A stretch of 64,000 nucleotides of DNA from Clostridiales bacterium 38-18 (GTDB lineage Bacteria; Bacillota; Clostridia; Peptostreptococcales; Acidaminobacteraceae): the NCBI GenBank assembly GCA_001897605.1, contig MKTL01000006.1, positions 363,132-427,131 of the forward strand. Direction: 5' to 3'. The translations under genes were made by a program, and so were the position numbers. The notes beneath the pieces were generated by a model that saw nothing but the letters and a program-made list of their open reading frames with translations, did not search any database and was not told the DNA's origin. Shown here in pieces: positions 1-64,000 of the stretch (within the stretch, counting starts at the first letter, position 1; every line of letters begins with the position of its first letter).

Positions 1-617
1 TTTCAGATATACCACCTAAAGCCATCAAGATAGGCATGGTCAATAACATTGAGGTGATAGAGACGTTGGCGCATACGCTTAAGGATTACCCTGAAATTCC
101 TATTGTGCTCGATCCAGTGATGGTTGCAACATCAGGCAGTCGCTTGATTGATGAAGAGGCGCTTTCTGTGTTAAAATACAATCTGATGCCAATGGCACAT
201 CTCATAACGCCTAATCTACACGAAGCGGCACTTTTGGCTGAAATGTCAATTGACGATGAAGCGGATATGATAACAGCGGTAGCGCGCATCCGAGAATTTT
301 ATAGTGGGCATATCCTAATAAAGGGCGGCCATCTCGGTCATGTTTCAGATGATTTACTGGTAGAAGCCTCAAGCGAGGGCGACCGCTATCACTGGTTCAC
401 ACAGCCAAGGGTAACGACAGAAAACACACACGGAACAGGCTGTACACTGTCTTCTGCCATTGCTTGCGCACTCACAGAAACCGCTGACATCAGCATGGCA
501 GTCACTTTTGCAAAGGACTATATCACAGGTGCGTTATATTCTGGTTTGGACTTAGGCTTTGGCAGTGGACCACTGAATCACATGTGGGCGACGCCTTTCA
601 AATTTTTTAATAACTAA
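1..617 (+). CDS. thiD: Hydroxymethylpyrimidine/phosphomethylpyrimidine kinase, C-terminal part (5' end outside window)
   Basis: Phosphorylates HMP and HMP-phosphate in thiamine biosynthesis (ribokinase-like fold, cytoplasmic). The reading frame is already open at base 3, where it reads SDIPPKAIKIGM, so the ATG at 36 is an internal methionine and the true start is upstream of the window. About 204 residues are visible of a usual 260-270. Diagnostic segments are the VLDPVMVATSG loop, the LITPNLHEA segment, the IKGGH segment and the HGTGCTLSSAIA anion hole near the C-terminus, where the aspartate/glycine region completes the active site. The frame is intact to TAA at 615-617. Neighbouring thi genes are not visible, so the operon context is unknown. 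Confidence 0.93.
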   Translation, partial: SDIPPKAIKIGMVNNIEVIETLAHTLKDYPEIPIVLDPVMVATSGSRLIDEEALSVLKYNLMPMAHLITPNLHEAALLAEMSIDDEADMITAVARIREFYSGHILIKGGHLGHVSDDLLVEASSEGDRYHWFTQPRVTTENTHGTGCTLSSAIACALTETADISMAVTFAKDYITGALYSGLDLGFGSGPLNHMWATPFKFFNN

Positions 618-640
618 GGTCAAATTTTTTAGTTTTAGAA

Positions 641-669
641 TTGACTTTTTAAAAAGAGAAGCGTATAGT
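641..669 (+). promoter_or_regulatory. Sigma-A-type promoter of the valS leader
   Basis: A TTGACT -35 box (641-646) and a TATAGT -10 box (664-669) are separated by exactly 17 bp. They lie about 24 bp after the thiD stop and just upstream of the T-box leader. Transcription would start near 676. Confidence 0.75.
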
Positions 670-675
670 AACTTT

Positions 676-959
676 AACAAACACATCGAAAAGCTTTGAC
701 GAGGAGGAGTACAGTTCATGCGTAGCTTTAGAGAGAAGGCGGTTGGTGAAAGCCTTTGCGACAGTGATCTGGAAGTAGCCTTTGAGCTTTGGTTTGAAAG
801 ATGCCTTACATCAAGTAGACGCCAACGGATTTCCACCGTTACAAGGAAGCTATATCGGCATTTGCCCGTATAGATCAAGCGCAGAGTTTTCTCTGAATTT
901 AGGTGGTACCACGGACGCAAGCCCGCCCTAAGCATTATGCTTAGGCGGGCTTTTTTTTA
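676..959 (+). promoter_or_regulatory. T-box leader RNA, probably valine-specific, with terminator
   Basis: Senses uncharged tRNA and controls read-through into valS. The conserved T-box core AGGTGGTACCACGG lies at 901-914; its UGGU bulge would pair with a tRNA ending in ACCA. Upstream, the GAGAGAAGGCGGTTGGTG segment (about 731-748) matches the conserved distal Stem I region. The likely specifier codon is GTA (775-777, in GGAAGTAGCC), which fits the downstream valyl-tRNA synthetase. The competing terminator is GCCCGCCCTAAGC (921-933) pairing with GCTTAGGCGGGC (939-950), then eight T residues (951-958). The specifier placement is inferred by eye from spacing, not from a folded model. Confidence 0.9.
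921..958 (+). terminator. Regulated intrinsic terminator of the T-box
   Basis: GC-rich 12-bp stem with one bulged C, ATTAT loop, then T8. It is mutually exclusive with the antiterminator that uses the T-box core at 901-914. Confidence 0.9.
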
Positions 960-1126
960 TCCACAATCTAGCCTTTGGTTATATTTGTGGACTCGAGGTC
1001 TTAAGATTTAATTCAGTAATTTAGAATCATATATAAATCTAAGGCTTTGAAGTAATTGCATATCCGCTGGTCAATCTCATTTACAATCAACTTTTTGATG
1101 TCGTTTTAAATCCTAAGGAGGCAACT

Positions 1127-3577
1127 ATGAAAAAGAAATACAACTTTAGAGAAATCGAACCTCAAATGCAGACCATTTGGTCAGAAGAAGCCCTTTACTC
1201 ATTTGACGAAACATCAGAAAAGCCCTTATACAGCATCGACACACCACCGCCAACCGTAAGTGGTAGCCTACACATCGGCCATATCTTTTCCTACACACAG
1301 GCTGAAATCATCGCGCGTTTTAGACGCATGACGGGCTATAACGTTTTTTATCCATTTGGATTTGATGACAATGGACTGCCTACGGAACGACTGGTTGAAA
1401 AATCACTCGGCATCCGTGCAGCGGATCTCTCTAGGACTGAATTTATCCAAAAATGTCTAGAGACGACCCAGTCCTACGAGGCAGAGTTTATGTCGCTCTG
1501 GCAATCGCTTGGTTTTTCCTGTGACTGGTCACTGGCTTACCAGACAATCGGCTCAAAAGCTCAGAAAATCAGCCAAGCCTCTTTTATTGAGCTCTATCAC
1601 AAAGGAAAGGCATATGCTAAAACGGCACCGGTTCTATGGTGTACCGAATGTCAAACCTCAGTTGCACAAGCTGAGATCAACACAGAAACACACGATTCAC
1701 TCTTTCACACGATCCACTTTGAAACCGATCATCCTGATTTCCTAACACTTGAGATCGCAACTACAAGACCTGAGCTTTTAAATGGCTGTATCGCACTCTT
1801 TATTCATCCTGAGGACAAACGCGCCGAAGCTTTAAAGGGACATCATGCCATCGTTCCGCTCTTTGAATATCCCATCCCAATTCTACTAGAAGAAACGGTA
1901 GAAAAAGAGAAGGGCACTGGCATCGTTATGTGTGCAACATATGGTGATCTTACCGATACGCAGTGGCAGGAAAAGCATCAACTGCCATATCGAGATGCCA
2001 TAACTTCAGATGGAAAAATTGCGATGACCACGCCATTCATCGGTGGCTTAACCATTAGAAAAGCACGAAAAGCCATCATTGAACTTTTAAATGACGCAGG
2101 TAAACTCTCAAAGAGTGAGCCTTTAACACATACCATTGGCACCCATGAAAGATGTGGCACGCCAATTGAGTATCTACCTTCTAAGCAGTGGTACATCGAC
2201 ATCTTAACCGATAAGGAACGCTATCTAAAGGCTGCCGATGAGATCAACTGGTATCCGGAGACCATGAAGGGCCGATATCTCCATTGGGTAACCAATCTCA
2301 AGTGGGATTGGTGCATCTCTAGACAGAGGTTTTTCGGTGTACCCATCCCGATATGGTACTGCAAATCATGTGGCGCAACACATGCTGCCGATGAACAGGC
2401 TTTGCCAGTTAACCCCCTAGAAACAAATCCTTCAAAGCCTTGTCACTGTGGGTGTAATGACTTTATCCCTGAAACGGCAGTATTGGACACTTGGGCGACG
2501 TCTTCTATGACGCCTTTTATCAACACGAAACAGCTACCGATGAGCATGCATACGCAAGCGCATGAAATCATAAGAACTTGGGCATTTTATTCCATCGTTA
2601 AAAGCATTTATCATACTGGAGAAATACCTTGGAAGGACCTTATGATCTGTGGGTTCGTACTTGCGAAAAAAGGGGAGAAGATTTCTAAATCAAAGAGCAA
2701 TACCTCACTTGAGCCCTTTGAATTGATACAATCAGAATCTGCTGATGCGCTAAGATACTGGGTTGCTTCTGCAAAGCTCGGGACCGATACTTTCTTTGAT
2801 AGAGACGACCTCGGCAGCGCAAAGCGCACCCTTAACAAACTGTATAATGCAGCGAATTTTTGTCTGATGCACCTTGAAGCAAATGAAGACCTCAATAACC
2901 GAACAGACTTGTCAGATTTACTGCCTCAAGACAATTGGCTGCTCATCAAGCTTGAAAACACCATGCTTGAAGCAAAAGGTGCGCTTGATCAGTACGAGAT
3001 TGGACTGGCAAGACACCATATCGACCGTTTCTTTTGGAGCGATTTCTGTGACGATTATCTTGAGCTGGCTAAAGAGCGCATCTATCAGCCTGAAAAGCAT
3101 GGCAAAAAAGAACAGGCTTCAGCGCTAAAAACCATCTATCATGCGCTCTTAGGCATATTAAAGCTGTATGCACCTTATATACCACATATGACAGAATCGA
3201 TCTACCAATCTTACTTTATACGTTATGAAAAAGAAAAATCGATCCATATTCTGCAGTGGGATAGCGTTGAAACCAGCTGGTTTAAACCCTTAGATTTTGA
3301 AACCAGTATGTTTGAACTCGAATTTGATAATACTTCAACGTCGATTTCAAATCCTGAGCAAATCGCAAAAGCCAAAGAAAATTTTCTCGAATTTGGCGAC
3401 CAAATCAAGCAGGCAATTTCAGAGGCGAGACGCTATAAGTCAGAAAATAATCTTTCGCAAAAAAGTGAGATGCCACTTCTTACGATTATAGGCACTGCGC
3501 CTTATAAACACTGGTTTGAAGCGAGTTTAAACGATTTGTACGCTTGTACTCATGCTTTAAAAATCGAATTATTATAA
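1127..3577 (+). CDS. valS: Valyl-tRNA synthetase
   Basis: Class I aminoacyl-tRNA synthetase that charges tRNA-Val. The HIGH signature is at residues 49-52, inside PPPTVSGSLHIGH, a segment typical of ValS. The KMSKS loop reads KISKS near residues 518-522. A CP1 editing domain lies between them and an anticodon-binding domain follows about residue 580. At 816 residues it is shorter than the usual bacterial enzyme (about 880), and the C-terminus does not look like the typical ValS coiled-coil arm. The FRRMTGYNVFYPFGFDDNGLP style resembles the group of ValS proteins seen in archaea, rickettsiae and some Firmicutes. The start is supported by TAAGGAGGCAACT directly before ATG 1127. Control is by the valine T-box upstream. 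Whether the genome has a second valS cannot be told here. Confidence 0.93.
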   Translation: MKKKYNFREIEPQMQTIWSEEALYSFDETSEKPLYSIDTPPPTVSGSLHIGHIFSYTQAEIIARFRRMTGYNVFYPFGFDDNGLPTERLVEKSLGIRAADLSRTEFIQKCLETTQSYEAEFMSLWQSLGFSCDWSLAYQTIGSKAQKISQASFIELYHKGKAYAKTAPVLWCTECQTSVAQAEINTETHDSLFHTIHFETDHPDFLTLEIATTRPELLNGCIALFIHPEDKRAEALKGHHAIVPLFEYPIPILLEETVEKEKGTGIVMCATYGDLTDTQWQEKHQLPYRDAITSDGKIAMTTPFIGGLTIRKARKAIIELLNDAGKLSKSEPLTHTIGTHERCGTPIEYLPSKQWYIDILTDKERYLKAADEINWYPETMKGRYLHWVTNLKWDWCISRQRFFGVPIPIWYCKSCGATHAADEQALPVNPLETNPSKPCHCGCNDFIPETAVLDTWATSSMTPFINTKQLPMSMHTQAHEIIRTWAFYSIVKSIYHTGEIPWKDLMICGFVLAKKGEKISKSKSNTSLEPFELIQSESADALRYWVASAKLGTDTFFDRDDLGSAKRTLNKLYNAANFCLMHLEANEDLNNRTDLSDLLPQDNWLLIKLENTMLEAKGALDQYEIGLARHHIDRFFWSDFCDDYLELAKERIYQPEKHGKKEQASALKTIYHALLGILKLYAPYIPHMTESIYQSYFIRYEKEKSIHILQWDSVETSWFKPLDFETSMFELEFDNTSTSISNPEQIAKAKENFLEFGDQIKQAISEARRYKSENNLSQKSEMPLLTIIGTAPYKHWFEASLNDLYACTHALKIELL

Positions 3578-3651
3578 AATTGTCACCTTTTAAAAACTGT
3601 GGTACGATAAACGGTGAAAATTCTATCTAGTATTTTGGAGGGATCGGGATT

Positions 3652-5121
3652 ATGAAAAAAACGTTTATCGTACTGATGCTAATCGTCGTCGTACTTGTCG
3701 GCGTGCTTATAAATCAAAGACACATCATGACGCAGGATAAAACGGAGACGGTATTGCCACACACCACGGTTTCACTTGAGGGAACCTCGCTTGAAAACTT
3801 TGTTTTTCCTAAGGATTTCGATCTTAGGAAGTATGAAGGAATCACTTTAAATTTCATCGTTGAAAACAATCTAGGCGCGAACGTTCTCTCACTTGAAACC
3901 GAGGAGTTTACAAAGCTCACAGGAATCAATATCAAGATTAGACCGACAGATTACGATACCTTTATACAAAAAATCAACCTCGATTTCATCTCTAAAGCAG
4001 GGGATTACCAGTTGATTTACTCAGATCCTTATCAGACGCTCAACCGTTTTCATAACGATTTAGAACCACTGGAGAACTTTATTCAGAATCCAGATCTGCC
4101 ATCGCTTCAGGTTGGACTTGATGACTTTTTTGAAAATCAGCTTAAAGTTTGCTCTTATTTTGAAAGCTCAGATCATCTGTACGCGATTCCCTTTGACTCT
4201 ACGACGATGATTCTTTACTATCGCAAAGACGTCTTCAATGACTTTAAAACCCAATTTTATAACAGTATGGGCTATGATTGGACACCTGGTGGTCCTGATT
4301 TTACATGGGACAGATATATAGAAATAGCGAAATGGATCGACACCTATGTGCCCAATGAGATCGTAAAATACGGTAGTGGTCAGATGGCACAAGCGCACAA
4401 CGCCATCTTTTGTGAGTTTTCAAATATCCTAGCCTCTAATGGTGGCGATTACTTTAGAGACGACAACATTAGCACCTATGGCTTATCCAGCTTCTATAAG
4501 ATAGACGTTATGAGCGATGCCTTTATAAAATCGCTTTATGATTATAAAAACGTCATAGCTGCAGCGGCACCGGATAGCGTGAACTGGAACTGGGAAGACT
4601 CTGCCGATGCTTTTAATAAAGGCGAAATCGCTATGATGGTGAATTGGGATGAAAACTATGCCACGCTAAATGCCTCTAATAACTTTAGAGTAAGAAACAA
4701 TGTGGGCACAGCAATCTTACCTTACGGCACTGAAAGAAGCGCCAACATATTTGGTGGCTCAGGCATCGGTATCAACCGATATGCGTCTCAGGAAGAAAAG
4801 GAAGCCGCTTGGTTCTTTATCGCATGGGCAACCTCTAAAGAAATGCAGCTTCGCATCCTAACTGAACCCACTGGTGGCGCACTACCGACGATAAAATCTG
4901 CATACGACGCTATCGATCCTGATTTTAGAGCCTCTCATCCACAAATCGATACGGTTTTAGAAGCATGGCAGCCTGAAAATATATACCTTAGACCGAAGCT
5001 TGCCAACTTTTATCCTATAGAGCAGGCGATTATAGAAGCGCTGCACAATATGGTGACTGAGGATTTAAAGCCAGAGGACGTCGCACTTGAGCTCTATAAA
5101 AAAATCAACGAGGAGAGATGA
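3652..5121 (+). CDS. Membrane-anchored extracellular solute-binding protein (family 1), probable sensor partner
   Basis: A 489-residue protein of the extracellular solute-binding family 1 (sugar-binding, ABC-type) fold. A hydrophobic segment at residues about 4-20 is not followed by a lipobox cysteine, so the protein is probably tethered by an uncleaved N-terminal helix rather than a lipid. The body, about residues 60-450, has the family's features (LIYSDPYQ, FGGSGIGINRYASQ, EKEAAWFFIAWA). The gene is not beside its own permeases. Its stop overlaps the start region of a YesM-type histidine kinase, and the response regulator follows. That order suggests it presents a ligand to the kinase, as XylFII does for LytS/YesN in clostridia. 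This role is inferred; a plain transport role with distant permeases is possible. The start follows TTGGAGGGATCGGGATT. Confidence 0.8.
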   Translation: MKKTFIVLMLIVVVLVGVLINQRHIMTQDKTETVLPHTTVSLEGTSLENFVFPKDFDLRKYEGITLNFIVENNLGANVLSLETEEFTKLTGINIKIRPTDYDTFIQKINLDFISKAGDYQLIYSDPYQTLNRFHNDLEPLENFIQNPDLPSLQVGLDDFFENQLKVCSYFESSDHLYAIPFDSTTMILYYRKDVFNDFKTQFYNSMGYDWTPGGPDFTWDRYIEIAKWIDTYVPNEIVKYGSGQMAQAHNAIFCEFSNILASNGGDYFRDDNISTYGLSSFYKIDVMSDAFIKSLYDYKNVIAAAAPDSVNWNWEDSADAFNKGEIAMMVNWDENYATLNASNNFRVRNNVGTAILPYGTERSANIFGGSGIGINRYASQEEKEAAWFFIAWATSKEMQLRILTEPTGGALPTIKSAYDAIDPDFRASHPQIDTVLEAWQPENIYLRPKLANFYPIEQAIIEALHNMVTEDLKPEDVALELYKKINEER

Positions 5122-5123
5122 CC

Positions 5124-6899
5124 ATGAAACGGCTAAAATTTTATAACCGACTGAGATTTCAGCTTGTGGTCATTGTCATCTTCTTTATCATCATACCGAT
5201 TGTATGGCTATTTATGCTGTTGTCCAACACCATCAAAGATACCTTTAATGAAAAATACAGCACCGTTGCACAGCAGTCCATTGCAGAAACAGGGGATAAA
5301 ATCAATTTCCTGCTAAGCGATATCGTCGACTATACGACATCCATCCTCTCAAACAGAACCTTTTTAGAAATGGTATCCAACACAAAAACACCGGATAGCG
5401 ATATCAATGAGCTGCTTCGTGGCTTTTTAGCTTCAAGAAGTGACATCGATGGGATTTCACTTATTAATGCCAAAAGCACCTATGCCATCGGTACGAATAA
5501 AACCACACCGCTGATTTCCATCCAGCAAATGTCCAGTGAGCATCACGACAGTAAACCGATTTGGCTCTCAACGGTTAAGCAAAACATCAAGATACTATCT
5601 GGGATTTCGACGCGCTATTACTTTTCTGTGGTAAGAAACATCATAGATTTCAATACGCTTGAGTCCTACGGTACGTTTGTGGTCGATATAGAAGAGGTCC
5701 TGCTGGAGCAAGCTTATACGAATTTAGACGCAGATGGTGGCGAGGTGTTTATCATCGACCAAACGGGCACCATCGTTTCACATCCAGACAAATCCTTAAT
5801 AGGTACCTCTATTTCAGAGATGCCTTACTTTGTTGAACTGATGTCTGAGTATGACCAGACTGGAGCCATCTCATATCAAAGCGACAATCAAGAAAAAATC
5901 GCTTTTTTTAGTTTGCTTGAAACCAATGACTGGCGCATCGTTAAGACGATTTCTAAAAATGAGCTCTACTTTGAAGTCGATCAGATTCAGAGGATCTTCT
6001 TTATCGGTGCCGGTATCTATACTGCGCTAATTTTGATGTTCGTCTTAGGATTATCTTTACAATACACAGAACCAATGCTTAAAATTATCAGCGATCTGAA
6101 GCGCGTCGAGCAAGGGGATTTATCCGTTCGGACAAAAGTATCTGCGACGAATGAGATGATGGAGCTTAGCGATAGCATTAACAACATGGTCTCTGAAATG
6201 GAAGTGCTCATTGACAAGCTGGTCATGGAAGAGCGCATGAAACGAGAAGTAGAGCTTGAAGCCCTACACGCACAAATCAACCCACACTTTTTATACAATA
6301 CGCTGAACACCATAAAGTGGATGGCGAAAATACAAGGGGCAAATAGCGTAAGTAACGCCATCGTGGCACTGGTCAAGCTTCTGCGCATCAGCATCAACAT
6401 CAGTAGCGACTTTATTACGCTGAATGAAGAGCTGGAATATATCCAAAACTACGTGGTCATTCAAAAGCTGAGATTTAACGAAGACTTTGAGGTCGAATAT
6501 GACATAGATCCCGAAACGACACCACTTTTGATTCCAAAACTTATCCTTCAACCCATTATTGAAAATAGTATTATCTACGGCATGGAGGCTTCAGAGCATC
6601 TAACGATTGCCTTTGAAAGTCACTTTGAAAATGAAGGGGAGGATTTAATCATCTCAATTAAAGACAATGGTCCAGGCATCTCTGAAGATGTGCTCGGAAA
6701 AATTTTCAAGGATAATACCACTGGAAGTAAGCTAAGTAAAGCGGGGCTAAATAACGTCAATCAAAGGATTCAGCTATTCTGCGGAGAATCATATGGCCTA
6801 GAAGTCTTGACAAGTGAAGGAACTGGCACTACAGTATTGGTTAGATTACCTGTAAAAAGAAAAACCAATGACGAAGAAAATGGAGGTACCGATGTATAA
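5124..6899 (+). CDS. YesM/LytS-type sensor histidine kinase with HAMP domain
   Basis: Membrane histidine kinase. Order: transmembrane helix at about residues 11-33, extracytoplasmic sensor region to about 290, second helix about 295-315, HAMP about 315-370, then a His_kinase domain (PF06580 type) whose phosphoacceptor lies in QINPHFLYNTLN near residue 387, and an HATPase with the N box ILQPIIENSI and the G box DNGPGIS. The ATG at 5118 leaves only 2 nt after the AGGAG at 5111-5115, while the ATG at 5124 leaves 8, so 5124 is preferred (591 residues). The gene overlaps or abuts the upstream binding protein gene and overlaps the regulator gene by 8 nt, so the three are co-translated. It probably phosphorylates the AraC-type regulator encoded next. 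Confidence 0.92.
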   Translation: MKRLKFYNRLRFQLVVIVIFFIIIPIVWLFMLLSNTIKDTFNEKYSTVAQQSIAETGDKINFLLSDIVDYTTSILSNRTFLEMVSNTKTPDSDINELLRGFLASRSDIDGISLINAKSTYAIGTNKTTPLISIQQMSSEHHDSKPIWLSTVKQNIKILSGISTRYYFSVVRNIIDFNTLESYGTFVVDIEEVLLEQAYTNLDADGGEVFIIDQTGTIVSHPDKSLIGTSISEMPYFVELMSEYDQTGAISYQSDNQEKIAFFSLLETNDWRIVKTISKNELYFEVDQIQRIFFIGAGIYTALILMFVLGLSLQYTEPMLKIISDLKRVEQGDLSVRTKVSATNEMMELSDSINNMVSEMEVLIDKLVMEERMKREVELEALHAQINPHFLYNTLNTIKWMAKIQGANSVSNAIVALVKLLRISINISSDFITLNEELEYIQNYVVIQKLRFNEDFEVEYDIDPETTPLLIPKLILQPIIENSIIYGMEASEHLTIAFESHFENEGEDLIISIKDNGPGISEDVLGKIFKDNTTGSKLSKAGLNNVNQRIQLFCGESYGLEVLTSEGTGTTVLVRLPVKRKTNDEENGGTDV

Positions 6900-8478
6900 G
6901 GTCTTAATCGTCGACGATGAAGTCCTCGTGCGTATTGGACTTAAAAACACCATCGATTGGGAAGAAATTGGCTTTACAGTTGTAGGGGAAGCCTCCAACG
7001 GTGAACAGGGCTATGCCCAGTTTTTAAAACTCAATCCCGACGTTGTGATTACCGATATAAAAATGCCGAAGCAAGATGGCCTTTGGCTAACCGATAAGAT
7101 TCACAAGGAAAACAAGGACACGAAAATCCTAGTTCTAACTTGCTATGATGAATTTCAGTTTGCACGAACAGCGCTTAAAAACGGCGCAACTGACTATATG
7201 CTTAAATCAGAAATCGTGGATGATGAGCTCATCGCCTTGATGAAGCGATTCAAGACCACACTAGATGACAGTTCAGCGGGACAATCGGTTATTCCCAATA
7301 AGCATCACAACCAAAATGCGATTAAACGTTCCCTTTTAAACGATCTGATAAAAGTTAAGTTCAATTTTGATGAAAAGTTGTTGTTCCGATTTGAAGAGCA
7401 AAACTTTCAGCTGAGCAATACCAAGTATGCCTTTATCAACCTTGAACTCAAACTTAAGGATCAAAAAAACGCCAAGCAAATTAGTGAGACAACCGTTAAC
7501 CTGATCATAGACCAGCTCAACGAAAAGGGGATTCAATACCTTTTCAATGGCTATATGGACGAGCATCTCTTTTTAATCTCGTCCGCTGACTTGACCCTTT
7601 CCACCATAAGTCGAATGGCGTCGGCTGTTCAAAACGGTGTGGTTCAGTACTTTGATATCGCCATCAACCTCATCTATACCAACGCTTTTACTGAGGCTGA
7701 TGCGCTTTTAAGTCATTATGCACTATTGATGGAAAAATCTGAGATGCTCTTTTATGTCCCAAGTGGTGAAAGCTTAATAGAGAATACCGACCACATCAGA
7801 GTCCTATCTGGAAATACGCATGAACTCAAGCTTAAAACCACTGCTCAGTTCGTCGATAATATCGGTCAAGAAAACCTCGAAGGGATACTTCATACCATCG
7901 ACGAGGTGCTCGATCTGTTCCGACAAAAGTGCTATCCACCGAGGATTGCAAAGGTGTTTATGACTCAGCTTGTGGGTGAGCTTTATAATGTGTTTCAGTA
8001 TCTCTTTGATGCACCTGAGGTCGCTTTTAGCTATAGTGCTTTTCATGAATCCGTTATGAAATCCAAGCATGTGAGCGAGCTTAAAAACATTGTCACCGAC
8101 CTGTTTAAAACGTTGATTAATGAGCTGAGCTATATCCGCGATCATCAATCGAGATACATCATCAAGCAGGCGATTAATTTTGTAGAGCAAAATTACGATC
8201 AAAACATCTCACTTGAGGATGTTGCAAAGGAGCTCAGTTTATCAAAGCAGTACGTCTGCAGCGTCTTTAAGCGTGAAACCGGTCAAAATTTATCGACCTT
8301 TATTAATCAAGTACGTATCGATAAAGCGAAACAATTCCTAGTCAATCCAGCCTATCGCAACAAGGACATCTACGCTATGGTGGGCTACTCCAATCAACAA
8401 TACTTCACTCGCGTCTTTAAAAAAATGACGGGGATGACGACTTCAGAGTGGCAAAAGCACGATCGTAAAGAAAACTAG
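6892..8478 (+). CDS. YesN-type response regulator with AraC DNA-binding domain
   Basis: Two-component regulator of 528 residues. The receiver has the acidic pair D8/D9, the phosphoacceptor D55 in ITDIKMP and a conserved K near 104. A long linker of about 280 residues follows, as in YesN proteins. An AraC-type pair of helix-turn-helix motifs occupies about residues 425-525 (SLEDVAKELSLSKQYVCSVF; GYSNQQYFTRVFKK). The ATG at 6892 is chosen because GGAGG (6882-6886) precedes it by 5 nt; the upstream ATG at 6868 has no site. Three TAGTGCAA direct repeats begin at the stop codon and run toward the ABC transporter operon, so that operon is the likely target. Confidence 0.92.
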   Translation: MYKVLIVDDEVLVRIGLKNTIDWEEIGFTVVGEASNGEQGYAQFLKLNPDVVITDIKMPKQDGLWLTDKIHKENKDTKILVLTCYDEFQFARTALKNGATDYMLKSEIVDDELIALMKRFKTTLDDSSAGQSVIPNKHHNQNAIKRSLLNDLIKVKFNFDEKLLFRFEEQNFQLSNTKYAFINLELKLKDQKNAKQISETTVNLIIDQLNEKGIQYLFNGYMDEHLFLISSADLTLSTISRMASAVQNGVVQYFDIAINLIYTNAFTEADALLSHYALLMEKSEMLFYVPSGESLIENTDHIRVLSGNTHELKLKTTAQFVDNIGQENLEGILHTIDEVLDLFRQKCYPPRIAKVFMTQLVGELYNVFQYLFDAPEVAFSYSAFHESVMKSKHVSELKNIVTDLFKTLINELSYIRDHQSRYIIKQAINFVEQNYDQNISLEDVAKELSLSKQYVCSVFKRETGQNLSTFINQVRIDKAKQFLVNPAYRNKDIYAMVGYSNQQYFTRVFKKMTGMTTSEWQKHDRKEN

Positions 8479-8534
8479 TGCAAAATTTCACTCAGCAGAA
8501 GAATCTAGTGCAAAGTTGCATTAATATAGTGCAA
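8475..8534 (+). promoter_or_regulatory. Three direct repeats TAGTGCAA, candidate operators of the AraC-type regulator
   Basis: TAGTGCAA occurs at 8476-8483, 8506-8513 and 8527-8534, spaced 30 and 21 bp. The first two extend to CTAGTGCAAA. AraC-family proteins commonly bind direct repeats about two helical turns apart. The array ends about 16 bp before a weak promoter-like TTATAA (8550-8555), 17 bp, TAATAT (8573-8578). The assignment to this regulator is inferred from position and spacing. Confidence 0.6.
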
Positions 8535-8594
8535 TGCCGATTAAAATTTTTATAACTTCAACAAAAATTAAATAATATTGTATTAAATCTTGTG

Positions 8595-8630
8595 AATCGA
8601 GGGCATTTTTTAGCCCTCGATTTTGTTTTA
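8595..8630 (+). terminator. Intrinsic terminator in the leader of the sugar ABC operon
   Basis: AATCGAGGGC (8595-8604) pairs with GCCCTCGATT (8613-8622) and is followed by TTTTGTTTTA. Only about 32 nt separate it from the ATP-binding gene, too little for a promoter, so it must be crossed by transcripts entering the transporter genes. It may end the two-component operon transcript, act as an attenuator, or both. Confidence 0.75.
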
Positions 8631-8662
8631 TCCTAAATACATGATTAAGGGAGGCAATACAA

Positions 8663-10162
8663 ATGAGTCAAGACGTCAAATTGAAGGTATTGGGCATCGA
8701 GAAATCCTTTCCTGGGGTTAAGGCATTGGATCAAATCGAGTTTTCAGTACGAAAAGGAACCGTTCATGTATTATGCGGCGAGAATGGTGCAGGAAAGTCC
8801 ACTTTGATGAAGATCATCAACGGAATTTATCAGCCAGATGCTGGTCAAATTATTATAGATGGCGTTGAAGTTAAGATTAAAAATCCAATTCAAGCGAGAC
8901 AGCTTGGTATCGGAATGATTTTTCAAGAACTCAACTACATCCCTGAAATGACCATAGAAGAAAGCTTATTTGTGGGCAACTGGCCACTGGATAAAGCCGG
9001 CAAGGTCGATTGGAAAGAGATTAGAAAAAGAACGCTTGCTTTGCTTAAAGCAGAGAACCTCAATTACAGACCTGATATGAAGCTTAAAGATCTAACTGTA
9101 TCAGATATTCAGATGCTCGAGATCCTTAAAGCCATTTCATATAACTCAGACATCATCATTATGGATGAGCCAACTTCTGCCATTACAAACAAAGAAGTTG
9201 AAGTCCTCTTTAGCAAAATTTTTGAACTCAAGGCAAGAGGTGCAGCGATCATCTATATCAGTCATAAAATGGATGAAATCTTTAGAATTGCTGATGACAT
9301 CACCGTGTTTAGAGATGGTAAGGTTATAGACTCTAAGCCGAAAGCTGAACTGGACATCGAATCGGTAATCGCTTTGATGGTAGGTCGAAAGCTGGGCAAT
9401 GATTTTCCAAAGGTAGAAGTTCCAATTGGCGCACCGATTCTTAAAGTTGAAGCACTTAACAGTAGTAAATTCAAAGATATTAACTTTGAGATTAAAAAAG
9501 GAGAAATCGTTGGTTTTGCAGGTCTTATGGGCGCTGGTAGAACTGAGGTAATGCGGTCAGTATTTGGACTTGATCCTTATCGTTCGGGAAAAATCATTAA
9601 AGATGGTAAAGAAATCAAAATTAAAAATGTTAAAGACAGTATCGATCACAAAATCGTCATGCTGTCTGAGGATAGAAGACGCTATGGTATTTTACCGGTT
9701 AGAAGTGTTAGAGAGAACATCAGTATCACCAATCTAAAACGCTTCATCAAAAAAGGTAAGCTCCATGCAAAAGAAGAGTTTGAAACGGTTAAGTATTACT
9801 GTGACAAGATGAAGGTAAAAACGCCAACTTATGAAACGAACATTTCGAGCTTAAGTGGTGGCAATCAGCAAAAGGTACTTCTTGCAAAATGGCTGATTAC
9901 AGACCCTGAGGTTTTCATTGTAGATGAACCGACAAGAGGCATCGACGTTGGCGCTAAATATGAAATTTATAAACTGATTTCAGATTTGGTTAGCGAAGGT
10001 AAAAGCGTCATTATGGTTTCATCAGAATTACCAGAACTGATTGGTATGTGCGATAGAATCTACGTTATGGCAAAAGGTGAAATCATGGGTGTCCTAGACA
10101 AACCTGAATTTACACAAGAAAATATCATGCGCCTTGCAACAGGCACTACATCAAACAATTAG
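8663..10162 (+). CDS. Sugar ABC transporter ATP-binding protein (RbsA/XylG/MglA family)
   Basis: A 499-residue double ABC ATPase that powers uptake by the permease encoded next. The first half has Walker A GENGAGKST near residue 37, a signature-like stretch LTVSDIQMLEILKA and Walker B IIIMDEP. The second half has a degenerate Walker A GLMGAGRTEV, the signature LSGGNQQKV and Walker B VFIVDEPTRGIDVGAK, typical of this family. The length matches the family. The start follows AAGGGAGGCAATACAA. It is the first gene of a transporter operon whose permease starts 10 bp later. The substrate is probably a pentitol or pentose, judged from the dehydrogenase and xylulokinase downstream rather than from this protein itself. 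Confidence 0.93.
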   Translation: MSQDVKLKVLGIEKSFPGVKALDQIEFSVRKGTVHVLCGENGAGKSTLMKIINGIYQPDAGQIIIDGVEVKIKNPIQARQLGIGMIFQELNYIPEMTIEESLFVGNWPLDKAGKVDWKEIRKRTLALLKAENLNYRPDMKLKDLTVSDIQMLEILKAISYNSDIIIMDEPTSAITNKEVEVLFSKIFELKARGAAIIYISHKMDEIFRIADDITVFRDGKVIDSKPKAELDIESVIALMVGRKLGNDFPKVEVPIGAPILKVEALNSSKFKDINFEIKKGEIVGFAGLMGAGRTEVMRSVFGLDPYRSGKIIKDGKEIKIKNVKDSIDHKIVMLSEDRRRYGILPVRSVRENISITNLKRFIKKGKLHAKEEFETVKYYCDKMKVKTPTYETNISSLSGGNQQKVLLAKWLITDPEVFIVDEPTRGIDVGAKYEIYKLISDLVSEGKSVIMVSSELPELIGMCDRIYVMAKGEIMGVLDKPEFTQENIMRLATGTTSNN

Positions 10163-10172
10163 GAGCTTTATC

Positions 10173-11147
10173 ATGAACAGTTTACTTCAGAAAATAAAAA
10201 AATCTAACTTAATGGCGACGTTCAGCATCTATTTTGTCTTATTATTCTTGTTTTTAATCAGTATGATGGCAAATGAAAACTTTGCAACGATCGGCAACTT
10301 ATCCAACATCTCAAGACAGATTGCAGTTGGAACCATCTTGGCATTTGGGCAAACAATTCTCATTATTAGCGGTATGCTGGATTTATCCTCAGGCTCTGTA
10401 CTTGCTCTAGCGGGTGTCCTTTCAGTAGATGCTTATCTTAAAACAGGCTCACTGATTGTGTCCTTTTTAGTAGGAATTATCGTTGCTGTAATTTGCAACA
10501 TTTTAAATGGTCTTATGGTAACAAAATTTAAAACGCCACCCTTTATCGCAACTCTTGCAATGATGGCGATGGCTAGAGGAGCAGCGCTCCTATATACAAA
10601 CGGACAAAATATCTACCAAATCGGCGATTATGTCATCTTCGGTCAAGGCTCTTGGTTTGGTGTTCCTAACCCAGTTTGGTTCTTAGTGATCACAATGACA
10701 GTGACTTGGTACCTTTTAAAGCACACGGTATTTGGACGCTCTGTCTATGCCATCGGTGGTAACGAGGAAGCGGCAAATGCTTCTGGTATCAACGTCGATC
10801 GCGTTAAGATGAAAGCATATATCATCAACGGTATCTTCGTCGGTCTTGCAGGAATCATCTTCATGTCGAGGGTAAATGGCGGTTTACCAAATGGTGCCAA
10901 CGGCTACGAATTTAAAGCATTAACAGCTGCTGTCATCGGTGGCACATCGTTCTCAGGTGGCGTAGGTACAGCTTCTGGAACACTTGCTGGTGCATTCATC
11001 GTCGGATTCCTAGACAACATCATGGTACTCGTAGGCGTCAATTCTTACCTACAACAAATCGTAAGAGGCGCAATTATTGCTCTTGCCGTTATCTATGATA
11101 TTTATTTTAAAACAACACGTAAGAAGAACAAAGCAGCAAAGGGTTAA
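10173..11147 (+). CDS. Sugar ABC transporter permease (RbsC family)
   Basis: A 324-residue integral membrane protein with about eight to ten hydrophobic helices, the translocation channel of the Rbs-type transporter. Family segments include FGQTILIISGMLDLSSGSV, TPPFIATLAMMAMARG and the cytoplasmic loop FGRSVYAIGGNEEAANASGI, which contacts the ATPase. The ATG at 10173 is preferred over the in-frame ATG at 10134 because AGGAG (10161-10165) precedes it by 7 nt and it removes an unlikely hydrophilic extension inside the upstream gene. It is followed by a 200-bp gap holding a long hairpin, then the binding protein gene. Confidence 0.93.
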   Translation: MNSLLQKIKKSNLMATFSIYFVLLFLFLISMMANENFATIGNLSNISRQIAVGTILAFGQTILIISGMLDLSSGSVLALAGVLSVDAYLKTGSLIVSFLVGIIVAVICNILNGLMVTKFKTPPFIATLAMMAMARGAALLYTNGQNIYQIGDYVIFGQGSWFGVPNPVWFLVITMTVTWYLLKHTVFGRSVYAIGGNEEAANASGINVDRVKMKAYIINGIFVGLAGIIFMSRVNGGLPNGANGYEFKALTAAVIGGTSFSGGVGTASGTLAGAFIVGFLDNIMVLVGVNSYLQQIVRGAIIALAVIYDIYFKTTRKKNKAAKG

Positions 11148-11250
11148 TTCTAAATCATGTATCATCTTTTATCTATCATCTTTAATGCAACATCATTCAT
11201 TCACATGAATCAAAGTATGTATAAGTCAAAAGTATGTTTGGTTATATTCT

Positions 11251-11305
11251 GAAGCGAAAGGCATAAGTGGTTTTTACCTCTAAAAACGATTTATGCTATG
11301 GCTTC
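11251..11305 (+). promoter_or_regulatory. Long imperfect hairpin between permease and binding-protein genes
   Basis: GAAGC (11251-11255), GCATAA (11261-11266) and TTTTTA (11271-11276) pair in order with TAAAAA (11281-11286), TTATGC (11291-11296) and GCTTC (11301-11305). No T-run follows, so it does not look like a terminator. Stems at this position often protect or process the downstream binding-protein message, giving higher expression of that gene; that role is inferred. Confidence 0.6.
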
Positions 11306-11347
11306 AGGTTTAACATATAAGATGATTAAAAATCATAGGAGGAGAAA

Positions 11348-12358
11348 ATGAGAAAGGTTTTAGCATTATTATTAGTATTTGTGCTGGCATTGGGGATGCT
11401 AGCAGGCTGTAGCTCAAACACAAGCACGTCTACAACTGAAGCGGCAACAACAGCTGCTGCAGGTGGTGAATCAACAGATAAGGTATTCAGAGTAGCATAC
11501 ATCGCAAGAGCACAAGCAGATTCATTTGCTGCATGGCTTGCAAACGCAGTTATGGAAGAAGCTGACAAGTATGACAACATCACTGTAGATGTATTTGATG
11601 GACAAGCAAACGACGATATAGAAAATGGTCTTATTGAAAATGCAATCACTAACAAATACGATGCAATCATCGTACAACCAAACAATGGTGAAGCTCAAAG
11701 ACCATACGTTGAAAAAGCAGTTGCTGCTGGTATAGTAACAATCACTACAAACGCTAGAATCTCAGGTATCGAAGGCGCATCTTCAGTTGATGCTGATCCA
11801 TACCTCCAAGCAAAAGTTAACGCTGATGCTGCAGTAGAACAAATTCCACAAAACGCTAAAGTTGTCGTATTGTTGGGCCCTCCAGGAAACTTCCATGCTG
11901 ATGCAAGACGTGACAGCTGGCAAAAAGAATTCTTTGACAAAAGACCTGACGTAACAATCGTTGGCGAAGAAATCGCTAACTGGAACAAAGATGAAGCTAT
12001 GAACTACATGGAAACTTGGGTACAAGCTAACGATCAAATCGATGCAATCATCGCTATGAACGATAATATGGCTGCTGGTGCACTTGAAGTTATCAAAGAT
12101 AACGCTAAATTTAGCAACATCTTAGCTTACGGTGTTGACGGTACTGCTGAAGCTTGCTTATTAATCCAAGAAGGTAAATTAACTTCTACAAGCTTACAAT
12201 CTGCTTATGCACTTGCAGAAGGCTTACTTGACACAAGCAACAAATTATTAACTGGACAAGAAACTCAAATCGATATCGATATCGACTGTCCACTTATCAC
12301 TAAAGATAACGTAGCAGAATATATTGAAATGCACAAGAAAGCTGGCGCTATCCAGTAA
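11348..12358 (+). CDS. Sugar ABC transporter substrate-binding lipoprotein (RbsB family)
   Basis: A 336-residue periplasmic-binding-protein type 1 (Peripla_BP_4) lipoprotein that captures the sugar outside the membrane. The signal peptide ends in a clear lipobox LAGC with the lipidated cysteine at residue 21, followed by a serine/threonine/alanine-rich spacer to about residue 42. The family core is visible in IENGLIENAITNKYDAIIVQP and VLLGPPGNFHADARR. Codon use looks more selected than in neighbours (many GCA, GTA and AAC), consistent with high expression. AGGAGGAGAAA precedes ATG 11348. Together with the ATPase and permease it completes a full transporter. A 10-bp hairpin follows the stop. 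Confidence 0.93.
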   Translation: MRKVLALLLVFVLALGMLAGCSSNTSTSTTEAATTAAAGGESTDKVFRVAYIARAQADSFAAWLANAVMEEADKYDNITVDVFDGQANDDIENGLIENAITNKYDAIIVQPNNGEAQRPYVEKAVAAGIVTITTNARISGIEGASSVDADPYLQAKVNADAAVEQIPQNAKVVVLLGPPGNFHADARRDSWQKEFFDKRPDVTIVGEEIANWNKDEAMNYMETWVQANDQIDAIIAMNDNMAAGALEVIKDNAKFSNILAYGVDGTAEACLLIQEGKLTSTSLQSAYALAEGLLDTSNKLLTGQETQIDIDIDCPLITKDNVAEYIEMHKKAGAIQ

Positions 12359-12368
12359 TCTCCCCACA

Positions 12369-12391
12369 GTAAGCGGCAATATGCCGCTTAC
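12369..12391 (+). terminator. Hairpin at the end of the transporter operon
   Basis: GTAAGCGGCA (12369-12378) and TGCCGCTTAC (12382-12391) form a perfect 10-bp stem with a 3-nt loop, 10 nt after the binding-protein stop. The following ATTACATAAT is a poor T-tract, so it may be a partial terminator or a 3' stabiliser. Confidence 0.65.
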
Positions 12392-12425
12392 ATTACATAA
12401 TCTAGACGAATGGCCTTGGCTATTC

Positions 12426-12484
12426 TTACATATTTGAGGATGTTTCCAACCTTAAAGTTGTTTACATTTTTAAGGATGTTTTCA
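12426..12484 (+). repeat. Imperfect 23-bp direct repeat upstream of the dehydrogenase gene
   Basis: Two copies with consensus TTACATwTTTrAGGATGTTT and yCA at the end, at 12426-12448 and 12462-12484, start 36 bp apart. They sit in the 246-bp gap between the transporter and the dehydrogenase. A TATAAT lies about 40 bp further downstream near 12524. They could be regulator sites or simply a duplicated segment. Confidence 0.45.
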
Positions 12485-12604
12485 GCTTAAACGATGCTGC
12501 CATCTTCATGTGTGCCATTAAACTGTATAATTCAGCTTATTGGTTAAATGAATAATGATTTATATCTATAAAATTTATTAAAAGTATCATTTTAGGAGGG
12601 CAAT

Positions 12605-13648
12605 ATGAAAAATTTAGCGGCATTTATGTCAGGCACAAACAATATGATTTTCAAAGAGATTCCCGTTCCAGAGCTTGGACCAAAAGAAGTTTTAGTAGAA
12701 GTAGATGTGGTCGGCATCTGTGGTTCAGATGGACATTATTACCAACATGGCAACATCGGTGATTTCGTAGTTGAAGGTGATTTTATCCTCGGTCATGAAA
12801 GTGCAGGCTATGTAGCAGCAGTTGGCAGTGAAGTTAAATCACTTGTTGTGGGTGATAGAGTAGCGCTTGAGCCTGGTGTGGTATGTGGTACTTGTGAGCA
12901 ATGTTTATCAGGGAAATACAATCTTTGTGAGCACGTTGAATTTTTCGCAACTCCGCCATATCATGGCACCTTTGCAAACTATGTGAAGCACCCAGAAAAC
13001 CTTTGCTTTAAATTACCGGAGAACGTATCCAATGCTGAAGGAGCACTTGTTGAGCCACTTGCTGTCGGTCTTCACGCAGCCGCACAAGGTGACGTCAAGC
13101 TTGGTGACACTGTAATCGTATTTGGAGCTGGTTGTATCGGACTTGTTTCTATGCTTGCAAGTAAAGCAAGAGGCGCTTCAAACGTCTATGTAGTGGACAT
13201 CATCGATAAAAGACTTGAGTTTGCTAAAAAATTAGGCGCAACTGAAGTCATCAATGCTAAAAATGAAGATGTCATCGCTAAAATCAATGCGCTTACTGGT
13301 GGCAAAGGGGCACATGTTGTCATCGAAACAGCTGGCTCACCAATCACAGTCGCTCAAACTGCAAGTGTCGTTAGAAAAGCAGGAACAGTTGTTTTAGTTG
13401 GTATGACTGTAAAATCAGAAACTAGCTATGACTTTATGAAATTAATGGGCAAAGAGGGTACGCTTAAAACCATCTTTAGATATAGAAATCTTTATCCAGT
13501 TGCGATCAATGCCATCAGCAGTGGCACAATCGATGTTAAAAGCATCGTTACACATGAATTTGAGTTTGAAAATATCAAGGAAGCGTTTGACTTCGTCGCT
13601 GCAAATCCAACTGACGTCGTAAAAGCAGTAGTAAAAATTAAGAAATAA
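12605..13648 (+). CDS. Zinc-dependent polyol dehydrogenase (xylitol/sorbitol dehydrogenase family)
   Basis: A 347-residue medium-chain dehydrogenase that oxidises a polyol to a ketose with NAD(P). The catalytic zinc ligands are the cysteine in GICGSDGHYY (about residue 39) and the GHE motif (about 64). The structural zinc site is CGTCEQC plus the cysteine in YNLCEH. The Rossmann nucleotide fold is VFGAGCIGLVSML at about 175-187, followed by VVDI, whose aspartate favours NAD. The next gene encodes xylulokinase and no xylose isomerase is seen, so xylitol or D-arabitol to D-xylulose is the most likely reaction. Sorbitol to fructose or a threonine-type substrate cannot be excluded. AGGAGGGCAAT precedes ATG 12605. 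Confidence 0.88.
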   Translation: MKNLAAFMSGTNNMIFKEIPVPELGPKEVLVEVDVVGICGSDGHYYQHGNIGDFVVEGDFILGHESAGYVAAVGSEVKSLVVGDRVALEPGVVCGTCEQCLSGKYNLCEHVEFFATPPYHGTFANYVKHPENLCFKLPENVSNAEGALVEPLAVGLHAAAQGDVKLGDTVIVFGAGCIGLVSMLASKARGASNVYVVDIIDKRLEFAKKLGATEVINAKNEDVIAKINALTGGKGAHVVIETAGSPITVAQTASVVRKAGTVVLVGMTVKSETSYDFMKLMGKEGTLKTIFRYRNLYPVAINAISSGTIDVKSIVTHEFEFENIKEAFDFVAANPTDVVKAVVKIKK

Positions 13649-13652
13649 GTCT

Positions 13653-13765
13653 GTAAGTGTTGAAGTATAGATTTGTTGAAGTATAAAATTGTTAAAATAT
13701 TGAATTGTTGAAGTGTAAAAGTGTAGAAGCATAAATCGTAAAATGTAAAAACATAAAAGCATAAC
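13653..13765 (+). repeat. Degenerate short-period repeat in the dehydrogenase-xylulokinase gap
   Basis: About 110 bp consists of slipped variants of TTGAAGTATAAAAT/AAGTGTAAAA, with roughly 8- to 18-bp spacing. It gives spurious open frames on both strands. It is probably replication-slippage sequence; nothing in it resembles a gene. Confidence 0.6.
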
Positions 13766-13825
13766 TATTAATCATTAATCAACCTAGAAATATAATAATA
13801 AATATTAGAATAAGTATAAATTAGC

Positions 13826-13852
13826 ACTATAAACAAATGGTTCGTTTATAGT
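13826..13852 (+). promoter_or_regulatory. 27-bp inverted repeat just before xylB, candidate operator
   Basis: ACTATAAAC (13826-13834) and GTTTATAGT (13844-13852) are perfect 9-bp arms around a 9-bp spacer, ending 21 bp before the xylulokinase ATG. The AT-rich arms would make a weak RNA hairpin but a plausible repressor dyad (ROK/XylR or LacI type). No cognate regulator gene is beside it. Confidence 0.5.
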
Positions 13853-13873
13853 TATGAACATGTGAGGTAAAGT

Positions 13874-15346
13874 ATGTATTTTATAGGCGTTGACTTAGGC
13901 ACATCATCGGTTAAGATACTGGTAATGGATCAAGAGGGCCAAATTATCAGTACGGTTACTAAGGATTATCCACTTTTCTTTCCAAAGGCACTTTGGTCAG
14001 AGCAAAATCCTCAGGACTGGCTTGAGCAATCATTATTGGGCATCAAAGAGGCACTAAACGGACTCGATGCAAATGCTGTAGGTGGAATCGGTTACAGCGG
14101 ACAAATGCACGGGTTAGTGATTCTAGACGAACACGATAATGTCATCCGTCCTGCTATTTTATGGAACGATCAAAGAAGCGTAAAAGAAACTAACTATTTA
14201 AATGAGGAAATAGGTATAGAGAAGCTGACTGAACTTACTGGAAACATAGCGTTCCCTGGGTTCACAGCGCCAAAACTCCTTTGGGTTAAGGAAAATGAAC
14301 CTGAGAATTTTAAAAAGATAAAAAAGGTGATGCTGCCAAAGGACTACTTAGCTTATAAAATGACAGGCGCTTTTGCAACTGATTTTGCAGATGCATCTGG
14401 CGCACTTTACCTTGATGTTGCAAATAAAAAATGGTCACAAGGGATGCTGGACATCATCGGCATCGAAGAAAGCGTTCTTCCAAAACTCTATGAGTCTTAT
14501 GAAAATATAGGTTCTCTATCAAAAGAAGTCTCTGACTATTTAGGCATCCATCATGAGATAGCAGTCGCTATTGGTAGTGGGGATCAAGCTTGCGCCGCTG
14601 TGGGTGGTGGTGTTGTCAGTCCAGGATGTTGTTCGATTTCCCTCGGCACCTCTGGAGTGGTATTCGTTCACAGCGATACGTTTATCAAAGATCCAAATAA
14701 TGGCCTCCACGCCTTTGCCCACGCCAATGGTGCGTATCATTTAATGGGCTGCATGCTTTCAGCTGCAGGCTCATTAAAATGGTGGGTTGAAGAGATACTA
14801 AAATCAAATGACTACAATCGTTTGATGGATGCTGCTAAGGAAGCACCACTGGACAATGGCCTTTATTTCTTACCCTATCTTATGGGCGAAAGAAGTCCAC
14901 ACAATGATCCAAATGCAAGAGGTGTCTTCTGGGGTTTAAATCTTTCCCACGGACAAGGCGATATGACGCGCGCAGTAATTGAAGGGGTTTCATTTGGTCT
15001 TAGAGATTCATTTGAAATCGTCAAATCACTGGGTCAAGAAATGACAGAAATCAGAATCAATGGTGGCGGCTCTAAAAATGAATTTTGGTGTCAAACCATT
15101 GCCAATATTCTTGATACAAAGGTTGTTAAGCTTGAAACAGATGCTGGCCCAGCCTATGGCGCGGCTATCCTTGCAGCTGTCAGCGCAGGTGCATACCCAT
15201 CAGTAAAGGTCGCTTGTGATCAGCTTATAAAAACGACAGAATCCTATCAACCAATCCCACAACTGGTTGATGCATATAATAGAAAGTACAACTCCTTCTC
15301 AAAGCTTTACCCAGCTCTAAAAGCACTATTCCCAGAAATAGAATAG
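13874..15346 (+). CDS. xylB: Xylulokinase
   Basis: A 490-residue FGGY-family kinase that phosphorylates D-xylulose to D-xylulose 5-phosphate, feeding the pentose phosphate pathway. The N-terminal phosphate loop is GVDLGTSSVKILVMD (residues about 5-19), the substrate region is GYSGQMHGLV near 80, and the C-terminal FGGY region includes LMGERSPHNDPNARG and RINGGGSKNEFWCQ. The length is normal. GAGGT (about 13863) precedes ATG 13874. It follows the polyol dehydrogenase, so the pair would turn a pentitol into xylulose 5-phosphate. A strong terminator follows the stop. Confidence 0.93.
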   Translation: MYFIGVDLGTSSVKILVMDQEGQIISTVTKDYPLFFPKALWSEQNPQDWLEQSLLGIKEALNGLDANAVGGIGYSGQMHGLVILDEHDNVIRPAILWNDQRSVKETNYLNEEIGIEKLTELTGNIAFPGFTAPKLLWVKENEPENFKKIKKVMLPKDYLAYKMTGAFATDFADASGALYLDVANKKWSQGMLDIIGIEESVLPKLYESYENIGSLSKEVSDYLGIHHEIAVAIGSGDQACAAVGGGVVSPGCCSISLGTSGVVFVHSDTFIKDPNNGLHAFAHANGAYHLMGCMLSAAGSLKWWVEEILKSNDYNRLMDAAKEAPLDNGLYFLPYLMGERSPHNDPNARGVFWGLNLSHGQGDMTRAVIEGVSFGLRDSFEIVKSLGQEMTEIRINGGGSKNEFWCQTIANILDTKVVKLETDAGPAYGAAILAAVSAGAYPSVKVACDQLIKTTESYQPIPQLVDAYNRKYNSFSKLYPALKALFPEIE

Positions 15347-15370
15347 TCTAGATTGCGTGGTATCAAGCGC

Positions 15371-15398
15371 GGCGGTCTTTTGACCGCCTTTTTTTTTG
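15371..15398 (+). terminator. Intrinsic terminator after xylB
   Basis: GGCGGTC (15371-15377), TTTT loop, GACCGCC (15382-15388), then about nine T residues. Confidence 0.9.
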
Positions 15399-15440
15399 AT
15401 TAGTATTATATTTTTATCTTTTTTTATTCTTGAATATGTC

Positions 15441-15469
15441 TTTACAGAACGGACTTTATTCTTTATAAT
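15441..15469 (+). promoter_or_regulatory. Promoter of rnpB
   Basis: TTTACA (15441-15446), a 17-bp spacer and a perfect TATAAT (15464-15469). The predicted start falls at the first base of the RNase P RNA helix P1, about 15476. Confidence 0.8.
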
Positions 15470-15475
15470 AACCTA

Positions 15476-15803
15476 GAGTAAATCAGATGATCGCGTGCTT
15501 CGGCACGAGGAAAGTCCGAGCTCCATAGAGCAGGGTGCTGGGTAATCCCCAGTGGAGGCGACTCCAAGGATAGTGCAACAGAAATAGACCGCCTCGCAAG
15601 AGGTAAGGATGGAAAGGTGAGGTAAGAGCTCACCAGCACATAGGTGACTATGTGGCTCTGTAAACCCCATCTGGAGCAAGACCAAGTAGGGTGTAAAAAA
15701 GAGGCTGCTCGTCTCTCCCAGTGGTAGGTCGCTTGAGCGTTTCGGTAACGACGCGCCTAGATAGATGATCATCTAATACAGAACTCGGCTTATAGATTTA
15801 CTC
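15476..15803 (+). ncRNA. rnpB: RNase P RNA, type A
   Basis: Catalytic RNA that removes tRNA 5' leaders. The ends pair as helix P1: GAGTAAATC (15476-15484) with GATTTACTC (15795-15803). Conserved blocks occur in order: GAGGAAAGTCCGAGCTCC, AGGGTGCTGGGTAA, AGGATAGTGCAACAGAAATA with GACCGCC, GGTAAGGATGGAAAGGTG, GTAAACCCCATCTGGAGCAA with GACCAAGTAGGG, AGTGGTAGGTCGCTTGAGC and ACAGAACTCGGCTTATAG. The GGGTGCTGGGTAA-type P3/P4 neighbourhood and the absence of Bacillus-specific inserts indicate type A, as expected for Clostridia. About 328 nt. Confidence 0.96.
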
Positions 15804-15814
15804 AATACATAAGC

Positions 15815-15850
15815 AAAAAACATTCGCAAATGCGGGTGTTTTTTATTTTT
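15815..15850 (+). terminator. Intrinsic terminator of rnpB
   Basis: AAAAAACATTCGC (15815-15827), AAAT loop, GCGGGTGTTTTTT, with two G-U pairs, followed by ATTTTT. Confidence 0.85.
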
Positions 15851-15868
15851 AGTAGTCAATACATATTG

Positions 15869-15913
15869 GTCAATCTATTACTAGTCAATCTATTACTAGT
15901 CAATCTATTACTA
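15869..15913 (+). repeat. Three perfect tandem copies of a 15-bp unit
   Basis: GTCAATCTATTACTA is repeated at 15869-15883, 15884-15898 and 15899-15913, with degenerate copies on both sides (15855-15868 and 15914-15928). It lies between the rnpB terminator and the next gene, in non-coding sequence. Confidence 0.9.
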
Positions 15914-15980
15914 ATCAATTCGTTAATATGATAAACTGTAGTCGGCTAATGGATAAATATTATATTGAAAAGAGGCGCTT

Positions 15981-16676
15981 ATGAAAATCAATTTAGATAC
16001 TATCAAAATATGGCTACGTCATGTAAGTGTTTTGGGGCTATCACTGTTACTTGTTGTCGTCTTAATCAATGCATACATATTATTTAGTACGCAATCGAGT
16101 ATCTTTACCTTTGACGAGTTTGAACGCTCTCAAACAGATGCGTCTATAAAATACGATGCAATCCTCGTTCTAGGCGCTGGTGTCAATCCAGATGGGAATC
16201 CCAGTCTAATGCTAAGGGATCGTCTTGACATGTCGATAAAAATCTATGATGCTCAGCTTGCGCCTAAGCTGCTAATGAGCGGTGACCATGGCAATGTGGC
16301 TTACGATGAGGTAAACGTCATGAAAAGCTACGCACGTGCTGCCAATGTGCCATCTTCTGATGTTTTTATGGATCATGCGGGATTTTCTACCTATGAGAGC
16401 ATCTACCGTGCAAAGGCTGTGTTCGAGGCAAAAGCCTTAATTATCGTTACACAGCACTATCATCTTCCAAGAGCCGTTTTTATCGCTCGATCGCTTGGTA
16501 TAAAAGCCATCGGTATCGCAGCTGAGGACATCGGGTACAGTGGACAAATGATGAGAGAGGGAAGGGAAGTACTCGCTAGAGTTAAGGATATGGGAACTAC
16601 TATTATTAAACCATTGCCAACCTATCTAGGCGATGTGATCCCCATCAGTGGTGATGGTGATCAAACCAATGATTAA
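15981..16676 (+). CDS. SanA/YdcF-like DUF218 membrane protein
   Basis: A 231-residue protein with one N-terminal transmembrane helix (residues about 14-36) and an extracytoplasmic DUF218 domain. Family hallmarks are AILVLGAGVNPDGNPS, the LLMSGDHG strand-loop, DHAGFSTYESIYRA and IIVTQHYHLPRAVFIARSLG. Proteins of this family (SanA, YdcF, ElyC) are linked to envelope integrity; the biochemical activity is largely unknown. It stands alone between rnpB and the SLH-MORN gene. The ATG at 15981 is preceded by GAAAAGAGGCGCTT. Confidence 0.85.
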   Translation: MKINLDTIKIWLRHVSVLGLSLLLVVVLINAYILFSTQSSIFTFDEFERSQTDASIKYDAILVLGAGVNPDGNPSLMLRDRLDMSIKIYDAQLAPKLLMSGDHGNVAYDEVNVMKSYARAANVPSSDVFMDHAGFSTYESIYRAKAVFEAKALIIVTQHYHLPRAVFIARSLGIKAIGIAAEDIGYSGQMMREGREVLARVKDMGTTIIKPLPTYLGDVIPISGDGDQTND

Positions 16677-16805
16677 TATTACAAAGAGATATCACCTACA
16701 TCACAGTTTGATTGCAGAAATGTTACTATTTTTCCGTTAGTTGGACATAAGCATTGGGTATCTGTTAAACTAGTTGTAGTCAATCATTAGTTAAACGGAG
16801 GCCTT

Positions 16806-18125
16806 ATGATTATTAATAATATAATAAATAGTTTTGGACGTAATTTTTTTAGTAAAAAATCCAATTTGAACAAGGGAATATTCTTTGCTGTCATTCTTGT
16901 TTTTGCTTTTTCAAATTTAACTTTTGCCGCAGACGTGCCACAGGATACCTATGGTGATGTGCTCTTCGATATTGGGATTATCACAGGCTATGATGGTGAT
17001 CTGATGTCTGACAAGGCTATAAATCGCGCGGAAATGATTGCCATCATAAGTAAATTTTATCCGAATGCTTTTGAGGCATATACACCACCAAAGACTGCAA
17101 CCTTCAAAGATGTACCTACAACACATTGGGCATATAAATATGTAGAATTTGCATATGAAAATGGGATTACAGCTGGTAAAGGCAATGGCATGTTTGGTGT
17201 AACCGATCCTATCAACTACAATCAGGCTAGTATTTTCATAATAAAAGCACTTGGTTTTGTTCCCGAGGGATTGGTTTACGATTCAGCCGCTCTACAAATT
17301 GAAGCTGAATATGGCTTAAAGCTTACTATTCCAACACTTGGTAGTTCGTCCTTGATTCGATCAGATGTATTTGAATTACTTGGCAAATCTTTAGTTATGA
17401 AGGATTCATCTGAGTATATGCCGATTTCTAGATTTGTTGCAAGCGGGGCTGAAGTGGATGCTTATTCTAGTAGAATCACACAAATCATCAATACGCCTGT
17501 GGCAGTTTATTTAACTGGCTCATTTTTCAATATCTACTATGCAAATGGAGATGTTTACACAGGTGAGTTCGATGGATCACATTTAACTGGTAGTGGTATG
17601 ACACAGTTTGCAAATGGCGATCTTTATATCGGTCAATATGCAAACGACTTCTTTAATGGTTATGGACTCTATATTTGGAGTGATAATGAAAATTACGAAG
17701 GCTATTGGCTCGATGGCAGATTCCATGGACTAGGCACTTATACGTATGTGGATGGCGCCTATCAGTACGGTGAATGGGAAAACGATGCGCTTGTAACGCC
17801 TATCGAGGAAGTTTCAGATGTGGACGTGGCAAATGGCGTCGTACAACCGAGTGAGTTTTTAACGGTTATTTTAACCGATGCAAACGGCAAGCCAATGAAA
17901 GGAATTGCGATTTCAGTTGAGGATCAGTTTAGTGAGATCGCTTATAATCTAGTATCCAATACCGATGGGGAAGTCGTTGTACCTCTTACAGGTCAATTTT
18001 CAGTTTTAAGCTTAGTGCTACCTGACAATTCTGCCTATAAGTTTGAGGTGACAGGTCATCCATTTGCTGCTACAACTGCAGGGATTTATAAAACAAATGT
18101 TACTTTTGTTCTTTTAAGAGATTAA
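16806..18125 (+). CDS. Exported SLH-domain protein with MORN repeats
   Basis: A 439-residue protein. A long N-terminal leader (hydrophobic core about residues 22-37) ends in a plausible signal peptidase site after FAA. Next come S-layer homology repeats, about residues 45-210 (INRAEMIAIISKFYP; FKDVPTTHWAYKYVEFAYEN with GITAGKGNGMFG), which anchor proteins to cell-wall secondary polymers. Four MORN-type repeats follow at about 245-335 (NGDVYTGEFDG, NGDLYIGQY, ENYEGYWLDGRFHGLGTY, GAYQYGEWEND). A C-terminal domain of about 90 residues reads like a beta-sandwich (VILTDANGKPMKGIAISVED). No enzymatic motif is visible. CGGAGGCCTT precedes ATG 16806. The exact role on the surface is unknown. Confidence 0.85.
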   Translation: MIINNIINSFGRNFFSKKSNLNKGIFFAVILVFAFSNLTFAADVPQDTYGDVLFDIGIITGYDGDLMSDKAINRAEMIAIISKFYPNAFEAYTPPKTATFKDVPTTHWAYKYVEFAYENGITAGKGNGMFGVTDPINYNQASIFIIKALGFVPEGLVYDSAALQIEAEYGLKLTIPTLGSSSLIRSDVFELLGKSLVMKDSSEYMPISRFVASGAEVDAYSSRITQIINTPVAVYLTGSFFNIYYANGDVYTGEFDGSHLTGSGMTQFANGDLYIGQYANDFFNGYGLYIWSDNENYEGYWLDGRFHGLGTYTYVDGAYQYGEWENDALVTPIEEVSDVDVANGVVQPSEFLTVILTDANGKPMKGIAISVEDQFSEIAYNLVSNTDGEVVVPLTGQFSVLSLVLPDNSAYKFEVTGHPFAATTAGIYKTNVTFVLLRD

Positions 18126-18151
18126 TAGACCCCATAATCTACAATAATTTT

Positions 18152-18200
18152 ACCCCCAGCTGTTATTGATATCTCAAGTTGACAGATCTGGGGGTTTTTA
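18152..18200 (+). terminator. Intrinsic terminator after the SLH-MORN gene
   Basis: ACCCCCAGCTGT (18152-18163) pairs with ACAGATCTGGGGGT (18182-18195) with a small internal mismatch, then TTTTTA. It points only to the plus strand; the minus-strand side lacks a T-run. Confidence 0.8.
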
Positions 18201-18265
18201 TTTGTTATAAATTCATTTTGTATTTCTAATCATTTAATTAAATATAGTTTGTTTATATTAATTGA

Positions 18266-19855
18266 TTATCTAAAGCTTGTATTAAGCGCTTTGAGTAGTG
18301 TGCGAACATCGTAGTGATGTGGGGTTACTGGATTGATTTTTCTGGAGCTTTCAAGAAGTGTGTAGACTGCAATTCTTGCTGCTCTGATTGAAAACTCTTC
18401 TGTAAACACCATATCCTCAGGAATTTCTACAAACTGGCTGATCATCGCAAAGTTAGTTGAACCTGCTGGAACCACCTCTGGACGATCTTTAATTGCCCTT
18501 GGTTGGAACATGGAGATGATATATGGCATCATACATGGAATGACGTTAATTACTGACCCCATGATCTCATCCATTTCTTCTTCCATGTGTAGATGGTGGA
18601 GGAGCTCAATTAAGATTTCTTCGCCTGTGCAATCCTTCATTGGTTTTTTTACATAGTCGCCGAGTTTGTCTGTATAAAGTCCGTAGCCCCAGAAAATGGT
18701 AACGTCTTCAGGTTGATTTTTAAAGTGTGGCTGTTTGGCAACGACGATTGACATTAGCCAGCTTGATTCTTTAAAGGTCATTAACGCGCCACTACCTGGT
18801 TTATTTCTAGCGTATTTTTCAATCTTTTTAAGTAGATCGTTGCCTTTCATTGTTACAGTAAAGGATTCCCAATTGGTCTCTGCTGGATTGCCAAAGAAAG
18901 ATTCTGGATTACCAAGACCTTGTTTTTTAGCTGCGATATTTCTCCAAAAAGTGCCTGAAAGTGGTGTTTCTGGAACAAATGGTGCTGGTTCTTTAAAGCT
19001 ACCAAGTGTTGCGTTATCTGTCATACTACCGTTAGTTGCAATACAGATATCATTTTCACCTAGTTTAATAACGCCTTCTTTTTCAGCAGCTTTGTATTGG
19101 ATTCCCGTTACGGTAATGCCGTCATGATCTGCGAATTCAAGGTCAGTTACTGTGCATTTTAAGCTGAAATCCACACCTTTTTCTTCAAGGTAAACCTTCA
19201 TAGGGTGAATGATGGAATCGTATTGGTTATAAGGGGTTCTAGTAACGCCTTCTAATGTCTGAATACGTGAAAATTCAAAGACCATACGTTGCATGTAGCG
19301 TTTAAATTCGATTAGGCTTGACCATTTTTGAAAGGCAAATGTGGTCTGCCACATATACCAAAAGTTTGTTTCAAAGAAGTGTGGTGTTTTAGCGAACCAA
19401 TCTGATATTTTTAGCATTTGTATCTTTTCTTCAGGTGCGATCATGAGTTTACCTAGCGCCATACGGTCCGCCATATCAAATCCCATAGACATAACATCTA
19501 AGATTTCGCCGTTTTTATCGATTAAGCGCGCATTGGCATGTGTTGGATTTTCATGGTCAAATGCTAAAATTTCTTCGCATAGACTCATTTCTGGTCGGTC
19601 AAGGGAAGGGATGGTACTGAGCAATTCCCATGTGTTTTCATAGGTTTCTTCGTTCAGCATACGTCCGCCACGACAGATAAAACCGTTGACAGCATCGCCT
19701 GCGCCATCGTTGCTACCACCTAATATCGGTAGGCTTTCTAAGATGTGAATTTGTTCGCCTTTAATTCCAAAATCTCTGATTAAGTAAGTTGCGCCTGCAA
19801 GTGATGCCAAACCACCGCCGACGAAGTAAACGTTCTCTAAAGCTTCTTTTTTCAT
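18266..19855 (-). CDS. ohyA: Oleate hydratase (MCRA family FAD protein)
   Basis: Adds water across the double bond of unsaturated fatty acids to give 10-hydroxy acids, an FAD-bound detoxification or adaptation reaction. The N-terminal dinucleotide fold is VYFVGGGLASLAGATYLIRDFG-like (residues about 9-27), followed by LESLPILGGSNDGAG and a glycine-rich FICRGGRMLNEETYE segment typical of the family. At 529 residues it is shorter than the best known enzymes (about 590), mostly at the C-terminus. The ATG at 19855 is chosen because AAGGAG lies just upstream; the ATG at 19912 would add a very basic 19-residue leader without a ribosome site. The gene follows a TetR-type gene in the same direction, with a long dyad between them. 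Confidence 0.93.
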   Translation of the reverse strand: MKKEALENVYFVGGGLASLAGATYLIRDFGIKGEQIHILESLPILGGSNDGAGDAVNGFICRGGRMLNEETYENTWELLSTIPSLDRPEMSLCEEILAFDHENPTHANARLIDKNGEILDVMSMGFDMADRMALGKLMIAPEEKIQMLKISDWFAKTPHFFETNFWYMWQTTFAFQKWSSLIEFKRYMQRMVFEFSRIQTLEGVTRTPYNQYDSIIHPMKVYLEEKGVDFSLKCTVTDLEFADHDGITVTGIQYKAAEKEGVIKLGENDICIATNGSMTDNATLGSFKEPAPFVPETPLSGTFWRNIAAKKQGLGNPESFFGNPAETNWESFTVTMKGNDLLKKIEKYARNKPGSGALMTFKESSWLMSIVVAKQPHFKNQPEDVTIFWGYGLYTDKLGDYVKKPMKDCTGEEILIELLHHLHMEEEMDEIMGSVINVIPCMMPYIISMFQPRAIKDRPEVVPAGSTNFAMISQFVEIPEDMVFTEEFSIRAARIAVYTLLESSRKINPVTPHHYDVRTLLKALNTSFR

Positions 19856-19953
19856 GGTTTTCTCCTTATTCTTATCTGATTTGCGACATGATTTTTTTCG
19901 TTTATATCGCAATTTCTAATAATAAGTTACATCAGTTAAAACCGCATAAAAAT

Positions 19954-20004
19954 AGACAAACGAGGTGAAATGTCTAATGTTATGACATTTTCACGTGTTT
20001 GTCT
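19954..20004 (-). promoter_or_regulatory. 51-bp dyad between the TetR-type gene and ohyA
   Basis: Outer arms AGACAAAC (19954-19961) and GTTTGTCT (19997-20004) enclose inner arms GTGAAATGTC (19965-19974) and GACATTTTCAC (19984-19994), which match apart from one extra A. It lies about 32 bp after the tetR stop and 99 bp before the ohyA start. On the minus strand it is followed by ATTTTTATG, so it may terminate the tetR message. Its size and symmetry also fit a TetR operator. The two roles are not exclusive. Confidence 0.65.
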
Positions 20005-20035
20005 AAATCTAAGGAACGTACTTCCATATATTTTT

Positions 20036-20593
20036 TTAAAGCTTTGTATACTTTTCTATTGCGCGACTGATTTCGCCGTTAATCAGCTTGTCCAGTTTAT
20101 CGATAATGACTGCTGGCGCCTCCTTTGCACCTGATTTGAGCCATTCTAGCATCAGTGCGACGAAGCCGTAGGTGTAAAACTTGGCGATAAAGGACTTGTC
20201 AGACTCAGAAATCTGAAAGCCTACGGCAACTTCTTCTACCACCCCAATTAAAAGGTCATAGGTGAGGCTATAAAGAAACTTTTCTAGGTGATCACGTCCT
20301 AGTGAATTCACTGTACAAAGGCAGAAATCGCGATTGGCTTCTACATACTGAAATATTTTAAGAAAGCCAAGCTGCCAAGTCTCATAGGTTTTGAAGGCAT
20401 CGATGGACCCAAGTGCCTCAGATTTATAGATCCAGCCAAGCAGCTCGTAGATGTCTTGAAAATGGTAATAAAAGGTTTGACGATTAACGCCACACTCCGT
20501 GACGAGCTCCTTAACTGTAATATGCTCAAGGGATTTCTTTGTCATCAAATTTTTTAGGGTTATGCCCAATTCACGCTTTGTTCTATTTTGCAT
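20036..20593 (-). CDS. TetR/AcrR-family transcriptional regulator
   Basis: A 185-residue one-component repressor. The N-terminal helix-turn-helix is at about residues 22-45 (ITVKELVTECGVNRQTFYYHFQ), within the 50-residue TetR_N domain. The remainder is a helical ligand-binding and dimerisation domain resembling the DhaS-like subgroup. The ATG at 20593 is preferred over a GTG at 20602 because GGAG lies 8 nt before it. It is upstream of and parallel to ohyA, so it probably senses a fatty acid or a membrane stress and controls the hydratase. The ligand is not evident from the sequence. Confidence 0.88.
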   Translation of the reverse strand: MQNRTKRELGITLKNLMTKKSLEHITVKELVTECGVNRQTFYYHFQDIYELLGWIYKSEALGSIDAFKTYETWQLGFLKIFQYVEANRDFCLCTVNSLGRDHLEKFLYSLTYDLLIGVVEEVAVGFQISESDKSFIAKFYTYGFVALMLEWLKSGAKEAPAVIIDKLDKLINGEISRAIEKYTKL

Positions 20594-20772
20594 TTTATCC
20601 ACTCCAAATCATAGTTACATAAGTATTTTAGCAGATTTCTTCACACTTTTTAATTCACAAAACCATAATTTTTATATATAATGAAATAACGAAGGGATTT
20701 CATCGCTCTTATTACAATTATATATAAAGATTCGTTTTAATATATCTATCAATTCATTTGTAGGAGGACAAC

Positions 20773-21201
20773 ATGCTCATTAAATGTGAAAAGTGTGGTC
20801 GTTTTTTTGGAGATGATGGCAATACGCTTTGCTCATCTTGTCGAATCACATCTAGAAAATTCAAAAGCTCGGGCGATCCTGAACGCGATAAATTTCTTAC
20901 TGCTAGAGATTTGGTTTATGATAACCCAGATATATCACCTCAAGGCATAATCGATCTTATGGCAGAGATGGGGATAGACATCACTATAAGAGAGATTATG
21001 AAATACGTCGATGAGGGTCGTTTAACCTTAAATACCATTCGAGATGGCAACCATTGTCAACGCTGTGGTACGAAGATCGGATTTGGGAAATACTGCGATC
21101 GCTGTCGTTTTAAGATTGAACAGGAGGGTGGTGCTTCAAATGCAAACGCACCTGATATTGATACCTCTGGTAGAGTAAAAATGCACATTTCAAAAAAATA
21201 G
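20773..21201 (+). CDS. Small protein with two zinc-ribbon motifs (YvyF-like)
   Basis: A 142-residue cytoplasmic protein. A first CxxC pair set (C5, C8, C20, C23) is followed by a linker and a helical segment that reads like a winged or MerR-type helix-turn-helix (ISPQGIIDLMAEMGIDITIR, then EIMKYVDEGRL). A second zinc ribbon follows, HCQRCGTKIGFGKYCDRC. The pattern resembles the flagellar-operon protein YvyF (TIGR03826), but no flagellar genes are nearby, so that name is tentative. It is monocistronic, with TAGGAGGACAAC before the ATG and a terminator after the stop. Confidence 0.7.
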   Translation: MLIKCEKCGRFFGDDGNTLCSSCRITSRKFKSSGDPERDKFLTARDLVYDNPDISPQGIIDLMAEMGIDITIREIMKYVDEGRLTLNTIRDGNHCQRCGTKIGFGKYCDRCRFKIEQEGGASNANAPDIDTSGRVKMHISKK

Positions 21202-21209
21202 GCTTCAGC

Positions 21210-21240
21210 AAAACACATCTCAAAATGATGTGTTTTTTTA
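21210..21240 (+). terminator. Intrinsic terminator after the zinc-ribbon gene
   Basis: AAAACACATC (21210-21219), TCAAAAT loop, GATGTGTTTT (21227-21236), then TTTA. Confidence 0.85.
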
Positions 21241-21243
21241 TAC

Positions 21244-21290
21244 TTTACAAAAGAACGTATGTTCTGTATAATTAAATCAAACGTATGTTC
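21244..21290 (+). promoter_or_regulatory. SOS promoter of the Y-family polymerase gene with two LexA boxes
   Basis: TTTACA (21244-21249) and TATAAT (21267-21272) are 17 bp apart. A perfect LexA-type palindrome GAACGTATGTTC (21253-21264) fills the spacer. A second box with one changed base, AAACGTATGTTC, lies at 21279-21290, over the transcription start. The window also encodes LexA and shows the same motif at recA and lexA. Confidence 0.88.
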
Positions 21291-21392
21291 TGTTTTCTGT
21301 AGTCTCTTTTTCGTACACCCGCATTCGAAAGGTCATTTCAGTAGCAGGACATACGTCTTTAAAATTTTTCTCTCTTTAGAAAGGGGGATTGC

Positions 21393-22643
21393 GTGGAAAA
21401 AATAATTTTTCACATAGATGTTAATAGCGCTTATCTTTCATGGGAGGCAGTTTATCGTCTTCAGCAGGGCGATGAATTAGATTTAAGAACGATTCCATCA
21501 GCTGTTGGCGGCGATCCCGTTAAGCGTCATGGCATTATTTTGGCAAAGAGCCTTCCAGCAAAGCCGTATAAGATTCAAACGGGAGAAAGTCTTATGGCAG
21601 CCTTTCAAAAATGTCCTTTTTTGACCGTTGTTCCGCCACACTATGACCTTTACCTTAGGTCAAGTAACGCTCTAATCGAACTCATAGGTGAGTATTCTGC
21701 TCAGATTCAAAGATACAGCATCGATGAGTGCTTCGTAGATTTTACGGATATGGTGGCGTTATTTGGCGATCCGATAGAAACAGCACATGTCATTAGGGAA
21801 CGAATTAAAAGAGAACTTGGTTTTACTGTGAGCATAGGTATATCGTCTAACAAGCTACTGGCAAAGGTAGCAAGTGATCTTAAAAAACCAGACGCAGTAA
21901 CGACACTTTTTCCTGAAGAAATCGCCACTAAAATGTGGCCACTTCCTGTGGAAGAGCTCTTTATGGTAGGGCGAGCAACCGTTCCCAAGCTAAACTTTTT
22001 AGGCATTGAGACCATAGGAGATCTGGCAAATTATGACCTTGAGGTATTAAAGACTGCTCTTAAATCTCATGGGGTACTGATTTGGAACTATGCCAATGGC
22101 ATCGAAAACTCAGATGTTAAAAAGAGCAATCGATTGGCGATTAAGAGCATTGGCAATTCATCCACCATTCCGTTTGATATTGATAATCGAAGGGAAGCTC
22201 ATCTTATGCTCTTAAGCCTCTCTGAAATGGTGGCGATGCGTCTTAGAGATAGCCAATATCTTGCAAGGCTTGTCAGCGTAAGCTACAAAACACATGCGTT
22301 TAATAGCACTGGGCATCAAAAAAAATTTGAGATTCCCACAGATCACACCTCCGAGATCTATGGTTATGCAAAGAAGCTGTTTGACGAGATATGGGATGGC
22401 ACACCTATACGTCATTTAGGCGTACGCGTTTCTGAGTTTTGTGAAAATGATTTTGTTCAGCTTCATCTTTTCGATGAATTTACGACACAAAAAAACAATC
22501 GTTTAGATCGTGTGATTGATGAGCTGAGAGGTAGATTTGAGCCAAAGGCAATAATGCGTGGTAGCTTCATAGGAAGTGGCATAAAGCCCATGACAGGCGG
22601 TGTAGGGGAAGATGATTTTCCACTTATGAGCAGTATTTTGTGA
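21393..22643 (+). CDS. dinB: Y-family DNA polymerase (DinB/UmuC-like, Pol IV)
   Basis: Error-prone translesion polymerase of 416 residues. Catalytic carboxylates are in FHIDVNSAYLSWE (first aspartate) and SIDECFVDFTD (Asp-Glu pair). The steric-gate position is the tyrosine of NSAYLS. The palm helix SIGISSNKLLAKVASDLKKP, a helix-hairpin-helix thumb near 175-230 and a little-finger domain complete the fold. The DVNSAYLSWE style is the clostridial variant rather than the Escherichia DinB form. The start is GTG 21393 with AAGGGGG upstream. The promoter carries two LexA boxes, so the gene is SOS-induced. A small conserved partner gene follows 58 bp later. Confidence 0.92.
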   Translation: MEKIIFHIDVNSAYLSWEAVYRLQQGDELDLRTIPSAVGGDPVKRHGIILAKSLPAKPYKIQTGESLMAAFQKCPFLTVVPPHYDLYLRSSNALIELIGEYSAQIQRYSIDECFVDFTDMVALFGDPIETAHVIRERIKRELGFTVSIGISSNKLLAKVASDLKKPDAVTTLFPEEIATKMWPLPVEELFMVGRATVPKLNFLGIETIGDLANYDLEVLKTALKSHGVLIWNYANGIENSDVKKSNRLAIKSIGNSSTIPFDIDNRREAHLMLLSLSEMVAMRLRDSQYLARLVSVSYKTHAFNSTGHQKKFEIPTDHTSEIYGYAKKLFDEIWDGTPIRHLGVRVSEFCENDFVQLHLFDEFTTQKNNRLDRVIDELRGRFEPKAIMRGSFIGSGIKPMTGGVGEDDFPLMSSIL

Positions 22644-22701
22644 GTTTTAAACAGATGTATTTGGGGAACTGAAATTAATATTTTAGAAAGTAGTAAGGCG
22701 T

Positions 22702-22965
22702 ATGAAGGTTGTTAGAAAAGAAATCGATGTACTCTGTTGGTTCGACCAGCAAGGCTATCCAAATCCAGTCAGATTTCGAATTATCGATGAAACCAAATCG
22801 CAGCAGGTGATTAAAATAGATAAAGTCGTTACTCGTGAATTCGAAAAATTAGCGGGTAATAAAATGTTTGTATTCACCTGTCAATGTGTGATTCAGGAGA
22901 TGCTTCGAACAATTGTTATCAAATATGAGCTTGAAAGCTGTCGCTGGATTTTATTCAAGTATTGA
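22702..22965 (+). CDS. Small conserved hypothetical protein in the SOS polymerase operon
   Basis: An 87-residue protein with mixed beta-strand character (DVLCWFDQQGYPNPVRFRI), a CQC motif near residue 73 and a basic, aromatic C-terminus. I do not recognise a named family. Small proteins of this kind often follow Y-family polymerase genes in Clostridia. The upstream gap (58 bp) has no terminator, so it is probably co-transcribed and induced with the polymerase. No strong AGGAGG is seen; GTAAGGCGT precedes ATG 22702. A link to mutagenic repair is inferred from position only. Confidence 0.7.
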   Translation: MKVVRKEIDVLCWFDQQGYPNPVRFRIIDETKSQQVIKIDKVVTREFEKLAGNKMFVFTCQCVIQEMLRTIVIKYELESCRWILFKY

Positions 22966-23095
22966 CCCCACTCATTTTGTTGTATTTTACTGTGGAGATA
23001 TGTTATAATTTACAAGTATAAAACTAACTATTACCTCATATCAAAATTTATGAGGTAACAACAAAATATTTATTTAATTAGGAGTGTGGTTTTTT

Positions 23096-24340
23096 TTGGA
23101 AGCAGGCGCGAGTTGGCAGTTTATACTATTAGCGGTGTTGATTGGGATGTCCGCATTTTTCTCAGCATCGGAAACAGCATTAATGTCACTCAGTAAAATC
23201 AGAATCAGGCACTTGATGGAGGAAAAAGTCAAAGGAGCCGATGTCGTCAATCGATTGGTTGAAAATCCTAACAAATTATTGGGATCTATCCTTGTAGGAA
23301 ATAACATCGTTAATATCGGTGCATCTGCACTGGCAACCTCTTTAGCGATACAATATGCTGGTAATGCCGGCGTTGGAATAGCTACTGGAATTATGACTTT
23401 GTTGATTCTCATATTTGGTGAGATAACACCGAAATCACTTGCGGCACAGCATTCAGAGTTTATATCTCTTAAAATTGCCGGTATTATTAACTTTGTTGTC
23501 GTGTTTTTCAACCCAGTTGTCTTTTTACTGCTTCTTCTTACAAATGGCTTGATTCGCTTGCTAGGTGGTAAACCTGCAGGTTCACAACCGTTTATTACAG
23601 AGGATGAGCTTAAAACAATTGTAACTGTAAGCCACGAAGAAGGGGTTTTAGAAGTTGAAGAAAAGCAGATGATTTATAACGTGTTCGAATTTGGTGATGC
23701 ACAGGTTAAAGATGTGATGACGCCTAGAACGGATATGATTTCACTTGAAGTTGGTGTAAGTTATGAGAAAATCATCGAAACCTTCAGAGCCGAGCAATTT
23801 TCAAGAATTCCAATTTACCAAGAAACAACTGATAACATCATTGGGATCCTTTATATTAAGGACCTCATATTTAAGGCAAACGAGAATAATGCATTTGTCA
23901 TTCAGGATTATATGCGAGAACCGCATTTCACATTTGAATTTAAAAAGACCACGGAGCTTTTTCAAGAGCTTCGAGTAAAAAGAATTCCTATGGCCATTGT
24001 TTTAGATGAGTATGGTGGTACTGCTGGTATTGTAACGATGGAAGACCTTATTGAGGAAATCGTTGGCGATATCAGAGACGAATACGACGATCATGAAAAG
24101 GATATTGAAGTAATCAAGGAAGACGAATACGTCGTAGAAGGTAGTACGCGCATAGATGAGTTAAATGAAATGATAGGCGTTCATATTGAATCAGAAGACT
24201 TTGATACCATTGGTGGCTTCATCGTTGGCGAATTTGGCTATATACCTGAGGTTAATGAAATAATTGAATACGACGGTATCCGATTTGTAGTCGAAGAAGT
24301 CGATCGAAACAGAATTGAAAAGTTAAGAATTCACACATAG
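23096..24340 (+). CDS. CNNM/CorC-type membrane protein with CBS pair
   Basis: A 414-residue DUF21-CBS-CBS-CorC_HlyC protein, the family linked to magnesium or cobalt export and formerly called hemolysins. The DUF21 membrane region (three to four helices) spans about residues 1-150 and includes the SASETALMSLSKIRIRHL motif. Two CBS domains lie at about 200-325 (MTPRTDMISLE; RIPMAIVLDEYGGTAGIVTM) and the CorC_HlyC domain at about 340-412 (STRIDELNEMIG). An in-frame GTG at 23084 overlaps the AGGAG ribosome site (23080-23084), so the TTG at 23096, 11 nt downstream, is the likely start. A terminator follows. Confidence 0.92.
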   Translation: MEAGASWQFILLAVLIGMSAFFSASETALMSLSKIRIRHLMEEKVKGADVVNRLVENPNKLLGSILVGNNIVNIGASALATSLAIQYAGNAGVGIATGIMTLLILIFGEITPKSLAAQHSEFISLKIAGIINFVVVFFNPVVFLLLLLTNGLIRLLGGKPAGSQPFITEDELKTIVTVSHEEGVLEVEEKQMIYNVFEFGDAQVKDVMTPRTDMISLEVGVSYEKIIETFRAEQFSRIPIYQETTDNIIGILYIKDLIFKANENNAFVIQDYMREPHFTFEFKKTTELFQELRVKRIPMAIVLDEYGGTAGIVTMEDLIEEIVGDIRDEYDDHEKDIEVIKEDEYVVEGSTRIDELNEMIGVHIESEDFDTIGGFIVGEFGYIPEVNEIIEYDGIRFVVEEVDRNRIEKLRIHT

Positions 24341-24362
24341 TTACTCATTAAATCATTAATGA

Positions 24363-24389
24363 AGAGTCCTCTTACTGAGGACTCTTTTA
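24363..24389 (+). terminator. Intrinsic terminator after the CNNM gene
   Basis: AGAGTCCTC (24363-24371), TTACT loop, GAGGACTCT (24377-24385), then TTTAT. Confidence 0.88.
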
Positions 24390-24423
24390 TATAGTTATGT
24401 AAGTATCATTAGGAGGAAATTTA

Positions 24424-25236
24424 GTGTTAAATCAGTTTTCAAGAACAGAATTATTAATAGGGGAAGACGGGATAGATAGATTAAATGAAGCATCCGTCGC
24501 AATATTTGGTGTCGGTGGCGTTGGCTCATTCTCAGTGGAAGCGCTCGCTAGAAGTGGTGTTGGAACGTTCTATCTATATGATGATGATAAGGTTTGTTTA
24601 ACGAACATCAACAGACAGCTAATTGCAACACGTAAAACTGTAGGAAGAGTAAAAGTAGAGGTTATGAAGGAAAGAATTTTAGAAATCAATCCAGCTGCAA
24701 ATGTCTATGACCATAGATGCTTCTTTGGCGCTGAAACGGCTGCAGATATTGATTTTACAAAATTCGATTATATCATAGATGCTATTGATACGGTTTCCTC
24801 TAAGCTTTTGCTAATAGAACTCGCAAACCAATCAGGTGTTCCAATCATGAGCAGCATGGGAGCCGGTAACAAGCTAGATCCAACGCGTTTTGAGGTAACC
24901 GATATATACAAAACATCCGTTTGTCCACTTGCGAAGGTTATGAGAAGAGAGCTAAAGGCAAGAGGCATAAAAAAACTTAAAGTAGTTTACTCTCAAGAGC
25001 CTGCTATGAAACCTATTGAAAAGGAAGAATCAAGTTGCAAAACCAACTGCATTTGCCCTAAGGATGTTCAGAGAAATTGTAGCACTAGAAGACAGGTTCC
25101 TGGATCAATTGCATTTGTTCCGTCTGTAGCTGGGCTTATAATTGCGGGGGAAGTTATAAAAGACCTAATCAAGACAAAGCCAGTCAAAAAAGAAGTGACT
25201 GTAACGGATACGATATCAGATATTAAAGCATTATAG
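24424..25236 (+). CDS. tcdA: tRNA threonylcarbamoyladenosine dehydratase (TcdA/CsdL)
   Basis: A 270-residue E1-like ThiF-family protein that cyclises t6A37 to ct6A in tRNA using ATP. The nucleotide-binding motif FGVGGVGSFSVEALARSGVG is at about residues 29-48, followed by the arginine-bearing NINRQL segment and the D-binding VKVEVMKERI stretch. A cysteine-rich loop (SCKTNCICPKDVQRNC) near 203-218 resembles the metal-binding loop of some family members. The SVAGLIIAGEVIKDL C-terminal helix is typical. The start is GTG 24424, with AGGAGG about 8 nt upstream. The gene is flanked by terminators, so it is monocistronic. Confidence 0.92.
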   Translation: MLNQFSRTELLIGEDGIDRLNEASVAIFGVGGVGSFSVEALARSGVGTFYLYDDDKVCLTNINRQLIATRKTVGRVKVEVMKERILEINPAANVYDHRCFFGAETAADIDFTKFDYIIDAIDTVSSKLLLIELANQSGVPIMSSMGAGNKLDPTRFEVTDIYKTSVCPLAKVMRRELKARGIKKLKVVYSQEPAMKPIEKEESSCKTNCICPKDVQRNCSTRRQVPGSIAFVPSVAGLIIAGEVIKDLIKTKPVKKEVTVTDTISDIKAL

Positions 25237-25257
25237 CCAGTTGTTTCAACTGGTTTT
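25237..25257 (+). terminator. Intrinsic terminator after tcdA
   Basis: CCAGTTG (25237-25243), TTT loop, CAACTGG (25247-25253), then TTTTAC, starting immediately after the stop codon. Confidence 0.75.
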
Positions 25258-25322
25258 ACATATATAATAACTGCCATGTGCCACTCTCATCCTAAATTTA
25301 TTATCACAATAAAGGGGGAAAC

Positions 25323-26315
25323 ATGCTTAAAGTCATTCTTAAAAGAATCCTACACACTTTGCCCTTGTTACTTGCGATGACAATTGTCGTCTTTATCATC
25401 GTCGATGCCATGCCCGGTGATGAGCTTTCTGCTTACATTAATTCATTGCCAGAAGGGACACCTAGGCCTTCCTACGAGCAAATCAGTCAAATGAGATCGA
25501 TGCTAGAATTTGATAAACCATGGATTAACCGTTATCTCGATTGGCTTTCAGATGTACTAAGTGGGAATTTTGGTAATTCACTTTACTATAGAGCCCCTGT
25601 AGTCGATATTGTACCCAGTTTAATTTGGCACACGTTTATGATCAATTCAATTGCACTTATTTTAACTTTCTTACTTTCTATTCCAATTGGTGTTCGATCC
25701 GCTGCTCATAAGAATGGTTTTTTTGATCGCTTTATGACAACCTCTACTTTAATCTTAGTTTCTTTACCTTCTTTTTTTATCGGTCTTTATTTAATGCGCC
25801 TTTTTGCTGTTAAATTAGGTATAACGCCTGCTACCGGGATGCACTCTGTGCTTTCTGTTGTCAAAGGCTATGAAAGTAAGCAAGCAGAAATTATAGATGT
25901 ATTACACCATATGATTTTGCCTGTTATGACCTTGACCTTAGTAGAGCTTGGAACCGTTTCAAGGTATGTACGTAATGCTATGGTAGAAGTTGTTCATCAG
26001 GACTACATTAGAACAGCGCGTTCTAAAGGCTTAAAGGAAAGAGTTGTCATCTATAGACATGCCTTTAGAAACGCATTAATACCTGTTATCTCATTATTTG
26101 GTATCTTGTTTCCAACACTTTTTGTCGGTAACATCTTTGTGGAAGCAATCTTTTCATGGCCAGGTATTGGGCTTGAATTTTTAGCTGCAGTTTACAGACG
26201 CGATGCGTCAATGATATCTATGTTTATCTTATTTTTCTCGATTGCTTCAATTCTTGGTAATCTTCTAGCCGATATTTTATATGGTGTTGCAGATCCAAGA
26301 ATAAAAGTAGAGTAG
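25323..26315 (+). CDS. ABC transporter permease, DppB/OppB type
   Basis: A 330-residue permease of the peptide/nickel family with about six transmembrane helices. It shows the family N-terminus (ILKRILHTLPLLLAMTIVVFI) and the BPD_transp loop near residue 235 (QDYIRTARSKGLKERVVIYRHAFRNAL), which contacts the ATPase. AAAGGGGGAAAC precedes ATG 25323. It pairs with the DppC-type gene 9 bp downstream. No ATP-binding or substrate-binding gene is next to the pair, so the partners must be encoded elsewhere. The substrate (oligopeptide or other) is unknown. Confidence 0.92.
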   Translation: MLKVILKRILHTLPLLLAMTIVVFIIVDAMPGDELSAYINSLPEGTPRPSYEQISQMRSMLEFDKPWINRYLDWLSDVLSGNFGNSLYYRAPVVDIVPSLIWHTFMINSIALILTFLLSIPIGVRSAAHKNGFFDRFMTTSTLILVSLPSFFIGLYLMRLFAVKLGITPATGMHSVLSVVKGYESKQAEIIDVLHHMILPVMTLTLVELGTVSRYVRNAMVEVVHQDYIRTARSKGLKERVVIYRHAFRNALIPVISLFGILFPTLFVGNIFVEAIFSWPGIGLEFLAAVYRRDASMISMFILFFSIASILGNLLADILYGVADPRIKVE

Positions 26316-26324
26316 GAGGTATTT

Positions 26325-27200
26325 ATGTCCGAATCCCCTTGGAAACAATCCGTTAGAAGATTTTACAAAAATAAACTCGCCATCTTTGGCGGAATTATAC
26401 TATTATTTATTTTTGCTTTCACCTATATTGGCCCTTACTTTTCACCCTATCCCAATGATGTAATCAATGTTGTTTTAAGATATAAAGAACCCAGCCTGAG
26501 CCATCCCTTTGGAACAGACCGATTAGGTTTTGATATGATGACAAAGATTATGGAGGGCGGTAGAATTTCACTTGCGCTAGCAGCACTTTCTGCAAGTGTT
26601 ACCTTGTTTTTCGGGACAATAGTCGGAACTTTTGCAGGTTATTTTGGGAAATGGCTTGATCGTTTGTTAATGCGTATTGCTGAGTTTATCTATGTGCTTC
26701 CATTATTACCTATGATTATTGCTTTTACAGCAATTTTCACCTTCAATGTAACCCCAATGAAACGAATGATTTTTACAATGATTATCTACGGTTTTTTAAG
26801 CTTTCCTAAACTGGCTCGAATGATTCGTGGTGAAATTTTGTCCATCAAAGAGTTAGAGTACATTAAAGCTACTGAAGTCTTAGGTTTAAAAACCCATACT
26901 CGTGTTTTTAGGCATTTATTGCCCAATACCATAGGCGTAATCGTTGCTTCTACAACAGGTATTATTGCTAATGCTATTTTGCTTGAACTAACATTGTCCT
27001 TTGTAGGCATGGGCTTTCCAGCAGGCGTTGCAACCTGGGGAAATCTCATTCCTAATATACGTGGTGAAAGTTTGGTTACAGCAGGTTATTATTGGATGTG
27101 GTTTTATCCAGTCACCTTTATTTCCCTTACGATCATTAGTATAAATCTTTTAGGTGAGGGATTGCGCGACGCACTTGATCCAAAGGGTGAAGGACAGTAA
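26325..27200 (+). CDS. ABC transporter permease, DppC/OppC type
   Basis: A 291-residue partner permease with an N-terminal OppC_N segment (SVRRFYKNKLAIFGGIILL) and a BPD_transp domain with five to six helices. The coupling loop is LEYIKATEVLGLKTHTRVFRHLLPN near residues 178-202. The PSLSHPFGTDRLGFDMMTKI segment is the usual extracytoplasmic signature of DppC proteins. TAGGAGGTATTT precedes the ATG. It is the last gene of a two-gene operon; a palindrome and a separate gene follow after 91 bp. Confidence 0.92.
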   Translation: MSESPWKQSVRRFYKNKLAIFGGIILLFIFAFTYIGPYFSPYPNDVINVVLRYKEPSLSHPFGTDRLGFDMMTKIMEGGRISLALAALSASVTLFFGTIVGTFAGYFGKWLDRLLMRIAEFIYVLPLLPMIIAFTAIFTFNVTPMKRMIFTMIIYGFLSFPKLARMIRGEILSIKELEYIKATEVLGLKTHTRVFRHLLPNTIGVIVASTTGIIANAILLELTLSFVGMGFPAGVATWGNLIPNIRGESLVTAGYYWMWFYPVTFISLTIISINLLGEGLRDALDPKGEGQ

Positions 27201-27244
27201 ATTAAATCTATGTTACAACCCTTACAATAGCCTTCTTTTAAAAT

Positions 27245-27261
27245 TAGTTTATGTTAAACTA
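27245..27261 (+). promoter_or_regulatory. 17-bp palindrome at a promoter
   Basis: TAGTTTA (27245-27251), TGT, TAAACTA (27255-27261) is a perfect dyad located just upstream of a TATAAT (27266-27271) that would serve the coiled-coil protein gene. It could be an operator; no regulator is assigned. Confidence 0.4.
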
Positions 27262-27291
27262 GGACTATAATCATAGCATAAGGAGGTTATT

Positions 27292-27873
27292 ATGACACAA
27301 TGGATTGAAAAGATTAAATCACATTCACTTTGGCTTATATTTGCTCTTATAATTTCAATTTTGATTCTAGTGAGTCTTACAATATATACTGTAAATTTAA
27401 ATCGTGACTTAAATAATTCTAGCGATGAAATCAGCACGCTCAATAAATCGATTGAAGAACTTAATCTAAATAATGACACATTAAAAAGTGAAAAAGAATC
27501 CTTAATCGGTCAGCTTGCGCAATCAGCTTCCGATTATGAGGCTCAGATTAGCGAGTTAAAAACACAACTAAATGCACTTGAGGGTAATAATTATCATTAC
27601 CCAGATTATTTGGTAAGCCAGTTTAACTCAAATGGTTTTTCAGATATTCAGCAGTTTTTAAATACACTGACGGATCATCCTGAATTGATACCGACTGAAG
27701 GCATACTCGGCGGTACAATGAGATGGTATCCTGAAATGTCAATTGTATTAGATGACAAATTTGTTTATGCTTATTTTGAGGATGGTCATATTTCTGGACA
27801 CGCTATACTACAGTATAAGCTTTTAGGCAATAGTGAGGTTGAATGGCAAACGAGTCAGACTTTTATGGATTAA
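27292..27873 (+). CDS. Membrane-anchored coiled-coil hypothetical protein
   Basis: A 193-residue protein with one N-terminal transmembrane helix (residues about 14-35) and a long outside coiled coil (about 38-100, heptads rich in L, I, E, K, N and S). A globular C-terminal domain of about 85 residues contains the repeated aromatic stretch GTMRWYPEMSIVLDDKFVYAYFEDGHISGHAILQY. I do not recognise the family. The C-terminal part may be a small secreted ligand-binding or beta-sheet domain. AAGGAGGTTATT precedes ATG 27292. HPr-like and metallohydrolase genes follow closely (24 and 14 bp), suggesting one operon. Confidence 0.75.
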   Translation: MTQWIEKIKSHSLWLIFALIISILILVSLTIYTVNLNRDLNNSSDEISTLNKSIEELNLNNDTLKSEKESLIGQLAQSASDYEAQISELKTQLNALEGNNYHYPDYLVSQFNSNGFSDIQQFLNTLTDHPELIPTEGILGGTMRWYPEMSIVLDDKFVYAYFEDGHISGHAILQYKLLGNSEVEWQTSQTFMD

Positions 27874-27897
27874 TTTTATTAATTTATGGGGTGAGGA

Positions 27898-28152
27898 ATG
27901 CAATCATTTAAATTTATAGTGAAAGATCCAGTTGGTTTCCATGCAAGACCTGTATCCAAATTAGTACAAGAAGCACTAGCCTTCCAAAGTAATATAACAC
28001 TTAAATTTTTTGACACCTCGGTTAATCTAAAATCAATTTTCAGCGTCTTAGCCTTAGCCGTTCCTACTAATAGTCAGATAGAAATTATAGTGGATGGCAT
28101 AGATGAAGCATCAGCAATAGATCATCTGAAGAAAATATTGGAATCTTTATGA
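27898..28152 (+). CDS. HPr-like phosphocarrier protein
   Basis: An 84-residue HPr-fold protein. The active-site histidine is in GFHARPVSKL (His16, the counterpart of His15) and the regulatory serine of Gram-positive HPr is in NLKSIFSVLALA (about Ser47). Both key residues are present, so it could be a working PTS phosphocarrier or a second HPr. No enzyme I or HPr kinase gene is nearby. HPr usually has a GKxVNLKSIMG loop; here it is TSVNLKSIFS, slightly divergent. It starts at ATG 27898, 24 bp after the coiled-coil gene, and the metallo-hydrolase gene starts 14 bp later. Confidence 0.88.
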   Translation: MQSFKFIVKDPVGFHARPVSKLVQEALAFQSNITLKFFDTSVNLKSIFSVLALAVPTNSQIEIIVDGIDEASAIDHLKKILESL

Positions 28153-28166
28153 AGTAGGAGAAAACT

Positions 28167-28985
28167 ATGGAATTGGTTACATTGGTCGATAATTTGGTTT
28201 ATGGTGAAGGCTTAATTGGAGAACATGGTTCTTCATTCTTAATAAAAATTGGTTCAAAAAAAATCCTTTTTGACACTGGTCAAACATCGGCACTTATCAA
28301 TAATGCCATGTATATGGCGGAAGACCTAACCGACGTAGATTATGTTGTTTTAAGTCATGGTCATTACGATCATTGTGGTGGTCTTGAAGCCTTTCTGGCG
28401 ATCAACCACACCGCTAAAATTTATCTAAAACCCAAAGCATTTAGTGAAAAGCTCTCACTTAGAGACAATGTTGAACACTTTATAGGCTTTAAACTAAAAA
28501 ACCCAATTCAAGATTATACTAATGAGTTTATATTAATTGAAAAGGATACGAAGCTTACAGAACACATTGAAATCATAACTGAAATACACACCTATACACA
28601 TGACCTTGTCGATACTTCAAGGTTTTTTGTTAAGGATACAATGAATCTTGTACAAGATCCTTTCAATGATGAATTGTTTTTATTATTACATGAAGGGAAG
28701 CGATCCTTCTTATTTACTGGCTGTTCTCATAAGGGGATTCTCAACATCTTAAAAACAGCATATGAAAAAAACGCACACCAGCCCATCGATTATGTCTTTG
28801 GTGGCATGCATTTTAGTGGTGAACTTTTACGTCATTTAGATCAGTACCTGATGCAGCTTAAACATTTTGGAATCAAAGCGTTCTATATCAATCACTGTAC
28901 TGGAATTGACGGCTATTTTAGGCTCAAAATAAAATTCCCGCAAAAAGTGTTTTATGCTTTTACGGGCTTTCATGTTGAACTATAA
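28167..28985 (+). CDS. Metallo-beta-lactamase-fold hydrolase
   Basis: A 272-residue MBL-fold enzyme. The zinc motif HxHxDH reads SHGHYDHCGG at about residues 63-72. Further ligands are the histidine in FTGCSHKGI and the late INHCTG. The domain arrangement and the FGGMHFSGE segment resemble the family related to the pterin-linked RFA-P synthase of archaea, often annotated as MBL-fold metallohydrolase. The substrate is unknown. GTAGGAGAAAACT precedes the ATG. The gene ends the small operon; a folded 3' region with a terminator follows. Confidence 0.85.
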   Translation: MELVTLVDNLVYGEGLIGEHGSSFLIKIGSKKILFDTGQTSALINNAMYMAEDLTDVDYVVLSHGHYDHCGGLEAFLAINHTAKIYLKPKAFSEKLSLRDNVEHFIGFKLKNPIQDYTNEFILIEKDTKLTEHIEIITEIHTYTHDLVDTSRFFVKDTMNLVQDPFNDELFLLLHEGKRSFLFTGCSHKGILNILKTAYEKNAHQPIDYVFGGMHFSGELLRHLDQYLMQLKHFGIKAFYINHCTGIDGYFRLKIKFPQKVFYAFTGFHVEL

Positions 28986-29030
28986 AATTTTCACTTTATT
29001 TTCTAATTTAATTGAATAATTAAAAAGAGT

Positions 29031-29128
29031 GGGGGTATATAGTCGATAGACTTGAGAAGACGATTTCTTCATAGTCTAATATATATTTCCCCCCTATTTC
29101 CTCTAGTGCAGCTAGGGGATTTTTTTTA
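29031..29128 (+). ncRNA. Structured 3' region or small RNA candidate with terminator
   Basis: GGGGGTATATA (29031-29041) can pair with TATATA...CCCCC (ending 29094), enclosing a second stem TAGACT (29047-29052)/AGTCTA (29073-29078) topped by GAAGA (29056-29060)/TCTTC (29066-29070). A clean terminator follows: CCTCTAG (29100-29106), TGCAG, CTAGGGG (29112-29118), then T8. It fills the first half of the 318-bp gap between convergent genes. It may be the end of the metallohydrolase message, a processed small RNA, or both. The rest of the gap (29129-29303) is AT-rich and shows nothing I can name. Confidence 0.5.
29100..29128 (+). terminator. Intrinsic terminator after the metallohydrolase operon
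   Basis: A 7-bp stem with one G-T pair, a 5-nt loop and eight T residues. Confidence 0.85.
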
Positions 29129-29303
29129 GCCACAATTATAAATATGATGAATTATGTGAACTCGAAGAACAATGCTTTTACTATACTAATCATCATTTAT
29201 ATTAAGATACATAATTTTATAGTTTTGTAAGTTTAAGTTTATATTTGTGAAACACTTATTAATAATTACTTCAATTATATAGTATACAATAATGCCAGTA
29301 TGC

Positions 29304-29750
29304 TTAAAGTTCCTCGTTGTAGGGAACTATAGGCTTTCTTTTTAAAGGACTCGATAGGATAATAGAGGTTCTTGTATCACCAATTCTTTGAATTTTGTCG
29401 AGCAACGCCTCAAGCTTGTGTGTGTCCTCACAAACGACACGAACGGTCATGCAATCCTCACCGGTAACATGATGACATTCAACAATCTCTCTCTCATCGT
29501 AGGCCAGCTTTTTAAACCGCTCATGTGAACTGACCTTCATGGCAACGTGAATGTATGCTTCTACATGTAATTGAAGCTTTTTAGGATTAATAACTGCTGT
29601 ATAACCTTCGATAACACCACTTTCTTCAAGTCGTCGTATACGTTCTGATACGGCAGGTGAGGTAAGGTTAACGCGCTGTCCAAGCTCTTTCATTGATACA
29701 CGAGCTTCCTGTTGAAGAATCTTTAAAATTCGAAGATCTGTTAAATCCAT
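29304..29750 (-). CDS. Lrp/AsnC-family transcriptional regulator
   Basis: A 148-residue feast/famine regulator. The N-terminal helix-turn-helix is at about residues 6-50 (LRILKILQQEARVSMKELGQ, NLTSPAVSERIRRLEESGVI). The C-terminal RAM ligand domain includes ECHHVTGEDCMTVRVVCED, with the glycine/aspartate pocket that senses amino acids. The length is typical. It is divergent from the carboxyltransferase gene with a 142-bp shared upstream region, so it probably regulates itself and perhaps that gene. The ATG at 29750 is preceded by AGGGAGTTTAAC on the minus strand. Confidence 0.92.
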   Translation of the reverse strand: MDLTDLRILKILQQEARVSMKELGQRVNLTSPAVSERIRRLEESGVIEGYTAVINPKKLQLHVEAYIHVAMKVSSHERFKKLAYDEREIVECHHVTGEDCMTVRVVCEDTHKLEALLDKIQRIGDTRTSIILSSPLKRKPIVPYNEEL

Positions 29751-29892
29751 GTTAAACTCCCTAATTATATTAAGTCTAATTCAAAATATATTTATTTAAT
29801 TAACCAAGATTAGTCTATCACTTTTCCAATCTCCTGTACAGTTATATGTACAAATGTTAAACTTTTGATGAATAAGCGTAGGAGGGTTCATT

Positions 29893-31290
29893 ATGGCCAC
29901 TATAAAAATTACAGAGACAATTTTAAGAGATGCACATCAATCCTTAATTGCGACTAGACTTAAAACAAATGAAATGATCCCAATTTTAGAAGATTTGGAT
30001 GCAGTGGGTTATTACGCCTTAGAGTGCTGGGGCGGTGCAACTTTTGATGCATCTTTAAGATATTTAAACGAAAATCCATGGGAAAGACTAAGAATAATTA
30101 GAAAGCACGTTCAAAATACGAAGCTACAAATGCTTTTAAGAGGACAAAATCTCTTAGGCTACAAGCATTATCCAGACGATGTCGTTTCTGAATTTGTAAA
30201 AAAATCAGTTGCCAATGGAATTGATATCATTCGAATTTTTGATGCTTTAAACGATATAAGAAACTTAGAAACTGCTTTATTAACCACTAAGAAGGAAGGT
30301 GCTCACGCGCAAGCGGCTATTTCATATACCATTAGTCCAGCACATACAATTGAAAAGTATATTGCTCTTGCGAAGGATATGGAATCATTAGGTGCTGATT
30401 CGATCTGTATCAAGGATATGTCAGGTTTATTGACACCATATGAAGCAGAAAAATTAGTAAACGCATTAAAGTCTAACATCCAAGTCCCATTAGAGATCCA
30501 TTCACATTATACCAGCGGACTTGCATCAATGACCTATCTAAAAGCCATTGAAGCAGGAGTAGATATTATAGATACTGCTATATCACCATTTGCACTTGGA
30601 ACTTCTCAGCCTGCAACTGAGCCTATGGTAGCAGCCCTCTCTGGCTCGCCATTCGATACGGGTCTCAGCTTAAATAAACTTGATAAAATTACTCAATATT
30701 TTACTCCAATCCGCGAGAAAGCAATCGATACAGGATTACTAGATCCCAAAATGCTCGGCGTTGATATCAACACCTTAGTTTATCAAGTACCTGGCGGAAT
30801 GTTGTCCAATCTGGTATCTCAATTGAAGGCTCAAAATGCACTTGATAAATATGAGGAAGTCTTGAAGGAAGTCCCAAGAGTTAGAGAGGATCTCGGTTAT
30901 CCACCACTTGTAACGCCAACCAGTCAAATGGTAGGCACACAAGCAGTTCTAAACGTCATCACAGGCGAAAGATACAAAATGGTTCCTAAAGAGATCAAAG
31001 AATACGTTCGTGGTATGTATGGTCGTCCGACCGTTGAAATAAAAGATGAGATTGTCAAAAAAATCATAGGCAACGAGGAAGTCATCACTTGCAGACCTGC
31101 TGATTTACTAAAACCAGTAATTGCACTTGAAACAGAAAAGATAAAAGAGTATATTGAAGAGGACGAGGACGTCTTATCTTATATTCTTTTCCCAAATGTT
31201 GCTAAGGATTATTTTAAATTCAGACAAGCTCAGAAATACAATATTGATTCTGATTTGGTAGATAAGGAAGAAAAAACGCATCCCGTCTAA
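29893..31290 (+). CDS. Carboxyltransferase subunit (pyruvate carboxylase B / oxaloacetate decarboxylase alpha type)
   Basis: A 465-residue HMGL-like TIM barrel plus the conserved carboxylase C-terminal region. It transfers carboxyl groups between oxaloacetate and biotin. Family motifs are ETILRDAHQSLIATR, LECWGGATFDASLRYL, RGQNLLGYKHYPDDVV, the metal/lysine segment ADSICIKDMSGLLTP and the histidine pair IHSHYTSG. The protein ends after the PYC_OADA domain and lacks a biotinyl (AMKM) domain. The biotin carrier and the beta or biotin-carboxylase subunits are not in the window. The gene could be pycB or oadA. GTAGGAGGGTTCATT precedes ATG 29893. A small membrane protein gene follows 19 bp later. 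Confidence 0.9.
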   Translation: MATIKITETILRDAHQSLIATRLKTNEMIPILEDLDAVGYYALECWGGATFDASLRYLNENPWERLRIIRKHVQNTKLQMLLRGQNLLGYKHYPDDVVSEFVKKSVANGIDIIRIFDALNDIRNLETALLTTKKEGAHAQAAISYTISPAHTIEKYIALAKDMESLGADSICIKDMSGLLTPYEAEKLVNALKSNIQVPLEIHSHYTSGLASMTYLKAIEAGVDIIDTAISPFALGTSQPATEPMVAALSGSPFDTGLSLNKLDKITQYFTPIREKAIDTGLLDPKMLGVDINTLVYQVPGGMLSNLVSQLKAQNALDKYEEVLKEVPRVREDLGYPPLVTPTSQMVGTQAVLNVITGERYKMVPKEIKEYVRGMYGRPTVEIKDEIVKKIIGNEEVITCRPADLLKPVIALETEKIKEYIEEDEDVLSYILFPNVAKDYFKFRQAQKYNIDSDLVDKEEKTHPV

Positions 31291-31309
31291 TTCAACGTTG
31301 GAGGCATAA

Positions 31310-31657
31310 ATGTTTCAAAAGAAAGAAAATGCAGTGGATCGAGCAACCAAACAAAAAATGAGAGAAGCTGAAAACGAAAAATTAATCTACGATACTTGGC
31401 CACAAAGCCGAGAAAATGGGAAATTGAAGTTTGTAATTAGATTTGGCGCTGTTACTTGGGGATTACCAACTTTCTTAATTTACTCTGTTATTATGATGGT
31501 TTTAAATTTCTTTGTTAAAGATAGTGTCAAGTATGATTTTGCTCAAGCCATCATTGCCATTTTATTCTTCGTGATATTTGGTACCATTTACGGCCATTTT
31601 ATCTGGAACAAGAATGAAAAGATCTATAGAAAAAAATTCCCATATAAAAAGAAATAA
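31310..31657 (+). CDS. Small two-helix membrane protein
   Basis: A 115-residue protein with a charged N-terminus (about 35 residues rich in K, R and E) and two hydrophobic helices, about residues 47-68 and 79-102, followed by a basic tail (YRKKFPYKKK). I do not recognise the family. It is in the operon of the carboxyltransferase (19-bp gap), but its sequence does not match the usual OadG/gamma pattern, so a subunit role is only a possibility. GTTGGAGGCATAA precedes the ATG. Confidence 0.7.
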   Translation: MFQKKENAVDRATKQKMREAENEKLIYDTWPQSRENGKLKFVIRFGAVTWGLPTFLIYSVIMMVLNFFVKDSVKYDFAQAIIAILFFVIFGTIYGHFIWNKNEKIYRKKFPYKKK

Positions 31658-31666
31658 AGTAAGTAG

Positions 31667-31697
31667 CACCCTTTGATGTCTCAAAGGGTGTTTTTTA
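31667..31697 (+). terminator. Intrinsic terminator of the carboxyltransferase operon
   Basis: CACCCTTTGA (31667-31676), TGTC loop, TCAAAGGGTG (31681-31690), then TTTTTTATTTTTT. Confidence 0.92.
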
Positions 31698-31768
31698 TTT
31701 TTTGTATTGCAATTACCATTATATGGAAGTATAATAACAATATCCATTATTTTACAGTTGAGGCTAAT

Positions 31769-32497
31769 ATGATCTATTTACTAAAAAGTCCCTATACAGA
31801 AAAGCTCTATCATAAAATAAGAATGTCAGTTGTTAATCTTTCATTAATCACTAAAGAAATGCTTGAAGTCTTCCAAGATGATGACATTTTAGTTGTGGAG
31901 GATGAAAATAAGGCTCTGCTTGAGGGAATAGCTATAAATCGCAAGAATATAATAATCTTAGGAGAGGCCGACGAGGATTATCGTTCTATTACTAAATTCC
32001 AAAGCATAGAACAAATAAAAGTCTTACTTTCTGATCAATTTTTTCCTTTATATTTCTGCACAAGTACAGATGTCTTTTCCATAAGCGAGACACAGATGTA
32101 CACGATTGGCAATCAGTATGAAATCGAATATTTCATTTGTCTAAACTTTAATGCCAATTCAGCTTTTTCTTTATTCAAATGGAGTACAGATCATCTCACT
32201 AAACTACCAAATAAAGAAATGTTATACGTAATTAACAACATCAATGATTTGAAAAATGAACCTAGCTCAGAAATACTTAGCTTAATTGAATCGAGTCGAA
32301 GAAAGGGTAATACCATGGTCTTCAGCTTTCCATTAAAAAGCAAACTAGATTTTCAGATTCTAGAGTCCACAAATTTCCTTATAACTCTTTTTAAGGATAA
32401 GTTAAACGAACGAGCTATTTCGTATGGCAATAAGTGTTCTCAGATCATTGATGTGATTTTGAAGGATGAGGAGATAATATACTGTGATCGTAAGTGA
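31769..32497 (+). CDS. Hypothetical protein at the head of the Tad locus
   Basis: A 242-residue protein of unknown family. Its position, immediately before the CpaF/TadA ATPase with a 14-nt overlap, is where a CpaE/TadZ localisation factor is often found. Its profile (early alpha/beta region with VVEDENKAL and IIILGEADEDY; later TMVFSFPLKSKL) might be a divergent receiver/ParA-like fold, but no Walker A motif is visible. The ATG at 31769 is preferred because TGAGG lies about 8 nt upstream. The earlier in-frame ATG at 31673 sits inside the terminator stem of the previous operon. Confidence 0.7.
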   Translation: MIYLLKSPYTEKLYHKIRMSVVNLSLITKEMLEVFQDDDILVVEDENKALLEGIAINRKNIIILGEADEDYRSITKFQSIEQIKVLLSDQFFPLYFCTSTDVFSISETQMYTIGNQYEIEYFICLNFNANSAFSLFKWSTDHLTKLPNKEMLYVINNINDLKNEPSSEILSLIESSRRKGNTMVFSFPLKSKLDFQILESTNFLITLFKDKLNERAISYGNKCSQIIDVILKDEEIIYCDRK

Positions 32498-33668
32498 AAT
32501 AGTTGAACAATTAAAGATAGAAATTTTAGAAGCGTCTCTAGGGGATGATGAGGATGCGCTAAATCGTTTTCTAAATCATAGAGTAGATTTAGAAACTCAA
32601 TTAGGCGTACATGAAAAAAAATCACTCCTACAATGCCTTAAGCAGGATTTGTTTGGATATGGTATCATTCAACCACTTTTAGATCATCCAGAAGTCACAG
32701 AAATTATGATCAATGGATTAAACAGTATTTTTTATGAATCAAATGGTCTTTTACACCTTTCAGAAATTAATTTTCATACGCATGATCAATTGATGCAACT
32801 GATCTACAAGGTTGCAAATGAAGTAGGGCGAGAGGTTAATCTAACTCATCCTACCTTGGATGCAAGGCTAAAGGATGGTTCAAGAGTAAATGTCGTACTT
32901 GATCCAATTGCGCTTAATGGTCCAATCGTCACCATTAGGAAATTTAAGAAAGCACTGATTCGAACACAGGACTTAATAGATAACGAAATGTTTGATTCAG
33001 AGATCGCACTGTTTATGTCTAAAATAATAAAATCTAAATACAATTTATTTGTTTGTGGAAGTACAGGTTCTGGAAAGACAACGCTATTAAATTGCCTTTC
33101 AGACTATATTCCAACATATGAAAGGATTATAACTATAGAGGATGCAGCTGAGCTTAAATTATTAAATCATAAAAATTTGGTTTCTCTAGAAACGAGATTG
33201 TCAAAAAATGAAGCAAGTGTATCTACCAGTCATTTAATAAAAAACGCCTTAAGGATGCGACCGGATAGAATCATTGTAGGTGAGGTACGAGGAGAGGAAA
33301 TCATTGATATGCTTCAAGCCATGAATACAGGACATGATGGCTCTTTATCAACTGGACATTCTAACTCTGCCTTAGATATGCTGGTTAGACTTGAAGTCAT
33401 TGCTTGCAGCCATAGTGAGGTCAATGCAAGTTTAATTCGGAGACAAATCATATCCGCAATTGATTTTATAATCTTTGTTGAAAAACTTCCGGATGGAAAA
33501 CGATGTGTTACTGAAATTTGTGAACTGCTAAAAATACCAGATGATTATTCTATTAACGTGCTCTACACGCTTTCTGATTTTAACAGAATTAAATGCGATG
33601 ATTTGCTGTCCACTATCGTAAACAACACTAAGCTACGGAGATATCAAGAATATGATAAATCAAATTAA
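32484..33668 (+). CDS. tadA: Tad/Flp pilus assembly ATPase (CpaF/TadA family)
   Basis: A 394-residue type II/IV secretion ATPase that powers Flp pilus assembly. The N-terminal helical region is followed by YGIIQPLLDHPEVTEIMING, typical of CpaF. Then come Walker A CGSTGSGKTTLLNC (about residue 192), the Asp box ITIEDAAEL, Walker B MRPDRIIVGEVRGEE and the histidine box TGHDGSLSTGH. The start is GTG 32484, preceded by GAGGAGATAATATACT, and overlaps the previous gene. A T4SS VirB11 role is less likely because TadB/TadC and a pilin follow directly. Confidence 0.93.
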   Translation: MIVSEIVEQLKIEILEASLGDDEDALNRFLNHRVDLETQLGVHEKKSLLQCLKQDLFGYGIIQPLLDHPEVTEIMINGLNSIFYESNGLLHLSEINFHTHDQLMQLIYKVANEVGREVNLTHPTLDARLKDGSRVNVVLDPIALNGPIVTIRKFKKALIRTQDLIDNEMFDSEIALFMSKIIKSKYNLFVCGSTGSGKTTLLNCLSDYIPTYERIITIEDAAELKLLNHKNLVSLETRLSKNEASVSTSHLIKNALRMRPDRIIVGEVRGEEIIDMLQAMNTGHDGSLSTGHSNSALDMLVRLEVIACSHSEVNASLIRRQIISAIDFIIFVEKLPDGKRCVTEICELLKIPDDYSINVLYTLSDFNRIKCDDLLSTIVNNTKLRRYQEYDKSN

Positions 33669-34446
33669 AGAAATTAATAATCGATTTCTATGCAAAATTC
33701 ATAAATTAAGAACTGAACTTAAAAAGCTTCCCTTCCAAAATCCAAAGAGGAACATTGATCATACACGATATTTGCTTGACTTGAGCTTTTACTTACTCAG
33801 TGCCTGGGCCTTTTGGAAAAGCATAAGTCTTTGCCTCTTAATGCTTTTCATTTTTATAGTACTTCCTAAAATAACAACACGTTATGAAAAAAATATGAAT
33901 GGATTTTACTTAGATCAATTTATTGATTTCCTAAATCTAATCAATACCAATTTATCTCTTGGCTATGGATTTGAGTCCTCTATTACTTCCATAAGTAAAG
34001 ATATAAACTTTGATCACAACTATTCTTCAAAATGTATACATCAGCTTAATAATGCTATTCAAATTGGCATAGAAAGAGAGGTCATTTATCAGAGACTCTA
34101 TTCGTATTATCCAATTTCTGAATGCAGCTTATACATTAAAATGATTCGTGCAGCAAAAGTATCCGGGGCAAATCTAAACCGAATTACTGATGTCACTTTA
34201 GACAAACTTCATATGAAATATAAGGTGAAAAATGAAGTCAAAACTATCTTGTATCAAAAGGTTCTTGAACAAAATATATTAAGTTTAGCACCAATTTTCA
34301 TAATACTATTTATTGACAATACTTCTAGAGGATATTTAGACATTATGTACACGACCATAGTTGGACGCATAACGATGACATTTGCCTTTATCTTGATTTT
34401 TATAATGAATTTAGTTGCTAAGCGAATCGTCAATTTTGAAGTATAG
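33652..34446 (+). CDS. tadB: Tad pilus inner-membrane platform protein (TadB type)
   Basis: A 264-residue membrane protein with a hydrophobic segment at about residues 47-75 and two near the C-terminus (about 205-225 and 240-257), flanking a T2SSF-type cytoplasmic domain (INTNLSLGYGFESSITSISK; SLYIKMIRAAKVSGANLNRI). This is the usual layout of the TadB platform protein, a little shorter than most (about 300). The ATG overlaps the end of tadA by 17 nt. It would anchor the ATPase at the membrane together with TadC. Confidence 0.82.
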   Translation: MINQIKEINNRFLCKIHKLRTELKKLPFQNPKRNIDHTRYLLDLSFYLLSAWAFWKSISLCLLMLFIFIVLPKITTRYEKNMNGFYLDQFIDFLNLINTNLSLGYGFESSITSISKDINFDHNYSSKCIHQLNNAIQIGIEREVIYQRLYSYYPISECSLYIKMIRAAKVSGANLNRITDVTLDKLHMKYKVKNEVKTILYQKVLEQNILSLAPIFIILFIDNTSRGYLDIMYTTIVGRITMTFAFILIFIMNLVAKRIVNFEV

Positions 34447-34482
34447 ACAAACCAATTAATAAAAAAACATAAGGAGGAAAGT

Positions 34483-34986
34483 GTAATCGAACATATAAAG
34501 CAGTGGTTAAAAGAAAAAAATCGAAGACTTGATTCATGGCTTGGTATTACAAAATCACCAAATAAGAAAACCATGTTTGATAAGCATCTACCCAGTCTGA
34601 TACAAGAATTTATTATCACTTATGAAACTGGAGTGAGTTTAGAAAATGCATTAAAACAAGCATTTGAGACTTTTAACATGGATGAAGTTTTTAATGCGCA
34701 AAAAAAAATATCAACTAATTATATTGAGCTTTTCAATCATTATGCATTCAAAAGAGATGATAAAGAAATTTGGCGATTTACTAGGCTCATTTCACAGCTA
34801 AAGAAAACTGGTTCGCAAACGGCTGCAACCGCACTGGAAAAATTTCACGACGAACTATGGCAAAATCTTTCTGTTAATGCAAAGCTTAAATCTGAAAAGG
34901 TGACCATTCAGCTAACGTTTATACTAATGCTTTCTTTAATCAGCGTAATTACAGTGGTCATCACACCAATTTTATTAATATTATAA
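34483..34986 (+). CDS. tadC: Tad pilus platform protein (TadC type), no canonical start codon
   Basis: The frame encodes a T2SSF-like cytoplasmic region (FIITYETGVSLENALKQAFE; LISQLKKTGSQTAATALEKF) and a C-terminal transmembrane helix (TFILMLSLISVITVVITPIL). A strong ribosome site AAGGAGG (34471-34477) is followed at ideal distance by GTA ATC GAA CAT, in frame with the gene, but no ATG, GTG or TTG. The first canonical in-frame start is ATG 34573, which has no ribosome site. I annotate from 34483 (167 codons), reading GTA as a mutated GTG or ATC (34486) as a rare start. If neither works, the product is a 137-residue protein made poorly. It is short for TadC (about 300) in either case. Confidence 0.7.
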   Translation, partial: VIEHIKQWLKEKNRRLDSWLGITKSPNKKTMFDKHLPSLIQEFIITYETGVSLENALKQAFETFNMDEVFNAQKKISTNYIELFNHYAFKRDDKEIWRFTRLISQLKKTGSQTAATALEKFHDELWQNLSVNAKLKSEKVTIQLTFILMLSLISVITVVITPILLIL

Positions 34987-34998
34987 AGGAGAATACAC

Positions 34999-35205
34999 AT
35001 GCTAAGATTATTATCAAACTACATATCTGCCCAGTTAAATCAATTATTAAGAAATGAAAAGGGGATGGGAACCATTGAAATTGTTATTATCATAGCGGTT
35101 TTGATAGGATTGGCCTTTCTATTTAGAACCTTTGCCGTTGATTTCTTTACTAAGATAACGCAAGGCATCAGCAATAATAATGATATAGACAGCTTATTTA
35201 ATTAG
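34999..35205 (+). CDS. Flp-type pilin-like protein
   Basis: A 68-residue protein with a basic N-terminus (residues 1-21, LLRNEKGM) and a single hydrophobic helix (TIEIVIIIAVLIGLAFLFR, about 24-43) carrying a glutamate at the fifth position after the probable KGMG cleavage site, as in type IV and Flp pilins. The mature protein would be about 45 residues. It is the only pilin-like gene in the locus; TadE/TadG-like pseudopilins and a prepilin peptidase are not seen nearby. AAAGGAGAATACAC precedes the ATG. Confidence 0.8.
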   Translation: MLRLLSNYISAQLNQLLRNEKGMGTIEIVIIIAVLIGLAFLFRTFAVDFFTKITQGISNNNDIDSLFN

Positions 35206-35207
35206 TT

Positions 35208-36077
35208 ATGGAAGAATTATACTATTTGTCCTCAAAAATTAATACATTTGAAAAAGACATGGTACAAAAAACAAGTATGAGGCTTCTACTACCTTTACAG
35301 GTAAACCCAATAGGTGAGGGTGATATTTCACACATTAGCTGGCAAATTGATAAACCCTTACTTCCTTTAACTCAGCTTGTAAAGGCTGAGGTTTTATCTA
35401 TTAATCTAATCACACAATTAATTGACGACCTCTCTACTCTAGAAGAGGTGTTAGAGCATCATTTACTAGATTATAGAAACATTAATTTTGCACCAGATGC
35501 TATTTATTATGATAATGCACATAATCACTTTAAATTTTGTTATCTGCCTGTAGAATATTCAAATAAGGAAATACTATTGGAATCACTGATTTACTATCTC
35601 GTTAATAGAAATGAGACTTCAATTCAACTAGAACAATTGAAGAACCTCCCAAATACGCCAAAATCAATTTCAACCTGGTTTTATCAAAACATCAAATCAC
35701 AGAAGCAGTCCAAATGGTTTGACCGATTTAGACCAAAGGAAATAGAAAATACAAAACAAAAATTATCTGCTTCTATCACTAAACATCCGTCATGCACTTC
35801 AATGCTAATGGATAAAGCAAACCCACAAAAATTCTATAAACTCTACTTTGATAACAATGTCGTAGGGAGAGATGATACTTCAAATGTTCAATTATTAGAA
35901 GATTCAATTAGCAGAAAGCACTGTGCCATCTTTATAGAAAATGCCAGCTTTAAAATCAAAGATCTAGAATCAACCAATGGAACCTGGCTCAATGGTGCGC
36001 CATTAAATGGAAGTGAATCACTTGTCAATGGTGATATTATCCAATTAGGTGAAAAAGAATTTATATTTATCAGGTAG
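35208..36077 (+). CDS. FHA-domain protein with DUF6382-like N-terminus
   Basis: A 289-residue cytoplasmic protein. The N-terminal ~180 residues resemble DUF6382, found in Firmicutes Tad loci. The C-terminal FHA domain (about residues 205-287) has the phosphothreonine-binding signature GRDDTSN, ISRKHCAIF and STNGTWLNG. It starts 2 nt after the pilin stop with no separate ribosome site, so it is probably translationally coupled. FHA proteins bind phosphothreonine peptides, suggesting that a Ser/Thr kinase regulates the pilus. No kinase gene is in the window. Confidence 0.88.
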   Translation: MEELYYLSSKINTFEKDMVQKTSMRLLLPLQVNPIGEGDISHISWQIDKPLLPLTQLVKAEVLSINLITQLIDDLSTLEEVLEHHLLDYRNINFAPDAIYYDNAHNHFKFCYLPVEYSNKEILLESLIYYLVNRNETSIQLEQLKNLPNTPKSISTWFYQNIKSQKQSKWFDRFRPKEIENTKQKLSASITKHPSCTSMLMDKANPQKFYKLYFDNNVVGRDDTSNVQLLEDSISRKHCAIFIENASFKIKDLESTNGTWLNGAPLNGSESLVNGDIIQLGEKEFIFIR

Positions 36078-36133
36078 TTTTTGTGATATTATATAATTTG
36101 TGATTATATTATTTACAAATTAAGGAGTGTATC

Positions 36134-36673
36134 ATGAAAAACGATGTTAAATCTGTACTGTATTCAGAAGTTCAACTTAAAGAACGTGTAAAAGCAATTG
36201 CAGATCAAATTTCTGCTGATTATAAAGACAAAGAATTGCTATTAGTGGGAGTTTTAAAGGGTGCAAATGTATTTATGTGTGACCTAATGAGAGAAATAAG
36301 CTTTCCAATTCAAATTGATTTTATTGCGGCTTCAAGTTATGGACATTCTACAGAAAGCTCGGGTGTCGTAAAAATTCTTAAGGACTTGGATTTTGGCATC
36401 GAAGGCAAACACGTTTTGATCGTAGAAGATATTATTGATACAGGATTAACTTTAAAATATCTTACAGAAAACTTCCATTCCAGAGGACCAAAGAGTTTAG
36501 AAATCTGTACATTGCTTGATAAGCCTGAAAGAAGAATCGCTAAGCTCGATGTCAAATATGTTGGCTTCGAAATTCCAGACGAGTTTATCGTAGGTTATGG
36601 TATTGATTATGCTGAGAGATATAGAAATTTACCTTACATCGCAACATTAAAAGAATCCGTATATACTAAATAA
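36134..36673 (+). CDS. hpt: Hypoxanthine-guanine phosphoribosyltransferase
   Basis: A 179-residue purine salvage enzyme that converts hypoxanthine and guanine with PRPP to IMP and GMP. The PRPP-binding motif HVLIVEDIIDTGLTL is at about residues 95-109, with flexible-loop and purine-contact segments ASSYGHSTESSG and KYVGFEIPDEFIVGYGIDY. The length is normal. AAGGAGTGTATC precedes ATG 36134. The gene is single; deoC follows with its own promoter, and together they suggest a nucleoside salvage cluster with deoD at 44.3 kb. Confidence 0.95.
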   Translation: MKNDVKSVLYSEVQLKERVKAIADQISADYKDKELLLVGVLKGANVFMCDLMREISFPIQIDFIAASSYGHSTESSGVVKILKDLDFGIEGKHVLIVEDIIDTGLTLKYLTENFHSRGPKSLEICTLLDKPERRIAKLDVKYVGFEIPDEFIVGYGIDYAERYRNLPYIATLKESVYTK

Positions 36674-36711
36674 ACTCGTTGTTAACTTATTATAAAAAAT
36701 AGGTTTCTTGT

Positions 36712-36740
36712 TTGACGATTGGGTAAGTATCAAGTATGAT
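36712..36740 (+). promoter_or_regulatory. Promoter of deoC
   Basis: TTGACG (36712-36717), a 17-bp spacer and TATGAT (36735-36740), 29 bp before the ATG. Confidence 0.7.
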
Positions 36741-36769
36741 TGAACTGAAATCAAAAAAGAGGTGATTCT

Positions 36770-37438
36770 ATGAATATTGCTAAAATGATTGATCATACGA
36801 TTTTAAAACCAAATGTAACCGATGCTGATGTTATCAAAGTTTGCGACGAAGCTAAGGAATACGGATTTTTCTCAGTATGTGTCAATCCTTATTTTGTACC
36901 CTTAGTTGCCAAAGAACTTAAGGGAACAGATGTAAAGGTTACTTCAGTCATTGGCTTCCCACTAGGTGCCAATACAACTGAAATGAAAGCTTTTGAAGCT
37001 AAAAAGGCTGTAGAAGACGGTGCAAATGAAATCGATATGGTTATCAACGTATCCGCTTTAAAGGATCAAAAATATGATTTAGTTAAAACAGATATTGCTG
37101 CAGTCGTTGAGGCAATCAAAGGTAAAGCAATCTTGAAAGTAATTCTTGAGACTTGTTTGTTAACAAAGGATGAAATCGTTAAAGCGAGTGAGCTATCTAA
37201 AGAGGCTGGTGCACAGTTTGTAAAGACTTCCACTGGTTTTAGCACTGGTGGTGCTACTGCTGAAGATGTTGCTCTTATGAAAAAAACAGTTGGTGACGCA
37301 TTAGAAGTAAAGGCTTCTGGTGGCGTTAGAGATTTTGCAACAGCTAAAGCTATGGTTGATGCTGGTGCAACTCGAATTGGTGCTTCTGCTTCTGTGGAAA
37401 TTGCAACAAACAGTGGTACTAGTAATTCTGACTATTAA
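36770..37438 (+). CDS. deoC: Deoxyribose-phosphate aldolase
   Basis: A 222-residue class I aldolase that splits 2-deoxyribose 5-phosphate into acetaldehyde and glyceraldehyde 3-phosphate. The Schiff-base lysine is in [15 protein letters not shown] (about Lys151) and the proton-relay lysine in [11 protein letters not shown] (about Lys180). IDHTILKPN at the N-terminus is the family signature. AGAGGTGATTCT precedes ATG 36770. The C-terminus ends GTSNSDY. It is monocistronic with a strong terminator. It works with deoD in deoxynucleoside catabolism. Confidence 0.95.
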
Positions 37439-37443
37439 TTCAG

Positions 37444-37485
37444 TAGGTTGTCGTAATTTAATTATGACAACCTATTTTGTTTTTT
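37444..37485 (+). terminator. Intrinsic terminator after deoC
   Basis: TAGGTTGTC (37444-37452) and GACAACCTA (37466-37474) with a 13-nt loop, then TTTTGTTTTTTG. Confidence 0.85.
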
Positions 37486-37655
37486 GATTTACCTTAATAT
37501 ACTCATTTTTTATAAGCTTAATACAAGAACCCATATTCATAGGTAAGACAAATAACTCATTTTATTATTAAAACCTTATTTTAATACAAATTAAGACTTA
37601 AATCAGATATAATGTAATTAACAAAATCAAAATTGCCATGAGGCAGGAGAGTTAT

Positions 37656-38798
37656 ATGAATCTAAAAGAAATTCGTTCATCGACATTTGCAAAGCTTATT
37701 ATTATTGCGACGCTTATTATTATTATTATGACAAAGACAAATTTGTTACCGATTATTACCTCGGCTATTTCTCCTGTTTTACTCGCATTTGTTATTGCTT
37801 ATTTTTTAGATTATATCGTCAGATTTTTTGAAAAAAGGCTACATTTACCTCGGTTTCTTTCTATAATTATTACCTTCGCCATTTTTGTTACTTTGATTGG
37901 ATTATTAGGGGTCGTTGTCATCCCTGGCATCGTTGATGCAGTTTCTTCATTGATAAAGGCAATCTCTGCAATTGATTATAAAAATTCCTTTGATTTTTCA
38001 TTTTTAAACAGAATCGATTTTAACAATATTTACTTAAAGCAGCTTCAGCAAACCTTAATTGATACACTTACACCATTTCTACAAAAGCTTACAAACTTCA
38101 CTGGCTCTGCTGTGCTGCTTATTGTCACTCAGCTTCAACAAATTACATCTGGCTTGATTTCATTTGTTTTAGCATTGGTAATTGCCATTTATATGTTGGC
38201 TGAAAAGAAGGATTTAGTTGCTAGAATAAAAAGAATGATTTATGCTTATTTCAATGATAAACAGGTCAATTGGATATTTTATGTAACTAAAAAGAGTGAT
38301 ACGATTTTTAAAGATTTTGTTATTGGAAAATTCATCGATAGTACCATAATCGGATTTTTATCGTATTTCGTTTTTACTTTTTTCCATTTCGAATATGCCA
38401 TGATTATTGCACTTATAATAGGAATTACAAATATGATTCCATATTTTGGACCATTTTTGGGTGCAATACCTGCAGGTGTTATTACATTAATTGCAAGTCC
38501 AACACATCCAATAAGTGTCGTTTATATTTTACTACTTGTGCTAGCAATTCAACAGCTTGATGGTCTTGTCATCGGACCTTTTATTTTAGGTGATTCTGTC
38601 GGTGTTTCTGCTTTCTGGATAATTGTTGCGGTTACTGTAGGTGGTGCCGCATTTGGTATTGTTGGTATGTTTATGGGGGTTCCGGTTTGTGTTTTAATAA
38701 AAACACTCCTAGAAGAGGATATTGAACGTAAGCTATCTTCTAAAGGATATGAGGGACTTGAGGAAAGTCAAATTAGAAGCAGAAGAAAAAAGAAATAA
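37656..38798 (+). CDS. AI-2E family transporter (PerM/YtvI-like)
   Basis: A 380-residue polytopic membrane protein of the PF01594 family with about eight helices. Members act as permeases for autoinducer-2 or as Na+/H+ antiporter-like proteins; the substrate here is unknown. Typical motifs are IVIAYFLDYIVRFFEKR-like early and ITNMIPYFGPFLGAIPAG and QQLDGLVIGPFILGDSVGV late. The start at ATG 37656 has AGGAGAG just upstream; the upstream ATG at 37638 does not. A very basic C-terminus follows the last helix. The response regulator gene begins 18 bp downstream. Confidence 0.9.
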   Translation: MNLKEIRSSTFAKLIIIATLIIIIMTKTNLLPIITSAISPVLLAFVIAYFLDYIVRFFEKRLHLPRFLSIIITFAIFVTLIGLLGVVVIPGIVDAVSSLIKAISAIDYKNSFDFSFLNRIDFNNIYLKQLQQTLIDTLTPFLQKLTNFTGSAVLLIVTQLQQITSGLISFVLALVIAIYMLAEKKDLVARIKRMIYAYFNDKQVNWIFYVTKKSDTIFKDFVIGKFIDSTIIGFLSYFVFTFFHFEYAMIIALIIGITNMIPYFGPFLGAIPAGVITLIASPTHPISVVYILLLVLAIQQLDGLVIGPFILGDSVGVSAFWIIVAVTVGGAAFGIVGMFMGVPVCVLIKTLLEEDIERKLSSKGYEGLEESQIRSRRKKK

Positions 38799-38816
38799 TT
38801 CGCTTAAGGAGGGCCA

Positions 38817-39635
38817 ATGACTCATATAATGGTAGTTGATATCAATGCAACAACTGCGTACCGTATAAAAAAGATACTCGACACTGTACCAGTTGAAATT
38901 GTAAGTGCCTCTACAATGTATGAAGCCATTAATAGAGTAGGAAGCTTACAGTCTGTTTTAGATATGATTATTATAGATGTCAATCTAGGCTCAGAGGATG
39001 GTTTTGAGCTTATCGGTAAGCTTCGTGATATTAATCCAAACCTTGTCGTGATAATCGCTACGAGCTTAAATACCAGAAAATCCTTTGTTAAAGCAATACG
39101 AGTAGGCGCAAATGATTATGTATTAAAGCCCTTTGACGATGATTATTTTAGAACCAAGCTAACTGCTCATATTTCTCAAATTGATGAGGCTAAAACCTTA
39201 CCAGTAAGTTCGACGAAGCAAATTGACGTCTCTATTTATAACGCTATAAAGAAAGCAATTAGAGAAAATCATGAGCTTTTGATTGGTTTAATTCTCTTCT
39301 ATAATAAGCAAAATCCAGCTATGACCATATCAAATGTCAGAGATTTGGCACTGTTAAAGGGACTTGGTCGCGAGCTTGAATCGGCTTTAAATGCCGACGA
39401 TGAATTGTTTAATCACGATAGCAATGGTTTTGTCATTGTATTACACAAAAAGTCACTTAGTTCAAAACCGCAGGTGATTGAGTATTATAAAACACTTTGT
39501 ACCGATTATCTTTTAGAAAAGAATCTTGAAACCTTTGATTATGAAATTGCATTTCTGAATTTACCTAATGAAATTGATCCTAGACACAATGCTCTAAGTG
39601 TTTTAATGCAAAGAATAGAAAAGAATCTTAAATAG
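38817..39635 (+). CDS. Response regulator with degenerate GGDEF-like output domain
   Basis: A 272-residue protein. The receiver domain (residues 1-118) keeps the early aspartate (D8), the phosphoacceptor in MIIIDVNLG (about D55) and the KPFDDD lysine. The C-terminal part (about 135-272) has the spacing of a GGDEF domain, but the catalytic GGDEF is replaced by HDSNGFVIVLHK, so it should not make c-di-GMP. It may be a receptor-like or signalling remnant domain. This reading of the C-terminus is inferred. No histidine kinase is nearby; the gene is 18 bp after the AI-2E family gene. Confidence 0.75.
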   Translation: MTHIMVVDINATTAYRIKKILDTVPVEIVSASTMYEAINRVGSLQSVLDMIIIDVNLGSEDGFELIGKLRDINPNLVVIIATSLNTRKSFVKAIRVGANDYVLKPFDDDYFRTKLTAHISQIDEAKTLPVSSTKQIDVSIYNAIKKAIRENHELLIGLILFYNKQNPAMTISNVRDLALLKGLGRELESALNADDELFNHDSNGFVIVLHKKSLSSKPQVIEYYKTLCTDYLLEKNLETFDYEIAFLNLPNEIDPRHNALSVLMQRIEKNLK

Positions 39636-39692
39636 TCAATGAAGTAAACTCCATATAAGATAAGTTTTATAAAGCAAAAGATATGCCAAAAT

Positions 39693-39725
39693 AGACGTGA
39701 ATGTAAAATTCATGTCTTTTCTTTT
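39693..39725 (+). terminator. Intrinsic terminator after the receiver gene
   Basis: AGACGTGAAT (39693-39702), GTAAA loop, ATTCATGTCT (39708-39717), one G-T pair, then TTTCTTTTCC. Confidence 0.7.
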
Positions 39726-39823
39726 CCTAATTTTAATATTTTTGCTATTTTATTTTAAATAAAAAGTATTATAATAGATATTAGTTTGAAATTAAAAATA
39801 CTCTTTTTTGACCGAGGTGTCAT

Positions 39824-42800
39824 ATGAATCAGACTTATAACGTTGGCGTCGATGTTGGCTCTACCACTGTAAAAATGGTAATTCTCAACGAAGAACGCCA
39901 AATCATTTTTAAGGAGTATAGACGTCATTTTTCTGACGTCAAGAACACCGTCAAAGCTTTATTTGACGATGCGAAAAATGTACTTGATAGTGCTGCTTTA
40001 AAATTAATGGTAACAGGCTCAGCTGGCCTTGGCCTTGCTGAAAGTTTAGGGGTTAGCTTCGTACAAGAAGTAGTTGCATGCTCAAAAGCGATTAAGAAAT
40101 TCGCACCACAAACAGATGTTGCAATAGAGCTGGGTGGAGAAGATGCTAAAATTATGTATTTTGGTACTTCAGTTGAGCAGCGTATGAATGGAACTTGTGC
40201 CGGTGGAACCGGTTCTTTTATAGATCAGATGTCATCTTTATTAAAAACAGATGCAGATGGTTTAAATAAACTTGCAATGAACCATCGTGAAATTTATCCA
40301 ATAGCTTCACGTTGTGGTGTTTTTGCCAAAACGGACATACAGCCTTTACTTAATGAAGGGGCTTCGAAAGAAGATATTGCAGCTTCTGTATTACAAGCTG
40401 TCGTTAATCAAACCATAAGCGGGCTTGCTTGTGGTAAACCAATACGTGGAAAAGTTGCGTTTCTAGGTGGGCCATTGTCTTTCTTACCAGAGCTTAGAAA
40501 AAGATTTGAGGTCACACTTAATCTTTCTGAGCAGGATATCGTAACGATTGATAATCCACAATATTTTGTTGCTTTAGGTGCAGCGCTTCAATCTGAAACG
40601 GTTGATTCGCTTGAGCCACAATGCATCTACGATAGAATGCCAAACATCTACTGCGAAGGACCAGATTCTGAAGGTCATTTGGATCAATTATTTGTAGACG
40701 ATGAAGATTTTAATGCTTTTAAAGAAAGACATGCTCAGCATAAAGTTAAAAGAGCTGAGCTTCAAGCTTCAAAGGGACCGTTATTCTTGGGTATTGACGC
40801 AGGTTCAACGACGACGAAGCTTGCCGTTGTTGATGCTGATAAAAAACTAGTCTTTAGCCATTATGGTTCGAATGAGGGCAATCCTTTATCTACGACAATT
40901 TCTGCTTTAAAAACGCTTTACAGTCAAATGCCAAGCGATACATTTATTGCCTATTCTACAGTTACAGGCTACGGTGAGAGTCTTATTAAAGCCGCGTTAA
41001 AAATCGACCATGGTGAAATTGAGACCGTTGCACATTATAAAGGTGCGGATCACTTCTTGCCAGGCGTAGATTCCATACTTGATATCGGTGGTCAGGATAT
41101 GAAAAGCCTTAAGGTTCAAGACGGCGTCATTCACTCTATCATGTTAAATGAAGCGTGCTCTTCAGGCTGTGGCTCATTTATAGAAACGTTTGCCAATTCC
41201 GTCAATCATACGGTCCAAGACTTTTCTAAATTGGGTTTAATGGCTGAAAACCCTGTTGATCTTGGTACTCGCTGTACTGTATTTATGAATTCACGAGTAA
41301 AGCAAGCGCAAAAAGAAGGCGCAACCGTTGGCGATATCTCTGCTGGGATATCAATGTCAGTAGTTAAAAATGCGCTCTTTAAAGTTATTAGAATGCGCTC
41401 GATTGAAGACCTTGGCGAAAAAATAGTCGTGCAGGGTGGTACTTTCTATAATGAGGCGGTATTAAGAGCACTTGAAAAAATGTCAGGAAAAGAAGTGGTT
41501 CGCCCAGATATCTCTGGTATCATGGGTGCATTTGGCTCTGCTTTGATTTCATTAGAAAGATATGAGTCAGGCTATGTCTCCAACTTACTTGACAATGATC
41601 AAATAGACGCATTTGGTACAACTACAGAAACGCGCAGATGTAATCTCTGTACCAATCATTGCCAGCTTACCATCAATCATTTTTCTGATCAAAGACAGTT
41701 TATTACTGGTAACAGATGTGAGAGAGGAGCGGGAATTGAAGTTGCAGAGAATACTTTACCGAACCTATATGAGTATAAGCTTAACCGAGTATTTGATTAC
41801 CCTGTTTTGAGCCGTAAAGAAGCAACGAGAGGTGTCGTAGGTATTCCTAGAGTTCTTAATATCTATGAGGATTATCCGTTTTGGGCAGCATTTTTCACAT
41901 CTCTTGGTTATAGATTAGAGCTTTCTTCACGTTCTTCAAGAAAAGTTTACGAGATGGGGATGGAAACGATTCCATCTGAGAGTGTTTGCTACCCAGCAAA
42001 ACTCGTTCACGGACATATCGAGGACTTGATTAATCGAAAAGTAGATAAAATATTTTACCCATGTATTCCGTTTAACACAAAGGAAGATCAAGGTGCAAAT
42101 AATCATTATAATTGTCCAGTTGTAACGTCTTACCCAGAGACCATTCATACAAATGTGGATCATATTAGAAATAAGAATGTTCATTATTACCATCCATTTT
42201 TACCAATTGATGCACCAGATAGAATGAAGAAGCGTGTCTATGATGAACTTAAATCATGGGGCCTGTCAAAGGAAGAAATCAATTCTGCAATAGACAAGGG
42301 CTATGAAAGCTTAGAAAAATACCGTTCTGACGTTAGACACCAGGGCGAGCTAGCACTTCAATATATTGAAAATCATAAGATAAAGGGCATTATCTTAGCT
42401 GGTCGTCCATATCATATCGATCCAGAGATCAACCATGGTATACCTGAACTTGTTAAATCTTATGGTTTCGCCGTGATTTCTGAGGATTCGATTGCGCATT
42501 TAGATGACATCGATCGTCCGCTGCGCGTTGTCGATCAATGGGTCTATCACACTAGACTTTACGCAGCGGCTACCTTTGCCTCTAAACGTAAGGACATTGA
42601 ACTCGTTCAGCTGAATTCTTTTGGATGTGGCTTGGACGCAGTAACCTCGGATCAAGTACGCGAAATATTAGAAGCAACTGGTAAAATTAGCACACTGATT
42701 AAGATAGATGAAATCAACAATCTTGGTGCAATTAGAATTAGAATACGGTCACTCATTGCAGCGATCAGCGAAAGAGATAAGCAGTGCTTTATTCCAGAGG

Positions 42801-44056
42801 AATTTAAAGCAACTGAAGAACGTGTTATCTTTACTGAAGAAATGAGAAAGACACATACCATATTGGTACCACAAATGTCTCCAATTCACTTTCAGTTTAT
42901 GGAAGCTGCATTAAAGCCAGAAGGTTACAACATTGAGGTTTTACCATCGATAGACGTTAGTGCTGTAGATGAAGGCCTCAGATATGTGAATAACGATGCA
43001 TGCTATCCTTCGATTTTAGTCGTTGGACAAATGATGAAGGCACTTAACTCAGGCAAATACGATCTCGATAAAACCGCACTCATTATTTCTCAAACTGGTG
43101 GTGGTTGTAGAGCTACTAACTACATTGCTTTCATCAGACAAGCACTGAAGAGTGCAAAAATGGCGCATGTGCCAGTTATCTCTTTAAATGCACTTGGTCT
43201 TGAAGACAATCCAGGCTTTAAACTGACAAAACCAGTAGTTGAAAAACTGGTTCAATCCATCTTATACGGCGATCTATTTATGCGTGTACTATATAAAACA
43301 AGGCCATATGAACTTGAAAAAGGGTCGGCAAATGCTCTTTATGAGATGTGGGTTGAAAGGTGTAAAGACGCCATCGTTAAAGGGGATCGTAGAACCTTTA
43401 AGAAAATGATAAGTGGTATCGTTACTGACTTTGATAGCTTACCATTAAACGATGTGATAAAACCAAAGGTAGGACTAGTGGGTGAGATATTGGTTAAATT
43501 CCATCCAACTGCTAACAATAATATCGTTGATTTAATAGAACGTGAAGGCGCTGAAGCCGTAATGCCTGACTTGGTAGACTTTTTCTCATATACTGCTTAC
43601 AATGGCGTTTTGAAAAACAAGTATCTTTCAGGATCGATGAAGGCAAGGTTAACCAGTGAAGTCTTAATTAGCCTAATTGAATATTATAGAAAACCTATGG
43701 TGAAAGCTTTGGAAGCAAGTAAACGCTTTGAACCACCTAAGCATATCAAAGCTTTAGGTGAGCTTGCCGAGCCTCATCTCTCACTTTGCAATCAAACTGG
43801 TGAAGGGTGGTTCTTAACTGCTGAAATGGTTGAATTAATTCATAGTGGCGTCGATAATATCGTCTGTATGCAGCCATTTGCGTGTCTACCAAATCACATC
43901 ACTGGAAAAGGTATGATCAAAGAGTTGAAACATAGCTATCCAAGCTCAAACATCGTTGCTATCGATTATGATCCGGGTGCAAGTGAGGTCAATCAAATCA
44001 ACCGTATTAAGCTTATGCTGGCAACTGCTCACGAAAAGGTTAATGCTACGGAATAG
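39824..44056 (+). CDS. 2-hydroxyacyl-CoA dehydratase activator-related protein (duplicated BcrAD/BadFG ATPase plus DUF2229)
   Basis: A 1410-residue cytoplasmic protein. Two ASKHA ATPase halves (BcrAD_BadFG) occur at about residues 5-265 and 325-580, each beginning with GVDVGSTTVKMV or GIDAGSTTTKLA. Each carries a cysteine-bearing loop (NGTCAGGTGSF and NEACSSGCGSF) that in activators holds a bridging [4Fe-4S] cluster between subunits. A cysteine-rich linker (CNLCTNHCQL, about residue 605) and DUF2229 follow (about 655-870), then an HgdB-like domain with PQTGGGCRATNYI-type motifs near the C-terminus. The family is common in anaerobes; single-gene members are suspected to activate a dehydratase or act in ATP-driven electron transfer, but the substrate is unproven. 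GAGGTGTCAT precedes ATG 39824. Confidence 0.9.
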   Translation: MNQTYNVGVDVGSTTVKMVILNEERQIIFKEYRRHFSDVKNTVKALFDDAKNVLDSAALKLMVTGSAGLGLAESLGVSFVQEVVACSKAIKKFAPQTDVAIELGGEDAKIMYFGTSVEQRMNGTCAGGTGSFIDQMSSLLKTDADGLNKLAMNHREIYPIASRCGVFAKTDIQPLLNEGASKEDIAASVLQAVVNQTISGLACGKPIRGKVAFLGGPLSFLPELRKRFEVTLNLSEQDIVTIDNPQYFVALGAALQSETVDSLEPQCIYDRMPNIYCEGPDSEGHLDQLFVDDEDFNAFKERHAQHKVKRAELQASKGPLFLGIDAGSTTTKLAVVDADKKLVFSHYGSNEGNPLSTTISALKTLYSQMPSDTFIAYSTVTGYGESLIKAALKIDHGEIETVAHYKGADHFLPGVDSILDIGGQDMKSLKVQDGVIHSIMLNEACSSGCGSFIETFANSVNHTVQDFSKLGLMAENPVDLGTRCTVFMNSRVKQAQKEGATVGDISAGISMSVVKNALFKVIRMRSIEDLGEKIVVQGGTFYNEAVLRALEKMSGKEVVRPDISGIMGAFGSALISLERYESGYVSNLLDNDQIDAFGTTTETRRCNLCTNHCQLTINHFSDQRQFITGNRCERGAGIEVAENTLPNLYEYKLNRVFDYPVLSRKEATRGVVGIPRVLNIYEDYPFWAAFFTSLGYRLELSSRSSRKVYEMGMETIPSESVCYPAKLVHGHIEDLINRKVDKIFYPCIPFNTKEDQGANNHYNCPVVTSYPETIHTNVDHIRNKNVHYYHPFLPIDAPDRMKKRVYDELKSWGLSKEEINSAIDKGYESLEKYRSDVRHQGELALQYIENHKIKGIILAGRPYHIDPEINHGIPELVKSYGFAVISEDSIAHLDDIDRPLRVVDQWVYHTRLYAAATFASKRKDIELVQLNSFGCGLDAVTSDQVREILEATGKISTLIKIDEINNLGAIRIRIRSLIAAISERDKQCFIPEEFKATEERVIFTEEMRKTHTILVPQMSPIHFQFMEAALKPEGYNIEVLPSIDVSAVDEGLRYVNNDACYPSILVVGQMMKALNSGKYDLDKTALIISQTGGGCRATNYIAFIRQALKSAKMAHVPVISLNALGLEDNPGFKLTKPVVEKLVQSILYGDLFMRVLYKTRPYELEKGSANALYEMWVERCKDAIVKGDRRTFKKMISGIVTDFDSLPLNDVIKPKVGLVGEILVKFHPTANNNIVDLIEREGAEAVMPDLVDFFSYTAYNGVLKNKYLSGSMKARLTSEVLISLIEYYRKPMVKALEASKRFEPPKHIKALGELAEPHLSLCNQTGEGWFLTAEMVELIHSGVDNIVCMQPFACLPNHITGKGMIKELKHSYPSSNIVAIDYDPGASEVNQINRIKLMLATAHEKVNATE

Positions 44057-44158
44057 AAGTATAATGACTACTAATAAAATGAATAATAAAATCAAATTGT
44101 TAGTCCTTTATTTCTATTTCAATTAGAATTCGTTAAAGTGAAATATTTGCTTAAATTA

Positions 44159-44182
44159 GAGAACCTTAGGGTTCTCTTTTTA
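44159..44182 (+). terminator. Intrinsic terminator after the activase gene
   Basis: GAGAACC (44159-44165), TTAG, GGTTCTC (44170-44176), then TTTTTA. Confidence 0.75.
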
Positions 44183-44307
44183 TGTTCTGTTACCATATAA
44201 ACAGCTCAATCATACCCACTTTTCTCTCATTTGCTATGAGAACCTTACATGGCAAATAGACTGAAAATCTGATATAATAAACATGATTATAAATGGAGGT
44301 GTTAAAT

Positions 44308-45015
44308 TTGAGTACACATATTAATGCTAAACTCGGCGATATCGCTGATATCGTTTTATTGCCTGGCGATCCACTAAGAGCTAAATATATCGCGGAAACA
44401 TTTCTGGAAAATCCAGTTTGCTATAATGAAGTAAGAGGGATGTATGGCTTCACAGGCACTTACAATGGTGTAAGGGTCTCAGTTCAAGGAACTGGAATGG
44501 GGATGCCATCTTTATCCATCTATGTAAATGAACTTTTAAGATTCTACGATGTCAAAAAACTGATCCGCGTTGGTTCATGTGGCGCTATGGTACCACAAGT
44601 GAAAATTAGAGATATTATACTTGCACAAGGCGCTAGTACATCATCTAATATGAACAATCGTCGTTTTCCAGGACTCAATTTTGCAGCTATATCTGACTTC
44701 AGCTTACTTCACAAAACTTACATGACAGCGCAATCACTTGGCATGAACGTTCATGTTGGCAATATTCTGTCTGAAGATAGCTTCTATGAAGATTTTAATG
44801 CAAATAGAAATGAGAAGTTAGTGGAGTACAATATCCTTGCTGTAGAAATGGAAGCAGCTGAGCTATATACTTTAGCTGCACGTTATAAGGCACAGGCATT
44901 GTGTGTTTTAACTGTAAGTGATTCATTGGTAACTCAAGAGGAAACAACTGCTGCTGAAAGAGAACGTACTTTTGGAGATATGATTAAACTTGTCTTAGAC
45001 ACAGTAACTAAATAG
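44308..45015 (+). CDS. deoD: Purine nucleoside phosphorylase
   Basis: A 235-residue trimeric or hexameric-type PNP that splits (deoxy)inosine and related nucleosides with phosphate. Motifs are [14 protein letters not shown] (phosphate-binding), [22 protein letters not shown] and [20 protein letters not shown]. The TTG at 44308 is preferred: GGAGG lies 8 nt upstream and the protein then begins MSTHINAK as in other DeoD proteins. The ATG at 44293 directly overlaps the ribosome site. The gene is monocistronic with a terminator. Confidence 0.94.
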
Positions 45016-45045
45016 TTGGCATTTTGCGCCATATTTAAATTTCTT

Positions 45046-45069
45046 AGGATGCTTAGGCATCCTTTTTTA
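45046..45069 (+). terminator. Intrinsic terminator after deoD
   Basis: AGGATGC (45046-45052), TTAG loop, GCATCCT (45057-45063), then TTTTTAT. Confidence 0.8.
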
Positions 45070-45113
45070 TGTTATAATGTTGGTTGAATAAGATATAAGG
45101 AGGAACAAATGCC

Positions 45114-46739
45114 ATGGAAGATAAAATACTCATTTTTGGACATAAAAATCCCGATACCGACAGTGTTACCTCCGCGATAGCACTTTCGTATCTCAAAAAT
45201 CAAAATGGACTTCAAACTGAACCTTGTGTTCTTAGCGAAATTGCAAAAGAAGCAGAGTTTGTTTTGGATTATTTTAATGTAGAAAGACCAAGAATGCTTG
45301 AAAATGTCAAAATTCAATTAAAAGACTTGGATTTTGATAAAATCATGCCCCTTGAACCCTCAAATTCCATTTTAAAAGCATACAACCACATGAATGCCTA
45401 TAAGATTAGAACGCTTCCTATCGTCGATCAAGAAGGCTATTTAATCGGTATCATTACAATGAAGGATATTGCAATGAATGCCATCAATGGTGACTATCAC
45501 GCGCTGCACACGACGTTTAATAACATTCGTCAGGATTTAAATGCAGACATTTTAAATTATGGTCATAGCGATATTAACGGCCACATCATCATCACAGCCT
45601 TTCATGAGACTACAATTATAAGACAGCATAGAATTGAAAGCGATTCCATCGTTATTACAGGTGACCGCTTTGATATAATAGAGCATGCTATCTCTAAAAA
45701 AGCGCAAATGATTATCGTTACTGGTGATTTACAGATTCCTGAAGTGCTTATGGATAAAGCGAAAGTGTCAGGTGTCAACCTTATCCGAACACCTTACGAT
45801 ACCTATTCGACTTCAAAGCTCATCAACCAAACGAACTTCGTAAGTACGATTATGAAAAGCGATCGTTTGATGAAATTCAAAGTAGATGAGTATCTTGAAA
45901 ATTGTCGTGAGATTATTCAGACCTCTAAGCACTCAAAGTTTCCTGTGGTTGATGAAGCAGGTAAGTACTTAGGCATTATTGGTCGTACACACTTTTTAAA
46001 TCCAACAAAAAAAAATGTCATACTTGTAGATCATAATGAATATTCTCAATCAGCAAATGGATTAAACGAAGCCAATGTTCTAGAAATTTTGGATCATCAT
46101 AAGATAGGGGACATCAGCACCAGTCTACCTATAACCTTTAGAAACATGCCTGTAGGTAGTACGAACACCATCATTTTTCAGCTCTTTAAAGAAGCTCAGA
46201 TCGAAATACCTAAACAAATTGCAGGTCTTATGCTTTCAGGAATCGTATCTGACACGCTTTTGTTAAAGTCGCCTACGACGACCTATTTTGATGAGCATGC
46301 GGTTTCAGTATTAAAAGAAATTGCTGAAATAGACCTTTCTAAATACGCTCTTGAAATGTTTAAAAGTGGTACTTCACTAGACGGTAGAACGGTTAATGAT
46401 GTGTTTTATAACGACTTTAAAGAGTTTGTTATAGACGGTTATAAGCTTGGTATTTCACAAGTGTTTACCCTCAATTTCGAAGAGATAGCCTCACAAGAGG
46501 ACGCCTATCTTAAGCTAATAAGAAAAGTACACGACGGTAGAGATCATTACCTAACGCTAATGTTAGTGACAGATATCATCAAAGAAGGTTCTTACACCTA
46601 TTTCGAATCCAAGCACGAACGTTTGCTAAGTATGGCATTTGAAAAGTCGGTTGATCAGGGAACCTTTATCGACAGCATCGTTTCTAGAAAAAAACAGATT
46701 ATCCCTATGCTAATCAATGCGATTAACATGATTAAATAA
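45114..46739 (+). CDS. ppaC: Manganese-dependent inorganic pyrophosphatase with CBS and DRTGG domains
   Basis: A 541-residue family II pyrophosphatase. The DHH-type catalytic head begins with FGHKNPDTDSVTSA (residues 8-21). An inserted regulatory part has CBS motifs (ILKAYNHMNAYKIRTLPIVD; KFPVVDEAGKYLGIIGR) around a DRTGG domain (about 130-245). The DHH motif ILDHHKIGD and the DHHA2 domain with LLKSPTTT follow. Such CBS-PPases are regulated by adenine nucleotides. TAAGGAGG lies about 10 nt before ATG 45114. A PLP-enzyme gene follows 22 bp downstream. Confidence 0.93.
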   Translation: MEDKILIFGHKNPDTDSVTSAIALSYLKNQNGLQTEPCVLSEIAKEAEFVLDYFNVERPRMLENVKIQLKDLDFDKIMPLEPSNSILKAYNHMNAYKIRTLPIVDQEGYLIGIITMKDIAMNAINGDYHALHTTFNNIRQDLNADILNYGHSDINGHIIITAFHETTIIRQHRIESDSIVITGDRFDIIEHAISKKAQMIIVTGDLQIPEVLMDKAKVSGVNLIRTPYDTYSTSKLINQTNFVSTIMKSDRLMKFKVDEYLENCREIIQTSKHSKFPVVDEAGKYLGIIGRTHFLNPTKKNVILVDHNEYSQSANGLNEANVLEILDHHKIGDISTSLPITFRNMPVGSTNTIIFQLFKEAQIEIPKQIAGLMLSGIVSDTLLLKSPTTTYFDEHAVSVLKEIAEIDLSKYALEMFKSGTSLDGRTVNDVFYNDFKEFVIDGYKLGISQVFTLNFEEIASQEDAYLKLIRKVHDGRDHYLTLMLVTDIIKEGSYTYFESKHERLLSMAFEKSVDQGTFIDSIVSRKKQIIPMLINAINMIK

Positions 46740-46761
46740 ATTAAGCTCACCGGAGGCAGCC

Positions 46762-48054
46762 TTGACTTATAACAAGCTCAATTATTATGATGCACTTGGC
46801 ATCAGCTCTGATACGCTAGCATTTATCAATGAGCAAGAAAGACAAATCCAAGATCAATTTTTAAATATAGACGAAATTGCACAGCACAATCAAATGAAGG
46901 TGCTACACGCAATGCAAAAACATAGGCTTTCAGATATACATTTCAATTGGAATACAGGCTATGGATATGATGACATCGGTAGAGATGCCGTGGAAAATAT
47001 CTACAGTACCCTTTTTGGAGCTGAAGACGCCATCGTACGACCTATAATCGTTTCTGGTACACATGCATTAACGCTGATGCTCACTGGTGTTCTAAGACCC
47101 AATCAAAGGATACTTAGCATTACAGGTAGACCTTATGATACGCTGGAAAAGGTCATAGGACTATCTAAATCAGAGTCTATGTCACTTATGGATATTGGTG
47201 TCAGCTATGACGAAGTCTCTTTAAAAGAAGATGGTGGTTTTGATTTTAAAGCCATCGATTCAAAGCTCAATGAAAATACTAACGTTGTTTACATTCAGCG
47301 CTCCGCGGGATACTCGTGGAGAAGAGGATTAACTATAAACGAAATAGCAGATGTAATTGCTCATGTCAAAAGCAAATGCCCACAAGTTATTGTCATGGTT
47401 GATAACTGCTATGGAGAGTTTTTAGATTACCTAGAACCGACGGAGGTTGGTGCCGATTTAATGGCTGGGAGCTTAATTAAAAACCCTGGTGGGGGATTAG
47501 CGCTTAGCGGTGGGTATATTGTTGGCAAGAAACACCTTATCGAGCAGGTTGCTGGACGTATGACCTCGCCAGGAATAGGAAAAGAATGTGGTTTAACATT
47601 TGGTCAAACAAGACCTATTCTTCAAGGCCTTTTTATGGCACCGAAGGTTGTAAGTGGTGCGCTAAAGGGTGCAATTTTATGTGCCAAAGTATATGAGCAT
47701 TTCGGTTACAGAGTCAATCCTAGCCCTGAGTCGACACGAAGCGATATCATTCAAGCCATTGAATTTAAATCACCGGAGAAGGTCATCGCTTTCTGCCAGG
47801 GCATTCAAAGTGCTTCACCTATCGATAGCTTTGTTTCACCTGAGCCATGGGCGATGCCAGGGTATAGTAGCGATGTAATTATGGCAGCAGGAGCGTTTGT
47901 TCAGGGTTCTTCTATAGAGCTCAGCGCTGATGCGCCTATCAGAGAACCGTTTATTGCTTATTTCCAAGGTGGCTTAACCTACGAACATTCAAAATTTGGC
48001 GTTATGAAATCCTTGCAGTTTCTAATAGATCGAAGTTTAATCACACTCAAGTAG
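46762..48054 (+). CDS. Methionine gamma-lyase family PLP protein (YnbB/aluminium resistance type)
   Basis: A 430-residue PLP-dependent protein of the fold-type I aluminium resistance family (PF06838). The cofactor lysine is in AGSLIKNPGGGLALSGGY (about Lys234). Other family segments are RPIIVSGTHALTLMLTGVLRP and FVSPEPWAMPGYSSDVIMAAGAFVQGSSIELSADAP. Family members are believed to act on sulfur amino acids such as methionine, though few have been assayed. The start is TTG 46762 with CGGAGG 6 nt upstream. It is 22 bp downstream of ppaC and 43 bp upstream of malic enzyme. Confidence 0.88.
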   Translation: MTYNKLNYYDALGISSDTLAFINEQERQIQDQFLNIDEIAQHNQMKVLHAMQKHRLSDIHFNWNTGYGYDDIGRDAVENIYSTLFGAEDAIVRPIIVSGTHALTLMLTGVLRPNQRILSITGRPYDTLEKVIGLSKSESMSLMDIGVSYDEVSLKEDGGFDFKAIDSKLNENTNVVYIQRSAGYSWRRGLTINEIADVIAHVKSKCPQVIVMVDNCYGEFLDYLEPTEVGADLMAGSLIKNPGGGLALSGGYIVGKKHLIEQVAGRMTSPGIGKECGLTFGQTRPILQGLFMAPKVVSGALKGAILCAKVYEHFGYRVNPSPESTRSDIIQAIEFKSPEKVIAFCQGIQSASPIDSFVSPEPWAMPGYSSDVIMAAGAFVQGSSIELSADAPIREPFIAYFQGGLTYEHSKFGVMKSLQFLIDRSLITLK

Positions 48055-48097
48055 TTGCTATTCCATTTTGCTAAAAGCAAAAAATCAAGGAGGTAAT

Positions 48098-49270
48098 ATG
48101 AACTATAATCAATTAGCACTTGAGCTACATGAAGCTAAAAAAGGTAAAATCGAGGTTACAAGTAAAGTAAGCCTAGAGACAAAGGTTGATTTATCTACAG
48201 CATATACGCCTGGCGTAGCTGAACCTTGCAGAAAAATTGCAGCTAATCCTGACGACGTTTATAAGTACACATCAAAAGGTAATTTAGTCGCAGTTGTTTC
48301 TGACGGATCTGCGGTTTTAGGATTAGGCAATATTGGTGCAAAAGCGGCTATACCAGTTATGGAAGGTAAGGCAATTCTTTTTAAAGCATTTGCCGGTGTT
48401 GACGCTTTTCCAATCTGTGTAGAATCGCAAGAAGTCGATGAAATCGTAAATACTGTAGTGCAAATTGCACCCGTTTTCGGTGGTATCAACTTAGAGGATA
48501 TTTCTTCACCAAGATGCGTTGAGGTAGAAAGAAAGCTTAAATCGTTACTAGATATTCCGATTTTCCATGACGATCAACACGGAACAGCGATCGTCGTTTG
48601 TTCTGCGTTAATTAATGCTTTAAAAATCGTAAATAAGAAGATTGAAGACATTACAATCGTTATCAACGGTGCTGGATCGGCAGGGAACGCTATCGCTAGA
48701 ATGTTAGTTGATATTGGTGCAAAAAACATACTCTCATGCGATCGTAAGGGCATCTTAAATAGAACTGAAACACAAAAAAACTGGGTACAGGATGAAATTG
48801 CTCTTATCACAAATCCAGAGCTTAGAACAGGTACTTTAGCAGATGCAATGGTTGGTGCAGATGTTTTTATCGGAGTTTCGTCAAAGGATGCCGTTTCTCA
48901 AGATATGGTTAAGTCTATGAATACTGATGCAATCGTCTTTGCAATGGCAAATCCCGATCCAGAGATTATGCCAGATCTCGCAAAAGAGGCAGGGGCGAGA
49001 ATCGTTGGAACTGGTCGCTCAGACTTCGAAAATCAAATAAATAATGTATTGGCTTTCCCAGGTATCTTCAGGGGTGCACTGGACGCTAGAGCTTCTGATA
49101 TTAATGAAGAGATGAAAATTGCTGCTGTACATGCAATTGCTTCTTTAGTTGCTGATGATGAACTAAATGAATCCTACATTATCCCATCTGCACTTAACAA
49201 ATCAATAGGCGATAGAGTAGCAAAGGCAGTGTATAAGGCTGCAGTTAAATCTGGTGTTTCTAAATTATAA
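48098..49270 (+). CDS. NAD(P)-dependent malic enzyme (malolactic-type oxidative decarboxylase)
   Basis: A 390-residue enzyme that converts malate to pyruvate and CO2 with NAD(P). Signatures are TAYTPGVAEPCR, VVSDGSAVLGLGNIGAKAA, the metal/active-site segment IFHDDQHGTAIVV and the Rossmann INGAGSAGNAIARML. It is the short bacterial form. AAGGAGGTAAT precedes ATG 48098; an in-frame ATG at 48068 has no ribosome site. With pyruvate carboxylase B-type and GDH genes in the window it points to an anaplerotic malate-pyruvate-glutamate network. Confidence 0.93.
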   Translation: MNYNQLALELHEAKKGKIEVTSKVSLETKVDLSTAYTPGVAEPCRKIAANPDDVYKYTSKGNLVAVVSDGSAVLGLGNIGAKAAIPVMEGKAILFKAFAGVDAFPICVESQEVDEIVNTVVQIAPVFGGINLEDISSPRCVEVERKLKSLLDIPIFHDDQHGTAIVVCSALINALKIVNKKIEDITIVINGAGSAGNAIARMLVDIGAKNILSCDRKGILNRTETQKNWVQDEIALITNPELRTGTLADAMVGADVFIGVSSKDAVSQDMVKSMNTDAIVFAMANPDPEIMPDLAKEAGARIVGTGRSDFENQINNVLAFPGIFRGALDARASDINEEMKIAAVHAIASLVADDELNESYIIPSALNKSIGDRVAKAVYKAAVKSGVSKL

Positions 49271-49337
49271 CCTTAACTTCAAGTAACTCTGTTTGAAATT
49301 CCTGCTTGTTTATTGTTTTTTAATAAGGAGAAGTATT

Positions 49338-49691
49338 ATGACTATGATTACAATACCAATGATAATACTTATTTGGATCATATATGGATGGTTCTTAAAA
49401 ACTAGTAGTAATAAAGCTTTTAATTGGTCAAGTTGGATTTTCCTCTTGTTAGTATTATCGATAATACTAAATATTGATTTTTCTACAAATTATACTGCTT
49501 CTTTGAACTTGGTCGCAAATGATGGAATTTCATTACGAGGCGTTTGGAGTCATTTGTTTATTAGTGACAAAAATTGGTCCGTATCAACATTTTATAATTA
49601 TTATAGATTATCCTCATATACTAGTCTGACACTAATGTTTTTACTTATAGTTTCATTGATCTATGATCGATACAAAAGCAAAGATATGTGA
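49338..49691 (+). CDS. Small hypothetical membrane protein
   Basis: A 117-residue protein with three hydrophobic segments: about residues 4-20, 33-46 and 94-108. A short extracytoplasmic part with aromatic residues (WSHLFISDKNWSVSTFYNYY) lies between the last two. I do not recognise the family. AATAAGGAGAAGTATT precedes ATG 49338, clearer support than the upstream in-frame ATG at 49293. It is 67 bp after the malic enzyme stop and 116 bp before a bidirectional terminator. Confidence 0.65.
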   Translation: MTMITIPMIILIWIIYGWFLKTSSNKAFNWSSWIFLLLVLSIILNIDFSTNYTASLNLVANDGISLRGVWSHLFISDKNWSVSTFYNYYRLSSYTSLTLMFLLIVSLIYDRYKSKDM

Positions 49692-49807
49692 AAAGATGAT
49701 CAGAATAATGCAGTATTTTTCTAAACCATGATCTTATATTGAAATAACATAGACTCTGATTTGGAAAGTACAATGACTTTATAAAGTGTATCGTAGTCTC
49801 AGAAATT

Positions 49808-49846
49808 AAAAAAATGCGTAACAGCAGGAGCAGTTACGCATTTTTT
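49808..49846. terminator. Bidirectional terminator between convergent genes
   Basis: AAAAAAATGCGTAAC (49808-49822) and GTTACGCATTTTTT (49833-49846) form a long stem with A-runs and T-runs on both sides. It can end transcripts from the small membrane gene (plus) and from gdhA (minus). Confidence 0.9.
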
Positions 49847-49934
49847 ATTGCTATTAGATGTCAAATTCAAAATATTATGGTTTTCAATATAAGAACTTCA
49901 ATTTAATCATCTTCAAACCCATTTATATCTAGAT

Positions 49935-51326
<1,392 letters not shown>

Positions 51327-51410
51327 TCAATAAAATAACCATTTTATAACATAATAAAGGATTTTATCACGATAGCTGTCATTATACGGCAAACGGGTCA
51401 AATGAAAAAA

Positions 51411-51447
51411 CGATAGGTCGACATAATATTATTGCGTCAACCTATCG
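51411..51447 (-). terminator. Terminator of lexA, member of a dispersed repeat
   Basis: CGATAGGTCGAC (51411-51422) pairs with GTCAACCTATCG (51436-51447) through one G-U pair; on the minus strand TTTTTTCATTT follows. The central 27 bp (51416-51442) match 22 of 27 bases of the pgsA terminator at 63058-63084. Confidence 0.85.
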
Positions 51448-51489
51448 TTATTAATTTAATGTTATAGACCATAAAACAAAACGTTTACA

Positions 51490-52119
51490 TTACATTTTTC
51501 GAAAGACACCTTTTACTTTACCTAAAATCTGAACATCATCTACATAAATAGGTGACATAGTTGGATTTTCAGGCTGTAATCTAACTCTACTTTTTTCTTT
51601 ATAGAAAGTCTTAACGGTGGCACTATCATCAATCATAGCGACGACAATATCACCGCTAATTGCGTCATTTTGCTTCCTTACCAAGACCAAGTCTCGATTA
51701 AAAATACCAGCCTCAATCATACTATCGCCCTTGACTTTTAGCATAAAATAGGTACCTTCATCTACAAAATCAGAAGGTATAGGGAAGGTTTCTTCAATAT
51801 TCTCAACTGCAAGAATGGGTTGACCTGCAGTAATCTCACCGACAATTGGAATAAATTGCGTATCTCTGGCCATTGAAACAACATTTGAGACTGGTTCGTG
51901 ATCCATATCAAAAATTTCTATCGCTCTAGGCTTGGTAGGATCTCGTCTTATCATTCCAAGCTCTTCAAGCCTTGTTAAATGAGTATGAACTGTTGAAGTA
52001 GACTTTAAGCCTACAGCCTGACAAATTTCCCTTACTGATGGTGGATAACCCTTTTTTGAGACTTCATCCTTTAAAAAGTCTAAAATCATTTGTTGTTTTT
52101 TTGATATAGAAGCGCCCAT
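51490..52119 (-). CDS. lexA: SOS repressor LexA
   Basis: A 209-residue repressor-protease. The N-terminal winged helix occupies residues about 1-68 ([35 protein letters not shown]). The self-cleavage bond is Ala-Gly in GEITAGQPI (about 93-94). The catalytic serine is in [10 protein letters not shown] (about 132) and the lysine in [10 protein letters not shown] (about 170). All key residues are present. It is transcribed divergently from a LysM gene, with LexA boxes in between; the lexA -35 box overlaps a degenerate box, so it is likely autoregulated. A terminator follows. Confidence 0.96.
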
Positions 52120-52213
52120 GATACCCCCTATAGATTTAATTTATTTATCAAATATAACTCGCAAAAAGATGCGACTAATAATTAAAATTGATTAAACGCC
52201 TGTATTTATGCTG

Positions 52214-52313
52214 ATTATAACACAATGGCAAAAAAAAATCAAACATTAGTTCTGTTTTCCTCTTTACAAGGAACATGCGTTCGTATATAATATCATTAAA
52301 AGAACGCATGTTC
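52214..52313. promoter_or_regulatory. Divergent SOS control region of lexA and the yneA-like gene
   Basis: Two perfect LexA boxes lie at GAACATGCGTTC (52271-52282) and GAACGCATGTTC (52302-52313). The plus-strand promoter TTTACA (52263-52268), 17 bp, TATAAT (52286-52291) has the first box inside its spacer. The minus-strand lexA promoter is TTGATT (52242-52237), 17 bp, TATAAT (52219-52214). A third, one-mismatch box AAACATTAGTTC (52241-52252) touches its -35 end. Confidence 0.9.
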
Positions 52314-52355
52314 GGAAACTCGTCCGAAAAGTCGTAGGAAAGGAAGTTGAATCTT

Positions 52356-52724
52356 ATGAAAGTAGATAAAGATGTAATGCATTACGACTACCTTAGACAA
52401 CCAGGTCATAGCTATAAAAAAAGAAAAAGACTATATATTGTAAACAGAACACGTTTTGTTATTATGAGTTTAATTACGCTGATTATATTAAGTACGCTCA
52501 TCACATATCTAGCAGGGTTTTTTATGTCTGAAGCAACTACAAACCACGAGCCACTTAAAATTGAGGTAATGCCAGGAGATACACTATGGGACATAGCTGC
52601 TTCACATAATTACTATGAAGAAGATATTCGAGCTGTCGTCTATCGCATTAAGCAATTCAACGACCTCAATGATGGTACCATTTACACTGGTCAGGTCATC
52701 TTAGTACCAACATCAAATCATTAG
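52356..52724 (+). CDS. LysM-domain membrane protein, YneA-like SOS division inhibitor
   Basis: A 122-residue protein with a basic N-terminus, a transmembrane helix at about residues 32-55 and an extracytoplasmic LysM domain (about 68-118: VMPGDTLWDIAASHNYYEED; YTGQVILVP). This size, the domain order and the divergent position next to lexA match YneA, which halts division during SOS. LysM binds peptidoglycan. The ATG at 52356 is preferred over a TTG at 52347 because AGGAAG lies about 9 nt upstream. It is directly controlled by the LexA boxes. A role in division is inferred by analogy. Confidence 0.85.
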   Translation: MKVDKDVMHYDYLRQPGHSYKKRKRLYIVNRTRFVIMSLITLIILSTLITYLAGFFMSEATTNHEPLKIEVMPGDTLWDIAASHNYYEEDIRAVVYRIKQFNDLNDGTIYTGQVILVPTSNH

Positions 52725-52780
52725 CAAAAGCTGGAATTTAACCTAGCTTTTCAATATAATAACTTTACATCCTTCTTATT

Positions 52781-52812
52781 AAATCTAGCAGAGTTTATGC
52801 TAGATTTTTTTT
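52781..52812 (+). terminator. Intrinsic terminator after the yneA-like gene
   Basis: AAATCTAGCA (52781-52790), GAGTTTA loop, TGCTAGATTT (52798-52807), then TTTTT. It also lies just beyond the recombinase stop on the minus strand. Confidence 0.85.
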
Positions 52813-52847
52813 AAACATAGATAGAAGTAATTTGCATTAGCCTCTAA

Positions 52848-54062
52848 TTATGAGCTAGTCTCATCATCACGGTCAGATTTAGTTGGTACTAAATTGTCAT
52901 TTTGATCACCGGCTTCAAACTCATCCAAAAGCTCATATTGTGAGATAACATCACGTTTCGCATTTTTACGATGAGCAGAATACAGCTGTGTAGTTGTGAC
53001 GTTATCATGATCAAGAAGATTCTGTACGTCATAGATTGAGAAACCAAACTGGATCAGAGTTGAAGCTGCTGTCGCGCGAAGTTTATGTGGACTGTAGCCT
53101 TTATCACGAGAAGTCTGCATCGCAATTGAGGTATATTTCTTAACAAGTTCTCTTATAGCTCTAATCGTCATCCTAGTGCCTTGTAGGGATACAAAGAGGG
53201 GATCCTCCTCAATAGATGGTTCTATTCGCTCAATATGAATATATTCATTTAATACAGTGAGAGCAGATTTGTTTAGTGGCATTAAGACCTCCTTGCCACG
53301 TTTTCTATATATTTTAAATTCTTGTCGAGTATAATTAAAGGAACTCAAATTAAGCTGTTGAATTTCACTCACACGAAGCCCATAGGTTGTAAATAATACA
53401 AGCATGGCTTTATCTCTAAGCTTTGTTTTTTCCCAATATTGTATTTCTTTGGGCGTTAATCCATATCCAGATTCAACTGCATTTAGCATAACTTGTATTT
53501 CTTCAATTTCCAATCTTTTAATTGCATCAGGTTGAGGTTTTGGCAGCTTTATCGGATTAAATCCATCAATAATATTGGTTGACATAAGCTGCTCGCGATA
53601 TAGAAATTTAAATAATACACTCAATGATGATCTTTTTCTAGCTAAGGCGCGATTATGATTTTCCATAATATAGTCAGCGTGCTCAGTTTCTACGATATAT
53701 CGTGTACAATAGTCACCAAGAAAGAGATTGATATCTTTAGCCGATAAGCTATAGAATGATTCAGATGATATGGAATGAGAATTTTTACCATCGCCAAATT
53801 GAAGTTCATTAACCAAATACTTACAAAAGAAAAGAAGATCACTGAGATAAGCCACGCGTGTACTGATAGCAACTGAATTTCTTAAATATAAAAAATAGTC
53901 AGCTAAGAATCGAGGCAACTCAGATTCAAGCTCTCGACATTTTTCAATTTGAATATTTTGTTTGATAACGATGTTATCGGGTTTATCAGATTTATTGTGA
54001 ATCTTCAATTGTTTGTTAGCAGCGTTAGTATCACTGGGGGAGCTTATTTTTTTTTTTGCCAT
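52848..54062 (-). CDS. XerC/XerD-like tyrosine recombinase
   Basis: A 404-residue phage-integrase-family recombinase. The SAM-like N-terminal core-binding domain is at about residues 45-165. The catalytic domain has the first arginine in TYGLRVSEIQQLN, the HxxR box in SPHKLRATAAST and the terminal LLDHDNVTTTQLYSAH with the nucleophile tyrosine. An N-terminal extension begins with a lysine run encoded by a homopolymer. A charged C-terminal tail of about 35 residues follows the catalytic tyrosine. No attachment sites or phage genes are near, and it sits beside lexA, a conserved clostridial neighbourhood, so it may be a housekeeping or SOS-linked recombinase. GGAGGTATT precedes ATG 54062. Confidence 0.9.
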   Translation of the reverse strand: MAKKKISSPSDTNAANKQLKIHNKSDKPDNIVIKQNIQIEKCRELESELPRFLADYFLYLRNSVAISTRVAYLSDLLFFCKYLVNELQFGDGKNSHSISSESFYSLSAKDINLFLGDYCTRYIVETEHADYIMENHNRALARKRSSLSVLFKFLYREQLMSTNIIDGFNPIKLPKPQPDAIKRLEIEEIQVMLNAVESGYGLTPKEIQYWEKTKLRDKAMLVLFTTYGLRVSEIQQLNLSSFNYTRQEFKIYRKRGKEVLMPLNKSALTVLNEYIHIERIEPSIEEDPLFVSLQGTRMTIRAIRELVKKYTSIAMQTSRDKGYSPHKLRATAASTLIQFGFSIYDVQNLLDHDNVTTTQLYSAHRKNAKRDVISQYELLDEFEAGDQNDNLVPTKSDRDDETSS

Positions 54063-54087
54063 AATACCTCCGATTTTAACTCTATTA

Positions 54088-54121
54088 AACTATTCCCTAA
54101 ATATACATTTGAGGAATAGTT
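54088..54121 (-). promoter_or_regulatory. Inverted repeat in the recombinase 5' region
   Basis: AACTATTCC (54088-54096) and GGAATAGTT (54113-54121) are perfect 9-bp arms with a 16-bp spacer, about 26 bp upstream of the recombinase start. They would suit a dimeric operator. The rest of the 349-bp gap (54122-54370) is AT-rich without other clear features, apart from a possible -10 TATACT on the minus strand near 54140. Confidence 0.45.
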
Positions 54122-54370
54122 GATACACGAATAGTATAACATATTAAATCAACGTATTCCAGTATTTCCGTAAGACCATGATCGTATTCTTAATTTTATT
54201 TTAACTTCATCTTATGTTTGCTTTGCTTATAAATTTCTATCGCCGTGAGCAGCGTCTATTGAGTTAAATCTACATCGCTTTTTATATATTTTATTCTACA
54301 ACTTTATCAAGTCCAACAGAATCAGAATTCTATAAGGTTTCACTTAACTAAAATCAGTTTTTAAAAATAA

Positions 54371-54396
54371 AAAGCTCAGCAATTTTGCTGAGCTTT
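54371..54396 (-). terminator. Intrinsic terminator after queT
   Basis: AAAGCTCAGCAA (54371-54382) pairs with TTGCTGAGCTTT (54385-54396); on the minus strand it is followed by TTATTTTTA. Confidence 0.85.
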
Positions 54397-54411
54397 AATG
54401 ACGAACTATTA

Positions 54412-54900
54412 TTAAACCCTTTCTTTATCCGAAATGAATTTTCTGACCGGTTTTAAAGCATTTAATAAAATCATACCAAAACCTAAGACAGAAACAACTT
54501 CTCCCATAAAAACACCACCCATAAGAACTAAAAGACCATCTGGAATTCCATAGGCATATTTTAGTACAAAGCCAACCACAACCGTGTTTATCAATATTGG
54601 CGGAATTGGAACAAGCCATTCTTTCTTACTCAACTTGTATGACAAGTAAGCAGCTGCCAAAGTCGCTAGGCTACCAAAAATTGTATCCCAAATAATAGCG
54701 CCTCCTAAAAAGTTTGCCACTAGACATCCTACAAACAATCCTGGTACGGCTGCGCCAGTAAAAAATGGTAGAATTGTCATTGCTTCAGCAACTCTAAATT
54801 GAATTGGCCCAAAGCTACTAAAGCTAAATATCATCACTAAAACCACATAAATGGCAGCAATAACACCAGCCTTAACTACATAATTAACCTTCTTATTCAT
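54412..54900 (-). CDS. queT: QueT-family queuosine precursor transporter (ECF S component)
   Basis: A 162-residue membrane protein with five to six helices, the substrate-binding S component of an ECF transporter for a queuosine precursor (preQ0/preQ1). The PF06177 signature includes FSSFGPIQFRVAEAMTILP, LFVGCLVANFLGGAIIWD and FGSLATLAAAYLSYKL. AGGAGGAATA immediately precedes the ATG. A pseudoknot-plus-terminator leader upstream would link its expression to ligand, consistent with a preQ1 riboswitch. The general ECF AAT module is not in the window. Confidence 0.92.
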   Translation of the reverse strand: MNKKVNYVVKAGVIAAIYVVLVMIFSFSSFGPIQFRVAEAMTILPFFTGAAVPGLFVGCLVANFLGGAIIWDTIFGSLATLAAAYLSYKLSKKEWLVPIPPILINTVVVGFVLKYAYGIPDGLLVLMGGVFMGEVVSVLGFGMILLNALKPVRKFISDKERV

Positions 54901-54950
54901 TATTCCTCCTAGTTTTGTTTAATGACAGGATGGTTGCGAACTGTCATAAT

Positions 54951-55059
54951 AAATTAAAAAGCCCCTTTTCCACATATGAAAAAGGGGCATATTAATTCAT
55001 CGATTCGTTCCAATAAATCTACTCCCCTTGATTTTTTTAGTGGGTTCCAAGGAAACACT
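54951..55059 (-). promoter_or_regulatory. preQ1-I-like riboswitch with transcription terminator upstream of queT
   Basis: On the minus strand the leader reads AGTG TTT CCTTG GAACC CACT, then an A-rich loop, then CAAGG (55059 down to 55026). AGTG/CACT and CCTTG/CAAGG make an H-type pseudoknot with a short U-rich first loop and an A-rich third loop, the architecture of preQ1-I. The next bases, AAGGGG, can pair with the 5' arm of a strong terminator (GCCCCTTTTTC with GGAAAAGGGGC, 54988 to 54961, then T-rich), giving an antiterminator. Ligand binding would hold CAAGG in the pseudoknot and allow termination. The class and ligand are inferred from the downstream queT. Confidence 0.6.
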
Positions 55060-55123
55060 TTTACCTTGCTAATTATAACACAATTTAATAACATGTAAAC
55101 TATGATTGTAGCTATTTTACAAA

Positions 55124-56023
55124 TTATAAATAATTGAATCTTTTAAGTAGTCTTAATGCGTCTAGCGTTAAAATACCAGACCATTCGCGCTTTGCAGTCT
55201 CCCACTCTTCATTATATTGCCCCCACGTCCACGTTGGGGATACATGACCTACAAACGAAATCTTATCTCTTAGAAAGTTTAAATTTGCTCTTAACAGTTC
55301 ATCAGATACCTCGAAAATAGAATCTTCAGTTAATCCTATAAATTTCAGAGGAAAGGGTTTGTACAAATGCCATTCTTCAGGATCCGTAGAGACAAGTAGC
55401 TGATACGAGTGAACTAAGTTAGGCCTTATCATGTCTTGTTCGATGTCTGACAACGTATTGTAGAATTTAATATAACAGAATAAACTGTGTTCTTCTTCTA
55501 TACCATTTTCAACTATATAGTCAATATATTTATCTTTCAGTTGTTGGACATTCAATTTTTCTACATATTCATTATACTTAATCAAATATCCTACGAGTTC
55601 TACAGTTGGATTTATTTGCAATCGACTGTCTAGTTCCTTATAATGCCACCATGGTGCATGCGGAAACAGGTTGACCATTTTACTGGTTCCCTCCCAGCCA
55701 CCAATCGCATCTAAAAAGGTGTCTTCCAAATATCTAACGGCTAGCTTAATTTGATTGATTGCATAAGGATCATTATCAAATGGTGCAAGCATCCCAAGTG
55801 CAACACTTGTAGCCATTGGTGAAGAATATGACATTCTGAAATCAGGCTCGATGCCATTCCCATAGCCACCATCTTTATTTTGATACATCTTAAGTGCTTT
55901 AACAATTTTACTAGAACAAGGCTGTATAAAATAGTGACCAAACAAGACTTTTTCTAAATATCTACCATTGTTCATAATGTAGCTAGATGCAGAATCAATC
56001 GCCATTTGATTAATTTTGTTCAT
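55124..56023 (-). CDS. Hypothetical alpha/alpha-toroid-like protein
   Basis: A 299-residue protein of unknown function. It has the repeat style of prenyltransferase/squalene-cyclase-like alpha/alpha toroids: ALKMYQNKDGGYGNGIEP with GW/WG motifs (IGGWEGTS; VSPTWTWGQYNEEWETAKREW). No metal or nucleotide motif is clear. The ATG at 56023 is chosen because GGAGG lies 5 nt upstream. It is monocistronic between queT and purB. Without a search I cannot say whether it is enzymatic. Confidence 0.7.
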   Translation of the reverse strand: MNKINQMAIDSASSYIMNNGRYLEKVLFGHYFIQPCSSKIVKALKMYQNKDGGYGNGIEPDFRMSYSSPMATSVALGMLAPFDNDPYAINQIKLAVRYLEDTFLDAIGGWEGTSKMVNLFPHAPWWHYKELDSRLQINPTVELVGYLIKYNEYVEKLNVQQLKDKYIDYIVENGIEEEHSLFCYIKFYNTLSDIEQDMIRPNLVHSYQLLVSTDPEEWHLYKPFPLKFIGLTEDSIFEVSDELLRANLNFLRDKISFVGHVSPTWTWGQYNEEWETAKREWSGILTLDALRLLKRFNYL

Positions 56024-56167
56024 AAGCACCTCCGAAAACTAAATTACTATTAATATAACCATTTTTTAATAAAATAAGCATGGTTAATCAATTTTATTAC
56101 CAATATTTTTTTGTTGTCAGTTGTCATACATTTAGTATTACTTAGTATTAAACTAAATTTCAAATTA

Positions 56168-56209
56168 AAACCCAGCTCTGATCAATGTTAATTCATCAAA
56201 GCTGGGTTT
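56168..56209 (-). terminator. Terminator of purB
   Basis: AAACCCAGC (56168-56176) pairs with GCTGGGTTT (56201-56209) over a 24-nt loop; on the minus strand TAATTTG follows. It starts 11 nt after the purB stop. Confidence 0.75.
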
Positions 56210-56219
56210 GCTTTTTTAT

Positions 56220-57650
56220 TTACACTTTAAGATCTACTTCTCTACCTAATACTGAAGCATTTTTTTCTCTTATTGGCATTACTAAAGACTCAATAAATTC
56301 TTCAACTTGTTCTGAGCTTCTACCGATATAGGATTCTGGCTTTAACAAGTCACTTAAATCAGACTCACTTAAATTGAATGCAGGATCGCCAATTATTCTT
56401 TGTAAAAGATCATTTTCTTCACCATGGATCTTAACCTGCATACCAGCTGCCATTGAGTGAACACGAATTAGCTCATGCATTTCTTGTCTGTCTCCACCCT
56501 TTTTAACTGCTTCCATGATAATGTTTTCTGTTGCCATAAATGGAAGCTCAGCCATTACATGCTTATGAATAACCTTCTCATAAACAACCATTCCTGAACA
56601 CACATTATTTGCTATATCAAGACAAGCATCTAAAGCTAAAAATGCTTCAGAAACCGCTAGACGTTTGTTTGCACTATCATCGAGTGTTCTTTCAAACCAT
56701 TGAGTTGCAGCAACAAGCTGTGGACTACTTGTCAATGACATAATATACTTACAAAGCGAAGCAATTCTTTCACTTCTCATAGGATTTCTTTTATATGCCA
56801 TAGCCGAAGAGCCTATCTGTTTTTTCTCAAATGGTTCTTCAAGCTCTTTTAGCGATTGAAGCATTCTAATGTCATTTGTCATTTTATGAAGAGAAAGTGC
56901 GACACCATTGAGTACATTTAATACCTTTGCATCAATTTTTCGAGTATAGGTTTGACCAGTTACAGCGAGTGTATCTACAAAGCCCATTTTATTAGATACC
57001 ATTTTATCAAGTTTTTTAACCTTTTCATGGTCGCCATCAAAAAGACTTAGAAACGAAGCTTGCGTTCCAGTGGTTCCTTTAACACCTCTCATTTTAAACT
57101 GTCCAATTAGTATCTCAAGATCTTCGTAATCCATAACTAGATCCATCAGCCATAGCGTTGCTCTTTTTCCTACAGTTGTTAATTGTGCAGGCTGATAATG
57201 TGTAAACCCTAAGGTAGGAACCGCTTTATATTCTTCTGCAAAGGTTGCAAGTTTATCTATTAAAATTGATAATTTTTCTTTTACTAACCATAGCCCCTCT
57301 CGCATAACGATTAAGTCTGTATTATCACCCACATAAGCACTTGTTGCACCTAAGTGAATAATAGGTTTTGCATTTGGGCACTGCTCACCATACGCATGAA
57401 CATGTGACATAACATCATGTCTAACTTCTTTTTCAATTTCTGCTGCACGTTTAAAATCAATATCATTTATATGTGCTTTTAATTCATCTATTTGTTCCTG
57501 TGTAATATTTAATCCAAGTTCCTTTTCACTTTCAGCAAGCGCAATCCATAGTTTTCGCCAATTTGAGAACTTATTTGCTGGTGAAAATATTTTAAGCATC
57601 GCTTCACTAGAATATCGCTCAATTAATGGATTTTGATACACTTCGTACAT
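56220..57650 (-). CDS. purB: Adenylosuccinate lyase
   Basis: A 476-residue fumarase-superfamily homotetramer acting twice in purine synthesis (SAICAR to AICAR, adenylosuccinate to AMP). The signature SSAMAYKRNPMRSERIASL holds the flexible catalytic loop (about residues 280-300). The earlier histidine regions are HDVMSHVHAYGEQ and LGFTHYQPAQ. The length is normal for the clostridial form. GGGAGGAATTCA precedes ATG 57650. The promoter reads TTGTAA, 18 bp, TATAAT on the minus strand near 57745-57717. It shares a 17-bp stretch with the recA promoter, but no second LexA half-site. Confidence 0.95.
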   Translation of the reverse strand: MYEVYQNPLIERYSSEAMLKIFSPANKFSNWRKLWIALAESEKELGLNITQEQIDELKAHINDIDFKRAAEIEKEVRHDVMSHVHAYGEQCPNAKPIIHLGATSAYVGDNTDLIVMREGLWLVKEKLSILIDKLATFAEEYKAVPTLGFTHYQPAQLTTVGKRATLWLMDLVMDYEDLEILIGQFKMRGVKGTTGTQASFLSLFDGDHEKVKKLDKMVSNKMGFVDTLAVTGQTYTRKIDAKVLNVLNGVALSLHKMTNDIRMLQSLKELEEPFEKKQIGSSAMAYKRNPMRSERIASLCKYIMSLTSSPQLVAATQWFERTLDDSANKRLAVSEAFLALDACLDIANNVCSGMVVYEKVIHKHVMAELPFMATENIIMEAVKKGGDRQEMHELIRVHSMAAGMQVKIHGEENDLLQRIIGDPAFNLSESDLSDLLKPESYIGRSSEQVEEFIESLVMPIREKNASVLGREVDLKV

Positions 57651-57756
57651 TGAATTCCTCCCAATATTTAAAAAATACGAACATTTTCACTGTTTATCAA
57701 TTAATCATACACGTTCTGTTTTATTATAATACAATATCATTTTTTTTACAAACAAA

Positions 57757-57775
57757 AAGAGCCTTATCGGCTCTT
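57757..57775 (-). terminator. Intrinsic terminator after the spoVS pair
   Basis: AAGAGCC (57757-57763), TTATC loop, GGCTCTT (57769-57775); on the minus strand TTTTTGTTTG follows. Confidence 0.85.
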
Positions 57776-57793
57776 CTTTAACTTTATTTAAAA

Positions 57794-58057
57794 TTATGAT
57801 CTTGGTTGAACAATAAGTTTAATTGCAGTACGTTCTTCTCCGTCAATTGTAATATCTGAAAAGGCAGGAATACATACCAAATCAATCCCTGAAGGAGAAA
57901 CAAATCCTCTTGCAATCGCAATCGCTTTAATGGATTGATTGATAGCTCCAGCACCGACCGCTTGAATTTCAGCACTACCATGTTCACGAATTACACCAGC
58001 TAATGCACCTGCTACAGAATTTGGATTAGATTTTGATGAAACTTTTAAGACTTCCAT
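57794..58057 (-). CDS. spoVS: Stage V sporulation protein S, downstream copy
   Basis: An 87-residue Alba-like (SpoVS, PF04232) protein, a sporulation or cell-development factor thought to bind nucleic acid. It is the second of two tandem genes and closely matches its neighbour (NPNSVAGALAG-IREHG-AEIQAVGAGA). The ATG at 58057 has GGAGG 7 nt upstream; the in-frame ATG at 58096 would reach into the other gene. It differs mainly in the middle strands (SPSGIDLVCIPAFSDI) and ends VQPRS. A terminator follows. Confidence 0.9.
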   Translation of the reverse strand: MEVLKVSSKSNPNSVAGALAGVIREHGSAEIQAVGAGAINQSIKAIAIARGFVSPSGIDLVCIPAFSDITIDGEERTAIKLIVQPRS

Positions 58058-58073
58058 TTGAGAACCTCCATTG

Positions 58074-58340
58074 TTATAAAATATGCTTTTGGACAATTAG
58101 TTTAATTGCTGTTCGTTCTTCACCATTTATTTCTACCTCGGTAAAAGCTGGAACAAAAACCAAATCGATCCCACTTGGTGCCACAAATCCTCTTGCAATT
58201 GCAATTGCTTTAATTGCTTGATTTAACGCACCTGCTCCAACCGCTTGAATTTCAGCATGTCCATGTTCTCGGACAATTCCAGCAAGCGCTCCAGCAACTG
58301 AGTTTGGATTTGAATGTGTTGCTACCTTCAATACTTCCAT
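58074..58340 (-). CDS. spoVS: Stage V sporulation protein S, upstream copy
   Basis: An 88-residue SpoVS-family protein, first of a tandem duplicated pair separated by 16 nt. It shares most residues with its neighbour. TAAGGAGGATCGTAAG precedes ATG 58340. Its position between rny and purB near recA is the usual clostridial one, where a single gene is common; the duplication may be lineage-specific. Presence of SpoVS is compatible with sporulation but does not prove it, since non-sporulating bacteria also have it. Confidence 0.92.
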   Translation of the reverse strand: MEVLKVATHSNPNSVAGALAGIVREHGHAEIQAVGAGALNQAIKAIAIARGFVAPSGIDLVFVPAFTEVEINGEERTAIKLIVQKHIL

Positions 58341-58482
58341 TCTTACGATCCTCCTTAGTGCGAACTTAATTAGATAGAAATTATATACCCTTGATTTTTC
58401 ACGTTAAACATATGTAAAAATCCAACCCATTTATTTAAGAAGGATTGATGGTGGTCAAGTTCATTTATACACTATGTTATAT

Positions 58483-58554
58483 ATTAAGCTATACATTAAG
58501 CTATACATTATGATAAATATTATGATAAATATTATGGTAAATATTATGGTAAAT
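58483..58554 (+). repeat. Six tandem copies of a 12-bp unit arranged in three identical pairs
   Basis: ATTAAGCTATAC x2 (58483-58506), ATTATGATAAAT x2 (58507-58530) and ATTATGGTAAAT x2 (58531-58554). A degenerate copy precedes it. It lies in the 266-bp gap between spoVS and rny, next to the rny terminator. The rest of the gap shows only the spoVS ribosome site and AT-rich sequence. Confidence 0.92.
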
Positions 58555-58560
58555 TAAAAA

Positions 58561-58584
58561 GAAGAATTCACGAATGAATTCTTC
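58561..58584 (-). terminator. Intrinsic terminator after rny
   Basis: GAAGAATTCA (58561-58570), CGAA loop, TGAATTCTTC (58575-58584); on the minus strand TTTTTAATTT follows. Confidence 0.85.
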
Positions 58585-58606
58585 TAATTTCCAAGATAGC
58601 TCTATA

Positions 58607-60148
58607 TTATTTTGCATAGTCGGTTACTCTGGACTCACGAATAACATTAACTTTAATTTGTCCAGGATAATCCAAATCAGCTTCAATCTTTTTACTAATC
58701 TCTCTAGCCAATAAGAACATATCGTCATCATTTACCTTATCTGGTAATACAACAACTCTCACTTCTCTACCTGCTTGAATAGCAAAAGATTTTTCAACAC
58801 CATCATAACTATTAGCAATATTTTCTAATGATTCCAATCGTTTGATGTATGTGTCTAAAGTTTCTCTTCTTGCGCCCGGTCTAGCAGCTGATAATGCATC
58901 TGCAGCCGTAACTAAAATTGCTTCAATTGATTCCGGTTCATAATCACCGTGATGTGTACTCATTGCATGAATAACTGCTTTTGATTCACGATACTTTCTT
59001 AAAATTTGCATACCCAATTCGATATGTGTACCTTCTAAGTCATGATCAACCGCTTTACCAATATCATGTAATAAACCAGCACGTTTTGCTACTTTTACAT
59101 CTGCACCAATTTCTGCAGCCATTAACCCAGCAAGATGTGCAACCTCGATAGAATGCTTTAAAACATTTTGTCCATAGCTTGTTCTATACTTCAATCGACC
59201 AACTAACTTGATCAATTCAGGATGTAAATTGTGGATGCCTACTTCAAAAGTAGCGTTCTCACCTTCAGTTTTAATAATCTGCTCGATTTCTTTTTTTGAT
59301 TTCTCAACCATTTCTTCAATACGAGCTGGATGAATTCGACCGTCGATGATAAGTTTTTCTAGTGCCATACGAGCTACTTCTCTTCTTATTGGATCAAAAG
59401 AAGATAAGATAACTGCCTCTGGTGTATCATCAATAATTAAATCAACACCTGTTAATGTTTCAAGGGCTCTGATATTTCTACCTTCACGACCGATGATTCT
59501 ACCTTTCATCTCGTCATTTGGAAGATTGACTAATGAGACTGTGCTCTCAGCCACATATTCAGCAGCACACTTTTGAATTGCATAAGCTAAAATGTCCTTA
59601 GCCTTTTTGTTCGCCTCTTCACGCGCTTTACTTTCAATGTCTTTAATAAGAACAACCGTATCATGCTTAACTTCTTTTTCTACGTCTGATAATAGTTGAT
59701 TTTTAGCATCTTCTATTGTTAACTGAGAAATTCTTTCAAGTTCTTTGATTTGTTGAGCATACAATTCTTCAGCTTCTTGTTCTCTTGTTTCAACAGTTTT
59801 AATCTTTTGTGCAATTTTTTCTTCTTTTGTCTCAAGATTTAAAGCTTTCTTATCGAGTGACTCTTCTTTTTGAAGATTTCTTCTCTCTAATTTTTGTATC
59901 TCAGCACGGCGGTCCTTAGTTTCTCTATCAATTTCTTTTCGAATTTGGAGAGCTTCTTCTTTTGCTTCTAGAACCTTTTCTTTTTTAACAGATTCAGCTG
60001 CTTTAGAAGCTTCGGCAATTATTTCTTTCGCTTTGAACTCAGCACTTAAAATTGCTTTTTCTGCTGTATTTTTACGAACGATATAGCCGATTCCATACAT
60101 AATAGCTCCAATTACTAGAACTACTGGTACAACGATATATACTGGCAC
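58607..60148 (-). CDS. rny: Ribonuclease Y
   Basis: A 513-residue membrane-anchored endoribonuclease that starts mRNA decay. N-terminal transmembrane helix ([18 protein letters not shown]), long coiled coil (about residues 25-200), KH domain (about 205-265, [16 protein letters not shown]) and HD domain ([18 protein letters not shown], about 350-365). The GTG at 60148 is preferred: it follows AAGGGGG at about 11 nt and gives a normal length. The upstream ATG at 60211 would place 21 residues, including an RNA hairpin, in front. It lies between recA and spoVS as usual in Clostridia. Confidence 0.94.
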
Positions 60149-60179
60149 GTTGTCGTTCACCCCCTTTTGCTTAAATTTT

Positions 60180-60199
60180 AAGACCAGATGACTGGTCTT
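60180..60199 (-). promoter_or_regulatory. Hairpin in the rny 5' leader
   Basis: AAGACCAG (60180-60187), a 4-nt loop, CTGGTCTT (60192-60199) form a perfect 8-bp stem about 20 nt upstream of the rny ribosome site. The remaining leader up to the recA terminator (60200-60439) is AT-rich without other clear signals. A role in mRNA stability is possible. Confidence 0.5.
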
Positions 60200-60439
60200 G
60201 TAGGATTGCATGTTTCAATATACAATCATACAATTAATTTTATAATTTTTCCAGTGTATTGTCAAGTAACACACAGGCTGAAAATACGTCAACACCTACA
60301 TTTCAGCAAATTTATATAGCGATTTTCATTCTATATAAATTAATATTTCATATTAGCTTATACATTGAACCAACAAAACGACTAAGAATCACTTAACAAA
60401 CCTTTATGAGTATATAAAAGGTTAACAGCTTCATAAAAA

Positions 60440-60465
60440 AATACTCACTTTTATAAGTGAGTATT
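60440..60465 (-). terminator. Intrinsic terminator after recA
   Basis: AATACTCACTT (60440-60450), TTAT, AAGTGAGTATT (60455-60465); on the minus strand TTTTTTATG follows. Confidence 0.9.
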
Positions 60466-60587
60466 CTATAATTACAAATATTTTTTCGAAAGTTATATAA
60501 TTCTTCAAAAGTTATGTTAATCGCCGAAGATTATACTATTCGTGATAGGAATAGTTCCGAATTGTTCTTCGTTTATAGGTGCTCTTT

Positions 60588-61604
60588 CTATTCTTCAACG
60601 CTTTTCTTTACAGCACCTGTCAGATTAAAATGAAGACGAACTGCTTTTTCAATTTCAAAACAAGCTTCAGGATTTTGAATTAAATATTCTTTTGCATTTT
60701 CGCGGCCTTGTCCAATTTTATTACCTTCATAACTGTACCAAGAGCCAGATTTTTTTATGATATCCGCATCACAGGCAACATCTAAAATACTGCCTTCCTT
60801 TGAAATTCCCGTTCCATACATAATATCAAACTCTGCTTGCTTAAATGGTGGTGCAACCTTGTTTTTAACAACCTTGACACGCGTTCTGTTACCAATAACA
60901 TCAGAATCCTTTTTAATTGAATCCACTCTTCTGACATCTAAGCGTACAGATGCATAAAACTTGAGTGCGTTACCGCCAGTTGTCGTCTCCGGATTACCAA
61001 ACATTACGCCAATTTTCATACGCAATTGATTGATAAAAATAACCGTACAATTTGATTTATTTATTATTGCCGTCAACTTTCTCAACGCCTGTGACATGAG
61101 GCGCGCTTGAAGACCCATGTGAGAATCACCCATTTCACCAGTGATTTCAGCTTTAGGAACAAGTGCTGCAACTGAGTCGACTACAACGATATCAACAGCC
61201 CCACTTCTAACGAGCGCATCAACTATCTCAAGAGCTTGTTCACCGGTATCAGGTTGTGAAACTATTAATTCTTCAATATTAACACCAATTGCTTTTGCAT
61301 AAACTGGATCAAGTGCATGCTCAGCATCGATAAACGCAGCAGTACCTCCTGCTTTCTGTACTTCTGCAATCATGTGTAAGGTAACTGTTGTTTTACCTGA
61401 AGATTCAGGACCATATATTTCTACGATTCTTCCCTTTGGAATACCGCCGATTCCTAAAGCTATATCTAAATCTATAGAACCTGTAGGTATACTTTCAACA
61501 TTCATTTTAGCAGATTCATCACCGAGCTTCATGATAGAACCTTTTCCGAATTGCTTCTCAATTTGTCCAAGTACACTCTCTAGCGCCTTTTGTCTTTCAC
61601 TCAT
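60588..61604 (-). CDS. recA: Recombinase RecA
   Basis: A 338-residue strand-exchange ATPase and LexA co-protease. Walker A is [15 protein letters not shown] (about residues 61-75) and Walker [13 protein letters not shown]. The monomer interface and the DNA-binding L1/L2 loops are present ([35 protein letters not shown]). The in-frame GTG at 61616 lacks support over the ATG at 61604, which gives the standard N-terminus [10 protein letters not shown]. The promoter has a perfect LexA box. It lies between cinA and rny in the conserved order. Confidence 0.97.
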
Positions 61605-61631
61605 AGTTTCATACACCCGCTTTCATTATTA

Positions 61632-61677
61632 GAACGTTTGTTCTGTTTTATTATAACATATATTTTAATTTATTCAA
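61632..61677 (-). promoter_or_regulatory. SOS promoter of recA with LexA box
   Basis: Minus strand: TTGAAT (61677-61672), a 16-bp spacer and TATAAT (61655-61650). A perfect GAACGTTTGTTC palindrome lies at 61632-61643, just downstream of the -10 box, over the expected start. Confidence 0.85.
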
Positions 61678-61723
61678 ATACTTTGATTCAATTATATAGT
61701 CGAAATGTACGATTGTCAAATTT

Positions 61724-62962
61724 TTACATTTTATCTAAAAAATCATATACTATTTTTAATGCTTTTATAACAGTTCTATTTTGAATCAATTCACGATCAC
61801 CAGTGAACTTATTTTCAAAGGTAAATATTTCACCACCAATACCGATACCGATATATACTAACCCCACTGGCTTTTCTGTTGTACCACCATTTGGTCCAGC
61901 AATTCCTGTGACACTTACTCCGATGTGGGTTCCTGTCCTTTCAAGTAGCCCCTTAACCATTTCAAAGCAGGTTTGATGACTTACAGCGCCATAGGTTTGT
62001 AAAATTTCTGAATTAACATTTAGCTCTCTTATTTTAGATGCATTGCTATAGGTTACAATTCCTGTTTCTACAACATCCGACGCACCAGAATACTTGATTA
62101 GTGAGCTGACCAGCTTTCCTCCAGTACAAGATTCTGCAAAGGAAATCGTCATTCTTTTCTCAATTAACTTATTAAGTACAACTTGATCTATGTCCTCACC
62201 AGTATATGAAACTATATGCTGACCTAATCTATCATTGATAATTGCAGTATACTGATCACATAAGGCATCATTTTCATCACTATTAGCACCAGAGGCAGTG
62301 ATCCTTAATATAACCTTTCCATCTCCTGCATAGGTTGCAAATGTAGGATTGGTTTGTCCATCTATCAAATCAATTAGGCGCTCCTCGACCGCTGACTCAC
62401 CATAATCGTAGATACTCAGAAAACGACTAGATAGCTTAATATCACTTTTATTTGATAAATAGTCTTTAATATAAGTTTCATATATATATTTCATCTCTCT
62501 AGGTGGTCCTGGTAAGACAATGATACACTTATTGTTTGCAAGTTCAATGATACACGCAGGCGCGGTTCCCATTTTGTTATCCAAAATAATTGCGCCTTCA
62601 GGAAAATATGCCTGTCTGACATTACTCTCAGGCATTGTTCGATTAAACATTCTAAATCTTTCTTTTATCAATTCCAAGCTATGCAAATCTAATATCATTT
62701 TCTTATCTAAAACTTCAGCAATCATCTCTTTTGTAATGTCATCTTGCGTTGGTCCAAGACCTCCAGTAGTGATAATAACATCAACTCGCTCAAGTAACTC
62801 AGCTATGGCTAGCTTCATACGTTCCATGTTATCCCCTACAGTTTGTTGGTAATACACGCCAATCCCCAAAGTAGCAAGTTCACTGCCGAGGTAAGCCGCA
62901 TTTGTATTGACCGTCTGCCCAGTTAATAGTTCAGTTCCAATTGCTAAAACACCAGCTCTCAT
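61724..62962 (-). CDS. cinA: CinA-family protein (MoCF-binding and nicotinamide-nucleotide amidase domains)
   Basis: A 412-residue two-domain protein. The N-terminal MPT-binding/ADP-ribose domain (residues about 1-170, AIGTELLTGQTVNTNAAYLG; TTGGLGPTQDDITK) belongs to the COG1058 pyrophosphatase family. The C-terminal domain (about 255-410, SFAESCTGGKLVSSL; GIVTYSNASKIRELNVN; GIAGPNGGTTEKPVG) is the PncC deamidase that recycles NMN to NaMN. Both are intact. GGAGGCTAT precedes ATG 62962. It is in the rimO-pgsA-cinA-recA neighbourhood, after a terminator. Confidence 0.94.
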   Translation of the reverse strand: MRAGVLAIGTELLTGQTVNTNAAYLGSELATLGIGVYYQQTVGDNMERMKLAIAELLERVDVIITTGGLGPTQDDITKEMIAEVLDKKMILDLHSLELIKERFRMFNRTMPESNVRQAYFPEGAIILDNKMGTAPACIIELANNKCIIVLPGPPREMKYIYETYIKDYLSNKSDIKLSSRFLSIYDYGESAVEERLIDLIDGQTNPTFATYAGDGKVILRITASGANSDENDALCDQYTAIINDRLGQHIVSYTGEDIDQVVLNKLIEKRMTISFAESCTGGKLVSSLIKYSGASDVVETGIVTYSNASKIRELNVNSEILQTYGAVSHQTCFEMVKGLLERTGTHIGVSVTGIAGPNGGTTEKPVGLVYIGIGIGGEIFTFENKFTGDRELIQNRTVIKALKIVYDFLDKM

Positions 62963-63054
62963 ATAGCCTCCATTAATAAAACAAATACCTATTCTTCAAA
63001 CCTTAATTTGTCTCTCACTTCTAACTTTTAGCTTGATCAAATGAATAAAAAGAA

Positions 63055-63087
63055 TTCGGTTGACATAATATATTTACGCCAACCGAA
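63055..63087 (-). terminator. Terminator of rimO-pgsA, second member of a dispersed repeat
   Basis: TTCGGTTGAC (63055-63064) pairs with GCCAACCGAA (63078-63087), one mismatch; on the minus strand TCTTTTTATT follows. Positions 63058-63084 match 22 of 27 bases of the lexA terminator core at 51416-51442. Confidence 0.8.
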
Positions 63088-63091
63088 CTGG

Positions 63092-63625
63092 TTAATCCTT
63101 TAAAACTTGTTTATTTTTTACAATATAATCATAGCCAGATATAACGGTTAGTATCGTTGCTACATAAATCAAAATCTGATCCATTGGAATATGCAACCAT
63201 TCAAAAGGATAATTACCGAGTAATAGAACTATAACCATAAACATTTGACTAATCGTTTTTGCTTTTCCCCACCAGCTTGCAGCAATAACAATCCCTTCAG
63301 CTGCTGCAATTGCTCTAAAGATACTTACGATAAACTCTCTTGACAATATGATAATAACAACCCATGAATTTAATAATCCCAATTGAACAAAGCAAACCAA
63401 TGCAGACGTAACCAATAGCTTGTCTGCTAAGGGATCCATAAATTTACCAAAGTTTGTTATTAGGTTGTATTTTCTAGCTAGGTAGCCATCTAAAAAATCT
63501 GTAAAGGATGCGATTGAGAACATTACAAAAGCTGCAATGGTATAATCCTCTAGTAATAGGTAGATAAAAATAGGAATGAGGATAATTCTTAAAAGTGTTA
63601 GTTTATTTGCGATATTCATCTTCAT
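63092..63625 (-). CDS. pgsA: CDP-diacylglycerol-glycerol-3-phosphate 3-phosphatidyltransferase
   Basis: A 177-residue membrane enzyme that makes phosphatidylglycerol phosphate. The CDP-alcohol phosphatidyltransferase signature is present in full: TDFLDGYLARKYNLITNFGKFMDPLADKL read as DG..AR....T..G...D...D, at about residues 41-70. Four to five helices are visible. The ATG at 63625 has GGAGTG about 9 nt upstream; the in-frame TTG at 63631 is too close to the site. It overlaps the end of rimO by 23 nt, so the two are coupled. Confidence 0.95.
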   Translation of the reverse strand: MKMNIANKLTLLRIILIPIFIYLLLEDYTIAAFVMFSIASFTDFLDGYLARKYNLITNFGKFMDPLADKLLVTSALVCFVQLGLLNSWVVIIILSREFIVSIFRAIAAAEGIVIAASWWGKAKTISQMFMVIVLLLGNYPFEWLHIPMDQILIYVATILTVISGYDYIVKNKQVLKD

Positions 63626-64000
63626 TTTCAATCACTCCAATCAAATCGTATTCTAAGGCATCGGTAATTTTAACATTTACAAAAGTGCCAAATTCAATTG
63701 GTAAAGCAGTGTGTACATAGACGACACCATCAATATCAGGTGCATCAAAGGCTGTTCTACCCACTAATATTTTACCTGCTTCAGCTACTTCTTCGATGAC
63801 GACTTCGTATACGCTTCCAATTTTTTCGTAGGATAGTGATTCAGAAATAATCATCTGCTTTTCCATTAGTAGCTCACGTCTTTCTTTTTTAATTTCATCA
63901 GACAAGTGGTTTGGTAATTTTGCGGACGGTGTATCTTCTTCAAAAGAATATTCAAAAGCGCCTAATCTATCAAATCTAACCTTCTCTACGAAATTCATTA
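63603..64000 (-). CDS. rimO: Ribosomal protein uS12 methylthiotransferase RimO, C-terminal part (5' end outside window)
   Basis: The last ~131 residues of a radical-SAM methylthiotransferase that modifies the aspartate of ribosomal protein S12. The segment FVEKVRFDRLGAFEYSFEED is the end of the radical-SAM barrel. A TRAM domain follows (about the last 65 residues, VEEVAEAGKILVGRTAFDAP; DGVVYVHTALP). The catalytic CxxxCxxC cluster is off the window, so the ATG at 63998 is internal. It overlaps pgsA in the conserved order rimO-pgsA-cinA-recA. Confidence 0.93.
   Translation of the reverse strand, partial: MNFVEKVRFDRLGAFEYSFEEDTPSAKLPNHLSDEIKKERRELLMEKQMIISESLSYEKIGSVYEVVIEEVAEAGKILVGRTAFDAPDIDGVVYVHTALPIEFGTFVNVKITDALEYDLIGVIENEDEYRK

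Follow-up and report, generated by a model that had tools for sequence, protein, structure and literature searches.

What does a solute-binding protein gene without permease genes of its own do beside the genes of a sensor kinase and a response regulator, upstream of an importer that has its own binding protein? This question is raised by a 64,000-nucleotide stretch of DNA (hereafter the window) from a Fusibacter-like bacterium, in which three overlapping genes (3652-8478) encode a binding protein, a kinase and a regulator. We consider it likely that this triad is a three-component sensor for an external polyol, most probably a pentitol, which would switch on the RbsACB importer and the enzymes encoded downstream.

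Gene Organization and Conservation of the Locus

The first-pass annotation of this DNA described three overlapping or abutting genes, the first of them encoding a family 1 binding protein without a lipobox and without permeases of its own, upstream of a complete sugar transporter. All these points are borne out by our analysis. Open reading frames were confirmed at 3652-5121, 5118-6899 and 6868-8478, and RbsA, RbsC and RbsB were found after the regulator (Table 1). The regulator, which carries Response_reg and AraC HTH domains, has an ORF that opens at 6868 (536 aa), and the start found in relatives (MYKVLIVDDE) corresponds to the Met at 6892.

Table 1. Features of the triad, the importer and the associated sites in the window.
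Feature	Coordinates	Strand	Basis
Sensor binding protein, family 1 (PF01547), hydrophobic N-terminal anchor without lipobox, 489 aa	3652..5121	+	ORF, Pfam, PDB sequence relatives
YesM-type histidine kinase, extracytoplasmic dCache domain at about residues 40-285, 593 aa	5118..6899	+	ORF, Pfam, model
YesN-type response regulator, receiver and AraC HTH	6892..8478	+	ORF, Pfam, start common to relatives
Probable operator, two direct half-sites (8498-8515 and 8519-8536) 21 bp apart	8498..8536	+	Spacing test, motif search, leave-one-out scan
Second, weak pair with 21-bp spacing, 72 bp further downstream	8570..8608	+	Score -9.8 in the window
Inverted repeat followed by a T-rich tail, resembling a terminator or belonging to the rbsA promoter region	8594..8623	+	Sequence, kept in relatives
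RbsA-type ATPase of the probably regulated importer	8663..10162	+	ORF, Pfam/NCBIfam
RbsC-type permease (PF02653), start read at 10173	10173..11147	+	ORF, Pfam/NCBIfam
RbsB-type transport binding protein (PF13407) with a lipoprotein-like N-terminus	11348..12358	+	ORF, Pfam
Zinc polyol dehydrogenase	12605..13648	+	Pfam, sequence relatives
Xylulokinase	13874..15346	+	TIGR01312

The order triad, RbsA, RbsC, RbsB is found in all 15 loci that extend far enough to reveal it, window included, although these orthologous loci are mutually dependent and not independent samples. This supports the view that the triad is a conserved unit. Its distribution is patchy: strong matches (E < 1e-100) are present in seven of 99 near relatives, counting the own genome, and a match is missing from one genome belonging to the same genus. 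Within the single orthologous group, the lipid anchor and the helix anchor of the sensor binding protein appear to be interchangeable. Downstream of the importer, xylulokinase is found in 10 of the 15 loci, and one locus carries dihydroxyacetone-kinase and RpiB-type genes in its place. Since the downstream enzymes vary, the ligand may differ among relatives.

Sensor Domain of the Kinase

The kinase carries His_kinase and HATPase_c domains, and its dCache_1 match (39.2 bits) is under the cut-off of 45. The AlphaFold model of its sensor region is a dCache domain, related to that of NagS both by fold (8w7p; Z 19.1, rmsd 2.9, 227 aligned) and by sequence (E 2e-6). The model also resembles many ligand-bound dCache structures, and XylFII-LytS structures are not among the matches shown for this comparison, a selection that is no test of their absence. 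The dCache domain could itself bind a small molecule. The locus could accordingly be read as a plain two-component system, in which this domain senses the polyol directly and the binding protein merely gathers the ligand or raises sensitivity. Beyond the structural matches, such a reading draws on the frequent binding of small ligands by dCache domains and on the cellobiose sensor CuaSR, which is reported to have still perceived cellobiose when its binding protein CuaD was missing (PMC10384115). Two comparisons nevertheless make it improbable. Firstly, in all 15 relatives with both proteins, the dCache domain diverges more from that of the window than the binding protein does, as expected if the binding protein holds the recognition site. 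Secondly, orthologues of the binding protein (E < 1e-40) are present in six of 391 genomes of the class, own genome included, and orthologues of the kinase sensor region (same threshold) in the same six, adjoining the binding-protein gene every time; none lacks the binding protein, at most six kinase candidates having been scored per genome, and the next match of the sensor region stands at 5e-14. A three-component sensor, in which the binding protein takes part in recognition, is the reading followed below.

Binding Protein

The binding protein matches SBP_bac_1 (PF01547) at 9.5e-32. The only Pfam families that it matches with E 0.001 or better are PF01547 and PF13416, and PF13407, the class of RbsB and XylF, is not one of them. 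Its N-terminal hydrophobic stretch (residues 4-20) has a mean Kyte-Doolittle value of 3.38, and inspection of the sequence, made without a signal-peptide program, found no cysteine in or near it. Within the genome, the closest PF00528 permease is about 21 kb from the gene, which is not the setting of a CUT1 transport protein. It could still be argued that this protein serves a CUT1-type permease encoded elsewhere, 33 other PF00528 matches being available in the genome, and that its adjacency to the kinase is incidental. This is very unlikely, given that: (i) the two genes adjoin in every locus where both are visible, (ii) PF00528 permeases are encoded no more than about 3 kb from each of the five other PF01547 matches listed in the genome, of which one falls short of the curated cut-off, and (iii) RbsACB, encoded after the triad, is an importer with a binding protein of its own.

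A profile search of the PDB with the sensor binding protein retrieved NagB1 (7ehp) at 1.2e-6. The fourth-best match is a protein named sorbitol-binding, and the second, the third and most others are binders of maltose, trehalose or other oligosaccharides. AlphaFold gave a poor model of the protein (mean pLDDT 64.1, 10 sequences), which matches family 1 binding proteins. A reading of its pocket was dropped because the rmsd to family 1 structures is high (about 8-11 Å and about 15-17 Å in two comparisons).

Candidate Operator Upstream of rbsA

Direct repeats of the AraC type, conserved between the regulator gene and rbsA, are the probable target site of the regulator. The 8-mer TAGTGCAA found there, with a third copy at 8476-8483 beside the probable operator, is not significant by itself in the window (six found, 2.89 expected; six reached in 13 of 100 shuffles). 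Among spacings 14-44, a direct-repeat spacing of 21 has z = 7.2 and the next best 2.9 (60 shuffles, composition kept in blocks of 30 bases only), and a two-block motif scores 265.5 at spacing 21, six other spacings giving 149-168. Both analyses used 11 of 13 regions, L045 and L046 being dropped as near copies of L044 and L043. In a leave-one-out scan, the best match of the locus lies at the regulator-rbsA junction in 12 of the 13 loci, L054 being the one where it was not found; training of the paired matrix excluded L041 and L054, which were poorly placed, and in each case the locus under scan, as well as L043 when L046 was scanned and L044 when L045 was. The junction site of the window scores 23.0 and the next match within 64 kb 4.6. 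It was also the best match in three of three fresh complete loci, scored with a matrix trained on the earlier loci (without L041 and L054), some of which are related to the new ones; L098, apparently the same contig as L050, was not counted, and L097 ends ahead of the regulator and could not be scored. In total, the site occupies the same place in 15 of the 16 loci scored.

In a set of 14 loci that excludes L046 and L054, the weak second pair scores above zero in seven. L100 has two overlapping first pairs, and its distance was counted from the earlier one (8051); counted from the better one (8072), the same second pair is 60 bases further downstream. Weak matches precede the binding-protein gene in L040 (6.8) and L052 (2.6, other strand), so autoregulation is possible. 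Another precedes the dehydrogenase gene in L044 (0.5). Among the six best matches listed per locus, none stood out before the binding-protein gene or the dehydrogenase gene of the window, and none of those listed for the window precedes its dehydrogenase or xylulokinase gene. The stretch 3500-8800 shows no excess of promoter-like or terminator-like sites over shuffles (14 against 13.2 and four against 3.5, respectively), and the weight given to the inverted repeat upstream of rbsA comes solely from its retention in relatives.

This terminator-like repeat parts the triad from rbsA, and the genome was searched for one motif form only, written from the site of the window, so that diverged sites elsewhere could be missed; even so, a genuine sensor with its main target elsewhere is hardly credible, as the sole other genome match at up to three mismatches has three and lies inside an ORF, and the site is kept at the same place in nearly all loci scored. 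The predicted site is consistent with the earlier proposal that the regulator controls the Rbs-type transporter.

Enzymes and Probable Ligand

The xylulokinase matches the TIGR01312 equivalog with 587.2 bits (cut-off 380.25). The dehydrogenase is near sorbitol, arabinitol and xylitol dehydrogenases by sequence comparison, and no NCBIfam equivalog reaches its own cut-off on it. We infer the control of these two genes by the triad from gene order only. The first-pass annotation counted xylose among the possible inducers. We set it aside as unlikely because the genome carries a separate xylose isomerase/xylulokinase locus, with an apparent repressor and transporter of its own; a pentitol, for example xylitol or D-arabitol, is probably the inducer. 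Since most PDB matches of the binding protein are oligosaccharide binders, this polyol reading rests mainly on the enzymes. Searches of open-licence papers for Fusibacter with xylitol dehydrogenase, for pentitol-binding proteins, for YesM/YesN with three-component or xylitol and for three-component with polyol returned nothing to the point, which is weak evidence of absence.

Proposed Mechanism

Gene order and its conservation, the lack of an adjoining permease, the pairing with the kinase and the direct-repeat site, all read from the sequence, suggest the following scheme. The N-terminal helix would tether the family 1 protein to the outer side of the membrane, where the protein would bind the polyol. 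The protein would act on the dCache domain of the adjacently encoded kinase, and the kinase would phosphorylate the YesN-type regulator. The regulator would then bind the 21-bp-spaced direct repeats before rbsA and turn on the RbsACB importer. Read-through or a shared transcript may provide expression of the dehydrogenase and xylulokinase, which would convert the pentitol to xylulose 5-phosphate. In this scheme, we infer the ligand, the contact between binding protein and kinase, the binding of the regulator to the site, the sense of regulation and the read-through. The terminator-like repeat between operator and rbsA counts against the scheme.

To our knowledge, many YesM-type kinases have no known signal. 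Here, the sequence presents the likely receptor, kinase, DNA site and target operon side by side, so that the locus offers a polyol switch open to experiment. We cautiously lean towards a wider interpretation, in which a CUT1-class binding protein that has come to serve only as a receptor, with a helical anchor in some relatives and a lipid anchor in others, directs expression of a CUT2-class importer of the polyol that it binds, sensing and transport being split between two classes of binding protein and the regulator using two 21-bp direct-repeat pairs on the same face of the DNA. Such a mixture of classes suggests that the sensor can use a binding protein that is not a copy of the transporter's, and it widens the search for such receptors.

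Comparison with Known Three-Component Systems

The first-pass annotation proposed a relative of the clostridial XylFII-LytS/YesN sensors built on family 1. The family assignment stands; the architecture is not a new kind, because CuaD, which has been tested, and NagB1, for which the role is proposed, were already described and are nearer than XylFII. The locus has the features of the CuaDSR/NagB1 type: a binding-protein gene beside kinase and regulator genes without its own permease, a family 1 binding protein and a dCache-type sensor domain.

XylFII-LytS-YesN of Clostridium beijerinckii also joins a sensor binding protein to a kinase and a regulator and serves a sugar importer having its own binding protein, but its ligand is xylose (PMC10384115, PMC13068155, PMC9601137) and XylFII is classed among the glucose/ribose-type monosaccharide-binding proteins (PMC9601137). 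A XylFII-LytS-YesN-like triad is present elsewhere in the genome from which the window comes (L036). The xua system of Ruminiclostridium cellulolyticum is described as a plain two-component system adjoining an importer (PMC9675976).

NagB1 of Paenibacillus FPU-7 likewise adjoins a kinase and a regulator instead of permeases; its signalling role is a proposal, its ligand is the chitin disaccharide, and the transport protein NagB2 is described as highly homologous to it (PMC8233162). NagS, whose sensor domain is related to that of our kinase, is presumably, judging from the names, the kinase beside NagB1.

The cellobiose system CuaDSR of R. cellulolyticum shares a family 1 sensor binding protein, a YesN/AraC regulator and a separate transport binding protein, and the modelled outer part of CuaS is, similarly, a long helix bearing two five-stranded sheets (PMC10384115). 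According to the same source, CuaD binds CuaS, whose outer part alone had no affinity for cellobiose. CuaD is a predicted lipoprotein with a disaccharide ligand, and CuaA, the transport protein of that system, is family 1-like as well (PMC10384115). In the window, by contrast, the anchor lacks a cysteine and the transport protein is of the RbsB class. Overall, what appears distinctive in the present locus, from its domain assignments, is an importer whose own binding protein (PF13407) belongs to another class than that of the sensor (PF01547).

Organization and conservation of the locus

The reading best supported by the sequence is that of a three-component polyol sensor. As claimed in the first-pass annotation, ORF reading and Pfam search revealed three overlapping or abutting genes: the stop codon of the binding-protein gene (5119-5121) overlaps the start of the kinase gene, and the kinase stop codon (6897-6899) falls within the opening codons of the regulator gene. 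Genes for an RbsA-RbsC-RbsB importer start after a further 184 bases and are followed by those for a zinc polyol dehydrogenase and for a xylulokinase (score above the curated cut-off). The host genome is 3.4 Mb in size (30 contigs), and the closest named relative found for the binding protein belongs to Fusibacter bizertensis (80% identity).

Coordinates of the features in the window and in compared loci
Feature	Sequence	Position	Strand	Remark
Binding protein (PF01547)	window	3652-5121	+	
YesM-type kinase	window	5118-6899	+	
YesN-type regulator	window	6892-8478	+	start likely, from comparison with relatives
Regulator middle part	window	7285-8127	+	residues about 140-420
TAGTGCAA	window	8476, 8506, 8527		upstream of rbsA
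Candidate operator half-sites	window	8498-8515, 8519-8536		
Inverted repeat	window	8594-8623		AATCGAGGGC/GCCCTCGATT with TTGTTTTAT tail
RbsA	window	8663-10162		
RbsC	window	10173-11147		
RbsB	window	11348-12358		
Dehydrogenase	window	12605-13648		
Xylulokinase	window	13874-15346		
DhaK-like, DhaL, RpiB/EryI-like isomerase	L052	18728-20931		
Three consecutive half-sites	L100	8051-8110		21-bp steps, upstream of rbsA
Second triad	L036 (own genome, C1)	6919-17415		XylFII-like in appearance
Kinase, regulator, binding protein, permeases	L037 (own genome, C5)	6834-13038		

The order triad-RbsA-RbsC-RbsB is found in all 15 loci of sufficient length (the window, L040-L045, L050, L052-L055, L096, L099 and L100), and the fragments L046 and L097 are consistent with it over their extent; in the metagenome contig L050, the RbsB gene is broken into two frames. 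A similar polyol dehydrogenase gene lies downstream in 14 of the 15 loci (absent in L052; the L054 sequence stops within it). Ten loci have a xylulokinase-like gene as well (none in L052, L053, L055 and L096; L054 stops before that point). In L052, genes for DhaK-like, DhaL and RpiB/EryI-like proteins replace both of them, the sensor and importer being unchanged; they point to a tetritol or ketotetrose route, and relatives may therefore sense other polyols.

Orthologues of the binding protein (E below 1e-40) are present in six of the 391 genomes of the class, own genome counted. Those of the kinase sensor region, with up to six candidates scored per genome, occur at the same threshold in the identical six genomes and adjoin the binding protein each time, the next match reaching only 5e-14. 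The distribution is patchy: among 99 near relatives, seven (own genome counted) have matches with E below 1e-100, and one genome of the host's genus has no match. Within the YesN regulator, divergence is much faster in the middle part than in the receiver or HTH parts, the middle part being 11-26% identical in relatives outside the host's GTDB family.

Binding protein and sensor domain of the kinase

The binding protein had also been described as devoid of its own permeases and of a lipobox, and both statements held. The nearest PF00528 gene is about 21 kb away, and among the six PF01547 matches listed in the genome, a list that misses an apparent CUT1-type binding protein of the xylose locus L060, it is the sole one without nearby PF00528 permeases; for each of the other five (one under the curated cut-off), such permeases are encoded no more than about 3 kb away. 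In L037, for comparison, genes for a YesM-type kinase and a regulator precede that for a PF01547 binding protein, whose own PF00528 permeases come next.

At its N-terminus, the window protein has a hydrophobic segment that contains no cysteine. Anchor types were read by eye from inferred start codons: cysteine is likewise absent from this segment in L040-L045, L053 and L099; in L050, L055 (not flagged by a simple lipobox pattern), L096 and L097 it ends in a lipobox-like LTSC, LTGC or TVGC; and L052, L054 and L100 are ambiguous. Anchor types differ between L099 and L050, whose genomes (G176 and G225; placement of L050 inferred) belong to a single genus. Tethering to the membrane seems to be conserved, with a variable anchor chemistry.

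The modelled kinase (mean pLDDT 75.8) shows a long N-terminal helix together with two alpha/beta lobes; pLDDT is 80-92 across most of the sensor region and drops to 60 around residue 135. Structure comparison gave Z of 17 to 20 against dCache sensor domains. One of these is 8w7p, the outer domain of a histidine kinase (Z 19.1, rmsd 2.9, 227 residues), which is named NagS and is also retrieved by the sequence profile (2e-6). The kinase core matches GanS of Geobacillus stearothermophilus. In all 15 relatives having both, the binding protein is closer to that of the window than the dCache domain is (45% versus 27% in L055).

Candidate regulator site upstream of rbsA

The 8-mer TAGTGCAA occurs three times before rbsA and is not by itself significant in the window. 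A reference-free test on 11 regions pointed to 21 as the favoured distance between direct repeats (z = 7.2, against 2.9 for the runner-up), and a two-block motif search scored 265.5 at this spacing (consensus CCTTAATATAGTGCA) versus 149 to 168 at 19, 20, 22, 23, 31 and 32. In characterized cases such as E. coli araI, AraC-type DNA-binding domains bind direct repeats two turns apart.

Complete loci were scanned on both strands with the paired motif in a leave-one-out design. For 12 of 13 loci the best site was at the junction between regulator and rbsA, no such site being recovered in L054; in L041, L043, L046 and L055 it starts within the regulator's final codons. The window site scores 23.0, the runner-up across 64 kb 4.6. 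Three complete loci fetched later all gave the junction again: L096 (14.5; next -2.8, likewise in the gap), L099 (19.8; next 10.2, likewise in the gap) and L100 (27.5, with an overlapping pair at 20.7; next 7.6, elsewhere). L100 carries three consecutive half-sites. Genome-wide, the pattern of the window's site matches exactly only there; one further match, with three mismatches, lies within an ORF. Since this candidate site is conserved, the predicted assignment of rbsA as the target of the triad is strong.

A weaker second pair, taken as the best pair 30 to 110 bases downstream in 14 loci, lies at 72, 72, 72, 62, 71, 69, 69, 71, 48, 61, 60, 72, 71 and 81 bases. Thirteen of these distances are about 61, 71 or 81, i.e., on the same helix face, a pattern spotted post hoc in related loci; the score exceeds zero in only seven loci and is -9.8 in the window. 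In the window, this pair is overlapped by an inverted repeat, a candidate terminator, attenuator or site for a second regulator. The repeat is almost identical in L040, L041, L043 and L046, all from the host's GTDB family, and degenerate in L042.

Predicted ligand

The best PDB matches of the binding-protein profile are, in order, 5iai (presumably with bound ribitol), two binders of maltose/trehalose and 4rya, named sorbitol-binding. The PDB entries nearest to RbsB are 4rsm, 5hko and 4rs3, which we take to be polyol complexes. For the dehydrogenase, 5vm2, named merely alcohol dehydrogenase, is followed by sorbitol dehydrogenase, ketose reductase, and arabinitol and xylitol dehydrogenases. Xylitol or D-arabitol as predicted ligand fits the dehydrogenase and xylulokinase genes. 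A separate xylose locus of the same genome encodes a xylose isomerase, a second xylulokinase (46.8% identity), PF00528 permeases and an apparent ROK-type repressor.

Comparison with known systems

The first-pass annotation proposed a sensor related to XylFII with LytS/YesN, built on a family 1 binding protein. CuaD and CuaA resemble family 1 (PMC10384115), and NagB1, of which NagB2 is a close homologue, adjoins a two-component system and not permeases (PMC8233162); such a sensor is therefore not new. Among tested systems, CuaDSR comes nearest: a two-hybrid test showed binding of CuaD to the outer domain of CuaS whether or not cellobiose was present, and this domain by itself showed no affinity for the sugar (PMC10384115). 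For a Parageobacillus arabinose locus, the authors propose that a PF13407 protein lying next to YesM-YesN may be the partner of the kinase (PMC13068155).

The genome carries a second triad, L036, which comprises a PF13407 binding protein (N-terminus without cysteine), a YesM-type kinase (no Pfam sensor domain), a YesN-type regulator and a second PF13407 binding protein, then an apparent LacI-type regulator, PF13407, RbsA-like and RbsC-like genes and an ORF that reads as a GH42 beta-galactosidase. It resembles the XylFII type and has PF13407 for both sensing and transport.

In Cua and Nag, the precedents checked, one class provides both the sensor and transport binding proteins. Mixed classes were not found reported in the open-licence papers searched. 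Unlike Cua and Nag, the window combines PF01547 for sensing with PF13407 for transport, and the 14 other complete loci have the same split, as judged by similarity to the window proteins.
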